NCBI RefSeq assembly: GCF_029962835.1
Contig: NC_080586.1
Location: 70,743,001 to 70,807,000, forward strand
Length of the DNA stretch: 64,000 nucleotides
Reading direction: 5' to 3'
Source: Magnolia sinica
Taxonomy: Eukaryota; Streptophyta; Magnoliopsida; Magnoliales; Magnoliaceae
The stretch's first letter is position 1. The number at the start of each line of letters is the position of its first letter. The position numbers were made by a program, and so were the translations under genes. Below are positions 1 through 64,000 of this stretch, in pieces. Below the pieces are notes generated by a model, which was not told the origin of the DNA, did not search any database, and saw nothing but the letters and a program-made list of their open reading frames with translations.

Positions 1-1974
1 CTGTGTGACTAAGATTTAATTTAAAATCAAAGGACTATATAAAAATCACCATGCCAAAGTGTAATGCACATGCAAACAACGTGAAGCCCAGGAGATGATG
101 GGTATGATTCAAGGCCAAATCATAATCATTAGCCCTTTGGCCAAACAAAGCACTCAGAAAATATGGCTTAAAGAAAAATATTTTCCAACTAGCATAGGAA
201 TAATTTGGGTACAATAGGTGAAAGTTTGAACGCAAACGACTGAAATTAAGTTGCCTTTTATGGACAAAGGAACACAACCAATTCAAAATCAGATCAAGCG
301 GGCCCCACACGTGCGTGCAGCAGTCACACCGGTGGTCGAACGGTCACACGTGTGGGTTGATTGTGTGATCCATGCACGGGTCGGGTCTGTAAATGATTGA
401 AGATGGGTTTAGGTGGCCCATAGGATCAAGTAAAATAAAATCCAAGTGAGAATAATGAAAAGATCTTATCTTAGAATTGAAGATTCAAAAAGACCTACCA
501 CCTACGATTCATTAAGCACGAAGCAGAAGAGGAAGGATCTTAGGGACGGATGATAGAGTGACCTCACACCTTCTAGGCTTCTATCCAAGATCTAGCCTTC
601 ACAATGATGAAGGAAGAAGAGAACTCCTACAAGGCCTCAGATTTTTCTCCAAATTCATAATAGATAGGGTTGGACATCCCTATCCCTCTTACTTTATTTT
701 ATAGCAAAAATTTGTTGAAATGACAATTCTATCCCTTTAGAAACAAAAGCAAAATACCCATTATGTCCTAAAGGTTAAAAAGTCTAATCTACCCTCCCAA
801 AAACTATCTTATGTAGCAAATAGATGTCCACTGTCCAATCACAAACTAAAATGTCCAAATCATCAAATAACATAAAAGAATTAACTGACAAAAGGGTCCA
901 ACATAATCCAAACATTGGATAGCGCCATGATGGGACACAAGACTATCTAATGGATGGATAATCATGTAGACGATGATCAACGGTAAGATGATCTCCAAAT
1001 ATGATCCATGTCATCCATGCTTTTTTAATGCTCGCCGATGACCACTGGTGATCACCATTAGTCGCCAAAGTGAAAGTGCCAACATAGCCTGTCGACGCCT
1101 ACGTCTCTGATATGTACAGAGTGGTGGTGTGATGTCCGCATCAGAAAAGGAAAGAAAAAGCAAGGCAAGAAAGATCTGGCCATCGTGGCGGCCCCCGTCA
1201 CTATGGGGTCCACCATACACTCTCAATGTGGGTCCAACCCTTGTGGCCCCACCAAAAATGGGATAACACAAAGGGAGGGTTTTTATCCTCCCATGCACTC
1301 ACAACGTTGGATGAACGGCCGGATCGGGCCGGATCGATGATTGGACGGTCCACCAAGGTCCTCTCCACACCTAATCTCCTCTAGTCTCTCTTTTCTTTTC
1401 TCTTCCTCTTAACCTCTAGATCTCTTCCTAATCTCTCTCAAGCTCTCTCTTTTCTCAAACCATCTCTCTAATATTTCTTTATTTTCTCTCCCCATCTCTC
1501 TTCTCAAACTTTAGCAAAAAAAATGGGAATGAAAAAGTTCATACGTAGGAAGGCTTTTGAGGTAGGGAATTTGGGATAGGGTAGAAAGGAGAGAAAAAGA
1601 TAAGAGGAATGATGAGTGTTGATTCTTGGGGCTTCTCTTACATGGGGAAATGAAAAAGGTGATGGGGGTAGGTGGTGATAGATTGATGGGATGTGATTGG
1701 ACTATCTCGAGATTTGTACAAGTGGGGCTTGTGCCATGTGTGCGTTGTGCGGCCCACCTTGGATTGTGTAAAAAGCTGCAATTTCTAATCTGGGTGTCAA
1801 AATGGGGCGTGCCACACGGCTTTGGAATCGCAGGGTCTGCACGATCGCCAAGGTAAAGTCTCAGGTCGTTTTGGTACTGAAATAGGGTTACGATCGAAGC
1901 TCACCGATCTGGTATGCCCGAAACGTCCCGACACTGAAAACGAAGCGTACAATCAGTCTCACAGGGTTACGGGT
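1..1974. other. Gene-free repeat-derived stretch
   Basis: No supported gene. A segment near 1040-1290 on the minus strand resembles 52030-52230 on the plus strand (both carry a TGATGCGGACATCA-like motif and a CGCC-rich stretch), so it may be an LTR fragment. A pyrimidine-rich CTCT/TTCT run lies at about 1375-1510. The short ORFs here have no recognisable family. Confidence 0.5.
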
Positions 1975-2355
1975 CTTACATTATTGATTCAAGGGCTACT
2001 TATCATATAATAGGTATATCTAGTTCTTTTTCTTTATTTACTCCTAATCCAAATTTAGTTAGTGTGAAGTTAGCAGATGGTGCCCTAACACTTATTGGAG
2101 GGGGCTAAGGGTACTGTATATGTTTCTCCACCTGTCCTTGTCATATGCCTTATTGATTCCTAATGTTGTGTTTAATTTGCTATCAGTAAGGTTACAAAGG
2201 ATCTGGATTCTGGATTGTAGTGTGACTTTTATTATGATTGTCGTGTTTTCCAGTACCTGTAGATGAAGATGTTGCTTGGTGGTGGACATGAAAATGATGG
2301 TTATATATATATATATTTTATTTAAATACTTCAAGTCATATTAGTGAGCGTCTTA

Positions 2356-2956
2356 GGGGTCATTTGGCACCATGGATTTGGGGGGATTTGAGGGAATTTC
2401 AAATCCCCTGGTTGTTTGGCAGCATAAAGTTACTGGGGTTTTCAAATCCCCTCAAAGAGGGGGTTTGAAATCCACGGTGAGAGCTTGGATTACATTTAAA
2501 ATCCTTCCAAGAGTTGCGTGTGTAACATGTGTGCCACCAGACTATTATTCTATTGGGCACATGACCCACTAATGATATCCAAAAACAATTAGATTATCAA
2601 TTGAATCACTATAATTACTTTAATATGATGATCAACACCGTCCAAACATTGTCCATGTAAATCAATGGTTAAAAATCGTTGGTTAGTCACTCGGACATGA
2701 TCTTGTGCTTGTGGCCCATTCGAGACGTGGAATTTCATCATTTTCGGGCAAAGCATATATTTCAACGGGCTTTTTACAACCATTGTGTCAAACATTACAT
2801 ACGTCACTAATTAGAGATTTTAAAGTTGAATTAGTAATTAAATTCAAACCCCTGTAAATATACCATGCATAGCTACTTTTGGATTAAAATTGATTCCCAA
2901 TCCAGGGTGCCAAACACACATAGGAGGATTTCAAATCCACGCTCCCAAATAGGCCC
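2356..2956. mobile_element. Tourist-like MITE in the copia relict
   Basis: The left end GGGGTCATTTGGCA and the right end, read in reverse (GGGCCTATTTGGGAG), are imperfect terminal inverted repeats. Flanks are TTA and TTT, consistent with a decayed 3-bp TWA duplication. Copia coding sequence continues on both sides. No ORF of note inside. Confidence 0.6.
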
Positions 2957-3828
2957 TTTGTGTCAAGAAGGAAAACCTTTTCATCTCGCATTATAGGTTT
3001 GATCATCTTTTGAGTCTAGTTTGTCTTTATTACTTGCGTCAGTCGAGTTTAATGATATCAAAAACTTACAGTGTGAGGTTGTGTCTTAGCCAAACACTAA
3101 GTCAATTTATCCTCTTGTGGAGAAACAGTCCAACAAAAGTTTTTCGTTGATTCATTCGGATGTGTGAGGTGCATTCTTATTATTTCTAATGGATTTAAAT
3201 ACTTTTGTCTCGTTTATTGATGATGCATCTCGTATAATGCTGATTTATTGGATGAAAATTAGAGATGAGCTTAGCTCTATTTTCAAAGTATTTCATAGTT
3301 GGGTAAAAAATCAATTTAGTGTGAATTTTAGAACTCTTCGTACAGATAATGCAAAAGAGTATGTTTCCCATACCATGTTTTCTTGATTTCATAAGCATTG
3401 TATTAATTCTTAGACCACATGCGCATATACACCGCAATAAAATGGAATTACTAAAAGGAAAAAATAGACATTTTAGAAGTCACTCATGCTCTCTTCGTTG
3501 GTATGTTTGTTCCCAAATCTTTTTGGTTAGATGTTGTTCTCACAGCCTGTTATTTGATTCATCGTCTTCGTACCAAGCTTCTTGCCAGAGAGTCACCTGT
3601 CCACTTTTTTTCAGCCTTCCATCCAATCCTTGAAATTCCATTGCGGGTCTTTTGTGTGTATTATGTATATAATACTAATACTCTTAGAAATAAATTATTA
3701 AATTGAGTTGTCAAATGCATTTTTTTTTTTTTTTGGGATAATTGTCTTTATAAAAGGGGTATTAATGTTTTAATCCAATTACTAAAACGTTATGTTTCTA
3801 CGGATGTAAAGTCTGTTGAAGACACTTC

Positions 3829-3829
3829 G

Positions 3830-3866
<37 letters not shown>
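3829..3866. repeat. (TTA)n microsatellite
   Basis: TTATTA repeats inside the copia relict. A T tract (about 3720-3735) and an A tract (about 4180-4206) lie nearby. Confidence 0.9.
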
Positions 3867-4696
3867 TATAATGGAAAGGGGGGCACCATTCTTGGTTCTT
3901 CTTGTCCCTGTCCTCGAGTTTGATGAAAATACTGTCTATTTCTTCCAAACTCGATAATGCTAGAGATAAGGTTGCTACTGATTCTACTAAGTCCAACCTG
4001 AAGGTGTATGAATGAAGAAATGTTTGTAATCCTATTCTTTTTCAGGACACCATGAAGCATGCTCCATTGGCTGTAAGTACTAATAGTGTTGCTACTCGTT
4101 CGCCTATTTATGTTGATCAATATTTATGCGATTCTTCCATGGACTTTCCTGTAGCTATTAGAAAAGCACAACAACAACAAAAAAAAAAAAAAAAAAAAAA
4201 AAAAAACCAATGTACCTCTCATTCCATTCAAAGCTTTGTTTCCTATTAGCACAAGTCCTTTGTTTATGCTATTGAGTGCTCTTTGTCCACCATTTCTAAA
4301 AATCTTAAGGACCCTTTTATTTCTCCTATGTGGCGACAAGTTGTGGAGGAGGAGTTGGTAGTTCTTGAAAAGAATTTTACATGGGAGATGGCTGTGTTAC
4401 CAACTGAGAAGAATCTTGTAGGTTGTCGTTAGGTGTATGCACTCAGTATAATCTTTATGGAAGTATAGCTCGACATAAAACTCACCTTTTAGCTAAAGGC
4501 ATTACGCAAACTTTTAGTGAGGATTATTCCGAAACCTTTTCTCCTGTTGCTAAGATGAACTCTATTCATGTGATTATTCCTCTTGTTGCCAATTTGCATT
4601 GGCCCCTGCATTAACTTGACATTAAAAATGTCTTGTTGAATAGTGATCAATGTTGTCATGTGTGACTGCATATGTGCACATGTAGATCACATGTGC

Positions 4697-4738
4697 GATC
4701 ATGGCACATATGCGAAAATATGCATATGTGCCATGATC
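4697..4738. repeat. Perfect 17-bp hairpin in copia RT relict
   Basis: The arms GATCATGGCACATATGC and its exact reverse complement are separated by 8 bases (GAAAATAT). It lies in a CATATG-rich insert of roughly 120 bp that splits the reverse transcriptase relict. Confidence 0.85.
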
Positions 4739-5543
4739 ATATATGCATATTTGAAAGGAAGAGTGAAAGGTATGTCGTCTGAAGAAGGCGATATATGGTT
4801 TGAAGTAGGCTCCCCGAGCCTGATTCGACAAGTTTAGTGGGGCCTTGAATGGTATTAGATTTTCTCGCATTCATTTTGATCATTCTATGTTTGTCAAGAG
4901 GGATGTGAATGAGATCATTATTGCTAGTGTCTATGTGGATGATATTCTTATTATAGGTGATGATGCTAATGAGATTTCTGAGTTGTAACTATATCTGAGC
5001 AAGGTGTTTGATATCAAAGACCTAGGACCGCAAAAATATTTCCTTGGAATTGAAGTCTCTTGTTCCAAAAAGGTTATAGTTTTGTCTTAACAAAAATATG
5101 CCATTGGTTTGTTCACTTCAACTGGTAATCTCGGTGTCAATCCTATTGATTCTCCATTGGAAATCAATAAGAAGCTCAGGGCAGATGATGGAGAATTTCT
5201 TGATGATCCTCACATGTACCAGCTCTTGGTTGGGAGATTGATATATTTGATGATCACTCGTCTAGATCTGTCTCATGTTGTTAGTTTGGTTAGTCAGTTC
5301 ATGCATGCTCCTTGTTCTTGCCACTTTGAAGCAGTTCGCTGCATCTTCCGCTACATTCTGGATGTGGCCTCTTATTTAGCTTACATGATAAACTTGATAT
5401 TTAAGGATGACTCGGATGCAGATTGGCCATGTTCTCCAGATGATTGTCACTCTACGTCAGGCTACTATACTTTTTACAGTGGCAATTTAGTTACCGGGAA
5501 GACTAAGAAGCAGATAGTTGTGCCTTCGTCCAGTGTAGGCCGA

Positions 5544-5545
<2 letters not shown>

Positions 5546-5581
<36 letters not shown>
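5546..5581. repeat. (CT)n microsatellite
   Basis: About 18 CT units at the point where the copia RNase H relict breaks off. Confidence 0.95.
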
Positions 5582-5584
<3 letters not shown>

Positions 5585-5913
5585 CTACAGGGAATTGGTG
5601 TTCGCGTAACAGCAATTATAGCCCGTATCACAACATGTCGGCGGTGGCTTTTACGGCCACCATTACCGTTATGGAATGCCTTGTATACAACCATATGGTG
5701 TATTCTTGCTGTATGGTTTTTATACTAGTACCAAAATACAATCAAATTTTTATCTGAGTCCATTAGTAGCTTCTCATTGGACTTGTAGGCCCCACAATCG
5801 AGTCTGTTGGTGTTTTTATCCATCTGATTCTGTGTGGGCCTGCAGGTCTATTGGACCATTGGTTATTGGGTTCATGTAATGAATCTGTGGGTTCCAGTCT
5901 AATTGGACTATAA

Positions 5914-6473
5914 GGGCCTGTTAGATTTCCCAAATCCTCTGTAAATGCATTGCAAATTGGTAATAATTATTTCCTTTAGTAATTACCGCATCGTTCTCGA
6001 GGGTTGATTTGACTCATATTTTTTTCAATGCTAAAATTGAGGATGCTGCCAAATATATGTGGGGCCTGCTGTGATGTATGTGGCTTATCCACACCGTCCA
6101 TCCGTTATGCCAACTGAATTTAGGCCATGAGCCAAAAAATGAGGCAGATTCAAAGTTCAAGTGGACCACAGCACAGGAAAAATGGAATCGAACACTCACC
6201 GTTAAAAACTTCTTGGGGCCACTGTTTACTTTGGTGTGAGCCACTTGAGTGCTGGATCTGCCTCATTTTTCGGCTCATGTCTCAAAATGTTTTGGTAAAA
6301 CGGATGGACGGTGCGGATGTCATATACATCACGATGGGGCCCACAAATATAAGCCAGTCCTTTTGGACTGGTTTTCAAAGCAGAAATACCTGCCTATTTT
6401 CAAACAGGGTGAAATTGTAATAATTGGTTTTTTACAGGGCATTTACAGTGAATTTGGGAAATCAAACAGGCCC
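5914..6473. mobile_element. Tourist-like MITE with fold-back core
   Basis: The ends GGGCCTGTTAGATTTCCCAA and (reverse) GGGCCTGTTTGATTTCCCAA are near-perfect inverted repeats, flanked by TAA on both sides (5911-5913, 6474-6476). This is the PIF/Harbinger Tourist pattern. The interior is a second inverted repeat with the arms CACCGTCCATCC and GGATGGACGGTG, the core shared with many elements in this window. Confidence 0.85.
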
Positions 6474-6476
6474 TAA

Positions 6477-7210
6477 ATGCTGGTCTATTATCTGATCATA
6501 CAGCATGGGTTCCTTTGTAGACCCTACTTGGTGGATCAAATGATTTTGCATCAGAAACGAGTAAAAGATCATGTACAATGGATGTACAAGTGCAAAGTTA
6601 TGCCTCTTGGAAGTTGACCTTTTCAGGACCCTGAGGAATTTTAAGATGTGGGACCTCTTTTCTCCATTTGCTCGTCATGGCTTCATTTTGCAGTTAGTGC
6701 TTTTCACTTTTTATCTCTAGGCTATCCAATGTTTCTTCTTCTAAGCCTTCTATCCTCAGGTGCTTGTTTTGGAAGGCCTACTAATTTGGATTACATCATT
6801 AAGACAGCTCTAGAGTGAATTATTGCACGTATATGCTTTGGGTTGTTAATTTGGGTACTATTAAACAACTGATTTTCTAATAATATTATGCTCTTATCTA
6901 TTGTGATTATTAGGTTGGGTTTATTTGGTAAACTTGCTCTATGCTGGCAACATTTAACTATTTTTAGTGTTATGTTGTATATTGCTTGATTCATAACAAA
7001 GAAAAAAGAAACTATTTGCTTCTTGGTTACATGGGATGGGATGATACTTCATTTTCTACACTTCATTGTCTGCAATTATAAGCTAATCAAATGCTTAATG
7101 ATGCGTAAGGCCTATTCGTAGAACTTGATATGAATATGATGAATGCCTTGGACTTAACTGCTTTGATTTATATCTTAGTTTTCTGCTAATGTGGGTTTTG
7201 TCTTATGCAG
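6477..7210 (+). other. Intron 1 tail of the HULK gene
   Basis: AT-rich non-coding sequence leading to the acceptor at 7203-7210. No PWWP exon or recognisable repeat was found. Confidence 0.6.
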
Positions 7211-9367
7211 TGGCTTCTGCAACCCTGCTGATGTTGAAGCTTTTACTGAAGAGAAAAAGAAAACTCTTCTTCTTAAACGTCAGGGTAAGGGAGCTGATTT
7301 TGTTCGTGCAGTAGATGAGATTATTGATAGCTATGAAAAGTCAAAGAAACAGAACCAAGATGAGTCAAATTCGGGCGATGAAGGCACAGTGTCGAATGCT
7401 GGGAGTTTGGATGGTTCTAAAGGCAAGTCTTGGGTGAAGAGTCCAACACAAAGCCCTGCGCCAATGCATGAACCTCAGTCAGAAACGCCTCATTCTTCTA
7501 TAGTCAGAAGCGACTCGTGCAATCCTATCGAAATTCCTGTGCCTTCGAAGGAAATCACTGATCCACATTGTATGCAGACAGAATCTGAGGAGCCAGCTAA
7601 AAATACTTCCAGTCAGGATCTTAGAGAAGCACCTTCATCTATTCCTAAATTGTTGAGAAAGAGGTCAAGAGAGACACCCCTTCAGAGCTGTGTGATACAG
7701 AGAAGGCCAGTGGCAGTTCGCAGGTCTAGAAGTTCATCAAGGGTTGAACACTCTAAATTTCCGAAGCCTGTCATGCCGGTAATGGATGGCATAAGCCACG
7801 AACCTATAGGAAGGAATAAGCTTATTAGGAAATCACCTGACCACTCCACTTGCCATGATATAGATTCACTTGCTTGTTCTGCGGCTACTGTTTCTAACTG
7901 GAGTGATGAAGACATTGGATCTGAAGCATTAGCAATGGAATCTGAGGCTGTTAGTTTAAACAAGGGAAGCACAATAGAGTCTGGTGGCAAAATTGAACAC
8001 TCTGGGGTTGTCTCTGAGGATTTCGAGAATGGCGTTGAGTTGAGTGGAAGGCTTGAACTCCAGACTACGGCTGGTGTGCTCAAGAAGAAACGGAAACCAA
8101 ACAGAAAGCGAGTTACTCATGATACAGAAACATGTCTGAAATTGGAGAAGGAGACAAGTTTAGAGGTAGTTGGGTCAATTAAAAACCTTCCAACTTCTCC
8201 CAATGATTGGGAAAGGTCAAGTGAGAGATTTCACAAGGCAGATGGTGATGAGCATTTGCCTCTAGTAAAACGAGCCAGGGCTCGTATGGGTAAACTATGC
8301 GCAGAGACTAAGCAGGTTGATGATTCTGTATATACTAAAGAGACATCTGTACAGGAGGCTCTAATGAATCATTCAGGGAAATGTACCATGGCCTTTAGTC
8401 ATGATGATAACTGTCCTGCTGATAGCACCTCGTTGGGGGTTAAGGAAGCTGTAAATAACTCATCACCTTCAAAATCGTTTACTCATTTTGCAGAAAATGA
8501 TCCAGAGCTTTGGAAAACCAAGAAATATCATTTGAGAGGTGGTTCAGTGGATGGTGAAGCTGCTTTGCCTCCCTCTAAACGCCTTCATCGTGCTCTAGAA
8601 GCAATGTCTGCCAACGTGGCTGAAGCTACATATGCTGAAGACCCAAGACCCACAGAAATCCTATCAAATGGGTGCAGGACTCCCAATGAGTCAACTTTTC
8701 TCTGTGCTGCTGCTGATAACAGAGTGGGTAGTACTATAGAAAAATGGGATGCACACTCTTCTGGTAACGATACATCTCATGATAGTACATCTGGATTGGC
8801 TTTGATATCAGCCCCCCCAAATCCTGAGGAAATCACAAAGATTTCTTCAGATGCAAAACCCGGTGACATGCTTTGTGGAAATTATAGCTTCCCAAAACAT
8901 GAGGACTGCAAAGAAGTGCTTATAGAGGCTGGAAATTATGCGGATGCCATACACTTTGATGGTTCATCCATTAAAACTGCCAAAAATAAGATCCATGTCG
9001 AAAATCCACAACCTTGTTCATCTCAGTGTGATGAACAGGGTAATATTAAACCTAGTCAAAGTGCATCCAAGCAGTCTTCACATGTCACAGAAGATGGCAA
9101 CAAGAAGTTTTTGGTACCAAGCAAGGAGCCTACTGATGATGCCTTCAAGGGGGAGGGTGACTATTATCAAGCAGACAAATCAGATGGAGAACATGAAATT
9201 TTGGAACCTATTTCACAGAGGCTGGATTCAGTTTCCAAGGCTGAAGATGTTGGCAGTTTGTTGCCTCTAAATGGTACTGGTATGCCTCTGTCAGATGCAG
9301 ATGGAGGCTGTCCAACTACCAAGACTTTGAGGTCTCAGTCAGACGAGAACAGCAAAGTTAGGGAGAT
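7211..9367 (+). CDS. HULK: HULK exon 2 (PWWP second half, NLS region)
   Basis: Large 2,157-nt exon. The acceptor is TTATGCAG at 7203-7210 and the donor is AT|GTAAGC after 9367. The first base completes a split codon, so the preceding exon ends in phase 2. The reading frame is open throughout. The apparent GTG start at 7191 is an intron artefact. The last two bases (AT) join the first base of the next exon. Confidence 0.93.
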
Positions 9368-12300
9368 GTAAGCTTTTCATAATAGTTTGTTGTAACTAGT
9401 CATGTTCTTTTATTCTCTATGGTTTTCTTCATATGCATTCCACACTTTACCATGCTGCTTGAGCTGTGTTGCACCCCCACATGATGTATATGCAGAATCC
9501 AAACCATGCATATGGTGTGTCACCTCATGGTCACTATACATCCCAAGAATCATACTGATCCAAAATTCTGGTGGGATACCACAGGGTGCAATGTATCAGC
9601 CCACCTGAGTTTTTGAATTGCCTGTTTTTTGGTGTAAACATGGTGAACACCATATTCTATCTAGAAGTTGCTACTGGTCGTCAACCTCCCTATGCCCTCC
9701 ATTGTTCTCTCTGTTGCTCACCTGAGTTATGTATCTGGCTGGGTTTTGGCATCTAGGCCAGGCCTAACATGGTTGGGCTCACTAGATGCATGGTGTGGAT
9801 TCCACATACACATCACGGTGGGACCTGCGCGGCTCAAACACACAGTAGCTTAATATGCATTCAAATGCGTGTGAACAGAATTCTATTTTTTGAACAAAAA
9901 TAATACTTGAACACAATTTTAAGTCTACTATGCTTGTTGCCTTTCTTTTTGCTTGTTCCAAAATTCTTTAGCATTTGTGCTAATATGCTCAAGGTATTAT
10001 TCATTATGGCATTGCAGGTGTGAGGTTGAAAAAGAAGTAAAAGGTAAACGAATGCCAAAGGACAGAGATGCTTACTTAGACTTGACATCCATGAAGGCTT
10101 TGATTGCAGCTGCTCAGGCAAAGAGACATTTTTCTCGTTCTACTTCCATCTCCGACAATGCCTCAGATGATAAGGTTTCTTTTGATGCTGTATCAAGCTC
10201 ACCTCCAGTCCATGTGATCAATTCTTCCGAGCGAGCGTCTCCTACCAATGCCTTGATGCACCATGTTCCTGCTTTGGATGATGGGAATGGTATCCCAGTT
10301 AATGGTAGAAGTCCTGGTGCTAGTGCACACCGGAAGAATTCTATGCATGTACTTGATATGGATGAAGAAAGAAGATTTGACTCAATGTCAATTCATAGAC
10401 TGAAACCCATAGGCAAATGGACGGGTCAGGCTGAAGCAAATGTTGTGTGGAAATCTTTCGAGGCTGTGCTTGGGACATTATCAAGGACAAAAGAGAGTAT
10501 AGGTCGGGCAACACGCCTTGCAATTGACTGTGCCAAATATGGGATTGCTGGTGAGGTAAGGGCATTCCTGTTACCTTTCCTTCTCTCATTATTATTTGGA
10601 TATATGTTTTGATCACATAAGATTCACTCAAATCAATCAGCATGCTTTGCCACTTAATAACTTATTTTTCTTGCCATGTGCATGATCTATATACATTTCA
10701 AAACCTGATGTCATTATGCTCTTTCCAATCTTTTAAAACATTGATCAGAGTTTATATTTATGTCTCTTCTGTTTCTTTGTTCTTTAAAAAAAATCAGCTG
10801 AATATTTATTTAAAGTAAAAGATCAAATAATCTAAAAGATATCTATGCATGTTGCATTTATAAGAATGAAATTAAATTTGATTCTTCAAAGGAAAAGAAA
10901 AGACAAATTGGAAACTGTACTTGTTTATAAATGTAAAATTCCAAGCATGCAAATTGACATGAAGAAGTTGCTGAAGCCAGTCTTTGTTCAAAATATCAGT
11001 GTGGCATTTCTAATATTTTATTGCACATTTTTTACTTCTTTGTGGGTTTTTTCTTGACACTCTGATTTTCTGTACTTTTTAACATTTGTCAGTTTCTTTC
11101 TGGGGGTGTTAGATAGAAGTCAGAAAGTTGATTAAATCTGTCCAATTGAAGGACTGATTTTCAGTTTTCATACCGTATATTGCCCATCTTGCTTTGTAAC
11201 GTTGCTTCCTTCATCGCATCATTTTTGGACCTTTAAATTGTGGCGACGGATTGTTTTTCTATGGTTGGATGAGAGGTAGTGTGGGCTCCCCCCTGCCACA
11301 GGAATTTGTTGGAAGCCAAGATTGCTGAGACGTTGCAGGTCCTTGGGAAAGTTACTTTCCATTGAAGACTTGATGTTTTGGTTCGAGAATCGGTCCGGAA
11401 AATTGTTGGTCATATTGCTCTTTAACCTTGTTTCCGATGCATTGGATCCCCCCCCCCCCTCTTTCATTTTTTGGCTTTTACGGTGCTCCTCCCCTCGTGG
11501 TAATCTTCGTCTGGTTAGTGGCTAGGAAAAAGGATTCTAACTGTTGACTACCTCCAGAGAAGAGCATTGATCCTCCCCAATGTTTGTCTGATGTGTATGA
11601 GAAGTGCGGAGACGATTGATCATCTCTTCATTCATTGTTCGTTCGCGACTAGTGTTTGGAGTCTCCATGCTTCATGTAGACTGGGCGATGTCGGGTTTGG
11701 TTTGGGAGAGATGCTTTGGGTTTGTCATGGATGGAATCCGGATCAATCTCACAAAATCTTTTGGAGGCTGACTCTCATGGCGGGGCTTTGGTCCATTTGG
11801 GGAGCTGAAAATGGGAGATGTTTTAGGAATGTGGATATGGGAGTCAATGGGGTTATTTGTAAAGTTAGTGGTCTTGTAAAGGAATGGTCAGCGATGGTTA
11901 AAACTGCTTAGGCCAGTTTTAGCTGATTCGTTCTTTTTCCTTGTTTTGGGCCTTGCTCTTTGCTTTTGGTTTCAGTCGTACTTCTACCAATTGCAGTACA
12001 TAATGCATGATAGACATTGAACTGGATACATTTGAGTACACTTTGGATGCTCAAAAAAATGAAGAATAAAAAATTCAGTACTTCTACCAATTGCAGTACT
12101 TAATGCATGATAGATATTGAACTGGATACATTTGAGTACACTTTGGATGTCATAACGGAGGCAACTTGACATTTGTTAGTGTTGATGCAAAACTTTCTCT
12201 TCTTGGTGTTTTTATATAATTTGTTTGATGTAGGTGGTTGAACTTCTTCTTCATAATTTGGAAAGCGAGTCAAGCTTACACCGAAGGGTGGATCTGTTCT

Positions 12301-12827
12301 TCCTTGTTGATTCTATTATTCAGTGCTCTCGGGGCCAGAGAGGTATTTCCGTGATTGCCTTCGCCTTTGATGGTGATGGATGATATATACCGTACCCAGA
12401 TGATGCTTTAAAGAATTTAGTTGAAAATTTGCAGGTGGCATTGGAGATATGTTCCTTTCAGCTGTCCAACCGGTGCTTCCTCGTTTGTTGTCTGCTGCTG
12501 CTCCTCCCGGAAATGCTGCCAGAGAAAATCGCAGGCAATGCCTTAAGGCATGCAATTGTACTGTTGCTTCCCCACTTTCTGTTTATTTGGTTTAATTCTA
12601 GTATTCAGATACATCTCTTTTTTTTTTTTTGAAAAGGTCCTGAAGCTTTGGCTAGAAAGAAAAACCTTTCCAGAATCCATTGTTCGGCACCACATGCGAG
12701 AACTGGATTCTAATGATGGATCATTCACTAGTTCCTTTTCTCGCCGACCGTCAAGAACAGAGAGGTCTCTGAACGATCCTATAAGGGAAATGGAGGGAAT
12801 GCTCGTTGATGAGTATGGAAGGTTTGT

Positions 12828-12865
<38 letters not shown>

Positions 12866-15688
12866 ACCAAGTTCCGCTGGGTATTTTCTTACAACCATCT
12901 TACTGGATATTAATATTTGGCCTCAGCAACACGAGTTTTCAGCTTCCGGGTTTTGTCATGCCTCGTATGATTGATGATGATGAGGAAGAAGATGCTACTG
13001 ATGAAAAGAGTTTTGAGGCTGTCACCCCTGAACAGAATTCTGGAAACGGCGATGAGCAGGCAACTTCTGCATTTGCTACTGAAAAGCATCCACATATTTT
13101 GGAAGATGTTGATGGTGAGCTCGAAATGGAGGATGTGTCCCCTTCCTGTGAAGCTGAAATGAACTCTGGACATAATGTTATGGGAACCGATACTGTGCTA
13201 TCTTCCCACTGTCAGTTCGACCAACGGCCTTTGCCGTTTGCCCCTCCACTCCCTGAAGAGATGCCGCCATCTCCTCCCCCTCTCCCGTCTTCCCCTCCAC
13301 CAGGGGCTCCCCCTCCCCCTCCCCCTCCCCCTCCCTCAGCACTAACTCATCCCTCTGCTGATACTATGGACTCTCAGCACTACCAGAGTGCAAATGTAAG
13401 TATCCCATCCAGATCAATTTTGTTGGTTTTGAGATTTATTTCTTTTTGGTTGGAGATGAGTCGGAAGTGTCATGTTGATAATATTCTGAAATTGCCTTCA
13501 TGGATACATCTCTGCCTGCAGAGTATGCAAAGCCATGTGCCACAATCTGTTAGTCAGCAGCCAAACGTGCCAAATACGAACTCGACATCCTTGGATACAG
13601 GGCCTTATTATGCTCCTGGATACAGAGATGTTTCAACACAGATGACAACACCCGTTTCTTCTTATAGTTCCAGTTCTTACAGTGGTTTTAGCTCCCATCC
13701 CTCTATGCCTACTGGGAATGATATGCAGCAGTTAGGTGGGGCAACACTGCCTAATAAGGCACATCATCTTCATCCGCCCCCTCCCACCGTCTCAAACCAG
13801 TTCTCGTATGTACGGGCAGACACACACCAAAGGGCAGAGTCTTGGATGGGTTGTTCTTCCTCTCATTCTGCTAAAAATTCGCAATTTGGACACGAAGCGC
13901 TCAGTGAACATTCATACAGTCATCGAGGGAGGATGGGTCCTTCCCAACATGAGATTGATGAAAGACGTAGATTTTCTGCACCTGTTCATTCAGGTAGTGC
14001 CTTCTACACTAACTTCTAGATATGGTTACTTGTATTTGTGATGGAAGCTCTTGCCAACCAAATTTCTTTTTCACTTCTTTTCCTTTTTTCAGCCGGTCCT
14101 GGGCATCCTAATAAGGCTGAAGCGTCATATGCTCCAGTTCCCTATCGCCGTCCGCCGTCAGAACATGCACCAATCTCAAATAGTGGGTGGTCTATTCCTT
14201 CCAGGGGATTGAATTATCGGCACCCTGTAACTACATTGCGACCCCCACAGGATAATCAAATTTCTGGAGCAAATGGAGGTGCGTTATTTGGAAAATAGCC
14301 ACTTTATTGTTTTATTGAATCTTAAATAAAAGAAGGTGAGGAGCACTTTGGACAGGAGCTGTCGATGCGGCTGCCCTCTCCTCTCTAGTTTGTTTTCCTT
14401 TCCTGTTATTTTATTTTATTATTATTTTTAAAATTTTTATAATTCCCCCCCCCCCCCCCCCCTTGTATGGGAAACACGAATAACGCTTGAGAATCTGTGG
14501 GGCCCATTATGTTGTGTTTGCAACTTCCCCTCCATCTATCAGGTGATCCACTATGTGATAGGTCATCGGGACAGACATCTGACCTATCAACAACTCAAGT
14601 TGGCCACACCACATAGATGTTTGGACATTTTTGCCCTCACAAATAGTTTTTGGAGGGACGCTGCGGATCGAACATTCAAGAGGACATGAAAGACCTTTTT
14701 ACTACGTTTTAAGGGTTTTTTAGGAATTAAAAAATCTGCATCGGACAGCTTAGATTTCACCAGCAAAAGCAGCCAACATCTTGCATTTTACCTGCAAAAA
14801 GCCTGATGAATGCCTACTTTTCTCTGAGAAATACTTTGGTACTCGGTAGAGAGAGATGGATGACACACAGACAGACAGAAATTATTGAGAAATTGATGTG
14901 GCATACAAGTAATTCAAATAAACTGTCCAAACTATGGGTAATAGCTTAGTTGTGTCATGAACCAAAACCTACTTTTATTCGGTTATCTAATTATTAGATT
15001 GCTGGACATTTATTGGACGGTCAAAATGAAAAATATCCAAGGGTTTTATTTCCAAAAACAAGTATCCACAAATCTGAGGTTAGGATTGTCCAAACGATTT
15101 GATTGTTGAACTTTAAATTAGTGGGGAGTGGGTTCCCCATTTAGTCGGTTTAATTTGAGTTAATATATTCCACTTGTACCATTTCAAGTGCCTGCTATCA
15201 GGTGCCATATGCAGCCAGAGATCATAGATCTCTCTGCTCACAAAACTCTCGGCCTGACCCTCCTGCTTCGATTTCGTTCCTCCATCCTCTCTCCGTGTGT
15301 AATGCACATGCCACATGCCCTACTGGAACAATAATGAAACGATGCTGGCCGCACCCGAGTTTGGGATGGAGTTGATTTTTTTGCTATGCACGGTGAGTAT
15401 GATGTGGCTCACATGATGGATAGAGTGGATTTCATGTAAAGCATCTCGTTTCCCCATAGATCTCGGGTGGTGTACATATTGCATGTGGTACAGGCACACA
15501 ACCCACGTTCCATGCAACCACAAAATGGAACATCTTTTGGTGAAATTCAGCTCTATTGCACCAGACTAGGAGCTCTTTGTTACATTTCTTTGCCCTGGGT
15601 TTGTGTATTGTAGTCCACTTCTTGCATGAATTCAAGGCTCATTTTTTTTTTGGGTCTTGCAGCTTCGAACTTCTGGAGGCCAAGATAA
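7211..15688 (+). CDS. HULK: HUA2-LIKE (HULK) PWWP and CID domain protein, 5'-partial
   Basis: Nuclear protein of the HUA2/HULK family, which acts in pre-mRNA processing and flowering control (family knowledge). Exons: 7211-9367, 10018-10555, 12234-12342, 12435-12547, 12637-12821, 12927-13395, 13522-13993, 14093-14278, 15663-15688. The phases join without a frameshift and give about 1,417 residues. The product opens inside the PWWP domain (CNPADVEAFTEEKK), then has a long acidic/serine-rich region with a basic KKKRKPNRKR stretch. A CID/RPR domain follows (from FEAVLGTLSRTKESIGRATR to ERKTFPESIVRHHMREL), then a proline-rich tail, ending in NFWRPR-stop as is typical of the family. GDEHLPLVKRARARM resembles HULK2/HULK3 more than HUA2 itself. 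Exon 1 with the start codon and the first half of PWWP was not found in 1-7210 and probably lies to the left. All introns are GT-AG except 12548-12636 (GC-AG). Confidence 0.95.
9368..10017 (+). other. HULK intron 2
   Basis: 650-bp GT-AG intron. The stretch near 9740-9830 (CATGGTGTGGATTCCACATACACATCACGGTGGG region) looks like a worn half of the fold-back core. No coding sequence. Confidence 0.6.
10018..10555 (+). CDS. HULK: HULK exon 3 (CID start)
   Basis: The acceptor is ATTGCAG (10011-10017) and the donor is GAG|GTAAGG after 10555. It codes for a basic linker (EKEVKGKRMPKDRDAYLDL) and the first CID helices (TKESIGRATRLAIDCAKYG). It ends in phase 0 and joins directly to the exon at 12234 (VVELLLHNLESES). 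Confidence 0.92.
11230..11925 (+). mobile_element. LINE (L1-type) 3' fragment with zf-RVT domain
   Basis: It lies inside HULK intron 3 (10556-12233) in sense orientation. The frames read GAPPLVVIFVWLVARKK, then after a frameshift LILPNVCLMCMRSAETIDHL, matching the reverse-transcriptase zinc-binding module of plant LINEs (Cys and His ligands CLMC and DHLFIHC). It is 5'-truncated and frameshifted. It is related to the larger LINE at 24690-26070. Confidence 0.8.
11973..12149. repeat. 75-bp direct repeat pair with A-rich spacer
   Basis: Copies at 11973-12049 and 12074-12149 are nearly identical (TACTTCTACCAATTGCAGTA through GAGTACACTTTGGATG). They are separated by 24 A-rich bases. They lie just after the LINE fragment in the HULK intron. 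Confidence 0.9.
12234..12342 (+). CDS. HULK: HULK exon 4 (CID core)
   Basis: The acceptor is GATGTAG and the donor AGAG|GTATTT. It codes for VVELLLHNLESESSLHRR and FFLVDSIIQCSRG, the central CID helices. It follows a 1,678-bp intron that contains a LINE relict. Confidence 0.92.
12435..12547 (+). CDS. HULK: HULK exon 5, followed by a GC donor
   Basis: The acceptor is TTTGCAG. It codes for GIGDMFLSAVQPVLPRLL and ends ENRRQCLK. The only donor that keeps the frame into VLKLWLERK is AAG|GCATGC, so this intron is GC-AG. The nearest GT at 12558 would shift the frame. Confidence 0.88.
12637..12821 (+). CDS. HULK: HULK exon 6 (CID end)
   Basis: The acceptor is GAAAAG and the donor AG|GTTTGT. It codes for VLKLWLERKTFPESI through EMEGMLVDEYG. 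The downstream intron 12822-12926 is 105 bp, carries a (CT)n run, and has no stop in the exon frame. Confidence 0.9.
12831..12861. repeat. (CT)n microsatellite in a short HULK intron
   Basis: A CT run fills about a third of the 105-bp intron 12822-12926 and supplies an in-frame Ser-Leu repeat if the intron is retained. Confidence 0.9.
12927..13395 (+). CDS. HULK: HULK exon 7 (acidic and polyproline tail)
   Basis: The acceptor CCTCAG at 12921-12926 is chosen because it rebuilds the family motif SNTSFQLPGF. Using the AG at 12941-12942 would shift the frame. The exon has an acidic DDDEEED block and polyproline runs near 13255-13340 (PPLPEEMPPSPPPLP, then nine prolines). It ends at CAAAT|GTAAGT. 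Confidence 0.9.
13522..13993 (+). CDS. HULK: HULK exon 8
   Basis: The acceptor is CTGCAG and the donor TTCAG|GTAGTG. It is a low-complexity Ser/Tyr/Pro/Gln-rich tail (YYAPGYRDVST, SSYSSSSYSGFSS). The preceding intron (13396-13521, 126 bp) is a multiple of three and stop-free. Confidence 0.9.
14093..14278 (+). CDS. HULK: HULK exon 9
   Basis: The acceptor is TTTTTTCAG and the donor GGAG|GTGCGT. It codes for a proline-rich tail (PVPYRRPPSEHAP, WSIPSRGLNYRHP). The last base joins CT of the final exon to make an alanine codon. Confidence 0.9.
14279..15662 (+). other. Last HULK intron
   Basis: 1,384 bp, GT-AG. It contains a poly-C tract (14445-14462) and low-complexity TTTTATTATT sequence. Repeat-like stretches (GTGATCCACTATGTGATAGG near 14545) have no recognised coding content. 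Confidence 0.6.
15663..15688 (+). CDS. HULK: HULK terminal micro-exon
   Basis: Only 26 coding bases, after an intron of 1,384 bp (14279-15662). The acceptor is TCTTGCAG. The exon codes for SNFWRPR and a TAA stop. This ending is the conserved C-terminus of the family, which supports such a short exon. Confidence 0.88.
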
Positions 15689-16450
15689 CCATCACCATGG
15701 AGCTAGCTGTGCTGGTACATCACTGCCTTTAAAAACATAAGTAACTTCCCACGTATCGAAACTTTGGAATTTTATGTGATTGTTTCCTTACAGTTGTTGG
15801 GTTGTTGGTCTTTTTCATTCTGGACCGTGCAGAGTGTTCCTTCTCAGGTGCTTGTGATATTCTTTCTGTGAAATTAATTCCATCCATTCAAGAGAGATTT
15901 TTGGAAGAGGACTAACACCGAAAGATTGCATATTGAATCCCTGAAGGATGGCACATGCGGCCTTGGAAGACGCACATGTTGTCCGCCTCATTGTATATAT
16001 GTACTCTATTATCTGCAAATGCAGACAGCGGAAAGAAAGTCATTGATGGGGGAGAGCTGTATTCTAGCTTTATGCGGTCCATGTATTAATCATCATGTTA
16101 TTATTAGTTTTACAGAGACTGCGGAGAAGGAAACGCCTGCGGACTTACTGTCCATCTGTAAGCCCAAGTTTTGCAATGTAATTTATTTTTATTTTTATTT
16201 TTTTAAAAAAAATTGGAATTGCACATCCTTTTGTTTCTATAAGGATTTCAGGCGTTTCTTTTTTCTTTTTCTAAATGAGGATAGAGTTACTGCAACCCAG
16301 GCTTTGAATCGCTTAGCAACTGTAATCAAGAGTAAGTTGTGGAGATGAAACCGATTACAGTTCTTTTAGGATATGCGTTTGATTGTTGGTTTGATAAGAG
16401 ATGCGGGCAGACCTTGTCATTGTAAATATAGAAATTTAATACAGAAAATT
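15689..16450 (+). other. Probable 3' UTR of the HULK gene
   Basis: No conserved coding sequence is seen after the stop. Possible splice sites (GCTG|GTACAT near 15715; TTCTCAG near 15848) suggest the UTR may itself be spliced. A-rich sequence near 16410-16460 may mark the 3' end. The exact end is not visible. Confidence 0.4.
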
Positions 16451-18466
16451 TCCTCAAAGACTAAGACTCATTTTCTTGTCAACTTCATTGCAGAAAATCC
16501 CCCCCTCCACACACACACACAACCCCCCAAATTAGTATCATACCCACAGGCATAGGCGCCTCCTCAGCAAACATGGCCCTGTTCCGATTCTAGGACCCAG
16601 TCCTGGGTCGGGTCTGCCCTTTAATACCCATTTCAAAATTGGGTCCAATCTCGTCGGGTACTGGTTATCTGATTGGTACACGATTATGGTGGGTATAGCA
16701 TTATGAAAGGTGAGAATTAAGATACTTCACACTACAAGGGCCCGTTTGGATGCACTGTCTAAAAGGGGCTTTTGACGGGTAAATGGCCTTTTGAGCCAAA
16801 CAGGTGTTTTCGATACTGTGTGTAGATGTACCAAGCCAAAAACCAATCAGATTGTTTTTAGGTTGGGAAAAGAAGGCTTGAAACCTACAAGTGTGTCCTA
16901 GTGGACCTAAATTGGATTCTCTTTTTCGCAAGTACCTCCAAGTGGGCCCTAAATCACATTCATATTTTAGGAGTGAATTGGGAGGATTTAGCAAACCCTT
17001 GATTCACATTCATATTTTAGGAGAGAATTGGGTGGATTTGGCTAAGCTCCAAGTCACATTCATATTTTTAGGAGAGAATTGAGTAGATTTTGCTAAAGCC
17101 AGCACATACGTATGAAGCGCAGCCCAGTGGGACATGATAGATATTTTGGTGTGAAAAATCAAGCCAGTTTACTCATGTGGGCCACAATGTACACATTTGA
17201 TATCCCAGTTTTCTATAAGGGAGGCAATGTGCAAAATAAATAGATAAATGCTCTATCAGAGCACTGCTTCTAGTTGTGCTGGTCCACTTCGACAGTACAA
17301 TTGATCAAACTGAGTTGCCCTAAAGAAGGGGTTCTTTGGAATCTTGAGAAATCCATGACTGGCCCTAACAAATAGATGTATCAAATTGTAAATTGGACCA
17401 TTAAAAAAAAATAAAAATCTTGGCCATCCATAATGAAAGGCCATTGATCAAATGATTCATATTTATCAGAATTTTGTGATGTTTGCATGGTAGCCCATGA
17501 AATGGTGGACCTATTGGATCGATGGATTGGACTAAGTGTCCCAATGTAACAAGCACAACTATAACTTGATAGTACTCTTGGAGCACCTCTATAGATATAA
17601 CACGTTTGACATCCAAGCTTGAGGAGCCCAACTTGGCTTTAGGCCTGACTTGGACCAACTAGCTTTGCCCCATGAATGGCCCAACAATTTTTGGATAGGA
17701 CTCAGGCTCATGACTAAACTACCTAATTGGTGGTTTATGAATTAACTAGGCATATGTACTTTTCCATTGGATTGCATCCATGATGATGTATCTGTTTATC
17801 CACATTATCCATCAATTTTCTTGTATCATTTTAAGTATGAGCCTGAAAATGAAAACTGTTCGGAGGCAATACGCTTCCCTTATCCATGGTACAGGTGCAA
17901 TCTATATATAACTAATCCGAACCATCTAAGTGGTAGTACCCACACTAGATGGGTCGTATCATCTTAATCATATTAACGATAAAGCTTTGATCTAATTGAT
18001 GGATAATTTTTTGCCAAATTCAGACTATTGGGTATTTTCCTGAATTGTCCATCAGTTATTCACCAATCATCCATGTGGTTAATATATGGTTTTATTTTCA
18101 TTTTGTTGTGGAAAAATACTCTTACGTATGGTCAAGGAAGAAAAACAAAACATAAATTCAATAGGAAAAGAGAAAATAAGAAGCCGGTAGTATAAAGATT
18201 TATATGGTTTAGCAACATGCCTACATTTGTGGTAATAATATAGAGAATTCTTCCTCATTAAAATGGAAAGAAATAAAAACTACAAAACTTCTCTATCTTC
18301 CACTCTTTCACTGTTTAAGGAATCATCAGGAGATGCATTTGGTTTCCCATTATATAGATATCACAACGATAGAAAGAAAATTTGAAAGCATATGAAAATT
18401 AGGCTTCATTGAAAAAAGAGAGAGAGAGAGAGAGGATGACATTTCTAAATATGATAGATCCTGCCT
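16451..18466. other. Intergenic between HULK and CAF genes
   Basis: No gene recognised. One MITE-like end, GGGCCCGTTTGGATGCAC near 16739, has no partner I could find. Worn fold-back-core sequence lies near 17740-18060 (ATCCACATTATCCATC). A (GA)n run lies near 18418-18434. Confidence 0.5.
16955..17104. repeat. Three-copy 50-bp tandem repeat
   Basis: CACATTCATATTTTAGGAG recurs at 16955, 17005 and 17055 with a period of 50 bp, each followed by GAATTG and a GGATTT-type segment with few differences. Confidence 0.85.
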
Positions 18467-18600
18467 GTTTTTTTTTTTTTTTTTTAAAACACTTGCACAC
18501 ATAGTCACGCCGTAGTGGGATTTCACCACCCATGGGTACTCAAACCCTTTACCAGGTGTTGAAACTCCTAAGTATGATGAAGAGCCACCGCCTGTACCAC
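18467..18600 (-). mobile_element. tRNA-derived SINE, copy 1
   Basis: Read on the minus strand it has GGGTTTGAGTACCC (Pol III B-box-like) preceded by GGAGTTTCAACACC, and ends in an A run (T run on plus, from about 18467). The same block occurs at 32549-32653 and 38027-38110. It resembles plant Au-type SINEs. Confidence 0.65.
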
Positions 18601-18706
18601 AAACAATATATGGTGGCTCGACAAATTTAAGCAGCTTAAAAGTAGAAAACTACAATAAAATTTTTGATACTCCAGCCAAGTTTGATGGATGATACGTAGG
18701 CACTAA

Positions 18707-19119
18707 GGGCCAGTTTGGCCGGTTGGATTGGAAGGGATTGAATGGTATTAGGGTGGATGGCATGGATTTCTAGGTAATGATGGTGTTGTCAGTGGATTGT
18801 CTTGAGATCCATGGGATTGCTATATCCCTGGATTGCTATACGCAGTCTTTTTAGCACGCCTTGCCAATCCCCGGGATTAAACCTTCCCATCCCTTCTAAT
18901 CCCACGAACCAAACACGTCTCAGGCAAATTTGAACGGATTAGGGTGGATTGGATGGGATTTAAAGGTAATGATGGTGTTGTAGTGGATTGTCTTAAGATC
19001 CATGGGATTGGGATCAGATCACGGACTCTGTTCGGCACGCCCGGCCAATCTCGGGATTTAACTTCCAATCCATTCCAATACCCTCCGGTTCCTTCCAATC
19101 CGACCGGCCAAACGGGCCC
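18707..19119. mobile_element. Tourist-like MITE upstream of the CAF gene
   Basis: The left end GGGCCAGTTTGGCCGGTTGG and the reversed right end GGGCCCGTTTGGCCGGTCGG are inverted repeats that continue into GATTGGAAGG. They are flanked by TAA on both sides (18704-18706, 19120-19122). An internal segment (GGTAATGATGGTGTTGT) is duplicated near 18774 and 18964. Confidence 0.85.
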
Positions 19120-19244
19120 TAAGGAATTACTTAGAAATTGCATATAAATGATCCAATCTCTACCGTCCAAATTACAAGTTCTAATTTAGTGTTTTTTGAA
19201 CTGAAAATTTTCCTTATTTGATTGTCTAACCATCACATCTGTTA

Positions 19245-19615
19245 ACATTTTGGAGCCGATCCAAATCTCAAGTAGACAACATCACAAAAACAATATTGAT
19301 TGAACGTTCACCATTAAAAACTCATCCAGTACTACAAAAGTTTTGCATATTTGCCTTTTCCCCTTCATCCCGGTCTACATGGGCTAATCAACAGGTTGGA
19401 TGTCAAATAAACATTACAGTGAGCCTTAGGAGGTTTTTAATGGCAGACATTCAATCACTACTGTTTTCCTATGCTGTGGCCCACATGAGATTTAGATATG
19501 GCTCGTTTTTTAGATCAAACCCTAAAATGAACTGAAGAAATGGATGGACGGCGTGGATAAAACAAATACATCATGCTAGGTCCCACGGAGCACCAACCAC
19601 TAGCCATTGGCTAGT
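19245..19615. repeat. Fold-back core remnant at the CAF promoter
   Basis: It carries GATCCAAATCTCAAGT, AACATTACAGTGAGCC and ATGGATGGACGGCGTGGAT, the fold-back core. It ends in the palindrome ACTAGCCATTGGCTAGT (19599-19615), only about 90 bp before the CAF start codon. The left edge is not sharp. Confidence 0.6.
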
Positions 19616-19702
19616 GACGTTGACGTGAATAAATTCTACACGCATGCTTATACCATTTACACGCAGGGTTGAGGATCCGACGACCTCACTCCTCTCACAG
19701 GA

Positions 19703-22700
19703 ATGCAAAAGCTCCATTCATGGCGTCGGCTACCCCGCCAAACCCTAACCTTCCTATCCCAATCTCGATCAATAAATCACCACCGTCCATCTCCACCTAC
19801 TGACGTTTACGACCCTCCCTTCTCTCCCATCTCGAAAATAGCCCCAGAAAATTCCGAAGATGACCGAAAAATCCCCGTCCAGTCCGACCTCCCCTTCGAT
19901 TTCAGGTACTCCTACTCCGAATCGGATCCGTCGATGCAGCCGATCGGGTTCCGCGAGCCGCCGCGGTTCTCTCCCTTCGGACCCGGCCGGCTCGACCGGA
20001 CGTGGAATGGGGTATCGGCTCCCGTTAAGGACATGGGAGGAATTTCGGAGGATTTGGAAGGGCAGAATTGGGTAATAGGAGATCCGTTGACGGAAGAAGA
20101 GATGGAGGAGTTGGTGGAGAGGTATCGGCACAATGATTGCTCTCGACAGATCAATCTAGGTTTTCCCTCTTCTTCATCTTCTTTTGGTTCTTTTTACTGC
20201 TGTTTTAGTAGTCCGTGTGACACCTGAAATTGTGGTCCTCAGTATATCTGCGGTTTGTGTGTGACATCCTAATGCAACTAGATCAAGAAAGAAGCTGATT
20301 GCAATAAGAATTAACGTACGGTATTGAAGTTAAAAGAGTAGTGCAAGACTGAGCAAGCTCGACGGTCCTCTAGTCTTGAACTAGAGATTACATCTTCAAT
20401 GATCTCTTCAAGCTGGCATAGTACCTCCGGTATTTGGATAGCCTATGCTTCCTTGCTCTCATTTTCGTGATGTCCTAAATAAACTGTAAGGTCTTTCACA
20501 TTAAAAATGGGGCTAATCTTTATTTCAGGTGGAAGCTCGATCTAGTAAGCATTATCACCTAGCTTCTTCAAAATGCCGTAAGGACCTGCCTTTTTGGAGT
20601 GGAGCTTTGTATAAGAGTCTGTTCGAAACCTCTTAGGCTTAAGCCGCACTATGACTCTTTATCTCCTTCTTGAACTTGTGCAAAACGTCGTCAAGCATCT
20701 GCATGTCCTTTGTAAAAAATTTTTTATCACGAAGGGTGGTCTTTCGCCTAACTCCCTCATGTATCTCCTTAAACATGCGATTCAAAAGCTTCGGTGTCCT
20801 GGCTCAATCGAGTCGCAATAGGAAATGGGACTAAATTGATAGGTTGTCGAGGTCACATACTTGTCACAATTTTGAAAGGATAGAGTCTCGTGGTACGGTT
20901 CATAGAACTGTTATGAGCAAACTTAGCTCGTGGTAACACAATGTCCCATGAACTGATATGATCACAAACCAAACATCGAAGTAGATTCCCAAGACTACAG
21001 TTGACGACTTCAATTTGTCCGTTGGTTTGCAAATGATAAGCACTTGAGAACTTTAATTTAGTTCCCATCTTAGACCATAAGATGCATCAGAAGTAGCTCA
21101 TAAACTGAACATCATGATAAGATACAATCGTTTTGGAAACACCATGTAGACGAACCACCTCTTTGAAGAAAACATTAACAATGCGCATAACGTCTAATGT
21201 TCTCTTACAAGGAATAAAACGAGCCATCTTTGGGAAGGCCCCATGAGCCACCTGCATTTCCCCTTTTTTCGAAGCCAGTCTCCTTGCATCAGTTCCCTTC
21301 TGATTATTTACCAAGTAGTTCTGTTGATATACCTGCTGGTAAACTATGTGATACCTTGTTTTAGAAGTCATGTTTTTGTCGAACGATGCTAACAAATTGC
21401 CGTGTTTGCAATGCTGTGATGGCCCTTGGGAAACTGACCAATATTTTTACATTCCACAGCAATTGGGATTGATGTGAATAGTATAAGTTATTATTGCATT
21501 GTCATTGCTGTTAGGAAAGGGCGGAGTAACCCATAACATGTTGGATGACATCCACAACCATTGGAAGAGAGCTGAAGCTGTGAGGATCAAGTGTTTGGGG
21601 GTGCCCACCCTTGACATGGACAGTGTCTGCTTCCAACTTGAGGTTTCAATGCCAATCCTCTAAATAGCTTGGTAATTTATATTCCTCGTGTTTTGTTCCT
21701 GGGAATTCTTCTCCTCAATCATTAGCAGCTTCTTTGCAGGACAAAACCGGTGGAAAGGTCATCTATCGGCAGATCAATATCCTCCTTTTGTACCGTGGTC
21801 GTAACTATGATCCCAGGCAAAGGCCGGCTATCCCTTTGATGTTGTGGAAGCCTCGTGCACCCATATACCCAAAGCTTGTGAAGAATGTTGCTGATGGCCT
21901 AACCTTTGAGGAAACAAAAGAGATGAGGAACAGAGGGTTGAATGCTCCTGCTCTAATGAAACTCAGTAAGTTGGTTTTGGCATTATTATTTATGCCGACT
22001 CTAGGAAATAGCAGTACCTACGTATGACGAGTCAGTTAAGATTCGCTTTTGATCTCCTCACTAGTAGAAAATAGGAAAGATAATCTGATTTCCTAGAAAA
22101 GTTGCAGTTAATTGCTTCTTTTTACTACGTTTAGGAATATTGACACATTCATGTACCAATCTATGGTATATTATGTCCATGCCAAGACAGGCCAGTATTT
22201 CATGATGGGCTGTGACCTTCATGTTAACTGCACTTCCATCATATGAAGCATGATTAGTGATAACATGGGGTGGATGCATGATGCTTGTGATGTGCAGCAA
22301 GGAATGGTGTGTATGTGAATGTGGTGGATAGAGTGAGGGAGGCCTTCAAAACTGAAGAAGTGCTAAGGCTTGACTGCAGCCATGTGGAAACTAGTGACTG
22401 CAAGAAGATCGGTGTGAAGCTACGGGTACGCCCTCCCCTCTCCCTCCCTCCCTTGGGTATAATCCTGCTTCTCAAATGACACAAAGAAGTTGGTGTATGG
22501 GCAATCTGTCTGCATTTTTCTGCATTTCCCAAGGACTGGCTTAGCAGTCCACAAGAAACATATTTCACACCTTCTAGCCTCCTATATCATCTCCTGACAT
22601 AGAGGCCTACAGAAAATATGAGAGGTCCGATCACTTTTCATTTGGGTCCCATGCCTTACATTTTCAGAATGTCGAACAAAGTACTAAAGAAAAATCTCTG

Positions 22701-23968
22701 TTGATGTTTGGAAGAAGTGGTCGCATTGGTCTTTGCGTTCAATTTGTTGCAAGAAAAGATTGTGCTATTCTTTTTTCAGATAAATAACTGGGATGGCTTT
22801 TGGTTCAAGGAAGCATGCTGACCTGCTGGTGGCCATCCATGTTGGTTTTTGTGGCATCATGCTTTTGATTCTATATCCCTGCACAAATACGGTTAGGTAG
22901 CAATCCATTTTTCTCAAAGCTTGGACATGCATTCAGATATGAGTATCTGATACTGTTATTACCACGAGAAATTTGGACCCAATGAGAGCATGACATCAAT
23001 GTACAGTGATAACCAAGAGTCAGTCTGCACATTATCTCCCACCATTAAAAGACGGAAATCTAGCAAGTATTTTTACCAACCATTATTGGATGGTGGGAGA
23101 TACATTCACAGCTAGAGTTGGCACATGCTATGTGCGCACAACATTCTTTTCCCCTACAATAATGAACCTAATACAATAGAGTACTGTTTAAATTCTATGT
23201 TACAAGTATCCGTGCATTTATGATATCATTATCAGTATCGACACTGTGTGATACTGATACCCTAAACCATTTTGTCAAGTAATCCCAGCTTCACAGCTAG
23301 ATGATCCTTACTGCCATCATGTATGCCTCATAGTGGATGGGTTACATCCAAAACTTACCTTTTTTCCCCTTTTTATTCTTTATTCTTTTATTCTTTTCTT
23401 TCTTTCCTTTCTTCGTCGTCTTCTTCTTATATTTTTTGAGAGCACATTGATACTTGGAAACTGTAACTGAAATCAATGGTCTTAAAGTACATGGTTGAAA
23501 AGAAAAATAGTCACTGTCCAGATTAAAGTCCGTACTCCTAAAGATTAGGAGCATCCAATTGATACTATTTTACTGTTGCTCATCTGTGTTCCCACTTGAT
23601 ACCAGTTTGGGCCCACATGTGCATCATGTTGGATGTGTCACATGATGGACAGTTAGGTGCCACCGGTGTCTGATCACACAAGTAAATCACATGTCACTCT
23701 AGTAAATCATTTAGTTATTTGTTATGAAATCTTTTGGAATGCTTTTGATTCATCATGTTGCCATTTATATTGAATTCAAGTCATTACCCCAATTCTTTAG
23801 GGGAAGTTGTAATTTCTAATAGGTTTTTGTTGCTCCTTTAAACTTGTCTCTCCTTCATTTCAATCAATGCAGTACTTGGTGCCCTGTGTTCCTATCTTGT
23901 TCAAGAATAGTCAGATAGTAATTTGGAGAGGAAAAAATGATCAGGATTCTACCAATCAATCAAATTAA
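19703..23968 (+). CDS. CRS2-associated factor, mitochondrial type (CRM-domain group II intron splicing factor)
   Basis: A complete gene with five exons: 19703-20159, 21515-21642, 21740-21965, 22298-22425, 23873-23968. All introns are GT-AG and the product is 344 residues. The N-terminus is rich in Arg and Ser (MQKLHSWRRLPRQTLTFLSQ), like a mitochondrial presequence. The conserved block SDLPFDFRYSYSE and PIGFREPPRFSPFGPGRLDR is typical of plant CAF proteins. Two CRM RNA-binding modules follow: one with the GKGG loop (INLGKGGVTHNMLDDIHNHW to LLLYRGRNYDP), the second from LTFEETKEMRNRG to VPILFKNSQIVIWRGK. The family helps splice group II introns; the short form matches mitochondrial CAF (mCSF1/mCSF2 type), but I cannot say which paralogue. 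Intron 1 (1,355 bp) and intron 4 (1,447 bp) are enlarged. Confidence 0.95.
20233..21430 (-). mobile_element. Ty3/gypsy integrase fragment in CAF intron 1
   Basis: Antisense to the host gene. Minus-strand frames give integrase core pieces (HLQTNGQIEVVN at 20853-21068; RFIPCKRTLD near 21220) and, further on, an integrase C-terminal segment (LHSKKAGPYGILKKLGDNAY). The order is right but the frame is broken by shifts and stops. No LTRs. Confidence 0.8.
22426..23872 (+). other. CAF intron 4
   Basis: 1,447-bp GT-AG intron without recognised genes. It has a T-rich low-complexity run (23355-23440) and short TATC/GATA motifs near 23220-23265 that may be a worn hAT-type remnant. Confidence 0.6.
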
Positions 23969-24689
23969 AATCCGCCATGCAATGGAGTAGAGTTCGCTGA
24001 GAAGCTCATCACATTGTACAACTTGGATCTGGAAGCCACCTGGTTGAGCTCTCGAAAGCCTTGACTCAGTCGCCAAGAAAAAAAAGGGCAGAAAATGGCT
24101 TAAACAGTCATCCCTGTCTAACTCCTGGAGCAATTACCCAAGGTCAGAAATGCAAAGGACTGCTCAAGTCTCACTTCGGGTTTATGTGACATAAAAGTAT
24201 CAAAGTCAATGGAGGAGACTGCTGGCTGGAACTGTTCTCTGTGATGAAAATGCACATCTTCAGTCACCATTGAGCGCCCACTATACCAAGACCTGATTGT
24301 AAGTTCTCATGGCCTGAGGAAGAGGCCCCCTGCAGTTTTATTTTTCTCATAATTTTGGTGTGTTATATGAACATGCAGCCACAGATTTAATCAAAGAGCT
24401 CCCATCTTTTTTCTCAATCCATATACTGAGCAATCTGCTTTGTGCTGTCCTCAATTTTCAGGACGCTGTTTTGTTGAACTATGAAAATGGTGGTGTAACA
24501 GGATGCACTAGCTTTAGAGATGGATGGCTTAATCGTAGCTGACGTTAACCCATCTCTGAAATCGGCAGCTGATAACTAATGCATTTGGAAACTTTGAGCC
24601 AAAATCATCCCATTTTAAAATTTATGATTGATGACTAACTCACTTGGGAATTTTGTGTCCATCTGAATTGGCCCTATTAAGAACATTAA
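23969..24689 (+). other. Region after the CAF gene (3' UTR and intergenic)
   Basis: No coding sequence recognised. The near part is presumably the CAF 3' UTR. The polyadenylation point is not evident. Confidence 0.4.
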
Positions 24690-26070
24690 CTCTAGACCTT
24701 GATTTATTTTATTTTTTGAATCTCATCGTTTTGACCTTGTCCCAGATCTCAGCTATTTTGAATATGCCTGTCTACTTCATGTTGTTATTCAAATGTCCGA
24801 AGACGGTTTTGAGAAAATTGGAAAAACTAAGGTGGGATTTTTTGTGGAAGGGAACGGATGAAAACCATTAGTTTCACCTTATGAAATGGGAGGAAGTGTG
24901 TAAATCGTGGGATTAAGGGAGTGCAGGGTTGAGGTGTCTGGAGATGATGAATTTAGCTTTGATTGGGAAATGGGTTTGGAGGTTTGGGGTGGAAGAAGGT
25001 AGCTTATGGAGGGAGCTAGTGGGTAGGAAGTATGGGGTTGATTGCAAAAGGGGGATGGTGGACTCGACCATCATTGTTATACAGGTCATCGTATCTGTGG
25101 AAGTCGGTGACCTTGATTAGAAGTAAGGTATGGGAAGGGGTAGGTATGTCCTTAGGAAATGGTGAGAAAATTAGATTTTGGGAGGATAAATGGGTGGGAG
25201 ATCAGAAGTTAAAGGGAGGCTTTTCCTAGACTAGCAAATATAGCATTGGAGGCGAATGGATTGGTGTCGAGTCGCTTTAATATTCAAGGTGAGGAAGTGT
25301 TTTGGGCCCTGCCTTGTAGGAGGGATCTAGATGATTGCGAGTTTCAAGAGTTGATTAGATTGCTACAGGTTCTAGCCAACATTCATCTTAAGTTAGATGA
25401 CCTGTATTCAATGAGTTGGTTAAAAGAGAACTCCTGAGTTCATTTCAGTAATATCATTCTACAAGATGCTTAGTGGTGAAGGAGTGAGCAATGGAGTCTA
25501 CCAAACTTCTTATGTATTGCAATATGGGGCTCCTCCTAAGGTCGTTGCTTTCGCATGGTTCGTGGGATGCCATAAAGTTCTAAAAATCGACAATCTTCAC
25601 GAGAGGAAGATGATTCTTCCAAATATATGCTTAATGTGTTATCTAGTGGAGGAATCGGTAGATCATTTGTTTATTCATTGCTTTTTTGCAAGGAAGATGT
25701 GGGAAGGCTTCTTTGATTTGTTGCAAACAGATTGGGTTTTGCCGTGTTCTATAGGTCAGTTCTTTTTAAATTGGCATGTCAGCTCCTTGGGGAAGAATGG
25801 GAGTAAAGTGTGGCATCTTTGTCTGTTAGTAGGGATGTGGTTCCTATGGTTAAAAAGAAACAATCATTGCTTTAGGAATCGAGCAGGGTGAGTTTTTGAG
25901 GTGTTTATTTGGGGTAAAATGCATGTGATGGAATGGGCATTAGCATTAAAGGCTATAGCTATTTTCCTGATAATTGGCATGAGCTGTAATATCCTTTTGG
26001 TTTTCTTTGTACATTTGTATATTTTGGCTGTGACCTTCTCTTAATAAAATGTTCCAATGTTCAAAAAAGA
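24690..26070 (+). mobile_element. LINE (L1-type) relict, RT C-terminal and zf-RVT
   Basis: Broken frames read YFMLLFKCPKTVLRKLEKLR and DFLWKG near 24770-24850, then NLALIGKWVWRFGVEEGSLW near 24950. The zinc-binding block at 25466-25891 reads APPKVVAFAWFVG, ILPNICLMC, DHLFIHC. The 3' end at about 26000-26070 has a TTAATAAAATG tail and an A run. It is 5'-truncated and inactive. Confidence 0.85.
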
Positions 26071-26315
26071 AGCAAATTAGGAATTTTAATGGTAGCTTGG
26101 TAGAAGTTCAACTTGATGGTCATTAAATCCCTTTACCCCACCTTAGATTGCCTGGTGCAATTGCCACTAGGCGGACGTTTGTGCATAAAAACATTTAAAA
26201 GGAGGGCTTTAGCTTGGGCCAGGAGCATGATTTCAAAATTTAAAAAAAGGAAGTTTAGGGTCTATTTGGGATCTAGCCGACATAAGTTGATCAAGCTAAA
26301 TGAGTTACCACTTTA

Positions 26316-26509
26316 GGGATCGTTTGGGTGCATGTATTCGGTGGTAATTGGTGTGAATCAGCAAATCCAGTGTGTTAGGGAGAGTGTATTTGTGTGAACT
26401 GGAATCCAATTCACACCAAAAGCCCCTTGTTTAGAAAACACATCAAGACCCAACTATTCCAATTAACATAAATTTCAATGCATATGAAATTCACTCCCAA
26501 ATGACCCCT
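26316..26509. mobile_element. Short Tourist-like MITE
   Basis: The left end GGGATCGTTTGGGTGCATG and the reversed right end GGGGTCATTTGGGAGTGAAT are inverted repeats. TTA precedes it and TTTAA follows. About 195 bp, non-coding. Confidence 0.6.
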
Positions 26510-28800
26510 TTAATATGGTTGTATTATATTTATAAAGCATAAAGTTAATTCTCCCTGATATTCAAATGTTAAGCATTTGGGAATTAGTTGGTGAAAGTGG
26601 GTTTTCAGGGGGGGGGGGGGTGGTGGGGTGGGTTGGTTTGTTTGTTTGTAAATTCAAAGTTAGATTACTAATCAAAGGCTTTAAACAAATGGGTAAATCA
26701 ATCCTACGTGAAAAGGCATTACTAGCTAGAGGGTAGATAGTGAGGAGGATTGTGCTCTTGGATCTACCGTTCGTGGATAATTTCCCAAAAGAATGGTCGG
26801 AGCTGCACTTCTCCAGGGTGTTCAGGAGATTTAAGGTTGGCAAAGGAGGTTGTTATCCCCTACATTAGGGTTCGTGTGAATGGGGAGAATAGAGGAGGTG
26901 AATCACCCGGCTAACAGGAATGAGGAAATGAAAGAGACGGGAGGCTCGATCTCAAGGAAGGGAGATAATAGGGTTGACAAGGATTATGGCAAGGGAAAAC
27001 ATAGATCCTACCAAGATTTCAAGGGAGACAATATCAAGGGGATGAGACACATGGCGAAAGGCAACAATGCAGGGGCATTTTCACACGGGCTCGGAGTGAG
27101 GTGGCCTGTGTGAAGCAAGGGCACACTTGAGGTGGGCAGCCCGTGTGAGGTGGGTGGTTCATGTAAGGCGAGATCCATGTGAAGAGGGGCCCATGAAGGG
27201 GGGGTTCAGCCAAGGGCCTGACCTGGGCTATGAGATAAAGGGATTGATTCGCCAATGGGAGGTCCCGTGTTCGAAACTCCTCTCCGGGGTGATTAATGCA
27301 GGGTCATGCTCGAGTGGGGTGGCCTGCCCGAAGTAGGGGTGGGTGGCATGATTGATTGTTATCAGAATTATATTTAATCCTTGCCAAAAAGAAATATATC
27401 TCTGATACATAATTTCATTTAACTAAGATGAGACAAGATGAACTTTGTTTTAGGCTTCTATGCCAAACAGGCATTTAGGAGAGTTAACATGGTAAGCCAT
27501 GAGTGACTTCCCTCTCCATGCATGATTATAAGGCTTTCCATCCTCACACGATCACATGTACCAATGTATCATACGGGTAAAGATATTCGAGCCATCGATT
27601 AGGGGGGCTCCCAACATGGAGATGTGCTCAGAAATGAGTCTGGTTCACTGATTGTGTAGGTGACAATCTAATGTGTGGTCAGCAAAATCTTGGCTGCCAT
27701 CTTTAAAACCGTCCACATGATTAGTATAATCTACACGGGGAACCTTTGATGGGGCAACTTTAATCTCTCTCAGATGAGTCTGAACTTTGTGCTGGTGATT
27801 ATAAACAATGGACCCATCTAATATATGGCTCAGATGTTCCATATGTACATCATGTTGGCACATGTAGGGATGTATCTGACCGTAGCTTATACAAGGAAGA
27901 GATTGGCAATCCCCTTAACAATGGTCATGCTAGCTCCCCTTCATGCTCACCCCTGAGGTTCCTGTTTCATTCCCAAATTTTGGATCAGGTCACATGGGCC
28001 CACATCAGCTTCAATCAGATATAAAATAAAAGAAAAAAGAAAAAAAGGATGGGCCTGACTCAATCAAGCTGCCCGGGGTCCACTAGAACAAGCAGGATTT
28101 GTACTGTCCACTTCCATTGGTAAAGCATTAGCAAGCAATTTCCAGTCAATAGGTTCTGAAACTCAACCGAGTCACCTCTAACTGGACTAGATTTCGTGCA
28201 GCCTTTTGGGAACTAGTTGATGACGTGACTGAGTCACTTACCTGGTGAACTACTTCGTTGGCAAAACATGGAAACGTTAATGCTAGGACACAACTTTAAC
28301 TCACAATAGGCAAACTTGCACAAGCCAGCCAAGTAACCTTCATTATATATATATATAAAACTGATACCCAACAAGTTTAATATTAACTATCATGAAAATA
28401 ATCTATATTAAGCTATTTAATATGTCGAGTCAAGTAATGTCTTCTAGTTGACTTGGCTGGAAATGTCATTTCATTTGAGAGATGTGCCATGAAGAACCCA
28501 AGAATACAAGTGTGCAAACTGCACACATGCAACTCATATGAGCTTGGGCCCATAGCTCATGGGCCATTCTAAAAAACCCATTTCATGGTTTAGTGGAACG
28601 TGTCAACATTTTCTACTCACTTAACCCACACATCAACATGATGTCATGGTCCAGAGTTGAGAGTTGAGTGACCTGAGTCCAGTTTTTGGGTTTTTGAACT
28701 ATGGCCCAACCAAAAATGCTGTACCTACATTCAATTGACATACAACAAACAAGAGGAAGCAAGCAAGCAAGCAATATGAATGCACCAAATAACATTACCC
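26510..28800. other. Intergenic, no recognised gene
   Basis: It contains a G run (26608-26620) and a GTGTGAGGTGGG-rich low-complexity stretch (27070-27210). AT repeats lie near 28345. The small ORFs give no family I recognise; 26650-26880 (+) could be LINE ORF1 debris but the evidence is thin. Confidence 0.45.
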
Positions 28801-29086
28801 AAAATACATAAAAGAGTTTAATTCGGATCCTGATACATCTTACAAAGACATCAACACCATAACAAACATATCAAGGTTGGATTTATCAAAACCCAATTTT
28901 GCACACAAGTCCATCCATGGCCCATTCTAATCCTTCCCGTCAGTACCTGAACCTTTTCTGGCCATGGGAAGAAAAACCCACATCATATTCTTCTCCGGAC
29001 AAAAGATTTGACCAACACCAGCCTCTTCTTCTTCTCAAACCATCAGCCAAGACAGGAAGACGCAGCGAAGCATGACCAAGGTACTA
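28801..29086 (-). other. Probable PAC 3' UTR
   Basis: Sequence directly downstream of the PAC stop on the minus strand. No coding content. The poly(A) site is not identified. Confidence 0.4.
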
Positions 29087-29320
29087 CTACCATTTCAGTG
29101 TTATTGCTAAGTCTAATAGAGCTTCTACCTGACGTACGGCTTGCTGCTTCTCCTGTTGCTTCAACCTAGTAGCAACAGATTCAGGATCAAAACCTTGCAT
29201 GGTCTGTGATTGGTCTTGTTCTGACCGGACCTCTTGCAGCAATGCATCGACTTCCCGGATGAAATCGGCCCTCAGCAGCATCTCATCATCTTCTGGTGGC
29301 AGACCAATGCGACCTACATG
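29087..29320 (-). CDS. PAC: PAC terminal exon
   Basis: 77 codons plus TAG. The acceptor is TTGGTCAG. It codes for [19 protein letters not shown], then [16 protein letters not shown] and the conserved end [11 protein letters not shown]. Confidence 0.94.
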   Translation of the reverse strand, partial: HVGRIGLPPEDDEMLLRADFIREVDALLQEVRSEQDQSQTMQGFDPESVATRLKQQEKQQAVRQVEALLDLAITLKW

Positions 29321-32300
29321 CTGACCAAAACAAACAGAACAACACCAAATGTTGACTGCCTTTAGAAGTGTGACGCTTACAGAACATCAACCAAGTTGAG
29401 ACCAAGATTTCCAGTTACCAACTAAGTGTCAGCAGAGAATCTGATATGAAAGGGGGAGGGTACATGGGTCTAGTGGTACCGGTACCACCATAAGCTATGG
29501 TAGTTCTGGGAACATGTGGGGACCACATGATGTGTGGGCTACATCTACTCCGTCCATCAGATGCGTCACCCTAAAGTACCCCCGGGGCCTAAAATTCAGG
29601 CCGATCCAAAACCCAGGTGAGCCACAGCATTGGGAATAAGCTGGGAGGAGATGTCCACCCTTGATTTGATGGGGGCCCACCATGTTATGCATATGGAATC
29701 CAGGCTGTAAAAACCTTTCATCTGGCCTGGCACCAAATATCAGATGGGCCCCACAGAAAATCAAGGGTGGGTGTCCCCACCCACCTTGTTCCCTGTTCTC
29801 TGATTTTCTGAACTTGGGGGTTTATTGAGGTGACACATCGGATTGATGTGTTGGATGAAATATATACATCTCATGGGCCCCACATCTGCCTGGTACCACT
29901 GATGCCAATGCCAAAGGAGCACCTGTTTATGGAGACAGTGAGACACCCTTTCTTTCTACTTATGCTAATAGAATAGTGCAACTTGCTTGAGGATAGTGCA
30001 TACGCCCATGCACATATACAAGGCAGCTCATGTATAAGCTACCCTATGTGCCACTGTGGCAATTAACTATAAGATTCAATCCATCCATCAGGGTGGCCCC
30101 CCTGTATAGATGCCCTGGTCCAAGAAATCAGTAGGTTCACTAATCAGGTGTACCACAGTTTATGGAACAAATGTATGGCTGAATAAAACTTGGGTCAGGT
30201 TTTCAAATCCGTCCAACTATTTCTACCATCGTGGTGGTCCACCTGATGAACAGACCAGCCTGATTTTCGGGTTAGCAGATCGTCAAGGTTGGCGGCTGGC
30301 TTGGATGTTGTACTTGTTTGCTGTGCTGGCACATGTGGTGGCATGGAGATGACAGTCCTTGTACACATATGGGGTTAGCAAACCTCCTTCGTGATAATTG
30401 AGGGAATTTGTTATTGGGGTTAAACATCTGGGTTTCCCTTGCCCATCCCTTCGGCCATGTGGTTGTCTTAGCTGAAGGGGCGCCTTGCGCTTCTCGCATT
30501 ATTTCAGGGACCATATCCCCTACAAGTTCATACCATTGCATCACCAAAAATGTGGGAGAATGCCAATTCAATATAATATTTTTTAAGATTAACTAAAGTA
30601 ATCAAGCATCTAGAAGAATCAGATCACACTTTGTTACGGGTCACGCACTTATGACACTCACTCCCATCCCCTAATACGCAAAAGATGGAATAGCAGAATC
30701 ATGGTAATAGGGCTGTGAAAGGTGGGGCTTGGGGTTGGCTTCAGCCTAGAAATTGAACTGGTCAGGCAGGCCTATTCAAAATTTTGATTTTTCATGGCCT
30801 GCGCCTGGCCCATTGACAGCCTACATAAGTGTAAATTTCGGTACAGGTAGGAATCGAAGGAATGCGAATGCTACTAGCACCAGCAGGATAAGAAACTACT
30901 TGTGTGCCAGCATTGCACCCACGCATAAGATCTAGGGCATTCATCACACAAACCCTCCACGTACCCTGGCTCAAATAATCAGGCAAGTCTGCTCACCAGG
31001 TTGGCCACACAAGTAAATCAAATGTGGACCATAGATTAGCTGTCCATTTTTCATAAAGAGGGTGCAAACTTCACAAAAAGAAAGAAGAAAGTAAAAAAGC
31101 AATACCAACTAAAAAAAATAGTTAAAAAGAAGCAGCACATGAGACGTACCTTATCAATGTCCAACCCAGCTGGAACAAGTATACTGAAAGGATCCTCTCT
31201 TGGAAAGGTATCAATCATGCGTTTTCTGCATTCCTTAAGCCACTCTTCATCATGAAATCCATCGTGCAAGTTCAAAAGATCGTTCAGCAACCTCATGGAA
31301 GGAGTAGCCTCCCTCTTCAGTATCTCCATCTAAAAATTGAAAAAGAGTAGAAACTTGTGTGGCATTCCAGCAATGAATGTAACTAGAGAAAAACAAAAAG
31401 GCAGTGCAAGGAGAACTTGGGTGTTTGATTATCATACCTCTACCCTCCTGTACAAGAGATCTAAACTTCTAATGGCATCCTTTTCATCCTGGCGAAATAA
31501 AGAATAGAAGATAAAAATCCATTATCAGCCTTGTGATGGGAGAAAAATCCAATGATAGACAATTCCACTGAATTTCTTGTCATAATAAAACCAGTATATA
31601 CAGAAAGGCAAATTTCATTGTATAAAACCATTATGTTTAGCAGAAAAGCACATCAGTCAACAAAACAAAATACATCGACAGCATGAAGAAATAGACACAT
31701 GACAATTGTTTCAATAGGCTCTATTTATACCAAGTTATAAGAAGAATGGGAAAGATGTAACACCAATGACTATTTTAAAGTAAAGCCTCCTAGTGGTGAT
31801 GATCTCAAGCGTACAAAATTGAGGCAGGGTTTCAAAGTTCATGCTACCTCTCAAAGAGAGAGACAAACTCCAGCAACAAATCAAAAAGAGAAATGGTTAA
31901 GCGATTCATGCAAATGAATGAAGAGGCGATTCACAGCAGAAATGCAGACCACTCACCAGGTGGTCACATTGTGAGCATGACCTGGGACAAAAATCAGGCT
32001 GGTTCATTCAACAGATGGGCAACACAATCGTGAGAAAACATGGATCGTTAGTGAAAAGATTACCACGGGTCTATATTCCAATGCACAGAGTGGCCCACCT
32101 GCTTAGTGGACTTTTTGTGCCAAGGATATGTTCATGGCAGGACCTATCTGATTGAAGCATGCCACGTCTATCATGAGAGAACCAAGCACATTAAAGTAGA
32201 TTGCCACTTCATCCTGGAGAAAGTGGCTAGCAAGGAAATTTGCATCAATGTTTTCAATATCGGTATCGACGAATGTAATGCACCCTTGAGATACAAAAAT

Positions 32301-35300
32301 ATATCGGGTTATCCATTGGACATATCGGATATATCGAATAATGTTTTGCTGTTTTTGGGAAACATTGGAAAAATTGTCCAATTTTTCAATGAAACTTCAA
32401 ATGTTAAAAAGGACATCATCGTACACTTAGAAATCAAAATATCACAAAAAAACAAGTGCACATAAAAAATTTTCTTTGTATAATGTCCTAAACTATGCAC
32501 GGTCTGACAAAAGTGATGCAACTATATATATATATATATATATATATTCACACATGCACTCACACCACAGTGGAATTTCACCACAATGGGTACTCGAACC
32601 CATGACCTCGTGTTGAAACTCTTGTGAGTCTACCACGGAGGCACGAGTAAGGACCCAAGTGATGCAACTATCTTAAAATCAATTCATATCATTTATAAAT
32701 CTAAGAAATGGATTAGAAGATTTGACAGAAAAAAAGGGATTTGTAAGGTTTTTTTCATTTGCAAGTGAGGTTGTCACTATCGATGTACCGATAATACTAT
32801 TGCCGATACATCATCGATACAATGCGATACATTGCAATAATATCGCCGATATCCAAAAGTCCCGCAACTCCCTATGGGTTTCGTATCGTTGAACTGCGAT
32901 ATTGATAATATCGAGCGATTCACAAACATTGATTTGCATGCTATTTGTCAAGTCCCAAGATCAATTGGCAAGTATATTCACTAAAGCTCTGGGCGGTACT
33001 CATTTACATCGTCTCTTTGTCAAGCCAGGCATTCACAATATATATGCTCCCAACTTGCAAGGGAGTGTAACGGGTGTGGGCCGTACCACTGTACGGCCGA
33101 GCCATCTCCATCTTCTAGCACTTATATGCCATTTAGAAGAGTTTAGGACATAATGGATATTATTGCTTTTGCTATTAAAGGACACAACTGGTATTTTTTG
33201 CTTTTGTTACGTGCGCACGCACGCACACACACGAACTGTACATGTAAACTCAAGCCATATAATTCGTGGGCTTCAATTCAGATGGATATTGAACATAATT
33301 AAATTGATTTGATGTCCTGCTTGGCTGATTGGTGGACATTTAATGGACAGCAGGACAAGAACATTCAATGGTCCAAATTCAACAAACAGATGCTAATTAA
33401 TCAGAGATTAGGACCACCAAATCAGTATGAACTTTGGAAACTAAATTCTCTAATACTGCCCCACAACTTGGACAGTTTTGGTTAAGCTGATGTATGCCAC
33501 ATCTGCAATTTCAAAGTGCTCGAGTATCAACTATCACACTCTACTGAATTAAATCCCTTTGACAACCACTTCTCCACCCCTCTCCTGCATCTTGCAAACC
33601 ACTTCTTCTCTCCCCACATGCACAGTATGTGTCATATCCACTAGTATTATTTAAGGTGAGTGCAAAACATATTCAAGAGTTTTGCTAAATATGTAACCTC
33701 TACATAAGGACAGCTTGTGCGAACATGGCATGTGAGTGGGAAATGAGACTTGTAGGTGGACCCCCATGATGAAGATACCTAACCCAAAACTAGATCAGTC
33801 AACTCAGCAGGTAGGCCACATCACCAAAAAAAAAAAAAAAGGACAGTTGCCAAATGCCAGAAAGTCCATATTCAACCTACGCTACAGCCTGCTTGACCTC
33901 TGGACCGGTTTGAGTTTTGACTTTGTACCAGACCAATTTCATATGGAGCCCACCTGATCCATAGCTTGGATGTCAACATTTTCAACAAGATTCTTGATCT
34001 TTGCCAGAGGTTGAGTGTTCCCTTGCATCATGCTCCCTGGGAGACAAATTAGTTGGAGAACTCAGGAAAAGATTGTGTTTCCTATCCCTGTAGTTTCAGG
34101 ACTCTGATTTTCTTTAAGCAATTCTTTTGACTCCTTATTGCTCTTTACAATATATATACACATACAGAGAGAGATGCTCACATGCAACTAGTTGTATGTC
34201 CAACTAGTTGGTGTGTGGGACCCACCATGGTGTTTGTACATCACCTTGCCCACCCATTAAAATTATCCTATCATGAAAATGAGATGCCCCAAAAATTAGG
34301 TTGATCCAACTTTTAGGTGGGGTACACCACAACATTCACATGAAGCATCCCATTTTCCTGGTTGGATCGTCCTGATTTTTAGGGCATCCTATTTTTATGG
34401 TGGGACAATCTTGCCGGATGGACAAGATATCATACAAACACCATGGTGGGCCTCACACACCAACTAGTTGTGTGTGAGCATTACTCATGTGTGTGTGTAT
34501 ATATATATATATGGAAAAGGTTCTATGCGGTCGAGCTCATGGGAACTTCCCATGAGGTCGAGCTGTGTGGGCCACCATGATGCGTGTTGACCATCTACCC
34601 CATCAATAAGATGCACCATTCCATGGTGGGCCTGGGGCTTAAAAATCAAGTCAATCCTTGACTTTTGTGGGCCACACCACATACAAAAGTTGAGAGGGGA
34701 TACCCACCATTAAAACATTCATAATCATTTGTTGGGCCCACCGAGATGTGGTTCACAAATCCAACCCATCCATTGTGTCTGTCGTACTTGGATGAGGGGT
34801 CAAACCAAGTTTCAGATGCATCCAAATTTTAGGTGGGCCCCACCAAGTGTTTTTATATGTTTTAGGCATGTCTTCACACGGTTTTAGATGGTATGGCCCA
34901 CTTGAGTTCCGTATACAGCTGATTTTTGGGATATCCCATAACCTAAAGGGGACCCATCAAATGCACGATGTTGATGGTCTACACGCATCAAGGTGGGCCC
35001 CACACAACTCGACCTCATGGGAAGTTCCCATGAGGTCGGTTCTATGAGGTCGAGCTCATGGGAACTTCCCATGAAGTCAAGCTGTGTGGGCCCCACCATG
35101 ATGCGTGTCGACCATCAACACCGTGCATTTGATGGGTCCCCTTTAGGTTATGGGATATCCCAAAAATCAGCCGTATACGGAACTCAGCTGGGCCATACCA
35201 TCTAAAACCATGTGAAGACATGCCTAAAACATATAAAATCACTTGGTGGGGCCCACTTGAGTTTTGGATGTGGCTGAAACTTAGTCTGACCCCTCATCCA

Positions 35301-38300
35301 AGTGAAACACACAATGGATGGGCTGGATTTGTGAAACACATCTCAGTAGGCCCAATAAATGATTATGAATGTTTTAATGGGAGGGTAATCCCTATCAACT
35401 GTTGTATTTGGTGTGGCCCACCCAAGTCATGGATTGACTTGATTTTTAAGCCTGTGGCCTAACATGGAATGGTGCATCTGGCTGATGGGATAGATGTTCA
35501 ACACACATCATGGTGAGGCCCACACAGCTCAACCTCATAGAACCATTTCCCATATATATATATATATATATATGGAGGGCGTAGCGATATATATACCTTT
35601 ATCTTAGTTAGACCAAGCACCCACCACACTCTGTTGAGCGGGCCACACGGGGGTGTGCCCCAAGGCCATCGTTCACCAGTCAAGCCTTACGCAATGTGTG
35701 TGTGTATGTGTGTGTGCGTGTGCCCACCATGCTCTGCTGAGTGGGCTGTAAGCCATGGACCGCAAGGCCATCGGTCACCAGTCAGGCCTTACACAACGTG
35801 TGTGTGTGTGTGTGTAGGCATAGTTGAGAAATTCTGTATGCTCGGAAATGGAAACAAAAGTGATCAAGAAACATGAGACTAAGCATTGAAGTATACTTTA
35901 AAATACTAAAAGAAATTTCAATTGTACTTATGACACAACACAAGAATGAAAGATATTTTAACAATGTAGAAAAGAGAGAAAACTGTTAAGAAACTGAAAT
36001 TAGAACGCATACATCACGTCGAGCAAGGTCAAGGCGATTCCAAATGACCATTAGAACCAGTTCGGTAAGTTCGCCTTTATCAGCAGCCTCCTCAATTTTC
36101 TGCATATTGAAAAACGGAAATGCAATTATGAACATCAGTTCCAAGAGAAGAGGTCGCTATTCAAGCAAAAGTAGGCAAAAAAGAGAGTATGAAACAACAA
36201 ATATAGGGTCCGGATGCAAACACGATGTGTAGTGTGACTAGTGTCCTAATTAGTCTGTGTGACACTACAACTAGGGTCCATGATTCAGTGATCCAGACTG
36301 TTGGTCTGATGGAACCCCACTGGGGATAGGAGTTGCCCCAAAAAACCTTTCACACTGTAGCACTGTTGACATCCAACCTTTGACATTTTTCCCAGACCAT
36401 TGCTGTCTTTTTCTTAATATTTTCTCTAGATACTGCTCAAAGTGTTTTGGGGCATTTCCCATCCACGTAGGCAGTAGGCCCATGAAATAAACGATCTGTA
36501 TCAACCCCACTCATATGGACTAGGCCTCATTAGGGCACTCAAATTCAGATGTGTGTGAACACTTATGAGTATGTAAGTGTGCGCATGTGCATACAAGATG
36601 AGTTTGTGCATGCGTGTGTTCATGCCAATGTTTTCCGTATTGTTATCACGTAATGTATCACACCCTTGGGATACAGATACATATTAGTTGTCACATGGGA
36701 ATGGGATATATTGGTTGTATCGCGTAATGTATTGTTGTTGTTGGGAAACAATGAGAAATTGGTCAAAATTTTCAATGAAACTTCAGGGATTATTAAAAAG
36801 GACATCAATACATACTTAGAAATCAAAATTTTTTTTTTTTTTTAAAGGCGCGATTATAGGTTTCCTTTGTATGGGGTCCTAATCTAGTGTTGCCTCCTGA
36901 ACTGATGCAAGTATATTCAAAGTCTATACATATAATTTATAAATGTAAGAAGACATGTATGGAAACACAAGCAATACGTTCAAAAGCAAAAGAAGTAGAA
37001 AAATAGAAATATAACATGTGAATAATGTGTTTAGTTGTGGCTTAGACTCAAATAGAGTTGCACGGTGGCTCGAAATCATCATCTTCATCTCAAAGAAGCT
37101 GAGCGTAGTACTGCTAATCCACAAATCAACAATATTATGTCCAAGTCATAGTAGAATGATATCAGTGAAGATACAATCTAACATAACGTTGGTACTCATC
37201 CTCTCTAATTTGAAAATTTTTGGGGAAATTTTGAATTTTCCACAAATCGGCCCATCTTTCCCCAAATCCCAAAATTAAGTATATGTGATGACGATTTCAT
37301 CAAACACTTCTAAATACTCTAAAATAGGGGGCCAATTGACCGTTGATCGAATTGGAATTTTGAAACAAATATAATTTTTTTTAACATTTTTAATTAATTT
37401 TCAATTAAAAATAATTTTTTTTGTCGAAAAATCTTTGAATTACCAAGAATCACTAGATTAGGTTACATATATGTTCAATTTTGTATTCGGATACAAAGAT
37501 TACAATCGATTTGCGAGAAATTGAGAAATTTCGATTTTTCACAATTTTTTACAACTTAGCCCGTCTCCCCCAAATCTCAAAATTGAAGCTCCAAATCCAT
37601 GATTTTTTATGCAAAACATGAAGAACCATGGATTTTTAACCATTTGACATTGATTTAACAAGATTTACAACAAAACCAAAAAAGAATCGAAAATTGAAAA
37701 TGCTCACTGGATCAAACAAGTAGGATATATCATCACTACCTGTGCGTTTCGTATTGCACAAGTGGGATACAATATATATCGTGGGATGTATTGGCTGATA
37801 TCGTTGATCCTGAAAACATTGGTTCATAATTGTGCTTGTGGGAATTGCTAATGTCTCCACCTTAATGACGATGAACACACATACAACATATGCACATGTC
37901 CAGACTAAAATTTTAAATTCATCAAGCTTACATACAACAATTGGAATGCATGCTCACATCCAAATCAAAATTTGAAATTCATAAGCCCTGTCTATAACAA
38001 AAAGGGAATGATGTAGAAATAACCATTTTTTTAACACACACACACACACCCCACATGGGCACTCAAATCCATGACCTTGGTGTTGAAATAGACTCTGTCT
38101 ACCATTGAACCATGGGTTGGAACCCATGTAGAAATATCCACATGTATGAGTATACAAAGAAAAGGTAAGCAAATATACCTACTTCGTGGGGATGTTAGTA
38201 ACATCCCTGAAGCTTTTAAATAACACATGGGACAACCAATCATCGATCTGGATTGTCCATTCATTCCATGCCACTAGGGGCATGCCGTTGTGCAAAATCC

Positions 38301-41300
38301 AAGCCAATAGAATGATCTGAATCCTTCAACATTTGGACATTTTCATACAACCATCCATTTTTTACGGGGTTGTATAGCTTGAGATTCTAAGCCAACTAAA
38401 AAAAGGGTTGTGTCGAGTTGGCAGCTGTTGTCAAACTTATGCCATAACTTTCATCATGAATCCGAACCAGAAGATGAATCAAATGGTTAGCATCATACAA
38501 CCAAAGCGTGTCTATGACCTTCTTATACTGAATCTATTCCTTCTGGTATATCTCCTTTTATTGAAATATTTCATCATTTATAAGAGAAGATACTACTGGC
38601 ACACTTCTCTCTAGTGGAAAAAAATGCCTAGTTCAAATGCCTCTTGATGAGGCGCATCCAAGCACCTACACGAGTTTATCGAAGGAAGAGAGCTGGGGCC
38701 CCAGCCCTAGCTTCATTATGGTTGGATGATCATTACATGGGGCCCCAATTCAAGTTCTTAGACACGTTAAAGACCCTAAATACATGATTGTGCATCTTTG
38801 AAGACCCCACATTAGGAAGATGCATGTATGTTGCTTATTTGGAACTGATTGATACATCTTTGGCCTGTTTGACGTCACCTAGCCTAACCTAGACCACATT
38901 TGGAAGTTACAAACGTTAGACCATGCCATTGGATATCTTGAACACATTGGTTTGGTGATTCAGACCGTTGGCTATGTTTGGAGACTTGGGTTTAGACGTA
39001 CGGACACTCTAGTTTGCACATTCGAGTCATGAACATGTGGACCACATTCATTAAAGACGTTGATCACATGTGGACGTGTGGACGTACCTGTTGCACATTG
39101 GAGATCATCCTTGTGCTATGTGGCACATCTCTATTTCTACTTTATTTTTCAGTTTTATTTAAGATTATTAGAGATTTATGTTTTGATCATGACCGTTTAT
39201 AGATTTGGACAGTCAAGAATCGTTCTAGACTTAGGGTTTGCTTAGGTTTTCTTACATATATTTGTTTGAAACTTGACACTTGAGATTATAGACATATTGA
39301 ATGAAATTTCTCTACATTACTTCTTTGAGCAGGAAAACTTCTTGTGAATGGAATTTAGTGTGAAGCCATTGGAGTGATTCCAAGTTATCTTTCTTATTCC
39401 TATCTAGGTATTTCTTTCTTCTCTCTCTCAAACCCTCTTTTCCTATTGAATTTTTCTCTCTTCTTTCTCAAACCCTAGCTACACCATCATCAATCCAACC
39501 GATCACTGACCAAACCGACCCAGTCCCACCACGCCATCCGTACAACTGTATGGACGTTCCCGTACGCTGCACAGATCTATTTGTATAGCCGATCCTCCCT
39601 CCCATTGATCATTTTCTCTTCTTCTCTATTTTATAAAACCCTAACCCTAGTCCTAGCCTTTTATAAAACCCTAAATTCCCAATTTTTTATTTTCAAACCC
39701 AAACCCTAATCCATTCAAACCCTAACATACTGCAATTGAATCATCGAATCTAGAACAAATCCTATGCTAGATGGAAGTTCTACCTTCCATTGGGCCATTT
39801 TCAATCAATATCCTTAAGGATCTATTTTGCCGGATTGTGATGTGGTCTTGAACTTGAGTTTAATTGAATATTCGATTTCTTTATATTTGTGGTAGATTGG
39901 CTTTATTTGATGCTTTGATTTACTTTGTTAATCCATTAATTAATTTATTTGCATCATCATAATTTACGCCACCCATCCTACATCAAATTTTGGTATCAGA
40001 GCTATGGTTAGCATAGAGTTTAGTGAGCCCATTACATTTAGAGTCTAGGGGTTTCATATTGTCGTGTCTAGAGTTAGCAATTTTTTCCATCTTCATTACA
40101 TTACGTTTAGGGAATTTAGTTGTCAGCTCTTCCCAGTTAGCATTCCTAGTTTATGCCCACCCGTAGTGGGCGTGGTTTTGGTCTACATTCTATCATGAAT
40201 TTGGAACAGCTTACCAATACTATCAATGCCATCGATAACTGTCTCACGACCGTCGAGGCCCAAAGTAGAACCACCAACAACCAACTGGCAGCCCTCCAGA
40301 ATGAGACCAATACTCACATGACCAAGTTGGGAACTTCCCTCCATGTAGACCATAAAAATTTGGAAGATGACCAATCCTAAGCGGGAGGTCAAGGTGGAGG
40401 ACGCGAGAGAGGATGTGGCTGAGGAGTTGGCCGTGGTGGGGGGCGTACCCAACTGCCCCTTGGAGAATACTAAACCCACCCTGATCCCGATGAGCAAGTG
40501 ATGAAGAACATAAAGATTGAAGTGTCGAGTTAAGACAGTCGCTTAGACCCAAAGACATTCCTCGACTAGCTAGCAAATATGGATCATTATTTTGAGTAGT
40601 ACGATATGTTTGATAGCTGTTAGGTGAGGCTCACCAAGATGAAGTTGGTGGGCCAAGCCAAATTGTTTTGGACAAATATTGAGTGGAAGATTGAGAGGTC
40701 TAGTGAAGATCCAATCTCACAGTGGATTGAGATGAAAGAGATCTTAAAGGAAAAGTATCTTCCCCTCTCTTACCGCCAGAGGCTCATGGATTAGTGGCAA
40801 TCCCCCGTTAGGGATCTATGCCCATGGTTGATTACATCACAAAATTTGATGAATATATGATGCAGTGTAACATTAGAAAGGACCCGTTGGTGACCCTTTC
40901 TCGCTTCAGAATGGGCCTCCAACCCGAGCTTCAACGTGAGCTCATTCCTCACGACATCAACACCTTAGAGTATGCATATCAAGTGGTAGAGGTGGGCATC
41001 GAGTCAAGTCGGACCAAGTTAGGTCTAACTCGACTCGATCTGGTTTTGAACAAGGCTTGACCCGAACTCGATCCCACTTTGTACCGAGTCCAGCATGCCT
41101 GACTCGATCCGAGTCCCGGTCTAGGCTGGGCTTCTCCAAACTGAGTCCGACCCGATAAAAAATACTGAGTCGGATCAAGTTCGCACCAATTCGGATCGAG
41201 TACGGCCCCTGTGCTTCTCTTTTCTGACCCAGAAAGGATGCTGCCCACTCTTTTGTACGACCATATCTCCTCATACAATCGCATGGTGTCCCCCACCCCT

Positions 41301-44300
41301 ACCGTGCCATCCTACACGCTCGTAGCCCTTCGACCCTATTCCGCGCCTATTACTGTATCGCCTCGCCTCTCTCTCTCTCTCTCACGTGAGTGCAGTTGTT
41401 GAAATTGGATTGCGTACTGAGTAAACTCAGTTGGGCCCACCTTGAATGTATGTGGTCTATACACGCCGTCCATCTGTTTTTCCATTTAATTTAAGGGGTT
41501 GAGCCCAAAATTGAAGCACATCCAAAGATCAAGTGGATCATACCACTGGAAATAGTGGGGATAATGATTTCCACCGTTGAAACCTTTCTAGCCCCACAGT
41601 GATGTTTATTTGTCATCCAACCTCTTCATACGATCATAAAGACATGGATGAAGGTAAAAAACAAATATAAGCTTGATCCAAAACTTCTGTGGCCCCCAAG
41701 ATTTTTTCAACGGTAGAAACTCAATTAAACTATTTCCTGTGGTGTGGTCCATTTGAACATGGGATATGCCTCATTTTTGAGCTCAAGAAATGGATGGACG
41801 GAGAGGATAAAATACATAAATCATGGTAGACCTCACAGAGTTTACTCGATATGCTAAGCGTAGCACTATGCAATCCGCTTCCGCAGTTGCTGACTGTTTT
41901 GGATCTCTTTGAAATCGGATTGCATACTGAGTTACTTAGTACACTATTATCATATCGAGTAAAATGATTTGGGCCCACCTTGAATGTATGTGGTATAACC
42001 ACGTCGTCCATCCCTTTTTCCGTCTAATTTAAGCGGTTGAGCCTAAAAATAAATATATCCAAAGATTGGGAGGATCATACCACAGAAAACAATAGGGATA
42101 ATGATTTCCACCGTTGACAGCTTGCTAGGCCCTACAGCGATGTTTATTTGTCATCCAACCTGTTCATAAGATCATACAGATATGGATGAACAGAAAACAC
42201 AAATATAACCTTAATCCAAAACTTTTGCAGCCCCCTAAAAGATTTTCAATGGTAGAAGTTCAATTCAACTGTTTCCTGTGGTGTGGTCCATTTGAACATT
42301 GAATATGCTTCATTTTTAGGCTTAAGCCCTAAAATTATCTGGGAAAATGGATGGATAGAGCGGATAAAATACATAAATCATGGTGGACCTCACAGAGTTT
42401 ACTCAATACGCGAATCGTAGTGAGTTACTCACTACGCAATCCGCTTTCGATTTCTCTCTCCGGGATTTGACATGTACACCCCCACATTTCTCCCTAGGAT
42501 TTGACATGTACAGCCACTCGGATTTGACATGTACACCCATTCTATATACTCTACCTGACTATCCGAGTCAAGTTGGGTTTCGGATCAGGTCAAGTCTGAC
42601 GGATCGAGTTTCGGGTCGAGTTACGGGTAACTAGAACTTGACTCGATTTGAGTTCAGATTGGGCGAAGCCTACTTGGTTCGGACTGACTCACCCACTCGG
42701 TTCGGGTCGAGTCGGGTCTGAACGAGTCAGACGAGTCGAGTCGGTTCGTGCCCAGCTCTATCAAGTGGTGCAAGAACTCGAGCAGTATCTGAAACAACAA
42801 TTCATGAGGCGATTCGACTCATGCGATTCTAATGTCAAGGCCAATCCCCATGTAGTTAAGCCTAATTTTGGGACTCATTTTAAAGCCCCTACTGGCACTT
42901 CGTCCAACAACCGGGATGTGAAGGGTAAAAGTTTAGTTGGTACTAGCTCGAGGGGAAGTTAGCAAGCGTGGTGTTACGAGTGCCAAGGATACAACCATTT
43001 CGCATACCATTGCCCTACGAAAGAGCGAAATAAGGCCATCGTGATTGCCAAGTTGGATAGGGATGATCAGTGTGATTATGAAGAAGTCCATGAGCTCGAA
43101 GTTGGTACTAGTGATGAAGAAGCTGAAAAAGTTGAGGCCGCGGCACTTACAATTGTTAGATGCGCCTTGGCTCAGGCTAAAGAAAGTGATAATTAGTGCA
43201 GGAATTCAATTTTCCATACTTCCACTACGTGTGGTGACAAAAACTATAAAGTAATAATTGAAAGTGGCAGTTGCACTAATGTGGTCTCCATTAGCATTGT
43301 CTTTCGTTTGGGTTTGAATACCATCCCTCGCCCAGTGTTCACAATATTGATACTATCGGCCGATATTATCAGTATCCCAACCCAGCAATACGAAACCCGT
43401 CGGAAGATACCAAGAATTTTTTTTTGAAATTGTATGTAAATATCCAAAAAAATTGGAAAAAAAAAAGAGGAAAACTTTCAACATGTGGATTTCCGTACCT
43501 GTAGAAGAGTTTGCGCTGATCGGAAGCTGCATTTAATGGGCCATTCGAATCGAAGTGCATTGTTCGAAGGGAATTAATTTCAGAAGTTTGTAGGGAATTG
43601 ATTTCGAAAGATAATGCGAAAAAAATCCAGAGATTTGGGAGAGAAATTAGGGTTTTAGGGGCCGAAACCCTCTCTGCTTTGAAATAGGACTTCCGAGCCT
43701 TTTTTTTATCGCGCGGTCAAAAGTCGATTTCATGCGAAAGATATTCGTGCATGAAGTACACGCACTGGGATGATAGGTGGGGCCCATTGTGATGTTTGTG
43801 AGCAATCTGCCACGTCCATTTGTTTTGCAAGCTCATTTTAGGACATGCGACCAAAAATGAGGTGGATCCAAAACTCAAGTGGGCCGCACGAGAGGAAATA
43901 GTAGGGATTCAGTGACCATCGTTGAAACCTTTTTTTGGCCACATAAGTTTAGAATTAGGATAAGTTTTTATGTTTTCACTTCATCCCAATGGGAATGACC
44001 TCATAAACGGTTTGGATGACACATAAACATCAAGGTGGATCCCAGGAAAGTTTCAACGGTAGGAAACTCTTTCCCCAGTTTTCCCTCTCGTATGGCCCAC
44101 TTGAGTTTTGGATCCACCTCATTTTCGGTCGCATCTCCTAAAATGAGCTCGTTAAATGGATGGACGGGGTGGATTTCTCACAAACATCACAGTGGGCCCC
44201 ACCTAGCATCCAAGCGCAAGAACTTCCTGTGAAAGCCTTTTGCAGGAAATCTACGTCAGGCGCGGATTGAACGGATGGTCCTGTCAAAGGCTCTGTACGG

Positions 44301-47300
44301 CGCACCGTGATGTATGTGTTTTATCCACACCGTCCATCCATTTTGATAGGTCATTTTAGGGTATAAGGCTAAAATGTAGTTAAATATAAGGCTCAAGTGG
44401 ACCACATGACAAGAAGTCGTGGTGGCAATGATATCCACCGTTGAAGCTTTTGTAGGGCACATTGTGATGTTTATTTGTCATCTAGTCTGTTCATAAGGTC
44501 TGACGGACCTAGATGAAGGGAAAACATAAATATTAGCTTGATCCAAAACTTTTGTAGCCCCTAATTTTATTTTTTTTAACGGTGGCCATTCAATGACCAC
44601 TTTTTCGTGTGGTGTGGTCCACCTCATTTTTGGATTTGCCTCATTTTTTGACTCATTCCCTAAAAAAATATGCCAACATGAATTGACGGTGTATATACAC
44701 CATATTACGTCGAGGTGGCCCGATAGTCAGGGTACCACCATATTAAGTACATCCTCTGATGTGGTCCACTTGATCTCTAGATCTGCTTCGTTTTTTTCTC
44801 AGGCGTTAAAATGATCCAAAAAAATGAATGGACGGCATGGATACAGTGCATAGGGCCCACACAATCTGCCTCATTTTTTGAGCCAATACCTATCGAAAAG
44901 TATAAATATCAAAGTCAGGAACAGGAGAGCGGATAAGGTGAGACCCAATACTCACCCAAGATGGTGCGGCTACAGGGCCCACCTTAATGTATGTATTATG
45001 CATCCATGTCGTTCATCCGTTTTTCCAAATCATTTTAGTGTAATATCCAAAAAACGAAGCACATCTAATTATCACGTGGACCATCCCAAAGGAAAAAAGT
45101 TGTGATTGACTATTAAAGGGATACAAAAGTTCTGGATCAATCTGATATTTGTTTTTTCCTTTCATCCAAGATTATGTGAACTTATAACAGATTGGATGGT
45201 AAATAAACACTATGAAAACACTGAGGTGAGCCCTAAGAAGGTTTTAATGGTAGGGCCTTCAATCAATATTGTTTCCCATGGCATGGTCCGCTTGATAATT
45301 GGATATGTTTTTTTTTTTTTTTTTTTTGGGTATGGTGCCGTAAATTAAGGTGTCAAAACAGATGGATGGTGTGGATATACATGTCTTGATGCATTTATAA
45401 ATGTTATGCAACATATTTAAATATAGTTGTTTTAGTTCAATCAGACAGCGCATAACTTAGGACCCTATACAAAAGAAACCTATTATGTGCACTTTTTTTT
45501 TGAGATTTTATGATTTAAAAGTGTGTATTAAGGTCATTTTTAATAATCCCTGAAGTTTCATTGAAAAATTCAAACATTTTCCCAATGTTTCCCAAAAGGT
45601 GCGATAAATTACGTGATACAAACGATATATCCCATGCGATAACCGATACGTATCTGTATCCCAAGGGTGCGATATATTGTGCGATACCGATATTTCGAAC
45701 ATTGCCCTCACCCTTAGTCCTATCGAGTTTCATAGGTTGATGCATCGCCAATGTCAGTTTCTCAGTGGTCTCTTTTTCCCATTCAGTTTCCTCCTACAAA
45801 TACATGTTGTGGTGGGATGTTTTGCCCATGGATGTAGGCCACATCATTTTGGACTGACCTTGGCTGTATGATCGTGATGTGACACAATTCGGTTGTTCGA
45901 ATACGTGTTCTTTTATTTGTGAAGGTAAGAGGATCAGGTTAAATCTTCTCCACGCCAAAAGTGCCCTAGAAAAGGAGGGCGTAAAGAATGGTGATTCGAA
46001 TTATGTGAAGAAGCCTCAACCTATGTCTCTCCACATAATAAACGTAAAATATTTTGAAAGAGAGGCTAGAGTTTATTTGACGATTTACGCCCTCAGGGCA
46101 AGAGAGGTTAGTGTAGAGTCATCGCTTGAGGTGATTTTGGCATTGGAGGAGTTCCATGATGTTTTCCCAAAGGATCTACTGAATGAGCTTCCACCCATGC
46201 AAGACATTCAACATGCTATCGATTTAGTCCCCGGGTTGACTCTACCAAACCTCCCCCACTACCGAATGAACCTCGCAGAGCATGAAGAATTGGAGAAGCA
46301 AGTTGATGAGCTTCTTAGGAAATGGTTCATTTAGGAAAGTTTGAGTCTGCGTGCTGTGCCAGCCTGCCAGCCCTCCCCACGCCTAAGAAGGATGGCGCGT
46401 GGAACATGTGCGTGGACAGTCGAGCCATCGACAAGATCACTGTCAAGTATCAGTTTCCAATACTGCGTCTTGACGACATGTTGGATATGATGACCAATAC
46501 CACGATCTTCTCTAAAATTGACCTCAAAAGTTGGTATCATTAAATACGTATTCGCCCATGAGATGAATGAAAGACAACCTTCAAGATGAAGGATGGGCTA
46601 TATGAGTGGTTGGTCATGTCTTTGGCTTGATTAATGCTCCAAGTATGTTCATGAGAGTGATAACCTAGGTGTTGGGGGACTTTATGGGTAAGTTTCTAGT
46701 GTTATATTTCGATGACATCCTCATTTATAGTACTTCCAATGAACAACACTTCCACCATTTGAGGTAAGTTTGTGAGGTCCTTGGAAATGAGAAGCTATAT
46801 GCCAATGTTCTTTCATGTTTGATAAAGTTTTCTTTGGGTTCATTATTTCATTTGAAGGCATGTCTGTTGATCACGAGAAAGTCAAGTCTATAGTAAGTTG
46901 GCCCGAACCACAAAACATTCATGAGGTGTGTATCTTCCGCGACTTGGCTACTTTTTATAGGCGATTCATTCAAGGCTTTAGTTCCATTATGACTCCTATC
47001 ACAAATTGCCTTAAAAATGGAGAGTTCAAATGGACTAATGCTGCCTCCAAAGCATTTAAGGAGATTAAGGTTAAAATGATTGAGACTCCTGTCATGTGCC
47101 TTCCCGACTTTTCTAAAGTCTTCAAGGTTGCGTGTGATGCATCTAGTATAAGTATAGATGGAATGCTTAGCCAGGAAGGGCACCTTGTTGCCTATTTTAG
47201 TGAGAAGTTGAATGAGGCGAAGCAACATTACTCTACCTATGCCAAGGAATTCTATACAGTAGTCCAATCCTTACGACATTGACGACATTACCAACTACCA

Positions 47301-49666
47301 CAAGAGTTAGTCCTATTTTCTTACCATAATGCCTTATGATACATCTACTCCTAAAAGAAATTAAACCCAAGGCATGCTAAGTGGATTGAGTTTCTTTGAG
47401 AGTACACTTTTGTTTTGAAACACAAAGCCGGGGTCGAGAGCAAACCTACCGATGCCCTTAGCTATAGAGTGGCGTTAATTTAATCCATGAGCGTGCAAGT
47501 CATTGGGTTCGATCAATTGAAAGGAGAATATTTTGTGTGCCCAAATTTTGGGAAGGTGTACACGTCACTTTTGGGTGACCAGTCAAGGAGTGACAGTAGG
47601 TTTGTCCTGAATCCTGATTGATAAGTTTTTATTTAAATGTGCCAGACTCTGCATTTGTCGTACCTCCCTACGGGATTTTCTAGCTTGGGAACTTCGTGCC
47701 GTAGTAGCCGGTCATTTTGGTAGAAACAAGGCTATTGCCCTTGTTGATGATAGATTTTATTGGTCCAGTTTCAAGCAAGTCGTTGCCAAAATTATTGGGC
47801 AATGTAGGACTTGTCAGCTGGTAAAGTAGAAAAGGCAAAATACTGAGTTAAATACGCCTTAGTCAGCACCATACGCTCCTTGGCAAGATATCAATATGGA
47901 TTTTGTGCTTGGGCTCCAAGATGAGCAGAAAACACGATTCCATTTTTGTGGTAGTGGACCGTTTTTCGAAGATGGGCCATTTTCTTCCATGTTCCAAAAC
48001 ATATGATGCCTCCAAAATTGTCAAGCTTTTCTTTGGAAAGGTGATTTGCTTGCATGGTTTGCCCAAGACCATTGTGTCCGATAAAGATGTGAGGTTCATG
48101 AGCTATTTTTGGAAGATGCTTTGGCATATGATGGGTATGGGACTCTAGTTCTCAACGACATACCGCCCTTAAACTGACCGTCAAACGGAAGTGGTTAATC
48201 AAAGCTTAGGTAACCTATTGCGGTATCTCGTGGGTGACCATATTAGGACTTGTGATTCGGTTTTACCAGTTACAAAGTTTACTTATAACAATTTAGTCGA
48301 TAGGCATGAGTCCTTTTGAAGTAGTTCATGGTTACAAGCCTAGGAAGTCTATAGGTCTCATTCCCATGTCAGTCTCCCATAGGCCGTTAGAGTCTACAAA
48401 TACATTTGCACAGCATATTCATGATTTGCATAATGAAATTAAGAAACGGATTAGCATGAGCAATTAAAAGTATAAATTCTAATTCTCATCGCAAGTTTAA
48501 GGAATTCAAGGTAGTAGATTATGTGATAGTTCAAATAAGGCCAGAACGGTTTCCGCAAGGGGCCGTGAAGAAATTACATGCCTGTAGTGCCAGTCCTTAT
48601 AAGATATTGAAAAGATTAAGTTCCAATGCATATGTTGTAGATCTTTCACCTAATATGAGCATTAGTTTTACATTCAATGTGGAATATGTTGTCCTTTAAG
48701 GTTCCAACACTTTCACCCGCTAGACCTTCTCCCGACCCTCACATTGATCCCAAATGGTGGTGCTCCCGATCTGTTTCATGACCTGTAGCTCTTGCCAGAC
48801 CAGCTTTCTCATTCTTTGCCTCATTTATACTTACCAAAAGAGAAAAGTTAGAAGGTATCTTGGATGAATAGGTGGTTTCCACCAAGCATGGAGGTTTTCA
48901 AAAGTATCTTGTCAAGTGGAAAAACAAGCCAAATTCAGATAGCACTTGGATCACCGAGAACGAGCTTCAGAGACTAGACTCGGATCTTCTAAAGCGTTAT
49001 CACAGTTTTATTTTGCCAGAGGCGAACTCTTCTTAGCCGAGGAGAGTTGATAAGGGCATCCAAGCACCTACACAAGTTTACTGGAGGGGGAGAGTTGAGG
49101 CCGAGGCCCTAACCCCGGCTTCATTATGGTTAAATGATCATTACATTGGGCCTAATGGACCCAATTTGAGTTCTTGGCCATGTTAAAGACCCCGCATGCA
49201 TGGTTGTGCATCTTTGAAGACCCCACACTAAGAAGATGCATGTGGGCTTCTTATTTGAAACTGATTGATACATCTTTGGATTGTTTGAACGTCACTCAGC
49301 CTAACCTGGACCACATCTAGACATTACAAACATTAAACCATGCCGTTGGATATCTTGGACACATCAGTTTGGTGATCTAGACCATTGGATATGTTTGGAG
49401 AGTCTGGTTTAAGTGTAGAGACACTCTAGTTTGCACATCCAAGCCATAAACACGTTAGACCACATTTATCCAGGCTGTTGATCGCGTGTGGACATGTGGA
49501 TGTACCTGTTGCGCATTGGAGATTATCCTTGTGTTGTGTGGCACATCTTTATTTCTAATTTTTCAGTTTTATTTTAGGTTATTAGATATTTATGTTTTGA
49601 TCTTGATGGTTAATAGATTCAAACGGGCAAGAATAGATCTAGAACTTGACATTTTTTTAGGTTTTC

Positions 49667-49713
<47 letters not shown>

Positions 49714-51349
49714 AGACTTGGGATGATGGACATATCGAATGAAATTTCTCTACATTGCTTCTTTGAGCAAGAAAGCTTCCTATGAATGGAATTTGGTGTA
49801 AAGCCATTGGAGTGATTTCAAGTTATCTTTTTTATTCCTATCCAAATATTTCTTTCTTCTCTCGCTCAAACCCTCTTTTCCCAATTAATTTTTCTCTCTT
49901 CTTTCTTAAACCCTAACTCCATCAATCCAACCCATCACTGATCAAACCAACTTGGTCCCACCACATTATTCGTATGACTGCACGGACGTTCTTGTACACT
50001 ACATGGATTTGTCCGTACAGCGTACGTACAGTCGATCATCCTCCCCCTTATTGATCATTTTCTCTTCTTTTCTATTTTATAAAACCCTAACCTAGCCCCT
50101 CCCCCTCATTGATCATTTTCTCTTCTTCTATATTTTATAAAACCCTAACCCCCCCCCCCATTGATCATATTCTCTTCTTCTCTATTTTATAAAACCCTAA
50201 CCCTGGCCCTACCCCTTTATAAAAACCTTAAATTCCCAATTTTTTTATTTCCAAACCAAAACCCTAATACGCTAGCAAAGCACAATTGAATCCTCAAATC
50301 TAGAATGAAACCTATACTAGATGAAAGTTCTACCTTCCATTAGGCCATTTTTGATCAATAGCCTTAAGGATCTATTTTGCGGGATTGTGACGTGGTCTTG
50401 AACTTGAGTTTAATTGAATATTCGTTTCTCTAGATTTGTGGTAGATTGGCTTTATTTTATGCTTTCTGGTAATCCGTTAATTTATTTATTTGCATCATCT
50501 TAGTTTAGGCCATCCGTCCTGCATCACCTCTGGGGTCCAGACTAGATCTTATTAAGTACAATCAAGCTAAACCAATACTTAAAGTGGAAGGGTAGGGCAA
50601 AAATGGAAATGTGCGTTTTTTGTATCTAATTAAGGATTTGGTGCTATAATCGGCTGCTGTTGTCGTTGTTTTCCTTTTCTTTCCTTGTTTGTTTTTTCTT
50701 TTCGCCTTCTTAGCTTACATATTATCATTATCTTTCCAAAAAAAAAAAAGAAGAGGAAATCTGTCTTTTTTGTTTTTGTTAAATTGGCACATCTTTTAAT
50801 TAATAGATCATACGTTTACAGCAGTTCTAAATTAGGAAAGACGAGAAAAGAAAAAAGAGAAACTAAAAAACATGTGAATATTGGCTCTAGATGACAAGAT
50901 GTGTTTTCTAGGTCCATGGTGTTTAAGGTGTTTTTGGGGTGAGAGGCCCCTCAATTCCTGTTTCTTGTCATTCTGGAAGCAACTGGCCAGCCCCACAAAT
51001 AACAACTCAGGATTCAGCTATTGCTTATCGGCAGCGCCCCTCACATTTCCAGAATGCAGCATATCTAAGAGAAACATGGAACATCATATCAAGATAGTAT
51101 ATGCCTGAATTACTAGAATGTGATTTGCGACAAATTCTAACACTCAAAAGGTACCTCTTCAACTTCTTCAGCAGATGTGATAAAGCTCGAAACCAATCTC
51201 CTTGCTTTCCGAACTTCTTCCTCGGGGTATGCCTTTAACCGTGTGCCAACTTCACGATACTCAGCCACCTTTCTATTCTCCTCCTCATCCTCCTCTTGAC
51301 GTCTGCGATGCAGCTCCGTTGTTTTTTCCCGTTGGCGTGCTTGCCATTC
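29087..51349 (-). CDS. PAC: PALE CRESS (PAC) plastid protein, 5'-partial
   Basis: Exons in gene order: 51349-51155, 36099-36013, 31488-31438, 31329-31150, 29320-29087. Every visible exon is a multiple of three in phase 0, giving 248 residues and a TAG stop at 29087-29089. Recognisable blocks are [92 protein letters not shown] and the end [16 protein letters not shown] is a chloroplast protein needed for plastid 50S ribosome assembly and chloroplast development (family knowledge). It is predicted to be a charged coiled coil with no membrane segment. The transit-peptide exon was not found up to 64000 and probably lies to the right. Introns are 15,055, 4,524, 108 and 1,829 bp; the large ones are filled with transposons. 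Confidence 0.95.
29455..29945. repeat. Fold-back element in PAC last intron
   Basis: The end GTCTAGTGGTACCGGTACCA and the opposite end TGCCTGGTACCACTGATGCC form a loose inverted repeat. The interior carries facing GGGGCCCAC/GTGGGCCCC blocks and TACTCCGTCCATCAG. Target duplication not resolved. Confidence 0.55.
30000..30372. repeat. Second fold-back element in PAC last intron
   Basis: ATCCATCCATCAGGGTGGCC on the left faces GTGGTGGTCCACCTGATGAAC on the right, and GATAGTGCATACGCCCATG faces TTGTACACATATGGG. The structure is inverted but eroded, and no ORF is supported. Confidence 0.5.
30708..30823. repeat. Small hAT-like candidate
   Basis: It starts TAGGGCTGTGAAAGG and ends GACAGCCTA, resembling hAT ends, with a GGCCTG/CAGGCC-rich interior. 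The 8-bp flanks do not match, so the call is weak. Confidence 0.3.
31150..31329 (-). CDS. PAC: PAC exon
   Basis: 60 codons, [19 protein letters not shown] through [19 protein letters not shown]. The acceptor is AATTTTTAG and the donor AAG|GTACGT. The leading Met is internal, not a start codon. Confidence 0.93.
31438..31488 (-). CDS. PAC: PAC micro-exon
   Basis: 17 codons: [17 protein letters not shown]. The acceptor is TTCGCCAG and the donor GAG|GTATGA. It joins in phase 0 on both sides. Confidence 0.92.
31489..32149 (-). other. PAC intron sequence
   Basis: Right-hand part of the intron upstream of the micro-exon. AT-rich, with no recognised repeat until the copia fragment at about 32150. 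Confidence 0.5.
32246..32941. mobile_element. hAT-type TATCG-rich element H1
   Basis: The ends are CAATGTTTTC and AAACATTG, with a perfect 8-bp target duplication ATTTGCAT (32238-32245 and 32942-32949). The duplication falls within copia RNase H, so the insertion is certain. The interior is rich in ATATCGG/CGATA repeats near both ends and has no transposase. A SINE is nested at 32549-32653. Confidence 0.9.
32549..32653 (-). mobile_element. SINE copy 2, nested in H1
   Basis: Minus strand: TGGTAGACTC (A-box-like), GAGTTTCAACACGAGG, GGGTTCGAGTACCC (B-box). It is next to a (TA)n run at 32523-32548. Confidence 0.7.
33201..34172. other. PAC intron sequence without recognised features
   Basis: Non-coding. 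A (CACG)n-like run lies near 33212-33232 and an A run at 33825-33840. Confidence 0.5.
34173..34481. mobile_element. Fold-back MITE with ACTAGTTG ends
   Basis: The left end GATGCTCACATGCAACTAGTTG and the reversed right end ATGCTCACACACAACTAGTTG match, and inner arms CCACCATGGTGTTTGTA and ACAAACACCATGGTGGG pair. It is flanked by TA/TG repeats. About 309 bp. Confidence 0.7.
34513..35551. repeat. About 1-kb imperfect palindrome
   Basis: Two copies of one fold-back repeat lie head to head: the left arm about 34513-35020, the right arm about 35045-35551. The centre holds CTCATGGGAAGTTCCCATGAG and its variant GAGCTCATGGGAACTTCCCATG. The outer ends ATGGAAAAGGTTCTATG and CATAGAACCATTTCCCAT sit in (TA)n tracts on both sides. 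A transcript would form a hairpin with arms of roughly 500 nt. Confidence 0.85.
35552..35572. repeat. (TA)n microsatellite at palindrome edge
   Basis: Alternating TA immediately after the palindrome; a matching (TA)n lies at its left edge (34498-34512). Confidence 0.9.
35621..35817. repeat. Roughly 100-bp tandem duplication with (GT)n tails
   Basis: Two units begin CACCA and share CAAGGCCATCG, TCACCAGTCA and GCCTTACxCAA, each ending in a GTGTGTGTGT tract (about 35697-35723 and 35799-35817). Confidence 0.8.
36013..36099 (-). CDS. PAC: PAC exon
   Basis: 29 codons, [15 protein letters not shown] through [11 protein letters not shown]. The acceptor is ATATGCAG and the donor GAT|GTATGC. It is an isolated small exon between two repeat-filled introns of 15.1 and 4.5 kb. 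Confidence 0.93.
36626..37821. mobile_element. hAT-type TATCG-rich element H2
   Basis: The ends are CAATGTTTTCC and TGAAAACATTG. The flanks GTTCATGC (36618-36625) and GTTCATAA (37822-37829) agree at 6 of 8 positions. It shares the block TTCAATGAAACTTCA...TTAAAAAGGACATCA with H1 and (inverted) with H3. No transposase. It is in the 15-kb PAC intron, left of the gypsy element. Confidence 0.75.
38027..38110 (-). mobile_element. SINE copy 3 (partial)
   Basis: Minus strand: AATGGTAGACAGAGTC, ATTTCAACACCAAGG, GGATTTGAGTGCCC, then a (GT)n tract and an A run. It is related to the SINE copies at 18467 and 32549. Confidence 0.55.
38645..39985 (+). repeat. Gypsy 5' LTR
   Basis: 1,341 bp, TGATGAGG...CATCA. 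A TATTTTATAAAACCC promoter-like box lies near 39630, followed by telobox-like AAACCCTAA motifs. Confidence 0.92.
39991..40002 (+). promoter_or_regulatory. Gypsy primer-binding site
   Basis: TGGTATCAGAGC, complementary to the 3' end of initiator tRNA-Met, five bases after the 5' LTR. Confidence 0.9.
41401..41882. mobile_element. Mutator-type MITE A1
   Basis: The ends GAAATTGGATTGCGTACTGA and (reversed) GGAAGCGGATTGCATAG are inverted repeats. The 9-bp flanks GCAGTTGTT and GCAGTTGCT match at 8 of 9. The interior is the fold-back core (CGCCGTCCATCTG facing ATGGATGGACGGAG). Confidence 0.85.
41911..42448. mobile_element. Mutator-type MITE A2
   Basis: The ends GAAATCGGATTGCATACTGA and (reversed) GAAAGCGGATTGCGTAGTGA match. 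The flanks GATCTCTTT and GATTTCTCT agree at 7 of 9. Close relative of A1, only 28 bp away. Confidence 0.8.
43230..43332 (+). pseudogene. Gypsy protease N-terminal relict
   Basis: [10 protein letters not shown] stands where DGGSCTNV/D-S-G is expected, so the catalytic Asp is Glu. The domain is cut by the hAT-type element at 43333 and resumes after 45712. Confidence 0.65.
43499..43700 (-). other. Exon-like captured segment in H3
   Basis: On the minus strand: a pyrimidine-rich leader with AAACCCTAATTTCTC, an ATG at 43560-43558, about 20 codons ([17 protein letters not shown]...), and a good donor CTACAG|GTACGG after 43499. It looks like the 5' end of a host gene. The source gene is not recognised. 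Confidence 0.4.
43742..44240. mobile_element. Fold-back element B1
   Basis: GCACTGGGATGATAGGTGGG faces CCCCACCTAGCATCCAAGCGC, and the core arms CCACGTCCATTTG and ATGGATGGACGGGG pair. It is the same family as 58695-59745 but in opposite orientation. The outer ends are imprecise. Confidence 0.7.
44250..44870. repeat. Fold-back core cluster in H3
   Basis: It has ATCCACACCGTCCATCC (44323) and two right-hand arm pieces (GAATTGACGGTG near 44690; GAATGGACGGCATGG near 44826), so one full and one partial element appear joined. Confidence 0.6.
44960..45390. repeat. Fold-back core element in H3
   Basis: GGGCCCACCTTAATGTATG on the left faces CAGATGGATGGTGTGGATA on the right, with a T run at 45309-45327. 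The edges are uncertain. Confidence 0.6.
45705..46800 (+). pseudogene. Gypsy protease end and reverse transcriptase relict
   Basis: [18 protein letters not shown] starts the RT region; [30 protein letters not shown] and the catalytic YFDD (46705-46716) follow. Stops interrupt at 46332 (TAG), 46541 (TAA) and 46666 (TAG), each one C-to-T step from a Gln codon. Confidence 0.88.
46801..47480 (+). pseudogene. Gypsy RNase H relict
   Basis: From [20 protein letters not shown] to the RNase H block [39 protein letters not shown] and [16 protein letters not shown]. It contains stops and no complete ORF. Confidence 0.85.
47690..48720 (+). pseudogene. Gypsy integrase relict
   Basis: HHCC-type zinc finger remnant (GHFGRNKA...CRTCQLVK), then the core pieces [10 protein letters not shown] and [19 protein letters not shown] in two frames, so at least one frameshift near 47925. 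Stops are at 47827, 47860, 48146 and 48170. The C-terminal part ([11 protein letters not shown]) is near 48600. Confidence 0.85.
48850..49040 (+). pseudogene. Gypsy chromodomain relict
   Basis: [24 protein letters not shown] and [10 protein letters not shown] form a typical integrase-linked chromodomain with the conserved aromatic residues, identifying the element as a chromovirus. Confidence 0.85.
49048..50526 (+). repeat. Gypsy 3' LTR with expanded repeats
   Basis: 1,479 bp, TGATAAGGGC...GCATCA. It is longer than the 5' LTR because of a (TA)n tract at 49672-49710 and a threefold repeat of the TTGATCATTTTCTCTTCTTC/TATTTTATAAAACCCTAACC block at about 50050-50210, which is single in the 5' LTR. 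Confidence 0.9.
50527..51154 (-). other. PAC intron sequence beside the exon
   Basis: Original intron sequence between the gypsy element and the PAC exon at 51155. A-rich, no repeats recognised. Confidence 0.5.
51155..51349 (-). CDS. PAC: PAC exon (first visible)
   Basis: 65 codons. The acceptor is ATGTTAG and the donor GAAGAG|GTACCT on the minus strand. It codes for [18 protein letters not shown] through [14 protein letters not shown]. It is strongly charged and predicted coiled coil. It precedes the 15-kb intron. Confidence 0.93.
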
Positions 51350-52009
51350 CTAACATAGAGAAGACTATCGTCAACTTCCAAACAGGAACTGTGGCAAAAC
51401 CAAGGAATTAAATAGAACAAAAGCTTCTCGCTAGTTCTTGCAAAGACAATACATTTTAACAAATACTAGCCATTAATTAAAAAGAAGAAGAGGGCAATCA
51501 GAATGTCTTCTACTAAGAACCAAAAAAAAAAAAAAACAAGTGTATAAATCTACACAGAGGAAGAGCATGCATTGACCCATTAACATCAGCGAGAACGAAA
51601 AAGGCCCACTCCTCTAATTCATTCATTAAAAACTCAATAGAACAAGAGAACAAAGATTTGTTACTGTTTGAGAAAATGGGAAAAAAAAAGAAGAACGGGT
51701 GCATTTCTCCATCTCCTTGATTGTATCAAACCTTTAAAAGACTTTTTTGGTTTCTTTCACTCCATTGACTCCTTTTTGTTTACACTTGAGGTTCTAGGTT
51801 TTTTATTTGATTAAATGCAGTCCTTGGGCTCGTAGCTTGGAATAGGGAACCAAATTTCAATTTCTCTACATTAATTACATCAGTTGGAAAAAAAAAAAAA
51901 AAAACCCTCATTTCTCCAAATCATACAAACAAAGACAACACAAAGGGAAATACACGGAGAAAAGATGCAAATAACTTCTAAAACTGAAAAATATGTTAGC
52001 CTAATTATA
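51350..52009. other. PAC intron sequence, no upstream exon seen
   Basis: The exon acceptor at 51350-51351 requires an upstream exon ending in phase 0. No matching sequence for a transit peptide or its last residues was found from here to 64000. Confidence 0.5.
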
Positions 52010-52463
52010 TCAATAAGAAAATGAAGACCAATTGTGATGCGGACATCAGTGGTGTGCCCTTTAGAGTGTACCAGATGAGGAGGCGTCGCCGACAGAGTAC
52101 CAGAGTCAAGGAGTTGATGTGGATGGACGACGGGTCCATCGGACCCACTTTCTGACGCGCTACGAGTGCAGGAGCAGCATGATCACACCCCGACCATAAA
52201 TCCATGGGTCAGATTTCACACCCTACCACACGAGTAGAGGTGGGCAACTTGGGCTTGATCCGGTGGATCCAACCCGACCAGACCCGACTTGGTACCATTC
52301 CGAACAGAACCGACGGTCTGATCGGGCCTGATCGGTTCTGATTGTCCAAATCCGATGGTATTTCAAGTCGGGTTCGGATAGCACTGAATCCGAACAGATC
52401 CGGTCCGAATACCCGGACCGAATGGATCCGAACAGACCCGACCCGGAACGACGTCGGGTATAC

Positions 52464-52470
52464 TATAAAT
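52464..52470 (+). promoter_or_regulatory. Candidate TATA box in T2
   Basis: TATAAAT, 240 bp before a good donor (CTAAAG|GTGAGT at 52706/52707) and 590 bp before the MRS2-type exon. It may be a captured host promoter and 5' UTR. Confidence 0.35.
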
Positions 52471-53057
52471 ACCCTTTTTTTCACCCAAACATTTTACCCT
52501 AACTCGTTTTTTCCCCCAAACCTCTCCCTCTTTTTACCCTAGCTCGATTTTTTCCCCAAAACTCTCCCGCCCGAACGAGAACGTGCGAGCTTCCTCTCCT
52601 CTTCTTCTTCCTCTCCTCTCGTCGCTCGATCGGAACCACTCCGGGCCACCACTCCAGCATTTATCATGTAAATTTGTGAATCTGGTTGTCATTTCTTCTA
52701 CTAAAGGTGAGTAGAAGTCTCGAAGCAGCTGTTCTGGCTCCAAATTGAGTTTTGCTAATTTAAATGGCGCAAACTGCTTTCATGATGTGTGGATGGGTTT
52801 TGAAACATGAGCTGCGTACTGAAATGATAGATTTGTAAATGTTGGATATAGTCTTTCTTCAAGCTTGTTGGAAAATGCAGAAAATTGGTTTGGGCATGTG
52901 GCTTTGACTTGAGAAATTTTTAGTGAGTTGAAAAGAACTTGGGAATGGATGGGTGGATATTTCTTGTTTCCTTCCGATAGAGGATCTACCATCTTTTTAT
53001 TTCCTTTTCATGCTTTCAGGTTGTCTGTCATAAATGATTGACAACTATAATTTGCAG

Positions 53058-53227
53058 GTCCGGGATGAGCTTGAGCACCTTCTAGATGATGATGATGATA
53101 TGGCTAAGATGTATTTAATAGAGAAGCTGTTGCAGCAACGCCTCGATGGGTCATCATCTCTTTCTTCTCTAAATGACAGAGATGGCATGGATGATGGCAT
53201 TCTTCGCTCTGATATGGACGATGACAG
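53058..53227 (+). pseudogene. MRS2: Captured exon of an MRS2/CorA magnesium transporter
   Basis: Acceptor TTTGCAG, exon coding VRDELEHLLDDDDDMAKMY then EKLLQQR and DRDGMDD, donor GACAG|GTACTC. It matches the exon of plant MRS2 proteins (MRS2-3-like) just before the C-terminal membrane part. The GMN-motif exon and the N-terminal exons are absent nearby. Its location between hAT-type ends shows a transduplicated fragment, not a complete gene. It was probably taken from DNA since flanking intron and splice sites are kept. Confidence 0.8.
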
Positions 53228-54749
53228 GTACTCTTTTCTTTTTCTTTTTTCTTTTTCTTTCTTTCTTTCTTCTTCTTCTTCCTTTTTTTTTTTTTTTTTG
53301 AATGATGATAGCTGTTCTGGCTCCAAATTGAAACAAAATTCAAATACCAGGAAGACTATTCCACTAAAAACAGTGATGAATGACCATTAAAAACTATTTG
53401 TAGGCTGCAGGAAAATAACCTATCCGAACCTGGCCCAATCCGATCTGACTCGGTTTTCCTGACCGAGTCGGACTCGGATCGGTCCAGGGCAGCATGTGTT
53501 AGGATCGGATCGAGTCATATGACCCAGACTCAGTCCAGGATCGGTCTGCGTTCGGGTCAGGCCATGCAGAACTCGGACAGGGTCGAGTTGGACCCAATCC
53601 GATTCGACTCGGTCCGATGGCTAGCTCTACACACGGGTGTTCGCCCCGACCATAGATCCATGGGTCGGATTTTACACCCTACTACATGGGATATTTTAGT
53701 TTTACACTTTTTGGTTATTTTCTTGTTTCAAGGGCTTTATTGTAACTTTCTTTACTTTTTGTCTTTTTGTTATTTTTCTTGTTTCCATGGACTTTAGCGC
53801 ACTTTTACTTTTTTCATAGCTTATATATACGTTGTGAGGAACCCTATTTTTGTTATTATTGAATGAATAAGAATTCGTCTATTTTCTTCCTCTTTATTCA
53901 AGAGATTAGGGTTTTAGGATTAGCCCTTGGTGTTGAAGATTCCACCCCGATTTCGAGTTTCCCTCTTTCTAAGATCTTCGAGGTGCAGGAAAAGGTAAGA
54001 ATCATCCTCATTTTCTTTTGATGACAAAGGACCTATACCTTCTTCATCTCAAACCCTTCATCCTTCACCCCTTTCGTTTCTCTCTAGATACCCCTTTCTA
54101 CTTCGAACGGAAAAGAGGGATGGTTAGTCAGTAGAATCTGATCCAAGCTTACTCATGGACTGACTTATGCTAGATCTGGGATATCCTCAAATCCCGAGGT
54201 ACTCCCTTTTTACTGTTTACGTGATCTTATGCTAAGGGGCATGATCCTGACGGAATAACCTCATCTTTGTGTTGAGATTCACCTAATCCCTTTGATTGGA
54301 AAGGGCTAGTTGATTGGTGTATTTATTTGAATATTCTTTAACTTGATTATACATACATCTAGGGTTAGGTTATCACATATCATTGCATCAAATTGGGGGT
54401 ATTGTAGAATGCTCAGGAAAAAGTTTGTACAATACGCTCAAATTTCCAGTTTGGCAAGTGAGGCCACATGGTTCAATGATCCAAACAATCAATATGGTGG
54501 GACCCACCTTGGATGGCCCATGCTCAAATCCGACAAATTGGAAGAACCCAGCCATCAAATCTTTGGCCCTTTTACAACCGAATGATGATCATTGCTGTAT
54601 TTTCTTTCTTAACCATTTACTTGCCAGACACATGTAGAAGGATAAATATGGCCCAAAGTTGGGGGGGAAGTGGGTCAAATAAGGATCAGCCTGAACCTGA
54701 GCAATTTACTAAACAGACCTAGAATCGGGGCTGAACTGAAATGAGATTA

Positions 54750-55250
54750 CCAGGTCCAGTCCTTGAGCTGATTCTTCAGCACAAGCCCAGCCGGACCCGA
54801 TAAGAGAGAAAATTGAGAAGGCTTGAACTGAAGGCCTTCCACACCACAATCTAAAGCCCAGCCACAAAGCTGAAAGCTGCTGGTTTAAGGAATAGCCCTT
54901 TCGGGGGTAGAACACTCAAAAATGTTGAACCCTAATGTGGTTTGGACAATGGCACTTGCCAGTGAAGGTCCTAAGAACATAGATAGAACAGCCATCATCA
55001 GTGTTAAGGGCCACCTATCAGTTGCATTCTTCAGATTGTAGCTGTAGACATCCTTTAAACCTTTCAAGTGGACTAATGGTCCTTGATTAAAGGTCCCATC
55101 ATTAGGAACCCGATGGAGAACCACCATCAACCAATCATGGCAAGGATGCAACAACTGATGTAAAACATAGTTCCCAATGGCAGAGTCTCCTTTTCCCACC
55201 ACCTTCTTCCACCATGCCTATCTGTCGAAAGTGGACTGGGAATGGAAAGT
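54750..55250 (-). pseudogene. Mitovirus-type RNA-dependent RNA polymerase relict
   Basis: The minus-strand frame 55202-54885 contains AIGNYVLHQLL, HPCHDWLMVVL, DGTFNQGP and NATDRWPL, in the order and spacing of mitovirus polymerase (including the ATDRWP motif). The part before it (AWWKKVVGKGD) and after (KGYSLNQQLSALWLGF in another frame) appear related, so at least one frameshift and stops break it. The GDD catalytic region is not seen. It is a non-functional endogenous copy. It could have entered the nucleus directly or by way of mitochondrial DNA, where such pieces also occur. Confidence 0.75.
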
Positions 55251-55281
55251 CATGTTGGTTTCAACAATAGCGGCCCGCTGA

Positions 55282-55505
55282 GGGGTCATTTGGATGCCTA
55301 TGTAAGTTTTTAAGTTGGAAGTGACTTTCAGCTATACGTCACTTACAGGGAAATGACTTCTCACCCCAATCTCATGGAGTTTCCTGGCAGTTTTGCCTAT
55401 AAGTAACTTACAGGTGAATTTCATCCCCCGAACACTACATGCAAGTGACTTACCTGCAAGTCACTTCCTACTTACAGAACTTACACACCCATCCAGAGTG
55501 GGTCC
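55282..55505. repeat. Fold-back MITE
   Basis: GGGGTCATTTGGATGCCTAT and GTAAGTTTTTAAGTTGGAAG on the left face AAGTCACTTCCTACTTACAG and CATCCAGAGTGGGTCC on the right. The AAGTGACTT motif repeats in both directions. Confidence 0.65.
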
Positions 55506-55598
55506 AATCACGCCAACGGTTTGGATCACAAAACATAGCCCTATCCAAAGTGAGTCTAATCACACCAACAGTTTTGATCACTAAACCAAGGGGCTCCC
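55489..55598. repeat. About 55-bp tandem duplication
   Basis: Two copies of TATCCAAAGTGRGTCYAATC...ACACCAACRGTTTKGATCAC are in tandem (starts near 55491 and 55546), the second slightly diverged. Confidence 0.7.
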
Positions 55599-56632
55599 GC
55601 TTGTACAAACTAAAAGTATTGTACACCAGCTACTAAAATGAATGATCAGAATGGTTAAAGAGGCAGGTTCCACCATGAAAAGTCCAGGGGCAAAGCATGA
55701 GTCACCAAAATCGTTCCTAGCCATTTGATCCATCGACATATAAAATCTAAGAATCGTTGATGGATCGCACAAGTGTGCGTTCAGATGGCAAACATTACAT
55801 TCACTATCAATAGTTGGGCTTAGCGGGTCATATACTGTTCCACACGGCCCAGATGGCGGACTACAATTTCACTTCAGTAATCCACAGACTATTAGGATAT
55901 CACAACTAATTGATTGATTCTTACAGCTATTTGATTGATTCCCAGAATCATGTGATCTTATTTTCTTTGTCTACATACAATGCATCTTTCCTCTATAAAC
56001 ACCCCATTGTATAGAAACTTATACACAGAAAAATACAGAGAATTATTTCAATTTTCCATTAATTTGTCTTGGTATCAGAGTGATTTTCGACCTGCGCCAC
56101 TGATCTGATTTTCGATGGTCAGATCTAGCTTCATAAGCCCAGAGCATACATTGACTTCCAGTGTATCAGCAATCATCATCCCCCTACTTGGAACATCTCA
56201 GATCTGACGATCTAGATCCATTCATCGCCGGAAAGCACCATCCAATCTGAAGATTCAGATCTGTGCCCACCCTTTTCAGCACCGCCAAAACCGCCTGCAG
56301 CCTCATCTCACAGCTAGCTTCTATCACCACTATAGAAACCATCTTCATCCCGTTCTTCTTCTACAAATACAGCAGGGTCAACCGCATCAACATCTCAATC
56401 CAGAACACACCCATCTCAGAAACCCATTTCTAGGTACTCCAACAAAATCCATCAGCCACACGTTCATTACCGAAACAGAGCATACTGCCATATTTCCAGC
56501 AGACCTTGTGATGTTGGGACCCCGCATTACCAGCAGTTGTAAAGAAAAATTCTTCGTTTTTTGGGGCGTGGCTTGGTCATTTATTCCAGTTCTTAGCCAT
56601 CCTATCTACTGCAGTAATCCTCCGACTTCCCA

Positions 56633-57274
56633 ATGGATTCCGGAGGTGATAATATTTCTTCCAGTAAGGTTGAAGATTCATCCAGACCATATTTTTTACA
56701 TCATTCTGACAATCCAAGGACAATGCTAGTCTCACAACCCTTAGCAAGTGAAAATTATTCCACTTGGAGTCGAGCCATGAGCATGGCACTTAGTGTCAAG
56801 AACAAAACCGGATTTATTGATGGATCCACAGTCACCGATCCATTTTACTCTCAATGGACAAGATGCAATTACATGGTTTTATCATGGATATTACATTCAT
56901 TATCCAAAGACCTTGCTGCTAGCTTCATTTATGCAGAAAGTGCTCATGCGGTTGGGCGCAACGTCAAAGAGCGTTTTTCTCAAAGCAATGGACCTAGGAT
57001 TTTTCAAATCCACAAACCAATATCCTATCTTAACCACGAACAAACTTTTGTGACCTCTTACCTCACAAAACTGAAAGGGTATTGGGATGAGCTTGCGGCT
57101 TATCAACCAATACCATCATGTTCTTGTGGTGCAATGAAAATATTTCTTGAATATCAACAGCAGGAAAGAACCATGCAATTCTTAATGGGATTAAATGAAT
57201 CTTATGTTGCCATTCGGGGACAAATTCTTCTCATGGATCCTCTCCCACCAATTAATAGATATTTTCTTTGGTGA
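56633..57274 (+). pseudogene. Copia gag relict
   Basis: 213-codon frame: MDSGGDNISSSKV, NYSTWSRAMSMALSVKNKTG, FIDGS, WILHSLSKDLAASFIYAESA, LTKLKGYWDELAAYQP, RTMQFLMGLNESYVAIRGQI. This is the UBN2/gag-polypeptide arrangement of plant copia. The nucleocapsid part follows in other frames (HVRLICNHRGW) with stops. Confidence 0.88.
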
Positions 57275-58136
57275 TCCAATAAAAAATGACAACGTAAAAT
57301 TGTTGTCCTAACGCAGCCTGCTGAAGCTGCAGCCCTCCTTTAACAAATCTGGATCTCACAGGAATGCAATTGCACGAGACAACTAAGCCCCACAAAGAAG
57401 GAACCCACCCCAAAATTCACGACATGTACGACTTATTTGTAATCATCGTGGTTGGGTAGGACACATTATCAATAAATGTTATATTCTTCATGGATATTTG
57501 TCGGAGCATCGTCTTCACAAGGATAGCACACACGCTTCTACCAAGTACCAACTGCAAATCCCGCTGAAGCCCCATTTGCTGAGAAACCACGGACTATCCT
57601 GATTTCGACGAATTTGCCACTTACATCAGAACAATGTTGCCAACTTCTCGCTCTCCTTAAGATGGTAACTCCTCACCCATGGCTCACCAACCGAGTACTT
57701 CACAACCTACAACTAATCTTTCACGTATTTCTCTTTGTTTTGCCTCTTCATAATTTTGCCCCATGGATCATTGATATTAGCACAACCAATGTTCGAGTTG
57801 TCAGTATCGCTACAAGTTTCGCTGGCTGGAGATAAAGATATAATATCGTTATCACCGATAAAATCGCTGATAACCGAAAATGCAGAGAAAAAGGGGGAAA
57901 TATGGAGCAAATGGTGGAATTTTTCAATAAAACTTCAGGACATGCCTAAATACACATATTTACATATTCAGGAATGAAAAAATTGCAAAAAGAATGCATT
58001 AAATAATAAGTTTCCATTTAATGGGGGCCAAAAGGCATGTGTTGTTGTAAGAAATCTCTCAAATAATAACCAAAATGAGTTTGTATAATACAAATGCAAG
58101 CTTATAATAATTAAGACGTGCAAAAGTAAATGAATT

Positions 58137-58231
58137 CAAAAAAATACACATTTCTGGCCATATTTCATCCCCACATAGAGTGAGGAGGTGGCAAAAGTAA
58201 AAAAAAAAAAAATACACATTTCTGGCCATAT
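58137..58231. repeat. 66-bp direct duplication in H4
   Basis: AATACACATTTCTGGCCATA occurs at about 58143 and again at about 58210, each preceded by an A-rich run and GCAAAAGTAAA. Confidence 0.75.
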
Positions 58232-58690
58232 TTATTACATCCACACTGTTCATCCATTTTGGGAGATCATTTTAGAGCATAATCCCAAAAATAAATCATA
58301 TCCAAAGTATAAGTGAACCACACCACAAATAGCAATGGGACAATGATTGGTATCATTAAAACATTCGTAGGGCCCACCATAATGTTTATTTTCCATCCAA
58401 TTTGTCCATTAGATCACACGGACCTGAATGAAGAGGAAAAACAAATATCATGTTGATCCAAAACTTCGATGACCCCAAAAAAGGTTTCAATGGTAGATGT
58501 TCAATCCCCAACTGCTTTCTATAGTGTGGTCCACTTGATATTTGGATCTGTCTTATTTTTCGGTTCAAGCCTTAGGACGGGCTCGCCAAATAGAAGGACG
58601 GTTGGGATATTACACATACCTCATGAAGGGATCCACAAAACTTGGTGATGTAAACACGTCAGCCAGGTGTGTGGTATACTAGCTAATCTG
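58225..58690. repeat. Fold-back core element in H4
   Basis: ATCCACACTGTTCATCC on the left faces AGAAGGACGGTTGGG on the right, with the core segments TGGTCCACTTGATATTTGGA and AACTTCGATGACCCC. The right end AACTTGGTGATGTAAA...AGCTAATCTG resembles family C (59759). Confidence 0.65.
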
Positions 58691-58694
58691 TTTC

Positions 58695-59745
58695 CGGAAA
58701 TGGATTTCATGTGCCAAAGGAAGCAGATTGTGTACTGAGTAGTAAACTCTATGGGGCCCACCGTCATTCATGCGTTGTATCAACTCCATCCATCCATTTT
58801 ATCATATAATTTTAGGGCTTTAAACCAAAAATTAATCATATCCAAAGCTCAAGTGGACTACACCACTTGAAACAGCGTGAATTGAAGTCTACCATTGAAA
58901 AGTTATTGGGGGCCCACTAAAGTTTTAGATTAAGATGATATTTGTGGTTTCCCTTCATCCATATCTGTGTGATCTTATGAAAAGTTTGGATGACAAATAA
59001 ATATCACTGGGGGTGTTAGAAAGGTTTCGACGGTGGAAATCAATACTTCCACTGCTTCCTTTAGTATGGTCTACTTGAGATTTTGATATACTTCAATTTT
59101 GGGCTCAACCCCTAAAATGATCTGAAAAAACGGGTGGACGGCGTGTATAAACCACATGAATTCATAGTGGGCCCAACAGAGTTTACTCAGTACGATAAGA
59201 GGTAACTTAGTGCGCAATCCGATTTCTGTGCCAAAGGCTTTGGCAAGAATTTCCTGCGCTAGGATGCTAGGTGGGGCCCACCATGATATTTTCGAAAAAT
59301 CCACCCCGTCCATCCGTTTTTCCAGATCATTTTAGGACTTGAGACTTGAGACCAAGCATTAGATGAATCTAAAACTCAAGTGGGCCATACAAGAAGGAAA
59401 ACTGGAGAAAGAGTTTGCTACCCTTCAAACCTTTACGGGCTCCACCTTGATGTTTGTATGCCATCCAAACCGTTTATAAGTTCATTCCCATTGAGATGAA
59501 GTGGAAACACAAAAAGTTTAGCCCGATACGAAACTTCTATGGTTACATTAATGTTTAAACGATGGTCACTGAATCTTCACTATTTCCTCTCCCGTGGCCC
59601 ACTTGAGTTTTGGATCCACTTGGTTTTTGGGCTTATGTCCTAAAATGATCTGGAAAAATGGATGGATAGGGTGAATTTTTCAAAAAACATCATGGTGGAC
59701 CCCACCTAAGCATCCCAGTACGCTAAGGGTGTGCATATGCAACCC
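58695..59745. mobile_element. Fold-back element B2 interrupted by A3
   Basis: The left end GGATTTCATGTGCCAAA continues after A3 as GGCTTTGGCAAGAATTTCC, GCTAGGATGCTAGGTGGGGC. The right end has CCCCACCTAAGCATCCCAGT. It is the inverted counterpart of B1 (43742-44240). The edges are approximate. Confidence 0.65.
58719..59226. mobile_element. Mutator-type MITE A3, nested in B2
   Basis: The ends GGAAGCAGATTGTGTACTGA and (reversed) GAAATCGGATTGCGCACTAA match. A perfect 9-bp duplication TGTGCCAAA lies at 58710-58718 and 59227-59235. Confidence 0.88.
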
Positions 59746-59758
59746 ACTTCCTTAAAAT

Positions 59759-60322
59759 GGATGCAGATTAGCTACTGACAAGTTGAGTAGCGAGTAAGTT
59801 ATGTCACCAAGTTATGTGGGTCCCACCATGATGTATGTTTTGTATCCACACCGTCCGATGTATGTTTTGTATCCACACCGTCCATCCATATGGAGAGACC
59901 ATTTCAGGGCATTAGCCAAAGAATGAGTCAGATCCAAATCTCGAGTGGACCCCACCACAGAAAATAGTGGAAAGAGTGATGCCTACCATAAAAAACTTAT
60001 AAAGTTTTCGACCAAGCTAATATTTGTGATTACCCTTCTTTAATGTCAGTGTTAACTTATGAACAAGTTGGATCTCAAATAAACATCACAGTGGACCTTA
60101 GGAAGGTTTCAACGGTGGGGTCACTCTCTTCACTGTTTTCTATGGTGGGGTCCACTAAAGCTTTGGATCTACCTCATTCCTTGGATCACATCCTAAAATT
60201 CTCTCTCCAAATGGATGGACCGTGTGGATACAACACATATATTATCGTGGGACCCACAGAACATGGTAATGTCACAACGGTATTAGTCGCGGTATGAACC
60301 CATGAGTAGCTAATCCGCGTCC
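59759..60322. mobile_element. Mutator-type MITE C1
   Basis: The ends GGATGCAGATTAGCTACT and (reversed) GGACGCGGATTAGCTACT match. A perfect 9-bp duplication CCTTAAAAT lies at 59750-59758 and 60323-60331. The interior is the fold-back core, with a 27-bp tandem duplication (ATGTATGTTTTGTATCCACA) near 59830-59883. Confidence 0.88.
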
Positions 60323-62866
60323 CCTTAAAATAGGGTTTAAAAAAAACAGGTTTCGAGGCTGGCAAGCCGGAGAAGTCGTTATCGGAGGATCGTTTGACGG
60401 AAAATGCAATCTTTTGGGGGATTTTGTTCTTACCTCTTGAAGAATGGTTACCGCCGCTGCTAAGCTTTGAAATGTCCCTCTTCAAATCGATCCGAACGAA
60501 AAAAAAAAAAAAACAGGTATTTTCTTCTTCTTCTTTTTCTTGGATTTCAACGATATTATCATCGAAAACATGGCCCCTTTATCGATAAAATGTAAGTAGT
60601 TGGATACAATTCTAACCCGTGGTTGGTGGGAACAGTAAATTATCGACGATATTTAGAAAATATCAAAAAACCAATATTATCAGCGATATTTCGGTAATAT
60701 TCAGCAGAGAAACGAAAAAATTGGTTTTCGGTTTCGATGACCCAGTGATACCGATATTATCAGCGACAATTCGATATTGTCATCGATAATTTAAACACTG
60801 AGCACAAGCAACAACATTGTTAGCTCCGTCACCCAACTCTCTTCTATTTCTTCTCTTGGTTTCCACATCTGTGACACTTCCAAATGGTAGTCTTGTATGT
60901 ATCTCCCATATTGGTACAATTTCTTTACTACCATCTCTTGTTTTACAGGATGTGTTATGTGTCCATTCTTTCAACTTCAATCTTATTTCTACTAGCAAAC
61001 TCACTCGTAGGTCAAATTGTTCCATAACCTTTTCCATCTACTTCTTGCATAATACATGACCTATCTTCAAGGACAATGATTGGAGTGGGTGAAGAGAAAA
61101 TTAGCCTTTACTACCTCTCCCATCAACCAAGCTCTAACTGTTACTTCATCCTTTGACCTTTGGCATCAAAGACTACGACATCCTTCTCGAGACCGGTTGG
61201 AATTTTTAGCTAAAACTATTCATGATATTTCTTTTTCCAAAAGAGAACATTGCAATGTATGCCCCATTGCTAAATAGATTCGCCTTTCTTTCTCTTCGTC
61301 AAATTTCTACTATTGAACCATTTCAATTGATACATTGTGATATTTGGGGGAGTTATTCCACCCCATCATTCAGTGGTGCACTTTATTTTTTTACCATTGT
61401 TGATGACTTTGCACGTTGCACTTGGGTTAATCTCATGCATCGTAAGTTATAAAAAAGTCACCTTCTCAAATCCTTTTTTGCTTTGATTAAAACTCAATTT
61501 GGTCGTATTATAAAACAAAGACAAAGTGATAATGCCATAAAGGGATTGACTTTGATATGCAAAACTTCTTCCAAGAAAACAGTGTCATTCGTCAACACAG
61601 TTGTATTGCTACCCCACAACAAAATGGTGTTGTTGTATGCAAACATCGCCATCTCATGTTGCTTGAGCTTTTCAAGCTCACTTGCCCATTTCCTTCTGGG
61701 GAGAATGTATACTCACAACCACTTACCTCATCAATTGAACACCAACCCTGCTTCTTTCTAGTCCCACTCCTTATGAAGTACTCTTCAACTCTAAACCCTC
61801 TTACTCACACTCAAGGGTCTCTGTGTGTCTTTGTTATGCTTTAACCTTAACTGCAAATCGATCAAAGTTTGATCCACGGGCAAGAAAATGTGTGTTCATT
61901 GGCTATTCTCATGGTGAAAAATGCTATAAAGTATTTGATATTAAAACACAAGAATCTTCACTTCCAGAGATTCATTTTTTCATGAAACTGTCCTCCCCTT
62001 TCAAACTCAAAATCCGAATACCTCTCCATTGGTTATACCATGTCCCATTCCAAATCAGGATAACTCAATTGATATCTCGATGTCCCAAGAGTCTTCGTAC
62101 ACTATTCCTTCTCAGGTTTTCGATGACCATTCAGCTCTGTGACGTTCCACTCGCACTCGCCGACAGCCAAGCTATCTCCATGACTTCCATTGCCAATTGG
62201 CCACGCAATCTTTGCCCACCCTAATGACATCTTCTTCGACAGACTATTCAGTAAGTAGTCCTCATTAGTCATTCCTTGTCCAATTTCTTATGTTATGAAA
62301 AACTATCTCCCTCTCACTATGCCTTCTCTGTAGCCATTTCTTCTAACACCAAGCCTAGTAACCTTCATTTAGGTTGTCAAGGATCCAAAATGGTGTGAGG
62401 CCATAGTTGTCGAAAATCACGCATTGAAGGAGAACGACACTTAGACCCTCACTCCATTACCAAGCCATAAGAGAGCCATTGGATGAAAATGGATTTACAA
62501 AATCAAGCACAAATCCGACGACTCCATTGAATGTTATAAGGCTCGTCTTGTAGCAAAAGAATATAGATGGCAAGAAGGGTTGGATTACCATGAGACATTT
62601 GTTCCTGTCGCAAAATTGGTTAGTGCGCGGTGTCTATTGGCCATCGTTTCCATATAAAAAAATGGCATCTTTACCGACTTGATGTTCATAATGTGTTTCT
62701 ATATAAGGATCTCCATGAGGAAGTCTGCATGACCATTCCACTTGATTTTGCTCAAAAGGGGGAGACAAGGGTGTGTCATCTCAACAAATCGTTGTATGGA
62801 CTCGAGTAAGCATCACGACAATGGTTTGCCAAATTTTCTATGGCCCTACTTGATACTGGTTACACC

Positions 62867-64000
62867 CGGTGTTTAAATTATCGGCGACAATATCGAATTG
62901 TCGCCGATAATATCAATATCGCTAAGTCATCGAAACCGAAAACCCATTTTTTCGTTTCTCTGCCGGATATCGCCGATAATATCGGTTTTTCGATATTTTT
63001 CTAAATATTGCCGATAATACTATTCCCACCAACCACGGGTGGGAACTATAGCCAACTACTTACATTTTATCAATAAAAGGGTCACGTTTTTCGCGATAAA
63101 ATTGTCGAAATCCAAGGGAAAAAAAAAAGAGAAGAAGAAGAAAATACCTTTTTTTTTTTTGCTTGGATCGATTTGAAGAGAGACATTTCAAAGCTTGGCA
63201 ACAGCGGCAACCATTATTCAAGAGGTAAGAACGAAATCCCCCAAAAAATTGCATTTTCCATCAAACGATCCTCCGATGGCAACTTCTCCAGCTTGCCAGC
63301 CTCGAAACTCGTTGGCAGGGCTACGAAAATCAGAGATTCGTAGGAATTTTTTAAAATTTGGTATCGAGGGGGAGGGATTTTCGGTTTCGGAGGAATTTGG
63401 GGAAGGGTTTTTGATTTTTAACCATATTTTAAGGGGACGCGCATTAGCTAATCGCAGGTTCATACCACAACTAATACCATTATGACATTACCAAGTTCTG
63501 TAGGTCCCACCATGATATGTGTTGTATCCACACAGTCCATCCATTTGGAGAGATCGTTTTAGGGCATGATCTAAGGAATGAGGTAGATCCAAAGCTTTAG
63601 TGGACCCCACCATAGAAAACAATGGAGAGGGTAACCCCACCGTTGAAACCTTCCTAAGGTCCACCGTGATGTTTATTTGAGATCCAACCTGTTCATAAGT
63701 TAACACTAACATTAAAGAAGGGTAATTACAAATATCAGCTTGATCGAAAACTTCTGTAGCCCTTATAAGTTTTTTATGGTAGGCATCACTCTTTCCACTA
63801 TTTTCTGTGGTGGGGTCCACTCGAGATTTGGATCTGACTCATTCTTTGGCTAATGCCCTAAAATGGTCTCTCCATATGGATGGATGGCGTGGATGCAAAA
63901 CATACATCATGGTGGGACCCACATAACTTGGTGACGTAACTTGCTACTCAACTTGTCGGTAGCTAATCCACATCCATTTTAAGGAAATGGGTTGCGTACG
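62867..64000. mobile_element. hAT-type composite element H5, runs off the window
   Basis: It begins CGGTGTTTAAATTATCGGCG and is the inverted counterpart of the right end of H4 over its whole visible length (about 1.1 kb, with one roughly 125-bp indel near 63310-63430). It contains MITE C2. Its predicted target duplication is GTTACACC (62859-62866), which should recur beyond 64000. Confidence 0.85.
63435..63975. mobile_element. Mutator-type MITE C2
   Basis: The ends GGACGCGCATTAGCTA and (reversed) GGATGTGGATTAGCTACC match. A perfect 9-bp duplication ATTTTAAGG lies at 63426-63434 and 63976-63984. This is the reverse complement of the duplication around C1, so C1 and C2 occupy the same site in two copies of one composite. 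Confidence 0.88.

Follow-up and report, generated by a model that had tools for sequence, protein, structure and literature searches.

Which kind of transposon left the TATCG-rich repeats at this Magnolia sinica locus, and what moves them? The window, meaning the whole 64,000-nucleotide stretch analysed here (contig NC_080586.1, 70,743,001-70,807,000), was proposed in an earlier note to hold four complete elements with CA(A/G)TGTT and AACA(T/C)TG ends and 8-bp flanking repeats. Within it, CARTGTT and AACAYTG form 23 pairs lying 100-6000 bp apart. A flank match of at least 6/8 is found only in the four proposed pairs, E1-E4 (8, 6, 7 and 7 of 8, respectively); the remaining 19/23 pairs, which serve as the chance control, reach at most 4/8, and of randomly chosen position pairs 0.55% attain at least 6/8. 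The four elements are thus present, with the proposed flanks holding for E1, E3 and E4 and only at 6/8 for E2. For E1, the proposed start at 32246 is retained; the proposed end at 32941 lies too far, because the element stops at 32931 and its right duplication occupies 32932-32939. Two items go beyond the earlier note: a fifth copy (E5) from 62867 and a SINE nested in E1. Strand is given below where one applies.

32238..32245, left target-site duplication of E1, ATTTGCAT, 8/8 against 32932-32939
32246..32931, plus strand, E1, 686-bp element, A end left and B end right
32511..32671, minus strand, SINE within E1 and its 15-bp duplication AAGTGATGCAACTAT, which starts at 32511 and 32657
32932..32939, right target-site duplication of E1, ATTTGCAT, from flank comparison
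36618..36625, left duplication of E2, GTTCATGC, 6/8 against GTTCATAA
36626..37821, plus strand, E2, 1196-bp element, delimited by ends and flanks
37822..37829, right duplication of E2, GTTCATAA, from flank comparison
43325..43332, left duplication of E3, CCCTCGCC, 7/8 against CCCTCACC
43333..45704, minus strand, E3, 2372-bp element with its A end on the right and an interior made up of palindromic ~0.45-kb modules
45705..45712, right duplication of E3, CCCTCACC, from flank comparison
57779..57786, left duplication of E4, AGCACAAC, 7/8 against AGCACAAG
57787..60800, plus strand, E4, 3014-bp element with four palindromic modules
60801..60808, right duplication of E4, AGCACAAG, from flank comparison
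62859..62866, left flanking 8-mer of E5, GTTACACC, whose partner copy would fall outside the window
62867..64000, minus strand, E5, fifth copy, B end CGGTGTTTAAATTATCGG, partial, running past the window edge

The SINE in E1, whose 131-bp body contains a tRNA B-box-like GGTTCGAGTACC, carries a (TA)n tail and is absent from the other genome copies scored. Without it and one copy of its duplication, E1 is 540 bp long. E2 looks the oldest of E1-E4, its TATCG sites having mostly decayed to TATTG or TATCA. E5 and the right part of E4 share 83-86% identity.

As to the insertion sites, E1 lies in a copia RNase H coding region, E3 in gypsy coding sequence and E4 in copia coding sequence; E5 sits in a reverse transcriptase region that seems to belong to the copia holding E4. 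Removal of the element and one duplication restores a continuous frame for E1, E3 and E4, decay stops aside, which bears out the proposal that three elements interrupt retrotransposon coding sequence. The empty-site protein of E1 is gap-free at the junction against 9 aligned homologues (15 found). Pfam scored 0/3 of the joined flanks of E1, E3 and E4, and frame continuity therefore rests on translations, together with homologous proteins for E1 only.

Beyond the window, the genome sample comprises 20 fetched copies viewed over 9.4 kb and 19 more viewed over only ~800 bp. In 20/20 fetched copies the tip lies at the same place, matching at 6 or 7 of 7 letters, and their upstream flanks are unrelated except in one segmentally duplicated pair, in agreement with the ends first proposed. 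The 8-bp duplication is borne out in part: 5/20 fetched copies have a matching far end and a duplication of at least 7/8 (null mean 0.47, maximum 2), while 10/20 have no recognised far end in the 9.4 kb viewed and L013 carries both ends and no 8-bp duplication. L045, among the 19 copies viewed over only ~800 bp, is a further copy with such a duplication, and L023 has a 7/8 duplication at a homology-defined end (chance 3.9%). L010, L025 and L027 are collinear copies of 1.65-2.4 kb without resolved ends. Copies of 540-650 bp include E1 without its SINE, L009, L012, L019, L020, L022 and L045. Short, repeated and non-coding, those below 1000 bp have the properties of hAT MITEs; the 1.2-3.0-kb copies exceed the size limit of that class.

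Are these copies one family? It could be argued that E1-E4 are unrelated hATs with the tips alone in common, since their B ends hardly align past the tip and E4 and E5 are unlike E1, E2 and E3 across most of the A end. This is highly improbable: the A ends do align, over 206-326 bp, at 75% (E1-E2), 75% (E1-E3) and 73% (E2-E3), and the A end of E4 contains a box common with E1, E2 and E3 (72-84% over 43-87 bp), leaving only a subfamily split. The copies are accordingly described as subfamilies, in which the A end is more widely common than the other end.

The terminal inverted repeat is ~17 bp long and imperfect (A end CAATGTTTTCAATATCG, B end CAATGTTTGCAATATCG), and it includes the first TATCG; the 7-8 bp first proposed is too short. 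By eye, a single position separates the A consensus tip from that of the B end, and individual A-B pairs match at 8-14/17. Among pentamers, TATCG/CGATA ranks first in nine 250-bp window ends, with 49 occurrences against 1.33 expected, in 9/9 ends (the E5 end was counted from 3 nt inside its tip). Out of sample, TATCG is again the top pentamer in genome A ends (n=39; 107 against 13.6 expected, in 38/39) and in genome B ends (n=8; 43 against 2.8 expected, in 6/8). Other conserved pentamers lie near it in the 39 A ends, with GAAAC enriched 6.6-fold against 7.9-fold for TATCG. The description of subterminal regions packed with this motif fails for intact sites in E2, which has 3 over its whole length, against a mean of 1.5 and a maximum of 6 in shuffles (excess not significant); its CpG-decayed forms number 11 against about 2.6 expected.

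The position of the motif is also constrained. The first TATCG lies at positions 13-17 from the tip (34/45 letters over the nine window ends, reached by 0/5000 rotations), and these positions read TATCG, TATTG or TATCA in 15/20 fetched genome A ends; as the copies are related, such position counts and the enrichment P-values overstate independence. A neighbouring element provides a comparison. H1, at 40987-42760, is a TAGAG-tipped hAT (tips TAGAGGTGGGCA, duplication 8/8) with a subterminal pentamer array of ACTCG/CGAGT.

What the array does is a separate matter from what the elements are. While the elements would still be hATs, the array could be a host factor site, a DNA bend, a hairpin or a by-product of tandem duplication, which is possible, if somewhat unlikely. 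The distances between motifs form clusters at 6 and 10-12 bp (10/40 at 10-12), as tandem duplication could produce, and mutation of the inner repeats of Hermes did not dramatically reduce transposition, a host DNA-bending factor being proposed there (PMC10368747). Two observations point the other way, to binding by the transposase: the two ends, otherwise unlike each other, hold their first TATCG at the same distance from the tip, which is what a transpososome contact would lead one to expect, and H1 carries a different pentamer array, as would follow if motifs were particular to each transposase.

The 8-bp target leans to GTTnnAAC. This pattern is matched at 4/6 positions or more in 13/42 sites (background 4.3%) and in 12/38 of a stricter set, a consensus derived from the same sites, for which half-splits keep the excess and not always the palindrome. 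The 8 bp preceding the tip show this bias most strongly; the next interval outward gives 1/42. In a test of nTnnnnAn, T2 is found in 20/43 sites (P 0.01) and A7 in 19/43 (P 0.069, not significant alone); both occur together in 9 against 4.0 expected, and nnnTAnnn in 1 against 4.0 expected. The target thus fits the nTnnnnAn pattern of the hAT Hermes (PMC10368747) better than nnnTAnnn.

Does any copy carry a transposase? Ten of 24 listed stop-free stretches of E1-E4 gave no Pfam match above the curated cut-off and no hAT domain. Near the 20 genome tips, 90/106 stop-free stretches of at least 100 aa within 6 kb were scanned with Pfam, and 40/90 were rescanned singly to locate DUF659 matches. PF05699 matched 0/90, Transposase_21 1/90 (E 0.00048) and DUF659, a domain found in plant hAT transposases, 2/90, of which one is joined to an A end. 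An intact transposase with the family ends was not found in the scanned stretches of the window copies or near the 20 genome tips.

The joined match is in L026, where an A-end block of about 497 bp runs directly into a broken DUF659 gene fragment (E 4.4e-6) read towards the A end. This one copy of 20 hints at a DUF659-type hAT as the source of the transposase; the adjacency may also have arisen by chance, given that L010 holds a related gene well away from its A tip. Near the same A end, a CACTA-like stretch can be read by eye. In L010, a broken hAT-like gene lies in five pieces, one with a DUF659 match of E 2.6e-22; its last piece resembles the hAT dimerisation region by eye only, without a Pfam match. 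This gene was rejected as the autonomous partner because it lies 5.2-6.6 kb from the A tip, outside the part collinear with other copies.

The hAT-type reading first proposed is supported by the tips, the flanks and the 8-bp duplications of genome copies. The family combines an 8-bp duplication, a short inverted repeat and subterminal short-motif arrays (intact motifs not in E2), all hAT characters. hAT tips have the form (C/T)A(A/G)nG, and those of E1-E4 read CA(A/G)TG. The hAT terminal inverted repeat is given as 10-25 bp (PMC3942097). Another superfamily making 8-bp duplications, such as P, with a likeness to hAT at the tips only, is improbable. It gains from the CACTA-like stretch, from the single Transposase_21 match and from an assignment that draws on the ends, the target, the length of the duplication and a single gene fragment, since no intact transposase was identified; besides the tips, it is opposed by the better agreement of the target with that of Hermes and by the short-repeat subterminal arrays known from several hATs (PMC10368747). 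P itself fails at the tips, most of which read CAATG or CAGTG in the window and genome. P superfamily tips begin CATG, and CACTA elements make 3-bp duplications.

Taken together, these elements very probably form a family of non-autonomous hATs that depend on a transposase supplied in trans, with BED fingers that recognise TATCG. What has been observed directly is the ends, the target preference, the arrays with their fixed position and, in some copies only, the duplications; the identity of the transposase, the binding of TATCG by its BED fingers and the mobilisation in trans are inferred. The transposase of an autonomous hAT has a BED finger, an RNase H-like core and a C-terminal dimerisation domain. 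The proposed reaction would likely involve: supply of such a transposase from another genomic locus that holds an autonomous relative; binding of its BED zinc fingers to the TATCG arrays at both ends; pairing of the two ends, followed by excision of the element; and insertion at an 8-bp target resembling GTTnnAAC, which would be duplicated.

The interiors tell a different story from the ends. A palindromic module that is not specific to the TATCG family fills E3, E4 and the partial E5: module 2 of E4 matches both H1 modules at 77% over 455-459 bp, and the TATCG-family modules compared with it at no more than 71%. A segment related to the modules is also present in a PIF/Harbinger-like MITE. 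Origin as nested MITEs finds no clear duplication at the module edges. A tentative and rather doubtful proposal is that the non-autonomous hATs of M. sinica are modular, with end-families that keep tip, array and transposase and exchange interior palindromic ~0.45-kb cassettes; gap repair with template switching may have spread the cassette. A generic window scan (YARNG tips, 9/11 inverted repeats, 7/8 duplications) recovered H1 and one doubtful pair (21208-23382); it missed E1-E4 because their perfect repeat is too short for the 9/11 threshold. ARAGORN and Rfam gave no matches.

How do these elements compare with known systems? Like Hermes-type hATs, they have an 8-bp duplication, short-repeat subterminal arrays at both ends and a target T at position 2; the inverted repeats, 17 bp in Hermes and about 17 bp here, are both short and imperfect. 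In Hermes, the BED fingers recognise short repeats in the subterminal regions, and the phasing of these repeats relative to the tip is important. The motif differs, the Hermes BED domain having AAG(T/C) and the present family TATCG (for Hermes, PMC10368747), as do the extended GTTnnAAC target and the lack of an intact transposase among the copies found. The Brassica nigra hAT MITEs BniHAT-1 (673 bp) and BniHAT-2 (666 bp; PMC7385995) resemble the 540-650 bp short copies, by description, in size, non-coding content, 8-bp duplications and many copies; the host differs, and longer relatives of up to 3 kb in the window share the ends and carry palindromic modules. H1 and the TATCG family are alike in 8-bp duplication, pentamer array and interior modules, and differ in tips and pentamer. 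No description of the TATCG family appears among the literature matches listed, and the word hAT does not occur in the excerpted text of the paper on the M. sinica genome (PMC10999834).

The palindromic module common to two hAT families is an odder point than the TATCG family itself. The family adds a numerous, delimited set of hATs to an early-branching flowering-plant lineage. Its cis-signals can be tested: the pentamer keeps a constant spacing from each tip, and insertion favours a particular 8-bp target. Two adjacent hAT families, each with its own array, form a natural pair for testing BED-finger specificity in element choice, and their common interior modules bear on the acquisition and exchange of cargo by non-autonomous elements.

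Four elements of the TATCG family, non-autonomous hAT-type elements with CARTGTT...AACAYTG tips, lie within the window (strand read from the A end, the end better shared among copies, to the B end):

E1: 32246-32931, plus strand, 686 bp; flanking 8-mers match at 8/8 positions
E2: 36626-37821, plus strand, 1196 bp; flanking 8-mers match at 6/8 positions
E3: 43333-45704, minus strand, 2372 bp; flanking 8-mers match at 7/8 positions
E4: 57787-60800, plus strand, 3014 bp; flanking 8-mers match at 7/8 positions

Among all 23 CARTGTT x AACAYTG pairs lying 100-6000 bp apart in the window, only these four have flanks that agree at six or more of 8 positions; none of the remaining 19 exceeds 4/8. This bears out the four elements proposed in the earlier note, although the test is conditional, as the end motif was drawn from the elements themselves. 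The reading frames are independent evidence. When E1, E3 or E4 is removed with one duplication, the joined flanks form a continuous retrotransposon frame, decay stops aside; for E1, the 77 joined residues show no gap at the junction against nine aligned proteins (15 found). Copia Gag and SH3 domains flank E4 on its two sides in Pfam, which also puts an RNase H-like domain downstream of E3. The empty-site frames support the proposal that three elements interrupt retrotransposon coding sequence; Pfam gave no score to any of the three joined sequences.

A fifth copy is cut by the window edge:

E5: 62867 to window edge, minus strand; reverse complement of the right part of E4 (83-86%); tip CGGTGTTTAAATTATCGG

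Its left flank translates as copia reverse transcriptase, judged by its motif, so E4 and E5 were apparently inserted in the same copia.

The family extends across the genome. A search with E1 gave at least 64 matches (40 scored of 7,158 first-look candidates); 20 copies were fetched with 9.4 kb downstream and 19 more were viewed over ~800 bp, four of these 19 matching the tip at just 5 of 7 letters. The tip falls at the same place in all 20 fetched copies (6 or 7 of 7 letters), and their 300-bp upstream flanks, compared on the plus strand, are unrelated save for L014/L017. With 80-bp flanks on both strands of 43 sites, the only matches were L014/L017 and three of 13-21 bp. L014 and L017 are segmental duplicates on C17 that lie ~97 kb apart and share 98% identity across 3.7 kb, upstream flank included.

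The 8-bp duplications, a check proposed in the earlier note, were found in part of these copies. A duplication of at least 7/8 with a 6/7 far end occurs in 5/20 fetched copies (L009, 646 bp; L016, 1694 bp; L019, 590 bp; L020, 550 bp; L022, 560 bp). The 30 null trials, which additionally demanded a far end finishing in TG, as all five have, gave 0.47 on average and 2 at most. Under a relaxed score, six copies exceed the null maximum: L009, L019, L020, L022, L012 (6/8) and L015 (8/8, 4205 bp, decayed tip). L018 (2006 bp) has an 8/8 duplication yet stays within the null range. L023, its end set by homology, is 507 bp with a 7/8 duplication (chance 3.9% among eight tested), and L045 (599 bp, 7/8) is the only such copy among the 19 viewed over ~800 bp. 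On the other side, L013 is one clear miss, with both ends present (set by homology) and no duplication, and no far end was recognised within 9.4 kb downstream in the other 10/20. Three longer copies, L010, L025 and L027, are mutually collinear for 1.0-1.7 kb starting at the A tip, apart from an extra stretch of ~840 bp in L010; no far end could be set for them in the 9.4 kb viewed.

At the A end, E1, E2 and reversed E3 align over 206-326 bp at 73-75%, and E4 has the A-end box common to all three (43-87 bp, 72-84%); B ends show little similarity past the tip. The consensus tips, by eye, are CAATGTTTTCAATATCG and CAATGTTTGCAATATCG, and since the first TATCG sits at positions 13-17 of both, the inverted repeat is ~17 bp.

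Over nine window ends of 250 bp each, TATCG/CGATA is the most enriched pentamer of all (49 against 1.33 expected, in 9/9), although here and below shared ancestry of the copies inflates every TATCG enrichment and position probability. The description of TATCG-packed subterminal regions holds for the ends as a set. E2 is the exception in intact motifs, its three showing no excess over shuffles, but CpG-decayed TATTG/TATCA is in excess, at 41 against 11.7 expected over the nine ends. In genome copies unused in motif discovery, and among pentamers common enough to rank, TATCG is again first: 107 against 13.6 expected in A ends (38/39 ends; 7.9-fold, with GAAAC next at 6.6-fold) and 43 against 2.8 in B ends (6/8), one of these eight, L018, being within the null range of the duplication test. 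Its position is also constrained. In the nine window ends, positions 13-17 match TATCG at 34/45 letters (0/5000 rotations as good), exactly in 4/9 (P 0.0034). The same positions hold TATCG in 6/20 and TATTG or TATCA in 9/20 fetched A ends, and TATCG in 3/8 genome B ends.

Target preference was analysed at 42 sites, with one of the duplicated pair dropped and E5 excluded. Base bias peaks over the 8 bp that precede the tip; outside the target, T is in excess at -10 (P 0.0014) and more weakly at -17 and -19. The match to GTTnnAAC averages 2.83 of 6 against 1.65, with at least four positions in 13/42 sites against 4.3% in flanks (12/38 without four doubtful sites), a consensus scored on the sites from which it was derived. 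In three half-splits, held-out halves score 3.38, 2.76 and 3.10 against 2.06, 1.92 and 2.06. Positions -16 to -9 average 1.40, with at least four in 1/42. In a set of 43 sites, the Buster-group target pattern nnnTAnnn is depleted (1 against 4.0 expected). The same set leans to nTnnnnAn, the pattern given for Hermes (PMC10368747): position 2 is T in 20/43 (P 0.01) and position 7 is A in 19/43 (P 0.069).

Pfam found no hAT domain in ten stop-free stretches of E1-E4, and PF05699 matched 0/90 of the stop-free stretches scanned around the 20 genome tips, up to 6 kb away. DUF659, a domain of plant hAT transposases, occurs in 2/90 (L010, L026). The L010 gene (L010:5456-7014, five broken pieces, E 2.6e-22) lies beyond the region that is collinear with other copies, at 5.2-6.6 kb from the A tip. 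In L026, the A-end block aligns with other copies up to base 487-497; over bases 486-698 (213 bp) its opposite strand is 75% identical to the L010 gene, with a DUF659 match at E 4.4e-6, and the broken DUF659-type, hAT-like gene piece is at L026:763-1068. By eye, CACTA-like sequence follows. In one of 20 copies, then, a fragment of a hAT transposase directly abuts an A end. Such a junction would fit a derivative formed by internal deletion from an autonomous hAT, but a single junction can also be chance. The transposase would be supplied from elsewhere, and a BED finger of a hAT transposase may bind TATCG. In Hermes, which has been studied more closely than any other hAT, BED fingers bind short subterminal repeats whose phasing from the tip matters (PMC10368747); TATCG fixed at 13-17 with an array behind it fits this design.

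The interiors are modular. Palindromic modules of ~0.45 kb are common to two hAT end-families, occurring in E3, E4, the E5 part and a second hAT, H1:

H1: 40987-42760; tips TAGAG, TAGAGGTGGGCA/TAGAGCTGGGCA; duplication TCAAGTGG, 8/8
Modules in H1: 41410-42430
Modules in E3: 43735-45380
Modules in E4: 58225-60290
Module in E5: 63460-63935

H1 has its own subterminal array (ACTCG/CGAGT, 18 against 0.63 expected) and, with joined flanks in frame, interrupts gag of the gypsy element into which E3 too is inserted. Direct repeats at 38741-40000 and 49157-50541 (~10.4 kb apart, 79-88% identity) are perhaps the long terminal repeats of that interrupted element. E4 module 2 is closest to the H1 modules (77%), E3 module 1 to E4 module 3 (79%) and E4 module 4 to the E5 module (91%); L018 carries related modules. 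The edges examined show no clear duplications. The modules may be passed from one end-family to another, or may instead derive from old nested insertions.

A related palindromic segment lies in a PIF/Harbinger-like MITE (5914-6473, 560 bp, tips GGGCCTGTTAGATTTCCC, TAA/TAA duplication) near the exons of a HUA2-like gene, whose translation is 100% identical to a Magnolia sinica protein over 99% of the 903-aa query. Two more palindromic MITE-like stretches at 34170-35540 show only weak similarity to the modules; in one of them, arms of 263 nt are 90% complementary and separated by 12 nt. The window is C14:70743001-70807000 of the 1.84-Gb assembly.

E1 also contains an insertion:

tRNA-type SINE: 32511-32671; 131 bp, 15-bp duplication, tRNA B-box-like motif, (TA)n tail

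Without it E1 is 540 bp. Matches to E1 in the other scored copies break off by position 299 and restart at 411 or later, which makes the SINE specific to E1 within this set.

The earlier note was right on essentials: this is a real, delimited and numerous hAT-type non-autonomous family. It appears to be a new family of an already known kind of transposon, of moderate interest for its phased pentamer, target preference and modular interiors.
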